Of a stretch of DNA of 30,570 nucleotides, positions 1-30,570 are shown one piece after another. Source of the stretch: a virus. Under the pieces are notes generated by a model. That model made no database searches, was not told the origin of the DNA, and worked only from the letters and a program-made list of their open reading frames with translations. The DNA lies in IMG/VR virus record IMGVR_UViG_3300037882_000734, positions 1 through 30,570 of that record, one strand, 5' to 3'. Position numbers and translations under genes: made by a program. The first letter of the stretch is position 1. Every line of letters begins with the position of its first letter.

Positions 1-33
1 GCTGTGATGCGCTGGTTAGGACTGTATTTTATT

Positions 34-282
34 ATGAAACTCAAACGATCAATCGCAAGCTACCTAGCGTGCTCACCGAAAGCGATGGCGCACGAAATGT
101 CCGACAACGCAAAAATGTTCGCCTTCGAGGACATGCGCGAAGATGTGCTCACACTGGCAAGACTTCTTTGTGAGGCGGGCTATCCTCGGCGCGGCACCAT
201 CGAGGAAACGCAGACCATGCTGCAATTCGGCACGAAGGTGCAAGAAGTCATCACCCATGCCGAAGCCGTGGAATTGTCCTAA
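34..282 (+). CDS. Hypothetical small protein, 82 aa
   Basis: I do not recognise this protein. It is an 82-residue, mostly helical, charged polypeptide with no membrane segment. The ATG at 34 has an AGGA about 12 nt upstream. In-frame GTG and ATG codons at 4 and 7 could extend it by ten residues, and the gene might begin before the window. It lies on the plus strand, opposite to the late block, followed after 42 nt by another plus-strand gene. The opposite-strand reading of this stretch is rich in His and Cys and looks less protein-like. Moderate confidence that it is coding; no function inferred. Confidence 0.5.
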   Translation: MKLKRSIASYLACSPKAMAHEMSDNAKMFAFEDMREDVLTLARLLCEAGYPRRGTIEETQTMLQFGTKVQEVITHAEAVELS

Positions 283-324
283 CCAGTAGTTATGACGACT
301 CAATAAAGTTGCGACATTCACAAT

Positions 325-648
325 ATGCCAAAATACAAACGACTTCCTAAAAATGAGTGGAAACTTATCTCTGACAAGCTATCCAAGCGCGCCAAGCGTG
401 GATGGGAGATTCGGCACGAAATAATGAAAAATGGAGAAGTTGATGCCGACACGTTGCGCTGGCGACACCTTAACGACCGAAAAGGCAAGCGATGCGCCAG
501 CCTTTGCGATCCAGATTTTAATGTAGATGTTTCCATCCATCACTCAAAGCGGCGATCAGACAGCTACGATGTCTTCAAAGGCAGCGATCTCGTCTGCTCT
601 GGTGGCCGAGCCAAGGTTGGGCTATACCTTGGCTCGCTATTGCCGTAA
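325..648 (+). CDS. Hypothetical basic protein, 107 aa
   Basis: Not recognised. The first 60 residues are rich in Lys, Arg and Trp (for example KNEWKLISDKLSKRAKRGW), and the last 35 look less structured. The base composition of the first half is more AT-rich than the late genes. No Shine-Dalgarno precedes the ATG. The TAA at 646-648 abuts the stop of the convergent minus-strand 27-aa gene at 649, tight packing that supports both reading frames. A small nucleic-acid-binding role is possible from its charge but is only a guess. Confidence 0.5.
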   Translation: MPKYKRLPKNEWKLISDKLSKRAKRGWEIRHEIMKNGEVDADTLRWRHLNDRKGKRCASLCDPDFNVDVSIHHSKRRSDSYDVFKGSDLVCSGGRAKVGLYLGSLLP

Positions 649-732
649 TCACCACGCCATCGCCGCCCAAATCATCACCGCCAGCATTACTGCCGCCACT
701 ACGATCTTGCCGGTGAGGGTGAGCCAGCGCAT
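649..732 (-). CDS. Tiny single-pass membrane peptide, 27 aa
   Basis: This reading frame encodes 27 residues beginning MRWLTLTGK and continuing as an unbroken hydrophobic helix of Val, Ala, Met, Leu, Ile and Trp to the C-terminus. Its ATG overlaps the TGA of the upstream 78-aa gene by one base (TGATG), an arrangement that favours translational re-initiation, and its stop sits directly against the stop of the convergent plus-strand gene. It closes what would otherwise be an 80-nt gap at the end of the membrane cluster. Holin, antiholin or pinholin-like roles are possible; none is demonstrated. Confidence 0.5.
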   Translation of the reverse strand: MRWLTLTGKIVVAAVMLAVMIWAAMAW

Positions 733-968
733 CACGAGGCGTTCTTGAACACCACTGCCAGCAGCGCGGTCACAAAGCCCGACACGATCAGCCCATTGAT
801 CCATCGCACGGAGTTGCGCAACTCCAGCAGGATTTCATTCGTGCGCGCCTGCTCCATGCCCATGCGAGCCTGCTCGGAGATGATGCCGGGTTGGCCCTTT
901 GGGTCCACTCTGTCGCCGAACACGGCTTTATTCAGAAGGTCCACGTCTTTGTGCAGGTCGTCGTGCAT
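732..968 (-). CDS. Tail-anchored coiled-coil membrane protein, holin/XhlA-like, 78 aa
   Basis: The protein has a charged helical N-terminal part (MHDDLHKDVDLLNKAVFG, then an amphipathic stretch with repeated ARMGMEQAR-type heptads), followed by one C-terminal transmembrane helix at about residues 54-73 and a short KNAS tail. This layout, soluble coiled coil then tail anchor, is that of the XhlA/haemolysin-type lysis accessory proteins and some small phage holins. Its position at the end of a cluster of membrane genes fits a lysis role. The start overlaps the end of the 61-aa frame by 41 nt. The family link rests on layout and size, not on a diagnostic motif. Confidence 0.6.
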   Translation of the reverse strand: MHDDLHKDVDLLNKAVFGDRVDPKGQPGIISEQARMGMEQARTNEILLELRNSVRWINGLIVSGFVTALLAVVFKNAS

Positions 969-1113
969 GGCGATATAGTATAAGAGACCGAATTGCTCGG
1001 GCGATGAAGAACAGGAGAAGAAAGGCTTGGGCTACAAACAACCACAGCGCAATCTCCTCCGCGCTGACTCCACCAGCGGCCCATCCGGCGGATTTGGTGG
1101 AGATAGGTATCAT
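928..1113 (-). CDS. Small single-TM protein nested in the +1 frame of the 184-aa gene
   Basis: A 61-residue frame starts MIPISTKSAGW, has one convincing hydrophobic helix (about residues 23-40, LWLFVAQAFLLLFFIARAI) and ends in a basic tail. It overlaps the last third of the 184-aa membrane gene in the +1 frame, and in this stretch it looks more protein-like than the host frame. No Shine-Dalgarno is visible at its ATG. Explanations are a nested gene (as Rz1 is nested in Rz, although no lipobox is present here), a programmed or sequencing frameshift joining the two frames, or chance. The N-in/C-basic topology would suit a spanin- or holin-like helper. Confidence 0.45.
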   Translation of the reverse strand: MIPISTKSAGWAAGGVSAEEIALWLFVAQAFLLLFFIARAIRSLILYRHARRPAQRRGPSE

Positions 1114-1486
1114 GGAAAAAGGCTATTTGGGCCACGGCTACGCACGCAAGAATCGCCTCGTATCGCGTGTACACAATGTCGGTGCCTAGACCGAGATCGA
1201 CGAAGCAGAGAACGTGCGCGAGCCACGCAACCACAAGGCAAGCAGACTGGTAATACCTGCTCGGCTTTTGTGCCCAGCGCAGCAGGCTCAGGATCGTAAG
1301 CGTCTCGATCATTCCCGGCACACAGAGTTTCCATGCTCCATAGAGGTGGACGGTGACGAGATCGACCAAGGCCCACGACGCGAGCGTTGCCGCAAGCACG
1401 ATGCGACTGGCAGCACGGTCAAACGGCGTAGAGCCGATGGCCACGAGCGCAATCACAAGCACGAACAGGTAGTACCAGTCTATCAT
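932..1486 (-). CDS. Polytopic membrane protein, 184 aa
   Basis: Roughly the first 138 residues form about four hydrophobic segments (near residues 4-18, 27-47, 81-97 and 109-124) separated by short charged loops, so an inner-membrane location is likely. After about residue 140 the sequence turns into Cys/Ser/Thr/Pro-rich, low-quality translation, exactly where the 61-aa frame looks coding, so the true C-terminus is uncertain. The ATG overlaps the stop of the preceding 18-aa frame (TAATG). No catalytic motif is seen. The location in the membrane-gene cluster makes a holin-type or envelope-modifying role plausible but unproven. Confidence 0.55.
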   Translation of the reverse strand: MIDWYYLFVLVIALVAIGSTPFDRAASRIVLAATLASWALVDLVTVHLYGAWKLCVPGMIETLTILSLLRWAQKPSRYYQSACLVVAWLAHVLCFVDLGLGTDIVYTRYEAILACVAVAQIAFFHDTYLHQIRRMGRWWSQRGGDCAVVVCSPSLSSPVLHRPSNSVSYTISPCTTTCTKTWTF

Positions 1487-1542
1487 TACTTGCGGACTGG
1501 TTTGCCACCCTTGCGGGAGGGCTTATCTGGTTTAGCAGGCAT
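1486..1542 (-). CDS. Possible 18-aa basic peptide, or readthrough tail of the 62-aa gene
   Basis: The frame MPAKPDKPSRKGGKPVRK is Pro/Lys/Arg-rich and ends TAATGA, giving a one-base overlap with the ATG of the 184-aa gene. It is in the same frame as the upstream 62-aa gene and is separated from that gene's TAA (1561-1563) by only six sense codons (PQPTQP). It could therefore be a separately started micro-gene, a readthrough extension giving the 62-aa protein a strongly basic tail, or non-coding linker. No Shine-Dalgarno precedes the ATG. Confidence 0.3.
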   Translation of the reverse strand: MPAKPDKPSRKGGKPVRK

Positions 1543-1560
1543 TGGTTGTGTGGGTTGCGG

Positions 1561-1749
1561 TTAGCGGGGAGCGGATGCTTCCCGAAGGTAGTCGGCGGAC
1601 GTGCGGGACGCGAGGCGTTGGAGGTCGGCGAAATCGGCGTCGGTAAGGGGCTTGTCGCCAGCATTTTTAAGCGCGATCAACTTTACGATAAGCTCGACGA
1701 CAGACGGGCCGTGAGTAATGATGAGCGAGATGATGGTAGAGGGGTTCAT
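1561..1749 (-). CDS. Small membrane-associated phage protein, 62 aa
   Basis: The first 30 residues are hydrophobic with sparse charges (ISLIITHGPSVVELIVKLIAL). The remainder is a helical soluble segment ending SADYLREASAPR. The ATG overlaps the stop of the lipoprotein gene upstream in an ATGA, so translation is probably coupled. It has the length and layout of small proteins that often sit beside phage lipoproteins and holins, but I know no named family. A peripheral or single-pass membrane protein of the lysis cluster is the most likely reading. Confidence 0.6.
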   Translation of the reverse strand: MNPSTIISLIITHGPSVVELIVKLIALKNAGDKPLTDADFADLQRLASRTSADYLREASAPR

Positions 1750-2099
1750 TTTTGGTAGGCCGCAACAGCGTTGATTAGGTCGGTGGCAATTGCCAAGATG
1801 TCAGGACTGGCTACGGATGAAAGGTCTGCTTTTACCGTGCGAATTGCCAGCTTGTAGGCGGGCAAGAATCGGTTGTCGTGCATGTCCGCAATCCGCTCCC
1901 ACTGAGCAGGAGTGATTTGACCCTGAAGCCGCATCTTGGCGGCCGACTCCATTGCAGTGGATACAGTTTCGCCAACGGCCTTGAGTGTCTTGACCTGAAC
2001 AACTCGCTCAACGGGCGGCGTGGTGCAGCCGGTCTGAACGGTAAGCATTCCGCCTAAAAGGAAAGCGGTTGCGATTATGGATATGAGTCTGGTTTTCAT
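1746..2099 (-). CDS. Phage lipoprotein, 117 aa
   Basis: The chosen start is the ATG giving MKTRLISII. It forms an ATGA overlap with the upstream gene's stop and puts a classic signal peptide at the N-terminus; the longer frame would bury it. The signal sequence ends in a lipobox (VQTGC, Cys about residue 25), predicting cleavage by signal peptidase II and lipid anchoring. The mature part is alpha-helical, Ala-rich, with SPDILAIATDLINAV near the end. It could be an outer-membrane spanin partner or a superinfection/envelope lipoprotein. At this size it is longer than typical Rz1, and the 35-aa lipoprotein nearby is the closer Rz1 look-alike. Confidence 0.75.
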   Translation of the reverse strand: MKTRLISIIATAFLLGGMLTVQTGCTTPPVERVVQVKTLKAVGETVSTAMESAAKMRLQGQITPAQWERIADMHDNRFLPAYKLAIRTVKADLSSVASPDILAIATDLINAVAAYQK

Positions 2100-2419
2100 G
2101 AGGGTTTTTTCGCTGAATTGGTGTCGGTTGTTTCGCTCGGCCTCGGCCACGGATTCGGGAACGGCACCTTGTCATGCCAGATTATGACCCGCTTGAGGCC
2201 GTTTCCAATTGCGGACAATACAAGGGCCGCAACCGAGATGGATAGTTGCTGGATAGGCGTGGAGCCAATGCCAAGATCAGTCGTGGCCTGCGTTGCGCCT
2301 ACGCCTACGCCGACTACTGAGCCGCCTCCGAGACCCGCGATGAAGCCGTTGATGAACTCAGTGATGGCTTCACCGATCCAGTATTCAACGGGGCCGGGGC
2401 GGTATTTCGGGAGGTTCAT
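2096..2419 (-). CDS. Two-helix membrane protein, holin candidate, 107 aa
   Basis: There are two hydrophobic segments: a Gly/Val-rich one around residues 22-47 (containing FINGFIAGLGGGSVVGVGVG) and one around 58-80 (LSISVAALVLSAIGNGL), followed by a basic, Pro-rich cytoplasmic-looking tail (KRVIIWHDK, then PFPNPWPRP). The size and two-helix layout resemble class II holins. Genes on both sides encode lipoproteins and are joined by ATGA overlaps, as expected in a lysis cassette. No unique holin motif exists to confirm the call. Confidence 0.6.
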   Translation of the reverse strand: MNLPKYRPGPVEYWIGEAITEFINGFIAGLGGGSVVGVGVGATQATTDLGIGSTPIQQLSISVAALVLSAIGNGLKRVIIWHDKVPFPNPWPRPSETTDTNSAKKPS

Positions 2420-2523
2420 GGCGTAGGAAATGCGGGATGGTTAGGTCGAAATATAGGGCCTTCTGTTGGCTTAGTGGCACAACCACACAGCAATATGACT
2501 GCTATAACAAGCAGCTTCTTCAT
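2416..2523 (-). CDS. 35-aa Pro-rich lipoprotein, Rz1-like outer-membrane spanin candidate
   Basis: This short frame encodes a complete mini-lipoprotein: MKKLLVIAVILLCGC is a basic-then-hydrophobic signal with a lipobox Cys at residue 15 (LCGC), followed by a 20-residue Pro-rich mature peptide ending HPAFPTP. It has a strong Shine-Dalgarno (GGAGG, nine bases before the ATG). It overlaps the 165-aa gene upstream and the 107-aa gene downstream by ATGA at both ends, filling the gap between them exactly. Small size, lipobox and Pro content match Rz1-type o-spanins. No obvious i-spanin is paired with it. Confidence 0.7.
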   Translation of the reverse strand: MKKLLVIAVILLCGCATKPTEGPIFRPNHPAFPTP

Positions 2524-3017
2524 CCCGCAGACCCTCCAAATACAGACGCTTTCTCAATGGGGAGCAATGAGGTTTCGGAGGCGTCACCAAATTCATAAAA
2601 GCGAAGCGTGTTCTCGGGGTCGATAAACCAGCAGATGCAGTGAGGGCCAGTGCGGCCCCTATTCTCGGGTCTCCCCTGTGCGGAGTAGAGCAATATGCCA
2701 GCGGCTAATCCGCCGCGATTCAGACCGCCTTGCACGGCCTTTAGCCAGTTACCTACCATTGCCCACACCCACAAAATCAGCGATGCGTTATCGCAATCCC
2801 CGGCCTCCGGCACCCACTTTGGAATGCGAACAGTCTTGCCACCGCCAACATCATAGTAGGTTACGAGTTCAGGGGGCAGCGAATCGAGACAAGCGTTTGC
2901 GATGGCCTCGATCTTTTGCTTCGTGATCGGCTCGTAGTTATTGTCTAGTAATAGCCAGCCAGAGCCGACGTTGATGCCGTTCCGGTTGAGTGTGAGGATG
3001 AGTTCAGCGCGGGTCAT
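2520..3017 (-). CDS. Putative Cys-His hydrolase (transglutaminase/papain-like), endolysin candidate, 165 aa
   Basis: The central motif EAGDCDNASL puts a Cys at residue 75 at the start of a hydrophobic helix (ILWVWAMVGNW). It is followed by GPHCICWFID (His 126, Asp 134) and RFYEFGD (Glu 142). This Cys, then His on a strand, then an acidic residue is the order of papain/transglutaminase-fold enzymes, some of which cut peptidoglycan or amide bonds. It lacks a signal peptide. It precedes the lipoprotein and holin-like genes, so an endolysin role is attractive because no lysozyme or amidase motif is seen elsewhere in the window. The start has a strong GAGGAG site seven bases upstream. Function is inferred only from residue pattern and context. 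Confidence 0.45.
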   Translation of the reverse strand: MTRAELILTLNRNGINVGSGWLLLDNNYEPITKQKIEAIANACLDSLPPELVTYYDVGGGKTVRIPKWVPEAGDCDNASLILWVWAMVGNWLKAVQGGLNRGGLAAGILLYSAQGRPENRGRTGPHCICWFIDPENTLRFYEFGDASETSLLPIEKASVFGGSAG

Positions 3018-3276
3018 TGGCGGTCTCCTCGGGGGCAGGAGGCGTGTATGGCACCCACTCGCCTTCGCTGGTGATAACGAGGGCTGGGTTAGACTCGGTG
3101 CCGCCTGTCACGGCGGCAACGGGCTCATCCCACAGGATAGCGAACTGTGTGCCATCGGAGAATACGCCGGACCATGACGAGCCGTTGGCGTTTTGGGTGG
3201 CGCGCAGATGTTGCATCACCTGCTGGTCAAGCGCGGCGGCTTCGGCGTAGGTGGGGAGGATGAGGTATTGGTTCAT
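3004..3276 (-). CDS. Small protein downstream of the tail fibre, 90 aa
   Basis: Not recognised as a named family. The first 50 residues look like a compact alpha/beta fold (MNQYLILPTYAEAAALDQQV, then SDGTQFAILWDEP), and the C-terminal third is Pro/Glu-rich and probably flexible. It begins in an ATGA overlap with the stop of the 717-aa fibre gene and ends 14 bases inside the next gene. Small proteins directly after a fibre gene are often fibre-assembly chaperones or fibre-tip subunits; that reading is by position only. Confidence 0.6.
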   Translation of the reverse strand: MNQYLILPTYAEAAALDQQVMQHLRATQNANGSSWSGVFSDGTQFAILWDEPVAAVTGGTESNPALVITSEGEWVPYTPPAPEETANDPR

Positions 3277-5426
3277 GCGGCGAGTTCGTCTTTCCAGATG
3301 TTAGCGCGGATAGGGATGATCTCGCAGATGCGCGGGATCGGCAGGCTTGGCGTGGGCGCGGTGAAGGCGAAGCCGCCGGAGATTGACCACTTGCGGGCGA
3401 GGTATTGCTGGACGGCTATAACTTGAGCCGCTGTAAGCGATCCGTAGGATACGCACTCAGAGAACGTAATGTTACCAAAATTAGCCGCTGTTGAAGCGCC
3501 GGATGCACCGATAGTAATTCCATTGGGAACTCCTGCCCCAGCGTTTCCGGTAGTAGCGGTTAGCTTATTCGCCTGAAGCGATGAAGACGCCCCATTGACA
3601 ATTTCCGTGAAAATGAAATTAGTGTTTAGTGTGAAGTCTGTGTTCGCGGCAACCGATGAACCGGCGCTCATGTTAAGCTGTGGCGTGCTAGTAGTCTGGA
3701 TAATCGCGCCAGTATTTGCTGCCGAAGCTCCATCCCAAAGATAATCGCCGGATGTCCATGTGATATGTGAGCCAACGGTTAATCGAGAGACTGGTTGTGG
3801 CTGCGCAAACGCCGCCGCCTTCAAGTAGTCGTTGGAGCCGTCGAAGTAGAGGCAAGTGCGGGTGACGATGGTGGAGCCGCCGTTGAGGGTCCATGTCTCT
3901 CCGCTGGGGGATGCTACGGTCGTGCCGGATGTATATCGGGATGCGTCGAAGTCGGCGGCAAGCGTGCCACCGATGCCATTATAAATCTTAACCGAATATA
4001 TTTTGCCTGTGAATGGCTGTAATGCGCCAGCCGGTTCGCGCCCTATTGATAACTCAGACGTGCCGACATACAGGCTTGTTACCCCGGCATTTACAACGGG
4101 CGCACCCAACTGAGTCCATGAGGCTCCATCTGTGGATGTATAAAAGGTCGTGGTGTTTCCGCCCGCGCCATTGTCAGCATCCAGCGTTGCTCGCAGGTAA
4201 ACATCAGCTCCCGAGGCGGTTGGAAGCGCTGCGGTGGACACTCCTCCAATAAACGCACCGCTCCCGGTTGGGTTCCAAAAAAGTTGCACACCACCCCCAG
4301 CAGTGAGTCCGAAGAAATATGAATAATTTCCAGTAATCCATTTTGCTGCTATAGTCTGGACAGAGCCAGGCGCATAATTTCGTGCGGCAACCTTGGCTAT
4401 TAATTCAATGTCTCCAGCAATGTCGAATGAGGTTTGGCTTGGTGCAGAAATAGATATGCTTGTGCCTCCATTAAACCATCCGTAGTTCGTCCCGCTCCAC
4501 GGCAGATAAACCGGCTGCTTCGCCACCGTCCCCTGATACAAATCCCGCGCACCGCAGATTCGCGCACCGGTATCGCCGGAGGTGTTGATCGTGACGGTGG
4601 CGGCGTTGCTGCTGGACTCGGTGAAGCTGGTGGCGAGCTTACTAGCGGTGGCGAAGTTGGCGTCGAAGACGAGGGTGCCTGAAATCGTTCCTGTTAGTGT
4701 GGCTCGATATACGACGCCTGCGAAATTACCGGAAACCCCACCTGTAAATGAGCCAACAGCTAAAGCGTTTGCACTGTTTTGAACCGATGTTGGCGCGCCA
4801 CCAACGACCGTGCTGCCAAGTTGTGACCAAGTGCCAAAGGTCGTTCCAGTGTAGAACGTGACCGTGTAGCCAGCCGCTCCATTGTCAGCGTCAAGGGTTG
4901 CGCGCACTGATCCGCGAGACAGGTCGGTGAACGATACCGCTGCCGTTGATGTTGCGGACAATGTCGCTGCGCCGGTGCTCCAGTACAGCGTAAGCGTTCC
5001 GCCCGTGTTAAGCTGAAGTGCGTACTCCATGTTGGCCGGAACCACCGATGTTCCCTTGGCTATGAGTAACTGATTTCCGGTCGGAGTGTAATCATTCGCC
5101 ATGATGTCTGTGGCTACGTCAATATCCGCCGTAAAAGATACCGCCGCACTATCCGGCGAACTCGCATAATTCCCCGCCACCCCATTCAGCGCCAGCACGT
5201 TGACCGAGCTGTTGCCGGATTTGTCGGCCACGAGCGCAACGCGATTGGAGCCGTCATAGATCAGCGACGATAAATCGCTAATGTCATACCAAGCCGCCAG
5301 CCCCGTGATCGAGCGAGGATCAGAGATGCCCTGAACCTGCTGCCCCGTAAACGGTGCGCCGGTCGCAGCGAAGCCCGAGACCGTCAGCGCAACCGCTAGA
5401 ATCAGCCGTGTGAGTAGTGCGCGCAT
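3273..5426 (-). CDS. LamG/concanavalin-like fibre or adhesin with signal peptide, 717 aa
   Basis: It opens with a convincing Sec signal (MRALLTRLILAVALTVSGFA, then ATGAPF). A long beta-rich, Gly/Ser/Thr/Ala-rich body follows, with two related jelly-roll-type units (about residues 105-270 and 330-490). Each contains the same RATLDADNGA motif (near 175 and 412), then TFYT, W-x-QLG, and a strand ending the unit. This pattern fits LamG/concanavalin-like carbohydrate-binding domains. A third beta segment fills the C-terminus, with a possible YLARKW helix near the end. In a T7-like order this is the receptor-binding fibre position. A signal peptide on a virion protein is odd; a periplasmic or secreted phage adhesin is the alternative. 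Confidence 0.7.
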   Translation of the reverse strand: MRALLTRLILAVALTVSGFAATGAPFTGQQVQGISDPRSITGLAAWYDISDLSSLIYDGSNRVALVADKSGNSSVNVLALNGVAGNYASSPDSAAVSFTADIDVATDIMANDYTPTGNQLLIAKGTSVVPANMEYALQLNTGGTLTLYWSTGAATLSATSTAAVSFTDLSRGSVRATLDADNGAAGYTVTFYTGTTFGTWSQLGSTVVGGAPTSVQNSANALAVGSFTGGVSGNFAGVVYRATLTGTISGTLVFDANFATASKLATSFTESSSNAATVTINTSGDTGARICGARDLYQGTVAKQPVYLPWSGTNYGWFNGGTSISISAPSQTSFDIAGDIELIAKVAARNYAPGSVQTIAAKWITGNYSYFFGLTAGGGVQLFWNPTGSGAFIGGVSTAALPTASGADVYLRATLDADNGAGGNTTTFYTSTDGASWTQLGAPVVNAGVTSLYVGTSELSIGREPAGALQPFTGKIYSVKIYNGIGGTLAADFDASRYTSGTTVASPSGETWTLNGGSTIVTRTCLYFDGSNDYLKAAAFAQPQPVSRLTVGSHITWTSGDYLWDGASAANTGAIIQTTSTPQLNMSAGSSVAANTDFTLNTNFIFTEIVNGASSSLQANKLTATTGNAGAGVPNGITIGASGASTAANFGNITFSECVSYGSLTAAQVIAVQQYLARKWSISGGFAFTAPTPSLPIPRICEIIPIRANIWKDELAA

Positions 5427-5429
5427 GGC

Positions 5430-5975
5430 TTAGAGTGAGCTGACCCAGCTTGCTACCACGTCGGAGTCATTCGACCCGAAACAGATCAACGACAACACCC
5501 CGACCTTGCTTGCCAGCAGCGTGGACGGCGCCACCGAGCCTACCCAGACCCATGTGCCGGGGAAGGTGAGCGTGCGGTTGGAGCCGTCGCCTACAACCCT
5601 GACGGTAACATACTGACCAGCCGCTTTGGCCGAAGTAGTGAATGTGATATTACCAGTGAGCGTGACGGTTTGCAGCGTCTTCGTCATCACAATGTCAGTG
5701 GTAGCCGAGTAGGTCGTGGTGTTGGACGTGGCGATATACAGCAATGCGGTCGATGTGGCCGAAAGAGTGAGGCTTGTAAAACTGGGCGAGTCCTCTGTCC
5801 CTAAGCCAATGCCGGATTGAAACGAGGGGAGCGACGCCGAAGTAATAGCGTTCTGCGCCGGAACATTGACTTGTATATTCCCCGGGCCCGGATTCTTGGC
5901 CTGAGACAGAATGAGGTCATTGGGTGCAGCAAAAAGGCCGACCGAAAGCGCGAGCATTAAAAGCAGGTATTTCAT
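5430..5975 (-). CDS. Fibre-like beta-rich protein with signal peptide, 181 aa
   Basis: I start it at the ATG giving MKYLLLMLALSVGLFAAP; a TTG codon seven residues earlier would only obscure this signal peptide. The mature part is Ser/Thr-rich and beta-repetitive, with segments like DSPSFTSLTLSATSTAL typical of phage fibre shafts. It ends in a compact domain (QYVTVRVVGDGSNRTLTF, then VASWVSSL) common at tail-fibre tips. It lies 3 nt before the 717-aa gene, in the same unit, and is divergent from the plus-strand zinc-cluster gene. No Shine-Dalgarno is evident. Probably an adhesin or a fibre partner. Confidence 0.6.
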   Translation of the reverse strand: MKYLLLMLALSVGLFAAPNDLILSQAKNPGPGNIQVNVPAQNAITSASLPSFQSGIGLGTEDSPSFTSLTLSATSTALLYIATSNTTTYSATTDIVMTKTLQTVTLTGNITFTTSAKAAGQYVTVRVVGDGSNRTLTFPGTWVWVGSVAPSTLLASKVGVLSLICFGSNDSDVVASWVSSL

Positions 5976-6058
5976 GGTAGTTAAATGCGTGCGCAAACCA
6001 TTGCCGTAGTCACGCGCAAAATGCTTGTCCGCAACAGTGACAACGCTACGATTGACTC
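5976..6058. promoter_or_regulatory. Divergent intergenic region with a TTGTC/GACAA inverted repeat
   Basis: These 83 bases separate the only divergent gene pair of the central window, so they must supply at least one transcription start for the plus-strand gene. An imperfect dyad, TTGTC at 6025-6029 and GACAA at 6039-6043, is visible. No convincing -35/-10 pair can be read by eye on either strand. A promoter or operator is inferred from gene orientation. Confidence 0.3.
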
Positions 6059-6589
6059 ATGCCGCTAGTCTTCGATCACCCATCAGTTCCGCCAGCCGGA
6101 TTCGATTTCAAAGACCCGTCCGGCGTGACCATCAATGCGCCATCCGCCCGCAAGCTGATCGAGAAGATAGCCCAGTTCAGGTTGGCGAACGGGAAGCCAA
6201 AGGGAAATCCGCACGCCGAGGTAGAGGCCGACTACCGCGTGCGCTACCCGTGGCTCGTATCTAAGGTCGGGGCAACTCCAGAGACGCCGGAAGACCCTGT
6301 ATCAAAGTGGCTGAATCGGGCGTGGAAGTCGCCAATCAAGGAGCGGGAGTTCGCTGACTCCACCGTGATTGAGGAGCGGCTTTCGATTTGCAAGGAATGC
6401 GAGCATTGCGTCACCCATGTCTATGCGCCAGAGGCCAAAAGGCGGATGGCGATCCTTGGCTGCGGCCGAGTCACCAATATGTCTGCGTGTTCCGTGCATC
6501 ACTGGCCGGTCGGGCTGGCGGCCCTGCATCAAACACACGACACGCCGCTTCAAGTCGATGGCTGCTGGGTTGCACGGAAGTCGCCTTGA
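6059..6589 (+). CDS. Zinc-cluster phage protein on the opposite strand, 176 aa
   Basis: The N-terminal half is charged and helical. The C-terminal half carries a cysteine cluster CKECEHC (111, 114, 117), then LGCGR (135), MSACSVHHWP (144, with His 147/148) and a last Cys at 169. This spacing suggests a zinc-ribbon or treble-clef structural site. Proteins of this kind with Cys clusters near the C-terminus occur near tail genes in many phages, but I know no assigned activity. It is the only gene on the plus strand inside the late block. It ends 40 nt inside the 3' end of the HTH gene on the other strand, so the two genes converge and overlap. Confidence 0.65.
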   Translation: MPLVFDHPSVPPAGFDFKDPSGVTINAPSARKLIEKIAQFRLANGKPKGNPHAEVEADYRVRYPWLVSKVGATPETPEDPVSKWLNRAWKSPIKEREFADSTVIEERLSICKECEHCVTHVYAPEAKRRMAILGCGRVTNMSACSVHHWPVGLAALHQTHDTPLQVDGCWVARKSP

Positions 6590-7098
6590 GCCCACATGAC
6601 ATAAACTGAATGCCCGTTTATTCCGAGACGGCGACCGGCCTCATTGAATGCGTGATCCTTGGTCCATAACGGAACTGTTCGCCTGTGCTTCCCGAACGCC
6701 GAAACTTCCCTTGTCTTATCGGATGCCATCAACTCCAGCGCCAACTTAACGCACGCGAGCTTTTGAGTCAACGTGTAGCGGAATCCGCGAGCACGCAGCT
6801 TTCGCTTCCCCTGCTCCAGTCTCCGCTTCCTGTTGTGGCTTATCAGCGTGTGATAATTTATGCCCAGCCTTTTGCTGGCCGCAATAAACCCATCCTTCTG
6901 AGCCAGCGCCAAGCCCTCATCAAGCAATAGATCGGAGTGCTTTCGGCGCGGCTTCGCCAGAGTGTTGATCGCATCCTTGGTTGCACCATCCATAGTGGCC
7001 AGCACGCGGTCCCGCTTACGCGCACCAACAGCCTGCCTGATTTTGGGAGTCACCTCAATCCACACACCGGGCTTAATCTCTATGCGTTGGCGATCCAT
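6550..7098 (-). CDS. DNA-binding protein with two HTH-like segments, 182 aa
   Basis: The start is the ATG encoding MDRQRIEIKPGVW. A strong GGAGG lies six bases upstream, and the codon comes one base after the terminase stop; the longer frame back into the terminase is not needed. Two helix-turn-helix-like stretches are visible: LAQKDGFIAASKRLGINYHT (about residues 65-85) and AFNEAGRRLGINGHSVYVMW (about 150-170). They share the motif A-x-x-RLGIN and look like an internal duplication. The protein is strongly basic. Roles could be late regulation or a packaging/recombination accessory; the position directly after the large terminase favours a packaging helper, without proof. Confidence 0.6.
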   Translation of the reverse strand: MDRQRIEIKPGVWIEVTPKIRQAVGARKRDRVLATMDGATKDAINTLAKPRRKHSDLLLDEGLALAQKDGFIAASKRLGINYHTLISHNRKRRLEQGKRKLRARGFRYTLTQKLACVKLALELMASDKTREVSAFGKHRRTVPLWTKDHAFNEAGRRLGINGHSVYVMWAQGDFRATQQPST

Positions 7099-7099
7099 G

Positions 7100-9049
7100 T
7101 CAGTCCTCCGCATCAAGCCGGTTTGATTCCCATGCGCCTTCTGTGCCGAGTGATTCCGGCTCGTCGGCATTCTTGAGGCTCACGGCTACGGGAGCACCTT
7201 GCTCCTCTTTCTTTTTCTCCATGATACCCGGCAGCACTTTGCCGCGTCGGCGGCACCATTCCACGAGAAGCAGGGAAACGTCGGCCTCGTCCGGCGATGT
7301 GCCGTGGTTGCGGGCCTTGTAGATTTCCTTGGCCTCGACCTGAACCTTTCCGCCCTTCACGTTGTAGTATCGGCGGGTCGTGAGCTGCGAGAACAGCGGC
7401 GATGTCGGCACGATTGGGTTAATCAGCATCGCGCATACCACCGGATCAAGCCACCGCTTGAACGCAAACCACAGCTCGGTCGCCTTCAGCTTGTAGGTAT
7501 CGTAGGCACTCATCTGATCGTCCGACAGAATCTTATCCTCCGATGCCGCCGTTCCGCTTTCAACTCCGAGCACGTTGCCCCAGTAGGTTTTGAGGTGGGA
7601 CCACACGCCAGCGGCATTTCCGCCTGAGTCCATGGCTAGATTCTCCGGCTTGATGCCCATGCCTGTGCATCGACCCATGACTTCCTGCGCCATCTCGGTT
7701 GCGCTTGATGTCTTCGGGAGCTGAAAGAGTTGGTCGAGCACGCAGACATGCTTGTTGATTTTCTGCGTAGGATCGGCGCGGTTCACGAACCATTCCATCT
7801 TGCCATCGGCGTGCGTCCATCCAGCGGCCTCGCCCCAACGACCTACGCCAAGGATGGCTTTGTCTCCGCCGCCGAGGGCCGTGTCCATGGCCGCGATGTT
7901 CTCAACCTCGCCAACATAGACCGGCTCGCCGCGCTGCGACTGAACCCACGAAGGCGGCACAATCGTATAGGCATTGTCCTTCAATGGCGGAAATCCCCGG
8001 CCCTTGGCCCAATATGCGGCGGAGTGCTCGCCTGCGCGAAGGAAGCCGACGAACGCCTCGTAGGTGAGCATTCGCGGGTAGATCGTGCGACGCTCGACCA
8101 CGTTCTCGAACAGCTTACCGTCCAAGCGCAGCACGGGATAGCCCTGCTTAGATGTCCACTCGTAGAGCGTGTCAACCTGCTCGGCATCCCAGCCCTCCTC
8201 CGGCTCTGCCATCTGCACGATCTTGTAGGTGATGCCCTCGGGGTTGCATGGCATCACGATCTTTACCGTGTCCATCGTTGGATCAATGGATGCCTCCGTG
8301 GTCTTGATGTCCTCAAAAGCACCGGGGGAAACCTGCGTACCTTCGTCGATTAGGATGAACAGCCGCGTGCTGTTTCCGTATCTCGGATGCTCAGGCTTGC
8401 GGTATGGCTTTGGCTTGTGGCCACGCAAGGCACCGGCAGAAATCTGCGATTGCTTACAAAGCACGCCCTGAATGCGCATCTCGGGCAGCGCGTCATTCAT
8501 GCTGATGAACAGGTCGGTCTCGTTGACCTTTACCTTGTTCGCATCGTCATCCGTCATCGGGATCACCGCGCCTTTGTGGAGCGCAACCAAGTGGGAAAAG
8601 AGATTGGTGTAAAGATGGTCCTCAGACGGAGCGGCCAGCTTAACGGCAGTCCAAAAAGGATCGCGCCGCCATTCTAAATAGAAGAGTACGCCACATGAGA
8701 ATGTCTTACTTAAGCTGCTGCCGCCCAATATGATAAGTTTACTATTCTCCTGCACCTTGCGAAACACATCGCGCACCACCTTGGGCCGAGAATCAAACAT
8801 TCCGTTGCCCCAAAGCAGAATCGCAATCTCAATGAACTTGCCTTCGTCAGCCAAGTTTTTCTCCAACGCCTGAAGCACATCGACCGCCTCCTGCTTGTCA
8901 GTCACCACGTCTTCTGATCCGCTGGCGCTGATAGCGAGATTCGCGGCCTCCATCCAGCGTTCACCTGACGTTGCGTTATCGCCTGCGCGAGCCGCTTCCA
9001 CGCCCTCGGCTATTGCCTCGTGAATAATTTGTAGAATTTCTACGTTCAC
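7100..9049 (-). CDS. terL: Terminase large subunit, 649 aa
   Basis: This is the DNA-packaging motor that pumps genome into the prohead and cuts the concatemer. The N-terminal ATPase shows a variant Walker A (GGSSLSKT, residues 109-116) and a Walker B (LFILIDE, 230-236), followed by a MPCNP coupling-type motif (267-270). The C-terminal RNase H-like nuclease has candidate acidic residues at AMDT (Asp 389), AMDSGG (Asp 474) and SPDEAD (Asp 587/590). About 100 residues precede Walker A, longer than in many terminases. The start is GTG, overlapping the stop of the upstream gene as GTGA, with a GGAG nine bases before it. Confidence 0.93.
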   Translation of the reverse strand: MNVEILQIIHEAIAEGVEAARAGDNATSGERWMEAANLAISASGSEDVVTDKQEAVDVLQALEKNLADEGKFIEIAILLWGNGMFDSRPKVVRDVFRKVQENSKLIILGGSSLSKTFSCGVLFYLEWRRDPFWTAVKLAAPSEDHLYTNLFSHLVALHKGAVIPMTDDDANKVKVNETDLFISMNDALPEMRIQGVLCKQSQISAGALRGHKPKPYRKPEHPRYGNSTRLFILIDEGTQVSPGAFEDIKTTEASIDPTMDTVKIVMPCNPEGITYKIVQMAEPEEGWDAEQVDTLYEWTSKQGYPVLRLDGKLFENVVERRTIYPRMLTYEAFVGFLRAGEHSAAYWAKGRGFPPLKDNAYTIVPPSWVQSQRGEPVYVGEVENIAAMDTALGGGDKAILGVGRWGEAAGWTHADGKMEWFVNRADPTQKINKHVCVLDQLFQLPKTSSATEMAQEVMGRCTGMGIKPENLAMDSGGNAAGVWSHLKTYWGNVLGVESGTAASEDKILSDDQMSAYDTYKLKATELWFAFKRWLDPVVCAMLINPIVPTSPLFSQLTTRRYYNVKGGKVQVEAKEIYKARNHGTSPDEADVSLLLVEWCRRRGKVLPGIMEKKKEEQGAPVAVSLKNADEPESLGTEGAWESNRLDAED

Positions 9050-9519
9050 TCAACAATCTCCATGGGCTCAATCTCCACCGGCTTGGCCTTGCCGACCAGA
9101 TTCTTGAGTCTGCGCAGGCGTGCATCGGGCGAATTGCCGCCAACATGATTTGCCCCCTGTGCTCCGCCCTTCGCCGCCGCGAACACCAGTCTCTCCAGCG
9201 CGTTCGCCAGATTGCCGTCGCCCTTCGATGCCGAGTAGGCGCGGTCCGACATTTCATCAATCATCTGTACGCCCTCTACCAGCGTCTTGAGTTCTTTGGG
9301 GTCGATCTCCGCATTGGGATTATCGAAGAAGGGTTTCATGGCACGCTCTGCCAGCACGCGCAGCTTGGCCACGTTGACCTGCATCATCGCCCGATTGGCT
9401 ATGGCGTTGGCCGCAACCTCGTAGCGACGGCCCTTCTCGCGGACGTTGAACGTCTCAACGAACGTGTCGCGATCAACGTCCGGTTGCGTCGGGACTATCT
9501 GTTGGCCCTCATCGGCCAT
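9046..9519 (-). CDS. Terminase small subunit candidate, 157 aa
   Basis: This helical, charged protein has a central helical stretch (EKGRRYEVAANAIANRAMMQ) and an acidic segment, and ends with a Pro/Glu tail. It sits immediately upstream of the large terminase with a GTGA overlap, the usual place for the small subunit that recognises packaging DNA. A strong AGGAGG precedes its ATG. No clear HTH is visible, so the call rests on position, size and helical content. It could equally be another packaging accessory protein. Confidence 0.5.
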   Translation of the reverse strand: MADEGQQIVPTQPDVDRDTFVETFNVREKGRRYEVAANAIANRAMMQVNVAKLRVLAERAMKPFFDNPNAEIDPKELKTLVEGVQMIDEMSDRAYSASKGDGNLANALERLVFAAAKGGAQGANHVGGNSPDARLRRLKNLVGKAKPVEIEPMEIVE

Positions 9520-9523
9520 GGGC

Positions 9524-9922
9524 TCAACCCTCCTGCTGCTTGAACGGAATGGTCTCGCCGGTATTGCGGTCGGTCACTTTAAGGTCCGGCACCTTGCCAG
9601 CCTTGAGGTCATCCATGAATTTCTGTTTGGCCTCTTGGGATAGGCGCATCACCTCGGCGTTCTGCTCGTCGCAGTACTTGTCGTAGATCGCCTTCACTTG
9701 CTCGGGCGTCTGATTGAAATGCACGGCGAGCGATGTGACGCCGATGCGAAGCTGTGCATTCTGCCACTTCAGCTTCTCGATGGTCTCGCCACCCGTGGTC
9801 GCCTCCTCGGTCATCTGGCGAATCTTGTTCTCCAGTTCGCCGACCTTGAGTTCAGTCGCAATCAGCAGCTCTTTCGGCGTCTTGATAATCCCGTTCTCGT
9901 TGGATGCTAGTGGTGTTTCCAT
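9524..9922 (-). CDS. Coiled-coil protein of the packaging region, 132 aa
   Basis: Unrecognised. Residues about 18-60 have heptad-like spacing (ELLIATELKVGELENKIRQ) predicting a coiled coil. A second helix contains TPEQVKAIYDKYCDEQNAEV, and the C-terminal part is Lys/Asp-rich (LKAGKVPDLKV). It is 4 nt from the small terminase candidate and presumably co-transcribed with it. Oligomeric packaging accessory, or a true small terminase in place of its neighbour, are both possible. Confidence 0.6.
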   Translation of the reverse strand: METPLASNENGIIKTPKELLIATELKVGELENKIRQMTEEATTGGETIEKLKWQNAQLRIGVTSLAVHFNQTPEQVKAIYDKYCDEQNAEVMRLSQEAKQKFMDDLKAGKVPDLKVTDRNTGETIPFKQQEG

Positions 9923-9950
9923 GTAAAATGTATGTGGATACTATTTCAGT

Positions 9951-10220
9951 TTATCCAGAAAATTCGTAGATCGCGCCGTGCAGTTTCGGCTGCTTGAGCC
10001 AGAACGCGGAATACGCCCGGTCGAAATCAGCGGGCTTCTTGAGCTTGAGCCAGAAGCCAAATTGCTGGCCGCGCCGGTATCGGTTTTGCTGGTAGCTGTC
10101 GGCCATTTTCTTTAGCGATGGAACTGCCGTCGGGTTCTCGTTCAAATAACGCATGAACTCCGTTTTGGTGGTAGCGCACCCCGGCTTTGGCATAGGGAAA
10201 GCATGGGGCGTTTTCCCCAT
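9951..10220 (-). CDS. Hypothetical basic protein, 89 aa
   Basis: Unrecognised. It is basic and aromatic (SYQQNRYRRGQQFGFWLKLK, then FDRAYSAFWLKQP). No membrane segment. The start codon lies inside a perfect 7-bp inverted repeat (10202-10221), and no Shine-Dalgarno is visible, so initiation might be poor or controlled; a second Met at residue 10 lies beyond most of the hairpin. It sits 30 nt downstream of the 1804-aa gene. Confidence 0.55.
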   Translation of the reverse strand: MGKTPHAFPMPKPGCATTKTEFMRYLNENPTAVPSLKKMADSYQQNRYRRGQQFGFWLKLKKPADFDRAYSAFWLKQPKLHGAIYEFSG

Positions 10221-10221
10221 G
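10202..10221 (-). promoter_or_regulatory. Perfect 7-bp hairpin covering the start of the 89-aa gene
   Basis: CATGGGG (10202-10208) and CCCCATG (10215-10221) form a perfect inverted repeat with a 6-nt loop. On the minus-strand transcript the first arm contains the ATG start, so the hairpin could mask initiation. There is no U-run after it, so it is not a standard terminator. Confidence 0.45.
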
Positions 10222-10250
10222 TGTAAAGCGGGAAATAAACTGATTGTGTT

Positions 10251-13200
10251 TTAGGGGGCCTGATTCCGCTCCATGCGCAACCGGCCTCGCGCCTGATTAT
10301 CACGCGACACCACGCGAGACTTATGCCCCGGCTTCGGCGTGATGCCAAAAAGCTCGGGGTACTTGTCGGTGAAGCCTTCCAGTGCGAATAGCTGCGCCTT
10401 TCCGGCCTTTGCGCCTGCGGAATAGACGCGGTTCAAGTACTCGATCTTGGCCTCGGGAATGACCTCACTGGAAGAGAACCGGGGGTCGGAAGCGACCTTG
10501 CGCCCAAGGGTCTCGCGGAACTGGCCAGTAAAGTCCTGAAGCAGATCGTAATCCTTGGCATCAAGCTCAACGGTGACTCCGTTGTTGCTGACGTTGCGCG
10601 TCACAAGCGGCGGGTAAACGTCGGTCGAGCGCGTCTGCCGATAAAGCTCCAGTAGGGATTGCTTGAACGGGTCCGGGGCCTTGCGTTCGCCTTTGGTCAC
10701 GTCAATAAACTGCGAGATGATCGGATTCTGCCCCTCTGGCGTGCGCGTGATCGGCTTGCCCCAGAAGTCGCGCTTGTAGTTCTGCCTCTCGGATTGGTCG
10801 AGCTGACCTGTTTTGTAGCCCCAGACGTTGCGCAAGGTCTCCGTGGTGGTGTCGCCCTTCTGCTCGGGGATGAATTTGTATTGCGTGCGATTGAACGCCT
10901 CAAGCGAGTTGGGCGCGGCAACCGAAGTCACGGCGCGGAAAGTGTTTTGCAGGAATCGGTCGCCGTAGTTGTCCCAGTCCTTGAAGGCATCAAGCGCGGC
11001 AGATGTGCCAGCCAAGAACGACTGATCGAAGGCGAACCCGGCAACGTCCATTACGTTTAGAAACGCCTCAAAGTCGCCGCGCTCATTGGGGATTTCGCCG
11101 GTCCTCGACGCGCTGTTCACGTCCGAAGACTTCATCTTCGTTAGCGCATAGAACGAAGCTGCCGCCGGACCCATGGAACTCCAGTCAACGGTGTGGTCGC
11201 CGCGCTTGTATGTGGGGTCTCCGCCAGCTTGCAGGCGTTCAAGTCCGCTGATGTTGAGACGCTGCGCGCCCATGGTTTCGTACTGCGACGACCGGCGTTT
11301 CTTGTCCTTGGGGTCAGCAGGCTCGGAAATGAGGCCCTTGTCCCACAGGTAGCCAGCGGCACCGAGCAGCATGAATCCGATGGTGGCTTCGCCCATGTTG
11401 CGCAGAGCTTCGCGCTGATTTCCCTTTGCGGCCTGAGCCCAAGCGCGGGCCATGCCCACAGGAGGAAGCGCGAAATTCGCCGCCGTGATCGCGAAATTAG
11501 CAGGGAATTGGCGGTAAGGGATAGTCAGCGTGCCAAGAACTTTATTCGCGTCCTCAAGCCACGCTGGGCGACCTTGGCCCATGGTCTCGGAAATATCCAC
11601 CAGCCACTCATCCATGAATTTTCCAACCTTGAGCGCAGCCTTATTTTCCTGCGCCAAGATACCGCCCATGGATTCAGTCTCCATTAGCTTCTGCGTCTCG
11701 GGATCAGGAAGCAGCATGAATTTCTCACGCTCAACCCCCTTGAGTCCACGCAGATTGGCCTGCTCGGTCAGGATACGCTGCTGCACGGCGTAGCGAACTG
11801 GCTTGTCGCCAATGTTGAGGAATCGGAACGACGCCTCGGGAGCGATGCCAAGCGTGGCTTCGATCAGTTTCTTAGCTCGGTCGTTGATGCGCACTTGGCC
11901 GGATGGCGTGCGGGGAAGGGAGGCGATTCCGGCGCGCTCCATGGCGCGTTCGGCGGCAGGAAGGCCGGATACTGTTTGCAGCATCGCCCTGAGCGGATGA
12001 AACCCGCGCTGAACTTCGGCCTTAATGTAGGATTCCGATGATGGCCCGGTTAGCATTTCTTTTCCGGCAATACGAATGCCTTCACCAAATGCCTTCAACT
12101 CTTCGCCAGACGGTAACGGGTTTCCTAACCCCATAACACGAGGCTTTCCGGCGGCACCAGAGTATATCGCATCAAATCCGGTAGCCACCGACTCCGATCC
12201 GCGAAGAAGCGTCTGCCATGCGGCATTGCCGAACATATTCTTGGCGAACGATAGCGGGGCCAGCAGATTGCCCTTGATGATCTTGCTGACGATTTGACCG
12301 TATCGCTCTGGAATGATGTCCTTGGTGTAATCAGCCAGCGCCTTCTTGCTTTTGCCTACTGCGCTTTCCGCCGACTTGAACTCATCGCGGGTAGTCGGAT
12401 TGAAGTCCTTGCGCGCCGCACGCTCAGCCTTGGCGAATCGCGTCTCGGCCTTGATGTTTTCGGACGACAAATCAAATAGCTTCTTGCGGACGGATGGGGT
12501 TAGTTGCGGGAGCGGCTTACCCTTCGGGATGGCAAGGCGAAGGGTCTCCTCGACCGCTTTGACCATAGCCTCCGGCGAACGGATAAGTCCGGCGAGACCG
12601 AGAATCTGGGCAGGGGAGGTGAAGTTCTTGGAGAACTCAGCGATGACGCGAGCGCCTTCCTGCTCCATACCCGGCGTGACAGACAAGCGGCTCCCGATTT
12701 CGGCCTGAGCGGAAATGCGCAACAGCGGATCGCCCGAGGTGAGCATCTGCTGAAGCTCGGCCTCGGATGCGGACGCCACGGTATCGCGGTATTGGTTTCG
12801 GGAAATCTTGTCGTAAATGATAGCCGGATCGTCGGCGAGAGTCTGGCGCAGTTGCTCGGGGTAGCTGCGGTTCTCGATCACTTTCTCTGCCGTCTGGCGG
12901 ATACCTTGACCGGACTCGACTTCGGGGAGGGCTACCGCGCCGCCCATGGGCTTCTTTGCCTTGGACTCGCGCAATGCCTTTGCTCCGCGAGAAAGCGAAC
13001 CGGCAGTAAGCACCCCGCTTCCAAGTCCAACACTCGCGCCAAACAGCGTAGCCTTCAGACGGCGAGCTTGGAACTGTTCTTCGGTTTCTCCTTCGCGGCG
13101 TTCGGTGGCAGCGTAGCCGGTCGTCGCGCCTGCTGCTGCTCCGCCCAATGGGGCGAGAACGGAAGCCGGGACTGACCCCCGCTGCCCTCGACGGATGGAA

Positions 13201-15665
13201 GCAGCTTTAGTCGCAGCCGTGGAGCGGCCCTGCTGGGACGCGGACTCCGGGGCCTGCTGACGCAGGAACTCGGCCTCGCTCAACGCCCCTTGCGAGGCTT
13301 CGGCTTGCGCAGCGGCAACTGTTTGATTATTGGCGTTTGCGTCGGGAGCGACGGCGGCGGGCTCAGGAATGGTGCGAGGGGTTGCATTGGTGGGTTTCTC
13401 CAGTGGGTTTTTAACAACAAGATCGACCTGATTTTCAGGGAACCAGTAAACCTTAACGTCGTGAGGCTTGAACTTGCCTTTTCCGGCAGCGAGACCTCCA
13501 ACATCACGCCATCCACCGTAGCCAAGTTTCGACAGGCCGAGCGCAGCGTCATCAAAATACTCCTGAATTTCATAGGCCGGAATGTTGTATTCCTTGGACA
13601 GTCCTCGCATCTCGGAGAACAATCGCCCGAGAGTCTTATTCTCGCCGATAGATTCTAGCGCGTCCTCAACGATGCCGAGTCGGTCTGATTGTAGTCCTGT
13701 GGCCGAAAGAATTTCATCAGACAACGGCGTGTTTAGATCAAAGAATTTCACCGGGGCTTTTTCTGTGATCTGATAAACGGTCGGCTGTGATTGGTCCCCC
13801 TTGGCGCGATTCTTTTTCTGGTATGATGACGCAACATCAAGGGCATCGGTCGTGTATAGTCCGCTTCCAAGGACATTCATTTCACTCCCGCCGTATGAGC
13901 CTCCGGGAGCCAGTTCAAACGGCTTTGCCGCGCCGTGATATTGCACGCCGAGGCCACGGGTTTCAGGAAGTTTGGCGGGAGTAGATGATTCCACTGCCGT
14001 GATCTCCGGTGGCACCCCTCCATGCCGGTTCTTAATGTCCTCGGTGGCTTGCCACACCTTGTTGAATTCTTCGGTGCCCGCTTTGTCGTAGCCGAGCTTC
14101 GCCATCTGGGCTTGCAGTGCATCGTACTCCTTGCGGTCGGATGCGATCTTAACGGGATCGGATTCAGTAGGCGGGCGACCAGCGGCAACCGGCTCAATCG
14201 CAGCCTGAGCAGAGGCAGCCACCGGAGCCTCCGGCACCGCCGTCATCTGATTCAGCTTTTCCTGCAAAGCATAAGGCGAGTTCTTGGTCTGCGTGGCCAC
14301 TTCGGTAGCGACATTCGCAATGCTTGGCGTCGTGGTCACGGGCTCGGCCAGAATCTTCGCTGACTCCGGCATCTCCGGTGGCTTCTGGACCTCCGCAATC
14401 GCCTTCTGTTGATCGGCCACGGCGCGCTGCTGATCCTGCATGGCTTTCTGCTCGGCGTTCGCCGCCTCCTCCAAAGCCTTCTGTGCCTGAATCTGGCGCT
14501 GCAATTCCTGCTTCAAATCCAAAGCGCCGCGTTGCTCGGCTGGCGTCAGGTAGTCTTTCTGCAAGCGAATCTCTTGGTCGATCACAGTAATCTGCTGCTC
14601 GGGAGTTTTGCCCATCATGCGCTCGGCAAGCTGGCGAACCTTCTCCGCATCGACTGATTCATCCAGCGCACCAACATATCGCTGACCTTCGGCTCGCACT
14701 CCGGCAGATTCCGCCGCAACATCGCCGCGTGCCGCTGACATCATGGCCAACTCGTCCGGCGCAATGGAAGTTGGGGCCGGGATCGGAAGCGGCTCACGCA
14801 TGGCTTGTCCGACGGGGATAAGCTCAGACGGGATAGCTGATGTCTGCGCATTTGGCAGCACGAGATTCGGGGCGATCCGTTGACCAAGGCGCGTCTCCCT
14901 ATTGAGGAACGCAGCGCCACCCGCCGCCAAGGCCAATTGCTGCGGATCAAATTGGCCAGCCGCCAATTGCTGCGAGCCCTCGATGCCGCCACCGATGGCG
15001 CCTGAAATAGCGGGAACGGCAATGCGAGCGCCGCCCGTTGTGTTGACCGGAAGACCCGGACGAAAAAATGGAAGCCCGCCAGCCATCTGACCGATCATGG
15101 CCCCCGTTGGGCTTTCGCCTGCGGCCTGCGCTCCTGCCTCGTAGCTCGCAGCCACTTGCTCCGGCAGGATGCGCGGCAGGTATTCGTCCTCCGCTGCCCG
15201 TGTCAGCATGGAGGCGACGCCACCGGCGACCAATGGAACGCCGTATTGAATGACGGGTGCAGCCAGCTTTCCCGCCCCCGGAATCAGGCGAGTTGCCCTT
15301 GCGGCGGCAGTGGCGTATGGAGAGACCGCAGATGCGGCGGCGACACCAGCGCCCGTAGGTGCGACGCTCTTTGCGGCCTCGGAGCCAAATGCTGCGACGG
15401 AGGCAGGGATAGGCACCGAAACCAACGGCTCATCCATACCAATGAGGCGAACATCTGCCGTGTATTTGGTGCGCGCCTCCTCGGCATCACGCTCCTCCTT
15501 AACGCGCTTGGCGTTGGCAACAGACTGAATGTAGTCACGGCGCAGTTTGGCCAGTCCTTCCTGCGAGTAGATAGACGGCTCATCAAAAACCACACGACCG
15601 CCTGAATCGGGTGCATCAAAAGTGACCCGACCTGAGCTAATGGGATCGTCGAACTTTACCGGCAT
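10251..15665 (-). CDS. Giant internal (ejected) virion protein with ART-like domain, 1804 aa
   Basis: By position (last of three internal-protein genes before the terminase block) this corresponds to T7 gp16, but it is longer and I see no lytic transglycosylase motif. The N-terminus has three short repeats of V-x-FD-x-P (FDDP, FDAP, FDEP). Small-residue hydrophobic stretches lie near 85-160, 845-900 and 1430-1445, suitable for membrane insertion after ejection. A Gln/Ala-rich coiled coil occupies about 356-435. Residues about 570-745 resemble an ADP-ribosyltransferase fold: VQYHGAAKPF (near 575), LGSGLYTTDALDVASSY (near 600), and a later acidic helix. The C-terminal half is helical, with scattered aromatic motifs (FKDWDNYGDRFLQN). 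No frameshift is evident. Confidence 0.8.
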   Translation of the reverse strand: MPVKFDDPISSGRVTFDAPDSGGRVVFDEPSIYSQEGLAKLRRDYIQSVANAKRVKEERDAEEARTKYTADVRLIGMDEPLVSVPIPASVAAFGSEAAKSVAPTGAGVAAASAVSPYATAAARATRLIPGAGKLAAPVIQYGVPLVAGGVASMLTRAAEDEYLPRILPEQVAASYEAGAQAAGESPTGAMIGQMAGGLPFFRPGLPVNTTGGARIAVPAISGAIGGGIEGSQQLAAGQFDPQQLALAAGGAAFLNRETRLGQRIAPNLVLPNAQTSAIPSELIPVGQAMREPLPIPAPTSIAPDELAMMSAARGDVAAESAGVRAEGQRYVGALDESVDAEKVRQLAERMMGKTPEQQITVIDQEIRLQKDYLTPAEQRGALDLKQELQRQIQAQKALEEAANAEQKAMQDQQRAVADQQKAIAEVQKPPEMPESAKILAEPVTTTPSIANVATEVATQTKNSPYALQEKLNQMTAVPEAPVAASAQAAIEPVAAGRPPTESDPVKIASDRKEYDALQAQMAKLGYDKAGTEEFNKVWQATEDIKNRHGGVPPEITAVESSTPAKLPETRGLGVQYHGAAKPFELAPGGSYGGSEMNVLGSGLYTTDALDVASSYQKKNRAKGDQSQPTVYQITEKAPVKFFDLNTPLSDEILSATGLQSDRLGIVEDALESIGENKTLGRLFSEMRGLSKEYNIPAYEIQEYFDDAALGLSKLGYGGWRDVGGLAAGKGKFKPHDVKVYWFPENQVDLVVKNPLEKPTNATPRTIPEPAAVAPDANANNQTVAAAQAEASQGALSEAEFLRQQAPESASQQGRSTAATKAASIRRGQRGSVPASVLAPLGGAAAGATTGYAATERREGETEEQFQARRLKATLFGASVGLGSGVLTAGSLSRGAKALRESKAKKPMGGAVALPEVESGQGIRQTAEKVIENRSYPEQLRQTLADDPAIIYDKISRNQYRDTVASASEAELQQMLTSGDPLLRISAQAEIGSRLSVTPGMEQEGARVIAEFSKNFTSPAQILGLAGLIRSPEAMVKAVEETLRLAIPKGKPLPQLTPSVRKKLFDLSSENIKAETRFAKAERAARKDFNPTTRDEFKSAESAVGKSKKALADYTKDIIPERYGQIVSKIIKGNLLAPLSFAKNMFGNAAWQTLLRGSESVATGFDAIYSGAAGKPRVMGLGNPLPSGEELKAFGEGIRIAGKEMLTGPSSESYIKAEVQRGFHPLRAMLQTVSGLPAAERAMERAGIASLPRTPSGQVRINDRAKKLIEATLGIAPEASFRFLNIGDKPVRYAVQQRILTEQANLRGLKGVEREKFMLLPDPETQKLMETESMGGILAQENKAALKVGKFMDEWLVDISETMGQGRPAWLEDANKVLGTLTIPYRQFPANFAITAANFALPPVGMARAWAQAAKGNQREALRNMGEATIGFMLLGAAGYLWDKGLISEPADPKDKKRRSSQYETMGAQRLNISGLERLQAGGDPTYKRGDHTVDWSSMGPAAASFYALTKMKSSDVNSASRTGEIPNERGDFEAFLNVMDVAGFAFDQSFLAGTSAALDAFKDWDNYGDRFLQNTFRAVTSVAAPNSLEAFNRTQYKFIPEQKGDTTTETLRNVWGYKTGQLDQSERQNYKRDFWGKPITRTPEGQNPIISQFIDVTKGERKAPDPFKQSLLELYRQTRSTDVYPPLVTRNVSNNGVTVELDAKDYDLLQDFTGQFRETLGRKVASDPRFSSSEVIPEAKIEYLNRVYSAGAKAGKAQLFALEGFTDKYPELFGITPKPGHKSRVVSRDNQARGRLRMERNQAP

Positions 15666-15671
15666 GGCGAA

Positions 15672-16721
15672 TTACTGCCACGTTGCCGGACGCCCGCCAA
15701 TAATAATCTTCACCGGGCCTTTCCAGCCCTGAGACTTCGCGGCGGCTTCAGCTTCTTCGACGGTGTTGAATGAGGGCGCGGCGGCGGTATTGCCGGACGG
15801 AGCGGAGAATATCTCCTCAACGCCAACCGGCTGACCAGCGCGGGTGATGATCGCCTGCTGCTGCGGAGTCAGGCTTGGGGCAAACGACGCATTGAGCGGA
15901 TCGCGAGCCACGGCCTTGTTGCGAACCGCAAGTTGCGCCAAGGCTTCCGCGCCCTGAGCCGTCTGCGCCAATTCGTTTGCGGCTGCGAGCGTGAGCCCCG
16001 CGTCTGCGGCCATGGTCTCGATGCGCCGCTGGTAGGCCGTGCCTTCCGGCAGGAATCCGGGGCGAGTGTTGAGCCGATCAATTCTCGCCTTGTAGATGGA
16101 CGCGGCTTCCGTGTCGCCGGAATCGACCGCGTTATTGTAGAGATCAACAAGCGACGTTGACTCAAATTCCTTTCCGCGCAAACGCTGGGTAGCAAGCGCC
16201 TCCGCCGACTTGAGAGCCATCGCCTCCTTCGCCGCCACCGCCGCCACATCCCCCGCCGTAGCCAGCGTATCCCTGCGCTCAACCGGACGCGCTTCTCCAC
16301 CAGCCATAACCTCAAGCCCGCGAGTCACGCGCTGCCGAGGGGTGAAATGCTCGGTGATTTGGAAGTTCTCGAACGACGCGCCGGGATCAACCGGACGAAG
16401 CTCCTTGGTGCCGCCGATAATGTCCACGCTTTGAGGCACGAACTGCGGGATCGCCGCCTGCTGTTGAGCCTCGCCCAAACGCAACGCGGCCAATTGCTGT
16501 TCAATCGGGGCCTGCGCCAAGCGGTTCTGAGCCTCCTGCAATTGAAGCTGCTGGAGTTGGCGCTGAATCGGAATCTGGCTGAGTTGGTTGTAGAGGCCGG
16601 CGCCTTGGCTGATCGCCGGTATGATGTTGCTATACTGCGGCACCATTAGGCGCGGGTCAGCAAACTGCACGTTCGGCATGTTCTGAACGCTAAAACCGGA
16701 GGTGGTAATTGGCGATGGCAT
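15672..16721 (-). CDS. Internal virion protein, gp15 position, 349 aa
   Basis: The first 100 residues are Gln/Leu/Ala-rich (QLSQIPIQRQLQQLQLQEAQ) and predict a long amphipathic helix. The middle is Ala-rich and helical. The protein ends in a short motif, FNTVEEAEAAAKSQGW then VKIIIGGRPATWQ, a beta-type C-terminal tail of a kind repeatedly seen at the end of phage internal or virion proteins. It lies 1 nt from the upstream 480-aa gene and 6 nt from the 1804-aa gene, the order of T7 14-15-16. No enzyme motif is present; the role as part of the ejection channel is inferred from position. Confidence 0.6.
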   Translation of the reverse strand: MPSPITTSGFSVQNMPNVQFADPRLMVPQYSNIIPAISQGAGLYNQLSQIPIQRQLQQLQLQEAQNRLAQAPIEQQLAALRLGEAQQQAAIPQFVPQSVDIIGGTKELRPVDPGASFENFQITEHFTPRQRVTRGLEVMAGGEARPVERRDTLATAGDVAAVAAKEAMALKSAEALATQRLRGKEFESTSLVDLYNNAVDSGDTEAASIYKARIDRLNTRPGFLPEGTAYQRRIETMAADAGLTLAAANELAQTAQGAEALAQLAVRNKAVARDPLNASFAPSLTPQQQAIITRAGQPVGVEEIFSAPSGNTAAAPSFNTVEEAEAAAKSQGWKGPVKIIIGGRPATWQ

Positions 16722-16722
16722 G

Positions 16723-18165
16723 TTACGGCTTCAAGAATGCAGTCGTTGATGGATATGTCGCATTGGGCGACGGTGCGGAGTAGTTAACCGCCGGAGCCTG
16801 TGGCCGGAAGTAATTTCCGGCGAATCCGCCGACCGCGCCGAGAATCTGGCCACCAAGCGCGGCCTGCTGATTAGCGGCCCCGGCTGCGAGAGCGTTGGCG
16901 TTTTGCTGGGCATTCGCTGCCATGTTTGAATTGCCCACCGCCAGATTTACTATTGAGCCGGGGTCAAGGCCGGACTGAGGCTGTGCGATGCTCTGCCCGA
17001 ATTGCGCGCCCGCCATTGCCCTAGAGAAATCGCCAGACTGGATGCTCTGGATGAGGTTGTTTTGATTGAAGTAGTTCGATGCCTCTTGAGCCGCTGCCTG
17101 CTGCGCAAGTTGCTGCTGCTGGAAATACGCCTGCAATTGCTGGGCCTGATCTGCTGCCGTTGCACCTTGCGATTGAAGCAGGTTATTGCGCGCATACTGC
17201 TGGGCCTGAAGACCCATAGCGGCATTGCCTTGATTTAGCCCGACCTCTGCCTGCCCGGCTTGCAATGCTTGCTGAAGTCTCGCGTTCTCAAGCTGAAGGG
17301 ATGTTAGCCCCAAGTCGCGGGCCACAATATCCCGGCCGAGGCCGAGTCCTTGTGACACGGTGCCGGATTTGGCGAGACCCTGACGCGCAATGAGATTGCG
17401 AACGTCTTGCGGCAACATTCCACCAAGGGCCAAATCCGACTGCGCCTTGGCGATTGCGGCGCGGGTAAGCGCCGAATCATACGATGCGCCCTCAAGCGGC
17501 TTACCGGCCTGAGCAGAGACCCTTGCAAGCAACTCCTGATTGGCTGCACTCACTGGAGCCGAGCCCGGAGTATATGCACCCGGAAGCTGGCCCTGTATTC
17601 CTTGAGATGGAGCATTTATTTGCCCAAGAAGCGCATCTAATCCCGCAGTCCTGACCGCGCCAGCACCGGGATTATACATGTCCTCAAGCGTCCTTGAGTT
17701 CGCCGCATTCTGAAATGCGATAGACTGAGCCGCTTGCTGTGCAGCGCCAAGATTAACGCCGCCTGACCCGTTGCCTACCCCTGTCGGAACTTGCATAGGG
17801 ATTATTTCACCAGCCTGCTTTCCGATGTTATTGTAATAATCTTGAGCGATCATCTCATCGGTCCATTCGGGGCCGTAGTAACCGTTCGCACGATTCGTAG
17901 AGATGTGCCTAGCAACATTTGGCGTCGCTGCGTAACCCGAAATATCGGGCTGAGTGCCGGTGTAGGCGGATGCAGCGTTGGCAGCGGCGGCGTTAGCGGA
18001 TGCCCCTGATGCGGCTTTTTTGGCGTCAGACATGCCTTGAGCGGTCATAGCAAGACTACCTACTGCCGCACCCGCAAGCAAGCCTGTGCCCAAGGTTAAT
18101 CCACCAATGCCAGCCGCGCCGGCACCGGCACCGGCAATCACTGGAATTAATGCTGCTGCTGGCAT
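16723..18165 (-). CDS. Internal virion protein, gp14 position, 480 aa
   Basis: The N-terminus contains an Ala/Gly-rich hydrophobic hairpin (about residues 5-45, including GTGLLAGAAVGSLAM) able to enter a membrane. The rest is Gln/Ala/Asn-rich, with a long helical region at about 280-400 (QQLQAYFQQQQLAQQAAAQ). The C-terminal 40 residues are Pro/Ser/Tyr-rich. T7 gp14 has a comparable N-terminal membrane-active segment and the same place in the gene order. The start is preceded by a GGGGGG run about 10 bases upstream. Likely ejected into the cell envelope on infection. Confidence 0.6.
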   Translation of the reverse strand: MPAAALIPVIAGAGAGAAGIGGLTLGTGLLAGAAVGSLAMTAQGMSDAKKAASGASANAAAANAASAYTGTQPDISGYAATPNVARHISTNRANGYYGPEWTDEMIAQDYYNNIGKQAGEIIPMQVPTGVGNGSGGVNLGAAQQAAQSIAFQNAANSRTLEDMYNPGAGAVRTAGLDALLGQINAPSQGIQGQLPGAYTPGSAPVSAANQELLARVSAQAGKPLEGASYDSALTRAAIAKAQSDLALGGMLPQDVRNLIARQGLAKSGTVSQGLGLGRDIVARDLGLTSLQLENARLQQALQAGQAEVGLNQGNAAMGLQAQQYARNNLLQSQGATAADQAQQLQAYFQQQQLAQQAAAQEASNYFNQNNLIQSIQSGDFSRAMAGAQFGQSIAQPQSGLDPGSIVNLAVGNSNMAANAQQNANALAAGAANQQAALGGQILGAVGGFAGNYFRPQAPAVNYSAPSPNATYPSTTAFLKP

Positions 18166-18167
18166 AA

Positions 18168-18635
18168 TTAAATATCCCCCCGGTTAATTTTAAAGTAAGT
18201 GATATTCACTGATTTTCCGCCGCGAGTGGCCGGCCACTTCTCCGTGTTCTGCTGGGTCATTCCCACGGCGCGACAGAACCAAGCCACGGAGGGAGAATCG
18301 GACCAAGCATAGGAGGTGATGGATTTTTTCTCCGTGTGGCTGAAAACCCAGCGAATGCCTTCTTTGGCCAAGTTGATAGCCGTGCGACCACGGCAGTTAT
18401 CGAGCAGAGCAGTGTGAACCTCACAGGACTCGCCCTTATCAACCAACCAGAAGCACCCCGCTTCAACACCATCAACCAAAGCCTTTAGGAAGAATCCGGG
18501 GATCGACATGGCCGCATGAAAATCCAGCTTACTCTGATCGGAGCAAGAATCGTCGGAAATCTTGGCGTAGATTTTTGGGTTCAGGAACACGGATTTAATG
18601 TAGTCTTCGTCAGTCGTTGGTTCAATTGTTATCAC
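18168..18635 (-). CDS. GNAT acetyltransferase-like protein, T7 gp13 position, 155 aa
   Basis: I start it at the GTG (VITIEPTTDEDYIKSVF) four bases after the 260-aa stop; the longer frame starts with TTG and would overlap that gene by 83 nt. The layout is that of a GNAT fold: N-terminal strand and helices, central strands (GFFLKALVDGVEAGCFWLVD), then the acetyl-CoA-loop-like CRGRTAINLAKEGIRWVF and a last strand-helix (SPSVAWFCRAVGM) ending KSVNITYFKI. T7 gene 13 encodes a small virion protein with a similar fold at the same place between gp12 and gp14. Substrate unknown; it may have become structural. Confidence 0.65.
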   Translation of the reverse strand: MITIEPTTDEDYIKSVFLNPKIYAKISDDSCSDQSKLDFHAAMSIPGFFLKALVDGVEAGCFWLVDKGESCEVHTALLDNCRGRTAINLAKEGIRWVFSHTEKKSITSYAWSDSPSVAWFCRAVGMTQQNTEKWPATRGGKSVNITYFKINRGDI

Positions 18636-18639
18636 GGGA

Positions 18640-19422
18640 TCAGGAGAAGCGTCTGGCGCGAATCGTGCCTGCCGCGTTAGCGTCCGTTGAGAAACCGGAT
18701 GGGCCGGCGACCAAGTAAACAACAGTCGATGTCGCGACTGAGATTCGGCGAATGGGCGTGACTACGGTGTAGTCGATTCCGTTTGCGTTCAGGGCTTGAG
18801 TAAACGCATCTCCGCCTGCATCAACTCCGCCAAGAGCGTTATTGGAAAGGGAGATCGACCCAGTGAGCGGCAGGGTGTAGCCGTCGTAAAAGTTGCACGC
18901 CCCAACAGCTTGAAATAAAACAACTCCAGACACATCCCAGTCGCCCGGAGTAAGCGTGATTGATGTGACTGTCTTCGGGGTAGATGGGACCAGCGCAACG
19001 CCGCTGGCCTCCAGAACGGTAGAAGCAAGATACTCGCCATTCACGCCAACGCTTGTCCATGCTCCGTTGTAGTAGATGTTCAGAGAAACGGGAGCGCCGC
19101 CCACAGTGGTCTCAATCCAGAACTGATAAACGGCCGGGTCCGGTTCAGTGGAGCCGATATAATATCCAAGCGACTGCGGCTCGATTGTGATTGGAACGTA
19201 CGCCCCAGCCGTGTTGCTCCACACCCACCACTCGGTCCCATTCTTGAGCCACGGGCCGACATTGGATGACGGCTCTGTGCTCCCAGTGACGAACAGTGCG
19301 AACGTGGCTTGCGTGACAAGCGACATGCGCTGGATCATGGCCTCAGCCAATTGTTGAGGCGTCCAGCGGACTTGGGGTGGCAGGGCACCCATTTGCAGCG
19401 TGATTGGAAGATTGTTGGCCAT
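18640..19422 (-). CDS. Beta-rich virion/tail protein, 260 aa
   Basis: Not matched to a named family. The first 40 residues are helical (PPQVRWTPQQLAEAMIQRM). A middle part contains two related segments starting LFVTGSTEPSSNVGPWLKNG and YYIGSTEPDPAVYQFWIETT, i.e. a duplicated GSTEP-containing beta unit of the type found in small tail/fibre subunits. The C-terminal 100 residues are a beta sandwich-like stretch (SITLTPGDWDVSGVVLF). It lies between the nozzle and the internal proteins, so a fibre or appendage attached to the tail tube is plausible. No Shine-Dalgarno is seen. Confidence 0.6.
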   Translation of the reverse strand: MANNLPITLQMGALPPQVRWTPQQLAEAMIQRMSLVTQATFALFVTGSTEPSSNVGPWLKNGTEWWVWSNTAGAYVPITIEPQSLGYYIGSTEPDPAVYQFWIETTVGGAPVSLNIYYNGAWTSVGVNGEYLASTVLEASGVALVPSTPKTVTSITLTPGDWDVSGVVLFQAVGACNFYDGYTLPLTGSISLSNNALGGVDAGGDAFTQALNANGIDYTVVTPIRRISVATSTVVYLVAGPSGFSTDANAAGTIRARRFS

Positions 19423-19423
19423 G

Positions 19424-19576
19424 TTAGATCATGTCATCTGTGACATCGGTTGAGTCCGTGACATCACTCGTGTCCGAAAAATCTGTCACGTCCACGCACG
19501 GCGGCACAAACGCCGCGTACGGAACGTCCACTATCCTTGGAACCTGCGGGGCTAATGATAAAAACGGCGTTGGCAT
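19424..19576 (-). CDS. 50-aa Asp/Thr-repeat protein
   Basis: This frame encodes 50 residues: MPTPFLSLAPQVPRIVDVPY, a short Ala/Pro segment, then a run of DVTD-type repeats (VDVTDFSDTSDVT, DSTDVTDD) ending DMI. At the DNA level the repeat is GATGTCAC followed by GGA or AGA. It fits the 160-nt gap between the 67-aa and 260-aa genes, starting 6 nt after the 67-aa stop and ending 1 nt before the next ATG. The acidic Thr-Asp tail might bind cations or act as a flexible linker. It is unlike any family I know. Confidence 0.5.
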   Translation of the reverse strand: MPTPFLSLAPQVPRIVDVPYAAFVPPCVDVTDFSDTSDVTDSTDVTDDMI

Positions 19577-19582
19577 TGTGAT

Positions 19583-19786
19583 TCACACCACCCACAGAAA
19601 TACCAGAATTGCGGTAGTCACCAACAAAAGCCACGCCGGAAAAGAAGCATAGGAGTTCCAGAGTTTGCGGCGGCGCTTACATTTTTCGCAGTCACGGAGG
19701 TCCGTGGACCAAACCCAGTCGATCAGGTAAACGACAGGGCGGAACAGATAGTAGGCGAGGTCGCCGAGGCCGAATGGGGTTTTCAT
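19583..19786 (-). CDS. Small protein with C-x2-C and a C-terminal TM helix, 67 aa
   Basis: The sequence starts MKTPFGLGDLAYYLF, has a CEKCKRRRKLWN motif (Cys about 33 and 36, then basic residues), and ends in a hydrophobic helix (FPAWLLLVTTAILVFLWVV). It starts in an ATGA overlap with the nozzle gene. Small phage proteins with a DL-rich N-terminus and C-x2-C-x-R/K motif are common beside tail genes, but their function is unassigned. The terminal helix suggests membrane association, perhaps during infection or lysis. Confidence 0.65.
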   Translation of the reverse strand: MKTPFGLGDLAYYLFRPVVYLIDWVWSTDLRDCEKCKRRRKLWNSYASFPAWLLLVTTAILVFLWVV

Positions 19787-22700
19787 GGTGTTGATCTAAC
19801 GCTGCCAATAAAAGAGAAGTTGAGTGAGTGCGGAATGGAGTCTATATACCACAACATTGAAATGGAGGCCGACCAACTGTAATCGCTTGGCCCGGGGCAT
19901 GTGCCATTGAGACCAAACACAGAAAAGTCGTCTGGCTCGACGGGATTTAGCGTGACATCGGTTACGGTAAACACACCAACCGGGTCCATAACAACGGAGG
20001 TTGGGTCGAAATAAACTTGGCCAGACCCCACGGGATTGCTTATTAAAACAAATATATTCGGAGAGCATCCCGCGCCGGAAAACGCACTGCCCAAGTCAAT
20101 CTCCATGCCCTCTGTGATAGGATTTTCCCCATAAGTAATTTCTACATCTTGCCAATTAATTGGCGCGAGGGTTCCGTCCTCCGTGAACGTGTGATAGGTG
20201 TATCCGTTGTATTCATCTACGGTTCCGCCCGTGAAAACAGGCGAGCCGAGATAGCGCACGACTACGATGCCTTGGTAGCCGCTGGTTGCATCCGGGAAGT
20301 TCTGGCTCCCACCACCACCTCCGCCGCCAAAGTTGGTTGCTTCCGTGGACGAGTCATCTGTCTGCGCTCCGCCTCCACCACCAGACGCGCCGGCCCCGCC
20401 ACCACCCAAACCATCTGTAGCGCCTCCACCACCGCCACCAACTTCCGGGTCCGATATGAATGAGCCATAATCCACCCAATGTGAATCCAGAGTTGCGCCA
20501 TCGCCGCCGTCACCACCTGATCCCGGTAGCGTATTGCCGTCTTGTCCGACGCCTACAGCTCCGCCGCCGCCGCCGCCCGCGTTCAACGCGCCAGCGCCAC
20601 CACTCACTTCTCCTCCTGCACCACTTCCGCCACCACCGCCTGTCGGAGCCGGTTGCCCACTCCCTTCCTCTCCTTCACCAGCATAGAGATTTATTGCCCC
20701 ACCCGAAAATTCAGATGGAGTTGCTGGATCAGGAACTTCACCCGGAACAGCAACACCACCAATCCCAACCGTGACAGTGTATGTCTCCAGTGGGTCCAAA
20801 GCTTGTGCAAGGGCCTCGACAACCTCCCCACCACCGCCGCCACCGCCGACGCCGCCTACATCCATATTTCCCGCTCCATAGGAGCATCCGCCACCTCCGC
20901 CACCGATAAGCAGTATGTCACCAAGTAATCCACTGCTCCCCACCGTCAAAATCGCCGCCGAGCTAAATACCTCGCCGCAAGCATTCGCAGCCACGCACTT
21001 GTAGCGATAGTCATCCATGCCAGCCGTCGCGCCAGTGATTGTTAGCGTCTGCGTAGTCGCGCCAGAATAAACGCCGCCGTCCGCGATGTTGCCGAAAGTT
21101 GCGCCGCCATCGGTGGACTCTTGCCATTGATAGGTGATCGGAAGTGAGCCCTCCGCCGTAGCGTAGAAGACAGCGTTGCCGCCATCCTCAATTTCAACTG
21201 CCGACGGATTCTGAATGAAATAAGGGCAATCTGGATCATCTGTCACATCCTGCGGCCTACTCACCACCACATAACTCTCGCCCCCAATCTCCGCCGCCAC
21301 CGTATCGTAAACCCCCTCTGGGATATTCGACTGATGAAACTTTGCGATAATCTGCTGCACGGCGCAATCAGCCAACGCCTGCGCATTCTCCTGCGAGATG
21401 ACCGACACTGCCTCTCGCCGGATATAAACATCGCCACCGTAGGCCGTGGTCGTCATGCCTTCAGCATAGGCTGTGAAAGTCTCGAAAACGCCGCCATCGA
21501 CCAGTAGCTCCAGTCCTGAGCAACCCGCCACCGTCAACGTCCTTGGGCTAACCTCGGGCTCCTCGCAGTCACCGTCAAATCTCTCTGGCGACTCGCGCAT
21601 GTACATCTGGTAGGCTCGCAACCCCATCTGCCCACTCCAGACGAGCAGGTGAGAGAAGGCATAGTCGATCATATTACCCTCCTTGCTCTCGACCCCGCAA
21701 GCATTGCAGTCGTTGTTGCTCGGATCGGAGGGCGTCCTGATCGTGCGCGACTGGACCGTGTTACCGATCATCAATGGACCGGCTTCCGAATACTCGGTGT
21801 CCATGAATATCTGACCGGGGCTTGCAACGATGTGATATGATTTCTGGAACTGATAACTTCCCTTTGTCGAGGCGACGTAAACATTGAGATCAACGTCGCC
21901 GTAGATTTGGGAAAGGAAGAACTTGGACCAATCATACTTTTTCTGATTCAAGTTCCCAACGGCATGATCGCGCAACTGAGCGTAGCAAGTGATGGCGCAA
22001 CCGTTGTCCGTCTTTTCCGGTAGCATAGCCTCCCAAATCCGGTTCTTCCCATCATAGTCAATCGACCCAAAGAACACGCGCTCGTCGCCATTCACGACGC
22101 CACGAGCCCATTCGATAGGACGCCAGCCAGTCCATATCCCGGTCCACGCATTAGCGTTGTCCTGCTTCGGAGCCTGATCCAGCGCCCATGTGTGGCGATT
22201 AAGGACATCGGCAGACGGCACCGAAACCATCATATAGTTTTCGTAGAAACCTGAGCAAACCCCGCTTAAATCAGGCCCAAGATACGCCTTGGAGGAAAAC
22301 ATCTGGTTGTCCTGATAGTCGATTCGGCTGGATAGATTCAGCCGAAGGGCAGCGTTGAAGTTGGTTAGTCCCCTTGGGGAGAACCACCAGTTGAGCCCAT
22401 ACTGAGTAATCAACGACCGAGGGGCAATGCACCCGATATTCGGCAGAATGATTTTCTGAAACTCCGGGGTATTCAGCCATTGCGTCCTCTCCTGAATCGA
22501 GGACTGGAAGTACGTGCCGTCATTCTCCGTAAACGCGATGATGCCCTGCTGCTCAGGGGTTGAGATGAATCCCGTGCAAGGACCGCTAAGGTAGAATGCC
22601 CTCCCTTCGTTCAGATATTGAGCCTCCGTAAACTTCACAGGATTTCCAATGTCTGAGGCGAAGATTTGATTTCCGCTGCTGACCCAAAGACGATTTCCGG

Positions 22701-23253
22701 CCCAGATCATCCACAGCCCAATGGGCGTGCCTTGATAGCCTTGTGTCGCCACATCCGTTCCGCCGGGAGCCGGGGCCGGATTTATATGAGCCGACGTTCC
22801 GCCATCCCAGAATGCAGCCCTCGTGAGACCGTCCTGAATAATCAGTACCGAATACGGATCATCGAGCGCATACAGCTCACCGTCCAGCGTGTAGTCCGTG
22901 CTTTTGAGTGTATTGCACCAAGCGATGTACTTTGCCGTGGGCGAGAACTGCAAATTCCAAAGGCGTCGATAGCTTGTGAACGGCGCAGACGAGACGTAAA
23001 TCTTCCCATCAACAGCAGAGACGATCTGCGCGATGCCATTGTCGGGAGTGAATAGCGTCATGCCCTGAAAGTTTCCGTCGGGCAAACAGAACAAGGAGCG
23101 AGAACCGGGGCGCGTCTGGATAATGCCACCGCGACAGACAATGTTCTGCCCCATGACATAGAACGTTTCACCTACCTCAGTGGGCGTGGTATAGCTGTCC
23201 GCTCCACGAACGAGCGAGGATGATCCTGCGATAAAGTCTCTGGCGTCGGCCAT
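19783..23253 (-). CDS. Tail tubular B/nozzle-like protein with Ig-like and polyglycine domains, 1156 aa
   Basis: The first ~600 residues are beta-rich with repeated Trp/Gly/Asp-containing strands (NWWFSPRGLTNFN, WTGIWTGWRPIEW) and fit the nozzle/tail tubular B role (T7 gp12) that its place after the gp11-like gene predicts. Residues about 672-772 form an Ig-like domain: ITYQWQESTDGGATF, then DDYRYKCVAANACGEVFSS. About 776-1000 is a glycine-rich domain (many GGGGGG runs, flanked by GDILLIGGGGGG and IVVVRYLG). The last 150 residues are a beta domain with paired Cys. Fused Ig and glycine-rich modules suggest surface binding. The nozzle assignment is by position and strand pattern. Confidence 0.75.
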   Translation of the reverse strand: MADARDFIAGSSSLVRGADSYTTPTEVGETFYVMGQNIVCRGGIIQTRPGSRSLFCLPDGNFQGMTLFTPDNGIAQIVSAVDGKIYVSSAPFTSYRRLWNLQFSPTAKYIAWCNTLKSTDYTLDGELYALDDPYSVLIIQDGLTRAAFWDGGTSAHINPAPAPGGTDVATQGYQGTPIGLWMIWAGNRLWVSSGNQIFASDIGNPVKFTEAQYLNEGRAFYLSGPCTGFISTPEQQGIIAFTENDGTYFQSSIQERTQWLNTPEFQKIILPNIGCIAPRSLITQYGLNWWFSPRGLTNFNAALRLNLSSRIDYQDNQMFSSKAYLGPDLSGVCSGFYENYMMVSVPSADVLNRHTWALDQAPKQDNANAWTGIWTGWRPIEWARGVVNGDERVFFGSIDYDGKNRIWEAMLPEKTDNGCAITCYAQLRDHAVGNLNQKKYDWSKFFLSQIYGDVDLNVYVASTKGSYQFQKSYHIVASPGQIFMDTEYSEAGPLMIGNTVQSRTIRTPSDPSNNDCNACGVESKEGNMIDYAFSHLLVWSGQMGLRAYQMYMRESPERFDGDCEEPEVSPRTLTVAGCSGLELLVDGGVFETFTAYAEGMTTTAYGGDVYIRREAVSVISQENAQALADCAVQQIIAKFHQSNIPEGVYDTVAAEIGGESYVVVSRPQDVTDDPDCPYFIQNPSAVEIEDGGNAVFYATAEGSLPITYQWQESTDGGATFGNIADGGVYSGATTQTLTITGATAGMDDYRYKCVAANACGEVFSSAAILTVGSSGLLGDILLIGGGGGGCSYGAGNMDVGGVGGGGGGGEVVEALAQALDPLETYTVTVGIGGVAVPGEVPDPATPSEFSGGAINLYAGEGEEGSGQPAPTGGGGGSGAGGEVSGGAGALNAGGGGGGAVGVGQDGNTLPGSGGDGGDGATLDSHWVDYGSFISDPEVGGGGGGATDGLGGGGAGASGGGGGAQTDDSSTEATNFGGGGGGGSQNFPDATSGYQGIVVVRYLGSPVFTGGTVDEYNGYTYHTFTEDGTLAPINWQDVEITYGENPITEGMEIDLGSAFSGAGCSPNIFVLISNPVGSGQVYFDPTSVVMDPVGVFTVTDVTLNPVEPDDFSVFGLNGTCPGPSDYSWSASISMLWYIDSIPHSLNFSFIGSVRSTP

Positions 23254-23257
23254 GTGA

Positions 23258-23422
23258 TTATTCGGGTTTTGGAGGAGCCGATTTCAATTCGGCCAATTCT
23301 TTGATCGCGGCGTTGATGATAGCCACACACTGCTGCACTCCCATCGCTTCAGCCTGATTCATAGGGGCTCGATTAATGATGGGGAGAATTGCTTTCAGGG
23401 CGTCTTCTGGTGTGGTGTTCAT
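23258..23422 (-). CDS. Small helical protein, 54 aa
   Basis: I begin at the ATG giving MNTTPEDALKAILPIINRAP; a GTG six codons earlier would overlap the upstream 258-aa gene. It is one helix-turn-helix-like pair of amphipathic helices with a single Cys (GVQQCVAIINAAIKELAEL) and a Pro/Lys tail. It lies 4 nt from both neighbours' coding regions and is co-transcribed with the tail genes. Function unknown; small tail-assembly or connector factor is possible. Confidence 0.55.
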   Translation of the reverse strand: MNTTPEDALKAILPIINRAPMNQAEAMGVQQCVAIINAAIKELAELKSAPPKPE

Positions 23423-23426
23423 GTGA

Positions 23427-24203
23427 TTATACCCAGTCACTAATTGGCGCTCGACGCCATGTATTAAGGGCCGTTGCTACATACAGATACTCGTCATCGT
23501 AGGCCATCTGTCCAGCAATTCCGGCGGCAGAGGAGGAGGCTGGAGCCGAGCCAGACGGAAGCGTGATGGGCGCGTTCGCCACCGCCGTAATGCGGCCCTT
23601 GCCATCAACCGTGAAAACGGGAACCTGTGTCGCTGACCCAAAGCTGCCAACGTCGGCATTGACAGTCGCGAGCGTCAGCGCCACCGATCCAGGTCCAGCG
23701 GCAGTCGCGTCTCCGGTCAACGCAGTGATATAGTTACCGGCCGGTTGCTTGTTATTAAACGTCGTCCAGTCGGCTGAAGATAGATAACCGTCAGCGGACC
23801 CCGTTGCTACAGGAATTGAAATCTCTGGCTGCTGTCCGGCGGTAGAGGACAACGGAGCAACAACCGTCACGTCAAGAATGCCAGCATTGGATATTCCCCC
23901 ACCAGAAAGAAGAAGCCCGGTCCCGACACCCAACTCTTGAATGGCCCCTACTCCAGCGTCTGTGCGACCAAGAATGCGATTCTGCGTCATCGACAACCCG
24001 GATGCGGTTATCGGGCCGGGGCTGACGTAAATGCCGCCAAATAGATTGAGGTTCACTACGGCCGCGCACCCCTTCTTTTGAATCTGCCAGATGGGATCAA
24101 CGCCAAGCACAGGGCGTTCGGAGCCCGTCAGGATGCACAGCGCGTCACAGGCGTTGAATATCGCAGTGTTGAGCGAGACGTTGGGCTGGAATGGCTCGGC
24201 CAT
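23427..24203 (-). CDS. Fibre/appendage-like protein with SADWTTFNNK motif, 258 aa
   Basis: After an N-terminal 60 residues with three Cys (NACDALCILTGSERP, then QKKGCAAVV), the sequence becomes beta-rich and fibre-like. GSADGYLSSADWTTFNNKQP is a motif seen in very many phage fibres and in pectate-lyase-like tail proteins. The C-terminus, IAGQMAYDDEYLYVATALN then WRRAPISDW, is a compact beta hook shared with the 81-aa protein at 27041-27286. It follows the gp11-like gene after 14 nt. Probably a minor tail fibre or head/tail appendage. Confidence 0.65.
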   Translation of the reverse strand: MAEPFQPNVSLNTAIFNACDALCILTGSERPVLGVDPIWQIQKKGCAAVVNLNLFGGIYVSPGPITASGLSMTQNRILGRTDAGVGAIQELGVGTGLLLSGGGISNAGILDVTVVAPLSSTAGQQPEISIPVATGSADGYLSSADWTTFNNKQPAGNYITALTGDATAAGPGSVALTLATVNADVGSFGSATQVPVFTVDGKGRITAVANAPITLPSGSAPASSSAAGIAGQMAYDDEYLYVATALNTWRRAPISDWV

Positions 24204-24217
24204 GGTAATAGGCCATG

Positions 24218-25201
24218 CTAGAACCAGCGGCCGTCTCCTCCGCAGCCGCCACCATAGAAGAGGGATTCTTGGCCACCGGGCTCATATGTGCCGTTAATTA
24301 TTTGGGGCACCCTCGGCCCGCTGGGGCGCAAAGCCTCGGTCTCTTCGGCCAGAATGCGCGATGCTTCTTCCTCGAATTTGCGGGCCTCATCCAGCTTGTC
24401 GTCGCCACGATACTTGACGGCGCGGCAGGCAAGACGCAGGGCTTCGTAGTTGTCTATCGAAAGCCAATCGCTCATCGAACGAATAGCCAGGGTAGCCTTC
24501 TTGTATTTGACCAGCACGTTCGTCTTGTTAGGAACCTTTATGCGGCGGTAAGTAGGCTCAACCTCGTTTGGCTCGTAATGGCCAATCAACGTCTGACTCA
24601 CGCCATCCGAAGCACGGACAGCATAGAGCTTCACGAAGTCCTTAGTGGTCTCTTTGCTGATTCGGTAGATTCGACCCAAAGAAGGTACGTTCGGGTTGCG
24701 CTGTGGATAGCCGAAGATCAGCGGAACAAGGAAGCCCTCGTAGAGCTTGCCGTCAGGACCGGGCGTGAAAATCTTTTGGCCGTTGTCGGCCCTCGTGGCG
24801 AACACGCGCAACTTCTTGTTGTTATCAGCCGCGCTCGTTACCTCAGCAGTGAGATACGCGGGATATGCCGGATCGCGATAGGTGCAAACCTGCCCCATCT
24901 CCGTGATGACTCCGCACGCACCAGTTCCGCGCGCGCCGGGACCATTAATGTGGTAGCGGAAGAATTGGTCCTGCAATAACGTCGGATGCCCACAGACATC
25001 AACGCCGAGCACTGTGCCAACATCGCGAGGAAGCGTAACGCAGCCATCGCAAACACACAACTCAACCTCCCCTAAAAGGGGATCGGTAATCCCCTTATTG
25101 GCAATCAAGCGCAATGCGTCTGATGTGCGATCAAAGACATCTTGCTCGGAGCACGAGGCAAACTGGGTTTTCGCCTGACTGTAAAAATCTCTCATGTACA
25201 T
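24218..25201 (-). CDS. Tail tubular A/adaptor-like protein (gp11 position), 327 aa
   Basis: The start is the ATG of MYMRDFYSQAK, which has GGAGG eight bases upstream; the ATG five residues earlier would put this site inside the gene. N-terminal helices (SEQDVFDRTSDALRLIANKG) are followed by beta regions. The C-terminal half ends in helices typical of tail tubular A/head-closure proteins: SMSDWLSIDNYEALRLACRA then DEARKFEEEASRILAEE. In T7-like phages gp11 joins the portal to the nozzle and sits just before gp12, as here. The last 20 residues are Gly-rich and unusual. Confidence 0.75.
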   Translation of the reverse strand: MYMRDFYSQAKTQFASCSEQDVFDRTSDALRLIANKGITDPLLGEVELCVCDGCVTLPRDVGTVLGVDVCGHPTLLQDQFFRYHINGPGARGTGACGVITEMGQVCTYRDPAYPAYLTAEVTSAADNNKKLRVFATRADNGQKIFTPGPDGKLYEGFLVPLIFGYPQRNPNVPSLGRIYRISKETTKDFVKLYAVRASDGVSQTLIGHYEPNEVEPTYRRIKVPNKTNVLVKYKKATLAIRSMSDWLSIDNYEALRLACRAVKYRGDDKLDEARKFEEEASRILAEETEALRPSGPRVPQIINGTYEPGGQESLFYGGGCGGDGRWF

Positions 25202-25977
25202 GGCGATTTCCTCCATCCTTTGTGGTTCGATTGCTTCCCAAGCATGACTTGCACTAGCGAAGTTCCAGTGAGTTTCATTTTTCTTGCAAATAGAGAGATA
25301 TTTTTCCCGACATACAACTCACCAAGCGGAGAAACTAGGCTGTACTCCTTCTCTATTGCCCAAGCATTGTTGGTCCTTGTCCGTCCGCCGTTCTTTCTCC
25401 ATCCAAGACATGATAGCAATCTTCCGGTCACAACACCATGCATATTTCCCTGAGGGAGCCCATGCTCCTTGCAGAATTTTTTAAGATTAACCCCAGCGTG
25501 GACATCGCCGTTTGGCGATATTAATTCAAATTTATTCAAATTAGACCGATTCTCTATTGATCGCATGGCGAGTATCAGCTTGTCCGACGGCCTTGCCGGA
25601 CGGCCTGCCGCATCATGTCGGATATTGAATCCGTCTCTGGCTGAATCCAACGCGTTGATCCACTTTTGTTCGAATGAAATAACTTCGCTTGGATTACAGA
25701 ATTCCAGCACCTTGAAAATAAATCTGGATTCGCCAAACATTTGATAGGCGGAAGCCATGTGGGGATTCTTGTGCCTATTCCCCCTGAGCGAACCCCTGTG
25801 ACAGTTAAATCGGGCACGGATATTTCCAGACCCTCCCATATAATACCGCCCATTCGCATCGCAGAGGATCGCATAAACTCCCGGACGCGCCAGCGCCTTA
25901 TCTGGCTTTTCAGTCAGTAATTGCGCCGCAGGAATTTCGCATTCGGAAACCATGTAGAATTGTGTAGAGCCGAACAC
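25192..25977 (-). CDS. GIY-YIG homing endonuclease with two C-terminal DNA-binding repeats, 261 aa
   Basis: The catalytic domain spans about 30-122: GVY at 33-35, YYMGG at 45-49, the conserved Arg at 54 or 56 (GNIRARF), Glu 103 (FEQKWINAL) and Asn 118 (GFNI). Two related DNA-binding repeats follow: FELISPNGDVHAGVNLKKFC (150-195) and YSLVSPLGELYVGKNISLFA (212-257), each ending GWRK, as in NUMOD/IENR-type intron-encoded nucleases. It is a free-standing mobile gene between two structural genes, and its 3' end overlaps the gp11-like start by 10 nt. Its sequence is visibly more AT-rich than the neighbours. The start is a GTG; ATG at residue 9 is an alternative. Confidence 0.9.
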   Translation of the reverse strand: MFGSTQFYMVSECEIPAAQLLTEKPDKALARPGVYAILCDANGRYYMGGSGNIRARFNCHRGSLRGNRHKNPHMASAYQMFGESRFIFKVLEFCNPSEVISFEQKWINALDSARDGFNIRHDAAGRPARPSDKLILAMRSIENRSNLNKFELISPNGDVHAGVNLKKFCKEHGLPQGNMHGVVTGRLLSCLGWRKNGGRTRTNNAWAIEKEYSLVSPLGELYVGKNISLFARKMKLTGTSLVQVMLGKQSNHKGWRKSPCT

Positions 25978-25995
25978 GCTTCGGCAATGCGATAC

Positions 25996-26337
25996 TTAGC
26001 TTTCCTCCTCGTATTCCCCTTTCTTCATCTTCTTGCGCATGGCCTCTTTCAATGCCGACGCCATGCTCACCATGTCTTCGCTTTTCGAGCCGCCCTTGAC
26101 CTCGATGGACTGAACCTCGATTTCGCAGCGGTACTTGGGATCGTCGGGATCGCGGGTATTTTCGCCCGAATCGATCTTGCGAAACGTGATGACGGCGGTG
26201 CCTTCATCCGGGATGTCCATCTTCTTGTCGCCCGTGAAGTAGAGTGATGGATAGTGAACCTTTCCTTCGCTGCCTTCGCTCATTGGAGCGGTGCAGCAAC
26301 CGGGGTCTTCGTTTTTCTGTCCGAGATCGTATTTCAT
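25996..26337 (-). CDS. Small virion-associated beta protein, 113 aa
   Basis: The N-terminus has a CC pair (DPGCCTAPMSEG), followed by a beta-rich core (HYPSLYFTGDKKMDIPDEGT, then ITFRKIDSGENTR and RCEIEVQSIEV) and a C-terminal basic helix (ALKEAMRKKMKKGEYEEES). A core of this sort with P-x-LY and EGTA-type strands occurs in small proteins encoded next to phage capsid genes, some of which stabilise the shell, but I cannot fix the family. Located between capsid and tail genes; a head decoration or stabilising role is a reasonable guess. Confidence 0.6.
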   Translation of the reverse strand: MKYDLGQKNEDPGCCTAPMSEGSEGKVHYPSLYFTGDKKMDIPDEGTAVITFRKIDSGENTRDPDDPKYRCEIEVQSIEVKGGSKSEDMVSMASALKEAMRKKMKKGEYEEES

Positions 26338-26349
26338 TTTGGTGTTTGG

Positions 26350-26775
26350 TTAAGCGGAGATTAGAGCCGACCACATTCCGAGCCCATCGGAAGTCAGCAT
26401 CACTGTGCCGTATTGGGCAATATCAATAGATGCCGATCCGTTGATAGTATCGGAGCCGTTGGGCATGATTGTGACCACGCCAGCGCCTTTGTTGAAGACG
26501 ACATAGCGGCGACCGGTGTTGAGTGAGGAGGCGGGAAGCGTGATGTCGAATGCGCCCGCCGCATTGGCCTCCACGAACTGATCGTCTGAGTCGAGGGTCT
26601 GGGCCGTCGAGTAGACTGTGACCGACAGGACGAGGCTGGCGAGGGACTGGAACAGCGCGGCGAGTTGCGCCATCGTTGCCGTTTTCAGCACGCCGTCGGA
26701 ATCGCGCACGAACAGCACGTAGTCGGCGGCGACCGGGACTTGATTGGGATAATTTGTAGCGTTTACTTTGGACAT
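26350..26775 (-). CDS. Small fibre/decoration-like beta protein, 141 aa
   Basis: The first 50 residues (VPVAADYVLFVRDSDGVLKT, then MAQLAALFQSLASL) are an attachment region like those before phage fibre tips. The rest is a beta-helix-like fold with the motif YVVFNKGAGVVTIMPNGSDT, SASIDIAQYGTVMLTSDG and a final WSALI, which is repeatedly found at the end of phage tail fibres and head fibres. Here the domain is a stand-alone protein near the capsid gene, so a head fibre or decoration protein is possible. Confidence 0.65.
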   Translation of the reverse strand: MSKVNATNYPNQVPVAADYVLFVRDSDGVLKTATMAQLAALFQSLASLVLSVTVYSTAQTLDSDDQFVEANAAGAFDITLPASSLNTGRRYVVFNKGAGVVTIMPNGSDTINGSASIDIAQYGTVMLTSDGLGMWSALISA

Positions 26776-26779
26776 GATA

Positions 26780-27037
26780 TTAGGCCACGAGGCCGGTTAA
26801 GATTGAGCCCATGCTATCGGTGAGCGCAGAGCATTCAGAATCATAGAGCTTGCCGACCGCGAAGAACTCTTCCGTGTCGGGATCGTATTCGATAGTCGGG
26901 TCTTCCTCGTCGCACGCGGGCACGGGCAGCACAGGGGCCTCGCATGTGAGGCGCACGGGGATCGGCGCGCAGCAGCCGGTCTGCGTGTCGGCATACTCAT
27001 CAAAGTCAGTGCAGTCATGGCAGCAAGGATTACTCAT
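26780..27037 (-). CDS. Cys-rich small acidic protein, 85 aa
   Basis: There are seven cysteines in the first 45 residues (SNPCCHDCTDFDE, TGCCAP, RLTCEAPV, then PACDEE) and a strongly acidic middle (EEDPTIEYDPDTEEFF). One further Cys lies in KLYDSECSALTD. The spacing of paired Cys suggests a metal-binding or disulfide-knotted module. It sits between two small virion-associated genes with 3-4 nt spacers. No known family comes to mind. Confidence 0.6.
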   Translation of the reverse strand: MSNPCCHDCTDFDEYADTQTGCCAPIPVRLTCEAPVLPVPACDEEDPTIEYDPDTEEFFAVGKLYDSECSALTDSMGSILTGLVA

Positions 27038-27040
27038 GGC

Positions 27041-27286
27041 TTACCAGTCGCTCATCGGGGTGCGAAGCCATTGGCCAGCAGCCGCCGAATAGGCGTAGAA
27101 GTACGAGTCGTCGATGGCCCACTGGCCAGCCGATCCGGGCGAGGCGGGATTAGCAGGGGCAGGTACTAGCCCACCGCCACCACCTCCGCCACCATCGACA
27201 ATCAGCGCGGTATTGTTACAGATACGGCGAAGCAGTGATACTGCCGAGCCGGGAGGAAAGCCAATGTCAGGATATTGCGCGGGCAT
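27041..27286 (-). CDS. Modular small virion protein with Gly linker and beta hook, 81 aa
   Basis: Three parts are visible. The N-terminal module MPAQYPDIGFPPGSAVSLLR is shared with the next gene. A polyglycine/Pro-Ala linker follows (GGGGGGGG then VPAPANPASPG). The C-terminal segment, AGQWAIDDSYFYAYSAAAGQ then WLRTPMSDW, matches the C-terminus of the 258-aa fibre-like protein. The arrangement suggests an anchor, flexible spacer and exposed beta hook: a minimal head fibre or decoration protein. The family is not known to me. Confidence 0.65.
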   Translation of the reverse strand: MPAQYPDIGFPPGSAVSLLRRICNNTALIVDGGGGGGGGLVPAPANPASPGSAGQWAIDDSYFYAYSAAAGQWLRTPMSDW

Positions 27287-27291
27287 GGTGG

Positions 27292-27486
27292 TTATTGGTT
27301 GTCCACGATGAACGCGGAATAAAAGCAGGATTTACGGATGGCCGACATTTCATTATCAAGAGCGTTCGGCTCAAGCGTTCCCGAGTACCCATAGGCTTGG
27401 GCCAGCTCAAAGAGGTTGCGCGATATGTCGCGCCAAAGCCCTGTAGATGAGTCGGGCGGGAATCCAATTCCGGGATATTGTGGCAT
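27292..27486 (-). CDS. Small protein paralogous to its neighbour's N-terminus, 64 aa
   Basis: It begins MPQYPGIGFPPDSSTGLWRD, closely matching the first 20 residues of the 81-aa protein just downstream, then diverges into an Ala/Leu/Asn-rich segment ending SCFYSAFIVDNQ. The two genes are therefore probably tandem duplicates that acquired different C-termini. It lies 120 nt downstream of the capsid gene. The shared MP-QYP-x-IGFPP module may be a docking motif for the capsid. Confidence 0.6.
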   Translation of the reverse strand: MPQYPGIGFPPDSSTGLWRDISRNLFELAQAYGYSGTLEPNALDNEMSAIRKSCFYSAFIVDNQ

Positions 27487-27509
27487 ATTCGTGTGAGGTT
27501 GTTACTACC

Positions 27510-27525
27510 ACCGGCCCTCGCCGGT
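27510..27525 (-). terminator. GC-rich hairpin after the capsid gene
   Basis: A perfect 6-bp stem ACCGGC/GCCGGT with a 4-nt loop (GAGG on the transcript) lies in the 120-nt spacer between the capsid stop and the 64-aa gene. There is no U-run, so it is not a textbook intrinsic terminator; a partial attenuator or an RNA-processing/stability element for the abundant capsid message is equally likely. I see no gene in 27487-27606. Confidence 0.4.
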
Positions 27526-27606
27526 CTCCGCCCCGACCAAGAGTTAATCCAGATCGGGACGGTGTGTGAATCAAGCGGAACTCATGGCGTCCGCGTGGCC
27601 CCGAGA

Positions 27607-28857
27607 TCAAACCTCGTCGGTCAGATCGCTGATGTCGGTGCAGGTGTCGGTGGCATCGGTGAAGGAGCCACGGCAACGCTTGCTGATGATCGACAGAACA
27701 TAGTGCGGTGCATACGGCTGGATCGCCCGCACAATGCGGAACTGGAACCAGCCGAAATCCTGCCAACGATTGCAGGATTCAAGCGGATTGAACCACTTGA
27801 GTTCACCGCCGAACATGCCCGTCGGCCACTTCGCCATGTCCTCACCCGTGTAGTTCTCCGGAGTGAGACGCCCGAAGGCATTCTTCGCGAAGATCATGAA
27901 CGAGACCTCGTAGGCCGCGTTCACCCACTGCGGGTTGGTTTTCCACGTCAGGCCGGTCGAGTTGGTCGCCACTTGCAGGTAGGGCTCAATGAGCACCGGA
28001 TTGCCGTTGGCGTCCAAACCGTTGAAGCGGAGGGGAACCGGGTCGATGGCGAACTTCAGGCCACGGAAGTTCGAGTCGATGAAGGCGTAAGCCCACAGGC
28101 CGGTATGGCCGTCAGCGTAGCCGCCGGTCGTGCTGGCAACCAGCGTGTTGTTAACCGGGGCGTCGGTGCGCAGAGCATCATTCAACTCGTAGGAGGTGAT
28201 GTAGATCGCGTGCGCGTCCGGCCCCTTGCCGAACATCGGCGGGGTGAAGTTGTAGGCGATGTAATCGCGCAGCCACTTGGCGTACTGGAAGGTCATCCGG
28301 TCGCCGGGGAAGTTGCCGTTGAAGTTGGTGGACACAGCCCACTCGGAACCCGTCAGGCCGGACTCGGGAACGCCGCCAGGGGCAGGCGTCACGAACTTCA
28401 TGCCGGAGAGATCGAGCAGATTGCTGCGGATGTCGGCCGAGATAACCGACTTGATGCCCTCTTTGAGCATCTGCACCGCTTGATCGAGCTGCTTTTCCAC
28501 CACGAAATACTGCTGGCGAACGCAGATCGGAGCGGACTGGCCTTCCAGCACGCCGGGGATCGACGTGTATTGGTAGGTGCCCCACTTGGCAGTGGGAGGA
28601 GCCAGTTGGCAGGACTCGGAGAACGGGGTGAACTCAGGAGAAGTGAGGCTCTGGTTCATCGCCGTGCGGGGAGTGGCAGAATAAATCTGCTGCTCGCCGT
28701 AGCCGGACGAGAACGTGTCCTGAGTGACGATGTTGGAGTAAGGGTCCGTGTAAGCAATGTGCTCGACGAACGCGAGGCGGATGGTCGAATTTTGTTCCTC
28801 AAGGGCAGAAGCGAATTCTGCCGGGTCGAAGTCACAGACTGAGCCGTTGGTAGCCAT
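27607..28857 (-). CDS. Candidate major capsid protein, 416 aa
   Basis: Of the size usual for HK97-fold capsid subunits and placed immediately before the small virion and gp11-like genes, as T7 gp10 is. The N-terminal part (residues 1-75) is helical and Ser/Thr-rich with TAMNQSLTSPEFTPF. A long spine-like helix (QQYFVVEKQLDQAVQMLKEG then SVISADIRSNLL) spans about 115-150, and the C-terminal part alternates strands and loops (WLRDYIAYNFTPPMF; APHYVLSIISKRCRG). No peptidase or propeptide is visible. The gene has its own long structured leader, as expected for the most strongly expressed late gene. Assignment is by position, size and fold-like pattern. Confidence 0.65.
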   Translation of the reverse strand: MATNGSVCDFDPAEFASALEEQNSTIRLAFVEHIAYTDPYSNIVTQDTFSSGYGEQQIYSATPRTAMNQSLTSPEFTPFSESCQLAPPTAKWGTYQYTSIPGVLEGQSAPICVRQQYFVVEKQLDQAVQMLKEGIKSVISADIRSNLLDLSGMKFVTPAPGGVPESGLTGSEWAVSTNFNGNFPGDRMTFQYAKWLRDYIAYNFTPPMFGKGPDAHAIYITSYELNDALRTDAPVNNTLVASTTGGYADGHTGLWAYAFIDSNFRGLKFAIDPVPLRFNGLDANGNPVLIEPYLQVATNSTGLTWKTNPQWVNAAYEVSFMIFAKNAFGRLTPENYTGEDMAKWPTGMFGGELKWFNPLESCNRWQDFGWFQFRIVRAIQPYAPHYVLSIISKRCRGSFTDATDTCTDISDLTDEV

Positions 28858-28904
28858 AAGAGTATTGAGTTTACCCCGTAGCGCGCGGAAATAGATTGGA
28901 TGCA

Positions 28905-28995
28905 GCGGAAGGGCGCACGAGGAGTTAAATCCTCCGTGGCATCATGGTCCGAGCTGCCGGGGAGCGATCCCGTTCTCTAATCTCGGTTCTTCCGC
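28905..28995 (-). ncRNA. Highly structured 5' leader RNA upstream of the capsid gene
   Basis: On the minus-strand transcript a 7-bp closing stem GCGGAAG/CUUCCGC (28995-28989 with 28911-28905) encloses two further hairpins. One is CCGAG/CUCGG (around 28987-28983 with 28955-28951) containing an inner GGGA-UCGC-UCCC hairpin. The other is CACGGAGGA/UCCUCGUG (28938-28930 with 28923-28916, one bulged G) with the loop UUUAAC. The result is a three-way junction of 91 nt ending about 50 nt before the capsid ATG. The structure is read by eye. A regulatory leader, a ribozyme or a processing site are possible. On the opposite strand the closing stem is followed by TATTTTT. Confidence 0.5.
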
Positions 28996-29030
28996 TATTT
29001 TTGGATTGAGCCTGACGAAAGCTCATTTCC

Positions 29031-29044
29031 GGCGCTCTCGCGCC
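29031..29044 (-). promoter_or_regulatory. GNRA-tetraloop hairpin after the HNH gene
   Basis: On the transcript GGCGC-GAGA-GCGCC forms a perfect 5-bp GC stem capped by a GNRA-type loop, starting 6 nt after the HNH stop codon. A second weaker stem UGAGC/GCUCA follows at 29025-29007. No U-run follows, so it may stabilise or separate the HNH and capsid messages rather than end transcription. Confidence 0.4.
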
Positions 29045-29050
29045 CTGTGG

Positions 29051-29830
29051 TTACGCCAACGATTTCTCGATTGCCACGCAATGAGGAATCTTAGGACCAA
29101 TCATGTAGTCAATGGTAATTTTATTATACTTCCGCAGATTGTCTGGACCCCATAGGGGCTGCAAATTCGTGTAATGCCAACAATCCCGAACCTGCCTCGG
29201 GTCTGAGTGATCGAATGCCGAGCAAGGAATAATGTGGTCAATATGCCACACACCAATACTTCGGTTTTCCCATGTCATTCCGGGGAGCATAAGCGATTCA
29301 ATGTGCTCCGCAAATCCATTTCTGGATATGCCTAAGAAATGAGTTACGCTGGCCTTAGATTTCTTCTTGCCCGAAACACCAAGGATGCGCACCAAGCGGC
29401 ATTTCATGGCGCAGATAGCCCTAAACCGAGGATCTTTTTTCTTTTTTGTGCGCACCCATTCACGCATATAGGAATTCATCTCTGCCCTGTTTTCATTCCT
29501 CCAGATAGCAAGTCTCTTATCCACGCAATCTCTGCACACAAGTCCAGTAGGAGGAAATTCGTTAATCGGTTTTCCGGTTTCGCATTTCGAGCACGTTAGT
29601 TCAGTAGCCCCATTCGGTCGAACCCGCTTGTTAATCCATTTCCTGGCCCCTCCTTTTCTTGCAGAAACTCCAGATGACCTGAGTAATTCAGCTATGAACT
29701 CATTCCCGATTTGATACTTCTTCATCAGTTCGCGGAAACGCATCCCGCCAACATAATCCTCCACAACGGAAGCATTGCGCTTTTCAAGCTGACGCTTGCT
29801 TAGGTTATCATGGATGTGGCCGTTCCCCAT
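29051..29830 (-). CDS. HNH homing endonuclease with zinc fingers, 259 aa
   Basis: The C-terminal HNH core is WHIDHIIPCSAF (His 196, Asp 198, His 199) followed by TNLQPLWGPDNLRKYNK (Asn 222, Asn 231). A Cys-x2-Cys pair (80/83) and a second (99/102) form a zinc-binding segment in the middle. The N-terminus has an HTH-like stretch at about 22-55 (SVVEDYVGGMRFRELMKKYQ) that could recognise DNA. This is a free-standing homing-type nuclease, 3 nt downstream of the preceding small gene and about 190 nt upstream of the capsid gene, with a more AT-rich composition than its neighbours. Confidence 0.88.
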   Translation of the reverse strand: MGNGHIHDNLSKRQLEKRNASVVEDYVGGMRFRELMKKYQIGNEFIAELLRSSGVSARKGGARKWINKRVRPNGATELTCSKCETGKPINEFPPTGLVCRDCVDKRLAIWRNENRAEMNSYMREWVRTKKKKDPRFRAICAMKCRLVRILGVSGKKKSKASVTHFLGISRNGFAEHIESLMLPGMTWENRSIGVWHIDHIIPCSAFDHSDPRQVRDCWHYTNLQPLWGPDNLRKYNKITIDYMIGPKIPHCVAIEKSLA

Positions 29831-29833
29831 AGA

Positions 29834-30196
29834 TCAACCCCAATCCGACTCGCCCATGTGAGCTGAAGTCCCATTGGTTGATCCGCCAAAGTGCTGCCTG
29901 ATTTCAAGCACAAGCATCGCCCACTTGTTGCGGTAGTGAACGGCGGCGGGGTTATCCACCCCGTAGATCAACTCCATTTCAGCCATGATCGCTAAATGCT
30001 CATCCATCAATCTGGAGAGCTGCTTTCGATACTCTTCCGCAACGCTTTGCCAATCGACGTATTCCAGCCGAACTGGAATGCACGTCACCTGCCCACAGTT
30101 AAAGCAGTGAACTCGCTCAGTCTGAATAGAGAGTTTCGGGATTTCCGTCCCGAAAGAAGCGGAGAACAGATTTTGCGCTGGGTCGAAGTGTTTCAT
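29834..30196 (-). CDS. Small protein with Cys motif, 120 aa
   Basis: I use the ATG giving MKHFDPAQNLFSASFGTEIP, which forms an ATGA overlap with the upstream gene; the longer frame back from it is Arg/Gly-rich, low-quality translation. A Cys motif HCFNCGQVTC (about residues 30-39) suggests a partial zinc site. A helical C-terminal half (EEYRKQLSRLMDEHLAIMAE) follows. Not matched to a family. It precedes the HNH gene and probably shares a transcript with the upstream ABA-domain-like gene. Confidence 0.6.
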   Translation of the reverse strand: MKHFDPAQNLFSASFGTEIPKLSIQTERVHCFNCGQVTCIPVRLEYVDWQSVAEEYRKQLSRLMDEHLAIMAEMELIYGVDNPAAVHYRNKWAMLVLEIRQHFGGSTNGTSAHMGESDWG

Positions 30197-30555
30197 GTCG
30201 CAACCTCCACCTCCACCCCATGCGCCCGCAGCAATGCGATTACGGCGGCGCGGGGGAGAGATGCGCAGGTCGCCCTGTCGCGAGTCGTGCATCCGTTTAG
30301 TATGACCTCCCATTGTCCTGACTGAAAATTTATCTCGGGGCCATTCGTGTGCCCGTTAAACTTCTCCAACCACGGCAGCACGGCGTCCATGGATTCAGTG
30401 AATTTAGGCATACAATGTGTATCACCGATAAGAACATGCCCGCCTTCTGGATCGTAAAGAACCTGCTTGCCCATGCGCTCACAGCGGAACCACCCCGCCA
30501 CCTTCTCCGCAAAAGCCGCGTTGAGATGATCGTCTGTGGGATTAATAATTTTCAT
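30193..30555 (-). CDS. Phage ABA-sandwich-domain-like protein, 120 aa
   Basis: The start is the ATG of MKIINPTDDHLNAAFAEKVA; a TTG two codons earlier is less likely. The pattern matches the small phage ABA-sandwich family: an N-terminal LNAAFAEKVAGW helix, a middle MPKFTESMDAVLPWLEKF segment, and a late CASLPRAAVIALLRAHG helix. Members of the family are accessory early proteins of unknown function. Its stop overlaps the next ATG as ATGA. The window ends 15 nt upstream, so promoters are not visible. Confidence 0.7.
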   Translation of the reverse strand: MKIINPTDDHLNAAFAEKVAGWFRCERMGKQVLYDPEGGHVLIGDTHCMPKFTESMDAVLPWLEKFNGHTNGPEINFQSGQWEVILNGCTTRDRATCASLPRAAVIALLRAHGVEVEVAT

Positions 30556-30570
30556 CGGCAATAAATCGCA

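What the first reader, a model, noticed from the sequence alone, without database searches (positions are those of the whole stretch)
13433..13958. ADP-ribosyltransferase-like domain in an ejected virion protein
Within the 1804-aa internal protein, residues about 570-745 show the YHG...LGSGLYTTD...ASSY pattern of ART-fold (polyvalent-type) domains. If the protein is injected, it could modify host targets at the moment of infection, before any phage gene is expressed.
Basis: partly seen in the sequence, partly recalled or inferred. Interest (0 to 1): 0.75.

Follow-up and report, generated by a model that had tools for sequence, protein, structure and literature searches.

The report
ADP-ribosyltransferase cassette in podophage ejection protein
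A large protein that this short-tailed phage probably carries inside its head and pushes into the bacterium contains an ADP-ribosyltransferase-type (NAD-using enzyme) domain; the same domain sits in the T7 gp16-like ejection proteins of several uncultured phages and is missing from close relatives, so it looks like a swappable effector delivered at the moment of entry.

Summary
Residues ~569-749 of the 1804-aa minus-strand ORF (window 13419-13961) form an ART-like domain. An AlphaFold2 model from 19 relatives has pLDDT 85, pTM 0.81; its best solved match is the cyanophage A4 pre-ejectosome protein (Z 12.4), followed by diphtheria-type, RES/ParT, AcrIF11 and PARP ARTs. The carrier is very likely a gp16-type ejection protein: its C-terminal part matches a gp16-C profile built without it (E 6e-7). 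The domain recurs: eight or nine T7-like metagenomic contigs carry it in the gp16 position, while LUZ100 and five other reference phages have gp16-like proteins without it. The L012/LUZ100 pair places it in a variable linker between conserved flanks: an accessory cassette. His577, Tyr604 and Tyr615 are invariant even in relatives found without selecting for them. The strand-5 acid of known polyvalent ARTs is not conserved; an invariant His735 starts that strand instead. Best reading: an ejectosome effector that ADP-ribosylates an unknown target on entry. Fold and context are shown; catalysis, target and delivery are inferred. It is a variant of the polyvalent-ART theme (Iyer et al. 2017), not a new kind.

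The parts
10251..15665 (-). 1804-aa gp16-type internal virion (ejection) protein carrying the ART-like domain
   Evidence: ORF; gp16-C profile E 5.9e-7, other window ORFs >=0.03; last of three consecutive large genes after a head-morphogenesis gene
13419..13961 (-). ART-like domain, residues 569-749
   Evidence: L001 relative E 2e-41; family profile; AF2 model pLDDT 85.1, pTM 0.81; fold matches
13932..13940 (-). Y576-H577-G578, strand 1; His577 aligns with the NAD-site His of H-Y-x ARTs
   Evidence: H and G 62/62 conserved in the N-terminally unselected set; weak profile alignment to diphtheria-type and PARP16 ART domains in this register
13854..13856 (-). Tyr604, strand 2 (G-x-G-[LF]-Y-T-T)
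   Evidence: 62/62 conserved
13821..13823 (-). Tyr615, end of the helix after strand 2
   Evidence: 19/19 and 62/62; not part of either search pattern
13461..13463 (-). His735, start of strand 5 (H-x-V-x-[IV]); candidate third active-site residue in place of the usual D/E
   Evidence: 19/19 in the set not selected for it; strand 186-191 of the model. Equivalence to the catalytic acid is inferred
13503..13505 (-). Asp721, where relatives have His (15/18) or Tyr (3/18): a window-specific departure
   Evidence: alignment A2
10629..11429 (-). gp16-C-like region, residues 1413-1679
   Evidence: profile built without the window: E 4e-6, best of 1000 shuffles 0.064; E 5.9e-7
15672..16721 (-). 349-aa protein in the second ejection-protein position (gp15 place)
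   Evidence: position and size only; no family match
16723..18165 (-). 480-aa protein with hydrophobic, Gly/Ala-rich N-terminus in the first ejection-protein position (gp14 place)
   Evidence: position and sequence; no family match
18168..18722 (-). 184-aa head-morphogenesis protein heading the series
   Evidence: PHROG 651 'head morphogenesis' E 6.7e-11; DUF2824 E 1.6e-4, below cut-off
19783..23253 (-). 1156-aa structural protein, possible tail-tubular-B counterpart
   Evidence: weak PHROG tail/head matches; T7-type tubular-B profile does not match
7100..9049 (-). terminase large subunit
   Evidence: tblastn to annotated TerL genes, E 5e-4 to 4e-3

Best explanation
The domain is an ADP-ribosyltransferase-fold effector cassette built into the largest ejectosome protein. 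Shown: the fold, kinship to ART-PolyVal/DUF3990 domains, conservation of the NAD-site His/Tyr/Tyr, purifying selection in relatives, recurrence in gp16-position proteins of T7-like phages, and absence from homologous gp16 proteins (in the L012/LUZ100 pair the flanks stay homologous). Inferred: the protein is packed in the head, is expelled on adsorption, and crosses the inner membrane with its large C-terminal part in the cytoplasm, as reviewed for T7 gp16 (PMC8954989). The ART then uses host NAD+ to ADP-ribosylate a host target near the entry site, either the transcription machinery (as T4 Alt does) or an immune component (as ART-fold AcrIF11 does), before phage genes are expressed. The third active-site residue is probably His735 rather than the usual D/E.
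For: Model pLDDT 85.1, pTM 0.81. Best PDB match is the cyanophage A4 pre-ejectosome, Z 12.4 over 179 residues; the other rows shown by VIA-align are ARTs. The A4 chain is identical to A-4L ORF27, which has its own YHGT...GSGTYFS at 1426. 62/62 unselected conservation of H, Y, Y. dN/dS well below 1 in family pairs, e.g. 0.030/0.93 and 0.048/0.45. Tubular B - gp13 - gp14 - gp15 - ART-bearing gp16 order in L012, L029, L090, L141, L156, L197, L200, and from gp13 onward in L035, and in L001; gp14 Pfam E 5e-18 to 4e-22; PHROG 'internal virion protein' E 4e-65 and 1e-61. LUZ100 gp47 has 47.6% and 37.3% identical flanks to L012 and lacks the cassette. Window gp16-C match. ART G+C 52% against 60% in the rest of the gene.
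Against: No experimental activity. The strand-5 acid of the polyvalent H-Y-D class is not conserved; the window's Asp736 is at a variable position. The window alone has Asp721 where relatives have His or Tyr. Ejection and cytoplasmic exposure are by analogy; NAD+ is essentially cytoplasmic (own knowledge), so a periplasmic location would silence the enzyme. The window's own gp14/gp15/tubular-B candidates do not match T7 families, so virion location rests on the gp16-C match and gene order.
Confidence: 0.6

Rival explanations
1. The ART fold is kept as a structural or binding module of the ejectosome, without catalysis: it packs in the pre-ejectosome or docks on DNA, RNA or membrane.
For: The best structural match is itself part of a solved pre-ejectosome. 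In A-4L the second Tyr and the strand-5 His are not kept. The strand-5 acid is not conserved in the family; the window has its own Asp721.
Against: His577, Tyr604, Tyr615 and a strand-5 His are invariant where structure alone would hardly ask for them. Homologous gp16 proteins lack the domain, so it is not a required structural part.
Confidence: 0.2
2. The domain is an active anti-defence effector like AcrIF11, modifying a CRISPR or other immune component at entry rather than the transcription machinery (a more specific form of the best explanation).
For: AcrIF11 (6kyf) is among the best fold matches (Foldseek E 5e-3; Z 6.5, 3.5 A over 123 residues). Accessory presence fits a defence arms race.
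Against: Other ART families match equally well by fold; the fold does not tell the target.
Confidence: 0.25
3. The domain is active but acts on phage proteins, modifying itself or other virion proteins during head assembly or ejection.
For: By gene context it is made late, in a producing cell where NAD+ is plentiful, beside other virion proteins.
Against: Accessory distribution; no ADP-ribose-processing partner gene turned up in the window in the searches done.
Confidence: 0.1
4. The similarity is chance sequence in a linker.
For: The single-sequence Pfam score for the window is not significant.
Against: E 2e-41 relative, high-confidence ART model, consistent ART matches.
Confidence: 0.01

Closest known systems
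ART domains of polyvalent proteins (Tox-ART-HYD2 clade; Pfam ART-PolyVal PF18760), prototype Roseovarius Plymouth podovirus 1 virion RNA polymerase, Iyer et al. 2017 (PMC5512222)
   Same: H in strand 1, Y in strand 2, inside a very large virion protein predicted to be injected; the family profile finds the RPP1 domain (E 1.5e-5)
   Different: Carrier is a gp16-type ejectosome protein, not a virion RNA polymerase; strand-5 Asp not conserved, a His is invariant at the start of that strand; long helical insert between strands; below Pfam cut-offs
Cyanophage A4 (Anabaena phage A-4L) pre-ejectosome protein ORF27, PDB 9K3A (Hou et al. 2025 PNAS, paper not held here)
   Same: ART-fold domain with YHGT...GSGTYFS in a large ejectosome protein; best structural match, Z 12.4
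   Different: Domain lies near the C-terminus (~1420-1610); second Tyr and strand-5 His not kept; sequence kinship weak (E 1.5e-4)
T4 Alt
   Same: Head-packaged, injected ART acting at the start of infection (as described in PMC5512222)
   Different: R-S-E active-site clade; a separate packaged protein, not part of the DNA conduit
AcrIF11
   Same: Phage ART-fold effector against host immunity (PMC12421852); Z 6.5
   Different: Small free-standing protein, not built into a virion protein
T7 gp16 and relatives (Pseudomonas phage LUZ100 gp47)
   Same: Gene position and homologous flanks around the cassette in L012 and L141; window C-terminal match
   Different: They lack the ART domain

Membership tests
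ADP-ribosyltransferase (ART) fold superfamily | ART fold | tested here: met
   AF2 pLDDT 85.1; PDB matches are ARTs: 9k3a Z 12.4, diphtheria-type toxin 7.1, RES/ParT 6.5, AcrIF11 6.5, PARP ~5
ART superfamily, H-Y-x group | His (strand 1) and Tyr (strand 2) of the NAD site | tested here: met
   His577, Tyr604, Tyr615; 62/62 in unselected relatives; profile aligns them with diphtheria-type and PARP16 ART domains (weak E-values)
Tox-ART-HYD2 / ART-PolyVal | Asp in strand 5 | tested here: inconclusive
   Window has Asp736 but relatives vary there (Q, K, R, T, N, S, E); His735 next to it is invariant. No coordinates were available to superpose
ART-PolyVal (PF18760) | Score above Pfam's gathering cut-off | tested here: not met
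   Window: no hit. Family members hit at E<=1 in 16 of 19, best 5.1e-6
ART superfamily | NAD+ cleavage / ADP-ribose transfer | not testable with these tools
   Needs an assay
T7 gp16-type ejection protein | Homology to the gp16 C-terminal part | tested here: met
   E 5.9e-7; best of 1000 shuffles 0.064
T7 gp16-type ejection protein | Last gene of the gp13-gp14-gp15-gp16 series | tested here: inconclusive
   Relatives: met. Window: head-morphogenesis gene, then two genes of fitting size without family match
T7 gp16-type ejection protein | N-terminal transglycosylase domain (a T7 feature; absent from P22-like phages, PMC8954989) | tested here: not met
   No Pfam match in the 1804-aa protein
T7 gp16-type ejection protein | Present in the virion and ejected | not testable with these tools
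   Needs virion proteomics or infection imaging

The most novel reading that the evidence does not exclude
Podophage ejectosomes have a swappable effector slot: the linker between the N-terminal and C-terminal parts of gp16-type proteins accepts enzymatic cassettes such as this ART with a His in place of the strand-5 acid, so that the DNA conduit itself disarms or reprograms the host at the entry point before any phage gene is read.
Probability: 0.35. Interest if true: 0.78.

Novelty: new variant of a known kind. Interest (0 to 1): 0.55.

Why it matters
T7-like phages are usually seen as taking over the host with newly made early proteins, with ejection proteins as plumbing. An ART cassette in the ejectosome would make the conduit an effector carrier, acting before transcription and at the point of DNA entry. 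The LUZ100/L012 pair gives a clean natural with/without comparison, and the domain is small enough to express, assay and remove. It also offers a reading of the ART-fold domain in the solved cyanophage A4 pre-ejectosome.

Tried and rejected
Single-sequence Pfam, PHROGs and PDB sequence searches gave nothing usable; an interferon-gamma hit was chance. No relative in the phage records by tblastn of three members' domains. The search for related loci with a 2-sequence alignment found only L001 in viral contigs and nothing in genome contigs. One pattern was mis-spaced by one base and gave three loci that I did not use; corrected. T7-type tubular-B and gp13 profiles do not match the window, so I do not call the window a T7-like phage. 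A family-profile hit to the 157-aa ORF 9046-9519 (E 6e-4, helical part only, filters off) is taken as helix similarity. Invariance of YHG and G-x-G-[LF]-Y-x-T in the first pattern set is by construction and was not counted. HAD-phosphatase matches of the helical insert cover helices only.

Full report
What is there. The minus strand of the window carries a structural gene block. In the direction of transcription: a 1156-aa structural protein (19783-23253), a 260-aa protein, a 184-aa head-morphogenesis protein (PHROG 651, E 6.7e-11), a 480-aa and a 349-aa protein without family match, the 1804-aa protein (10251-15665), three small ORFs, and the terminase large subunit (7100-9049; annotated TerL matches). 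The phage is far from sequenced ones: neither the 1804-aa protein nor the 416-aa protein that may be the capsid protein has a match in 50,697 phage records. The window is the whole of a virus record of 30,570 bases, which may be a fragment.

The domain is real. A scan of viral contigs with the 216-aa stretch found one relative, L001 (42% identity over ~198 residues). There it lies in a 2310-aa protein that follows a tail-tubular-B-like protein, gp13 (Pfam PF11090, E 5.7e-6), gp14 (PF24072, E 2.2e-14) and a 746-aa protein in the gp15 place. A DNA pattern for YHG[AST]...GxG[LF]YxT gave 120 stretches of viral contigs; a profile of the window/L001 pair recognised about 20 close members over the full length. 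Nineteen sequences were aligned (A2).

Conservation without circularity. The first pattern fixes the N-terminal motif, so invariance there says nothing. A second scan used only the C-terminal motif G[YF]xGxxHxGG-x7-HxV. Among 62 near-full-length domains from it, the positions of window H577, G578, G600, Y604 and Y615 are invariant; near-full-length coverage was required, identity was not. Conversely, in the first set, which was not selected for it, His735 is invariant in 19 of 19. Close pairs show dN/dS well below 1. So the His/Tyr/Tyr site is kept, together with a strand-5 His.

Fold. With 19 sequences AlphaFold2 gives pLDDT 85.1, pTM 0.81. Foldseek against the PDB has one match below 1e-3: the cyanophage A4 pre-ejectosome protein 9k3a_B (E 1.8e-6). 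VIA-align gives it Z 12.4 over 179 residues; the other rows shown are ARTs: diphtheria-type toxins (Z ~7), RES/ParT toxins and AcrIF11 (6.5), cholix/ExoA-type domains (~6), PARPs (~5). Matches among predicted viral structures include proteins named ART-PolyVal and large polyvalent proteins, and Phormidium phage Pf-WMP3 gp26. The A4 chain is identical to Anabaena phage A-4L ORF27, whose residues from 1425 read YHGT...GSGTYFS. The family profile finds that place weakly (E 1.5e-4) and also the ART-PolyVal domain of the RPP1 virion RNA polymerase (E 1.5e-5).

The carrier is an ejection protein. In L012, L029, L090, L141, L156, L197 and L200 the ART-bearing protein is the last of the series tubular B - gp13 - ~180-230-aa protein - 480-850-aa protein - ART protein; L035 shows it from gp13 onward. 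gp14 family matches are at E 5e-18 to 4e-22 in L012, L029 and L141. L156 and L197 match PHROG 6651 'internal virion protein' at E 4e-65 and 1e-61. L156 and L200 look like copies of one virus; with L001 this makes eight or nine independent contigs. Pseudomonas phage LUZ100 gp47, annotated as T7 gp16-like, is homologous to L012 on both sides (L012 52-218 at 47.6%; 537-1388 at 37.3%) but has 152 residues where L012 has 318 with the ART. The gp16-like proteins of LUZ100, HTVC025P, ProddE, CRP-804, HTVC142P and uncultured phage S39C11 do not match the ART profile (E >= 0.38). A gp16-C profile made without the window finds the 1804-aa protein at residues 1413-1679 (E 5.9e-7 among window ORFs, next 0.03; 4e-6 against 0.064 for the best of 1000 shuffles). 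The window's two smaller ejection candidates rest on order and size alone. The ART stretch has 52% G+C against 60% for the rest of the gene, which fits an imported cassette.

Mechanism. In T7, according to the review PMC8954989, gp14, gp15 and gp16 leave the head on adsorption; gp16 residues 1-228 lie in the periplasm and the C-terminal part (411-1118) is presumed to form a cytoplasmic ring. In L012 the cassette lies between the N-terminal conserved stretch and the C-terminal part, just after a mildly hydrophobic Gly-rich segment (226-244; the LUZ100 counterpart at the same place is more hydrophobic). That position could put the ART on the cytoplasmic side, where NAD+ is (inference). The most likely action is ADP-ribosylation of a host target at entry. 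Iyer et al. (PMC5512222) proposed this for polyvalent ARTs on the model of T4 Alt. AcrIF11, an ART against CRISPR (PMC12421852), is the alternative model. Shown: fold, conservation, gene context, accessory distribution. Inferred: packaging, ejection, topology, catalysis, target.

Limits. The strand-5 chemistry is unresolved. Known polyvalent ARTs have Asp there (PMC5512222); here the invariant residue is His735, with the variable position Asp736 beside it, and the window alone has Asp721 where relatives have His or Tyr. From general knowledge, some mono-ARTs of the PARP family work without the Glu, so this does not exclude activity. A non-catalytic module, as may be the case in A4, remains possible.

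Placement. Injected ARTs inside giant virion proteins are known and named (polyvalent proteins). New here, as far as the searches reach, are the recurrent insertion into gp16-type ejectosome proteins with a natural with/without pair, the link to the A4 pre-ejectosome fold, and the strand-5 His. I could not read the A4 paper, so whether its authors named the ART fold is unknown. The paper searches made here turned up no title or abstract that joins an ART with gp16-type proteins of T7-like phages.

Noticed in passing
L125:20440-21012 (Anabaena phage A-4L ORF27, residues ~1420-1610): The solved cyanophage A4 pre-ejectosome protein (9K3A chain B) carries an ART-like fold with YHGT...GSGTYFS; Pfam sees nothing there.
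   Followed up: partly
L001:6312-13244 (residues ~1270-1400): The same 2310-aa gp16-position protein seems to hold a second ART-like stretch (GIAGEGVYFTTD...DQVVIFDPNDANRIV) and an HENMH metalloprotease-like motif: a polyvalent ejectosome protein.
   Followed up: no
window 25192-25977: GIY-YIG/HNH homing-endonuclease-type gene inside the structural block (PHROG 2081 E 4e-14; PHROG 5123).
   Followed up: no
window 29051-29830: Endonuclease VII-like gene (PHROG 1035, E 1.7e-15).
   Followed up: no
window 19783-23253: The 1156-aa structural protein has a C-terminal extension with long poly-glycine tracts and, just before it, a possible Ig-like domain (residues ~690-775).
   Followed up: no
window 3273-5426: 717-aa protein with signal-like N-terminus and repeated lectin/LamG-like stretches downstream of the terminase (PHROG 5313, E 2e-39).
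   Followed up: no
   Followed up: partly

Follow-up and report, generated by a model that had tools for sequence, protein, structure and literature searches.

Predicted folded RNA before and after a capsid-like gene in a small phage lineage

Stem-loops between late phage genes that are processed or that stabilize the message are known from the RNase III sites of T7, and the pseudoknot in the leader of T4 gene 32 reportedly offers a regulatory counterpart ahead of a start codon. In the abstract openings and listings consulted, we found no description of RNAs of this kind flanking a capsid gene in phages. Here, we analyzed a virus record of 30570 bases, referred to as the window, in which the stretch 28905-28995, upstream of a capsid-like gene, is predicted to fold into a three-way junction. 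We tentatively favor the view that this stretch belongs to a rapidly evolving, structured 5' untranslated region (UTR) of the capsid-like cistron and that it is one of two structured spacers that would process, stabilize, or insulate the mRNA. That the fold arose by chance is almost as probable.

The minus strand carries all the long late-block genes around 28905-28995, and the RNA to consider therefore reads from 29050 down to 28858. By its open reading frame (ORF) bounds, this leader (28858-29050, minus strand) spans 193 nt, from the stop codon of the adjoining upstream gene, which is endonuclease VII-like (29051-29830, minus strand; phrog_1035, E 1.7e-15), to the ATG of the capsid-like gene, an ORF of 416 aa (27607-28857, minus strand). 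On the other side of that gene, a spacer RNA with three predicted hairpins (27487-27606, minus strand) ends at the ATG of a small gene (27292-27486, minus strand) that, judged from translations, is present in all three phages compared here, namely, the window and two relatives designated L001 and L003. The sequence-only reading had placed the stretch in the only long noncoding part of the late block, which is not the case, as gaps of 360, 173, and 120 nt exist besides the 193-nt leader, together with a further gap of 553 nt that has an opposite-strand ORF inside. A 33-aa open frame (28925-29026, minus strand) crosses the leader; as a short coding ORF it was set aside, frames of such length probably being common by chance. 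Also rejected were a tRNA or tmRNA, none being detected, and an element repeated inside the record, for which there was a single match only. Elsewhere in the window, a 258-aa gene (23427-24203, minus strand) with no Pfam match is flanked by genes that have adjacent counterparts in L001, and it looks to have been inserted.

The name capsid-like is used because of where the gene lies and because both relatives found conserve it. The 416-aa protein has no match in PHROGs, Pfam, NCBIfam, or PDB sequences, and AlphaFold2, run with three sequences, gave an unusable model with a mean pLDDT of 29. The capsid label first attached to 27607-28857 thus has no family, structure, or sequence match behind it, and a capsid identity for the product is unproven. 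Pattern-seeded searches yielded only two relatives of this protein. L001 is a 44.6-kb IMG/VR contig with a protein at 73% identity, and L003 is a 6.2-kb contig, with a protein at 70% identity, from a genome bin labelled Sulfuritalea, a label that may be wrong for this phage contig. Among viral contigs, searches with the capsid-like protein returned 2, 27, and 25 candidate stretches with one relative each time, always on one contig, and that contig was again the single relative among 178 candidates when the 332-aa neighbor protein served as the query. Genome contigs gave one relative of the capsid-like protein among 45 candidates, and overlapping sets of genomes around the L003 bin gave 1 of 101, 1 of 399, 1 of 398, and 1 of 395, each time the L003 bin itself. 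There was no relative of the capsid-like protein or of its 332-aa neighbor in phage records and no relative in plasmid records. The leader DNA found short chance-like matches only in phage records, and motif scans of viral contigs produced 0, 1, 1, and 0 matches, both matches being the one contig already known. For the stretch 28905-28995, no alignable homologous leader was found.

The elements first read from the stretch are indeed there. The perfect 7-base inverted repeat GCGGAAG...CTTCCGC is present, and on both strands the prediction is of two hairpins enclosed by a closing stem, with a further stem nested inside the first hairpin. On the minus strand, where the 91-nt junction has a predicted fold of -32.9 kcal/mol, extension by an A-U and a U-G pair brings the closing stem to eight Watson-Crick pairs plus one G-U. 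Its 5' arm, UAGCGGAAG (28989-28997, minus strand), and 3' arm, CUUCCGCUG (28903-28911, minus strand), pair with probabilities of 0.66 to 0.88 in the full spacer, and the same closing stem recurs in the 193- and 211-nt minus-strand folds. Within it, the predicted folds place a first arm with a CCGAG/CUCGG stem and a nested CGGG/CCCG inner stem (28949-28986, minus strand) and a second arm formed by a GCCACG...CGUGCGC hairpin (28913-28940, minus strand).

That this density of pairing would be unlikely by chance, as had been supposed, is not borne out. On the minus strand, the 91 nt have a z of -1.77, with 14 of 200 shuffles folding as well, and z is -1.30 over 211 nt. A z of -1.77 or lower was reached by 36 of the 339 minus-strand blocks of 91 nt in a tiling that, at 40 shuffles per block, is noisy. 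The plus strand of the same 91 nt, which is antisense to the surrounding late genes, has a z of -2.43, with 3 of 200 shuffles folding as well; among 339 plus-strand blocks, 13 score at least that low. Perfect 7-base inverted repeats at a spacing of 60 to 100 nt number 91 in the window. Compared with shuffled flanks of 50, 70, and 100 nt, the closing stem gives p values of 0.46, 0.28, and 0.36 in the window, 0.02, 0.03, and 0.08 in L001, and 0.21, 0.25, and 0.52 in L003; Fisher's method over the three leaders' closing stems gives 0.047, 0.057, and 0.20, respectively. A test on the expected number of enclosing pairs gives p values of 0.23, 0.20, and 0.20 for the window, L001, and L003. The window leader shows no significant folding excess on the minus strand, and the closing stems do not clearly exceed those formed with shuffled flanks; both results count against a structured UTR. 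The same is true of the part upstream of the capsid-like start, which at 0.44 unpaired is no more paired than the regions before other genes, and of the leader itself, in which no promoter-like site was found. Counting for a structured UTR is the region from -25 to +5 of the capsid-like gene, with a mean unpaired fraction of 0.61, the fourth most open among 23 starts (the 28 listed genes minus five GTG/TTG starts and the ATG gene 6550-7170, plus 27292-27486).

Several of these results would be expected if the junction were a chance fold of a GC-rich spacer that serves no function in itself, with the genuine structured RNAs of the lineage located elsewhere. The number of minus-strand blocks that fold as well, the abundance of similarly spaced inverted repeats, and the p values of 0.28 to 0.46 for the window closing stem all point this way, as does the absence of a copy of the window junction from the relatives, and we give this explanation substantial weight. 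Against it stands the likeness of the window leader, in position and topology, to the structured leaders of L001 and L003. Each of these relatives has a spacer before the capsid-like gene (4559-5000 in L001 and 4198-4462 in L003), and a structured leader of about 200 nt is common to L001:4774-4970 and L003:4226-4430. Folded independently, the leaders of the window, L001, and L003 all enclose two arms within a closing stem, which counts for a structured UTR, and in each the second arm is the hairpin whose base matches among the three.

Comparison of the two relatives also counts for a structured UTR. A 29-nt stretch at 90% identity between L001 and L003 lies within a hairpin whose 8-pair base is identical, and the consensus of the two leaders has 40 pairs, all 40 kept in both and 7 changed on both sides, a count favored by the derivation of the consensus from those two sequences themselves. 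When the partners are slid by 1 to 3 columns, 25 to 41% of cells are paired, with at most one double-sided change, and a letter-dealing control, which has little power with two rows, gave 6 of 500. The L003 leader folds far better than its shuffles (z -3.9, 0 of 150; in a second run, -3.8, 0 of 200), again in favor of a structured UTR, and the L001 leader, which is weakly better than shuffles (z -1.8 and -1.5), counts against it.

To what extent the window shares this leader element can be judged from a covariance model, R1, of the hairpin conserved in L001 and L003. The model recovers its own two source sequences with E values of 3e-15 and 4.5e-14, by construction. In the whole window, it has no match at an E of 1 or less, the best being a chance-level match of 9.2 bits outside the leader. 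Searched against the leader alone, it scores highest on the junction's second arm (28912-28941, minus strand), at 6.2 bits and E 0.12, which is below the 9.2-bit chance matches elsewhere in the window and is not significant window-wide. The base of that arm, GCCACG/CGUG with a one-base 3' bulge, agrees with the base of the relatives' hairpin, which also speaks against a chance fold, and the hairpin is 55 nt from the ATG in the window versus 44 and 43 nt in the relatives. This hairpin-base pattern, written after the match was known, has a single occurrence in the window; among 20000 shuffled leaders, 5 contain it. Missing from the window leader are the conserved internal loop of the relatives' hairpin and the conserved stretch GGGAACACAAGCGG. 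A MAFFT alignment of the three leaders misplaces the window hairpin and was left out of the pair counts, and a 22-bit R1 match at another site of the L003 bin (E 0.29 over that genome), in a place with several overlapping ORFs, was taken as chance.

Kinship between the window junction and the leader RNA of the relatives is possible. A more specific form of this idea is that the junction is a reduced member of that RNA, having kept the closing stem and the base of the last hairpin and lost the internal loop and 5' domains, perhaps upon arrival of the endonuclease gene. The shared hairpin base, its similar distance to the ATG, and the E of 0.12 in the leader-only search argue in its favor, as does the endonuclease gene that adjoins the leader in the window, other genes occupying that place in the relatives. 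With a score lower than those of chance matches elsewhere, a post hoc pattern test, and the absence of the conserved stretch weighing against it, we consider such descent unlikely. Of the structured leader originally proposed before the capsid-like gene, what stands is that it is plausible, the leaders of the relatives being structured in the same place; what weighs against it is that the element shared by the relatives was not found in the window, that closing stems did not clearly surpass their controls, and that Rfam offered no match.

Arrival of the endonuclease gene is a plausible, if unproven, route by which the window leader came to differ from those of its relatives. A survey dealing with homing endonuclease genes inserted close to essential genes of phages reports capsid genes in 31% of the neighborhoods of one family of such endonuclease genes (PMC10448857). 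The present locus is like those insertions in having an endonuclease VII-like gene next to the leader and an HNH gene nearby in L001, and it differs from them in that no homing activity, intron, or splice signal is shown here. The L001 HNH gene (6292-7008, minus strand; phrog_374, E 4.6e-60) lies on the opposite strand between the capsid-like and small genes. The late block of the window also has a GIY-YIG homing endonuclease-like gene (25192-25977, minus strand), with no counterpart in the blastn-aligned parts of L001.

Among conserved RNAs in the window, the spacer after the capsid-like gene, which lies outside 28905-28995, has the best support. The spacer at 27487-27606 (minus strand) is alignable with L003 5708-5825, and its three hairpins have 23 of 23 nested pairs kept in the two sequences, with 6 changed on both sides, compared to 0 to 2 double-sided changes in slid controls. 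In the middle hairpin (27528-27562, minus strand), 13 pairs include 4, in one row, that changed on both sides between the window and L003. Compensatory change here counts for a structured UTR, on covariation from two sequences only. Judged only by folding energy (z -1.9 and -2.1), the spacer would not stand out. In L001, the best remaining match falls just before the small gene (E 0.096 in an unfiltered search; L015 8103-8213, equivalent to L001 7089-7199), a weak match because a separate search at an E of 1 or less did not report it. Just before the ATG of the small gene, a possible pairing of a GAGG loop with CCUC (27495-27519, minus strand) could form an H-type pseudoknot; it is invariant in the window and L003 and absent in L001. 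A similar stretch, AACAACCUCA, is seen in the window (27487-27510, minus strand), in L003:5803-5825, and in L001:4976-5000, a little upstream of the small gene's ATG in the window and L003 and of the ATG of the capsid-like gene in L001; its interpretation as a Shine-Dalgarno sequence was rejected.

Taken as a structured 5' UTR, the stretch would fit a picture, drawn from computed data (the predicted folds, the structured leaders in two relatives, and the covarying spacer after the gene), in which the spacers on both sides of the capsid-like gene hold folded RNA in this small phage lineage. The late block would then presumably be one transcription unit. The job of its folded spacers would be mechanical rather than sensory, with stem-loops marking and shielding both ends of a presumably abundant late mRNA, serving its processing, its stability, and its insulation from upstream transcripts, and with the start codon region left fairly open, to the putative benefit of the phage. 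A bolder version, which we regard as improbable, is that in this lineage two structured RNAs not described before flank the capsid-like gene, namely, a multidomain leader of about 200 nt (in L001 and L003, and eroded or replaced in the window) and the three-hairpin spacer with its possible pseudoknot, and that these may be bound by a phage protein, such as the capsid protein, setting late protein ratios.

Searches for known RNA families bear on what else the junction might be. Rfam 15 gave no match at gathering score in the window, L001, or L003. Permissive scans of the window and L001 leaders, to an E of 5, gave two chance-level matches, and such scans gave nothing for the L003 leader (E up to 2) or for the spacer at 27487-27606. 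A self-cleaving RNA, a riboswitch, or another named regulatory RNA is therefore very improbable, the three-way junction shape being all that suggests one, as no match at gathering score and none of this kind in the permissive leader scans was found, and the self-cleaving option that had initially been raised finds no ribozyme family in the window leader even at an E of 5.

If the conserved pair of RNAs is real, it would constitute a compact system for studying how an uncharacterized phage group sets its main late protein output and would add two RNA motifs without Rfam counterparts. A caution also follows, in that a neat three-way junction from a single sequence is not, taken on its own, evidence of a functional RNA.

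Among regulatory leaders, the T4 gene 32 pseudoknot differs from the candidate loop pairing at 27495-27519 in the distribution of the latter, found in two sequences and not in the third, and resembles it in pairing a loop with downstream sequence before a start codon, here outside 28905-28995. The processed stem-loops of T7 offer the other comparison. The RNAs described here are multibranched, unlike the single long hairpin of an RNase III site, and are known from sequence alone; they resemble the T7 type in placing stem-loops in short spacers that flank a structural gene of the late block.
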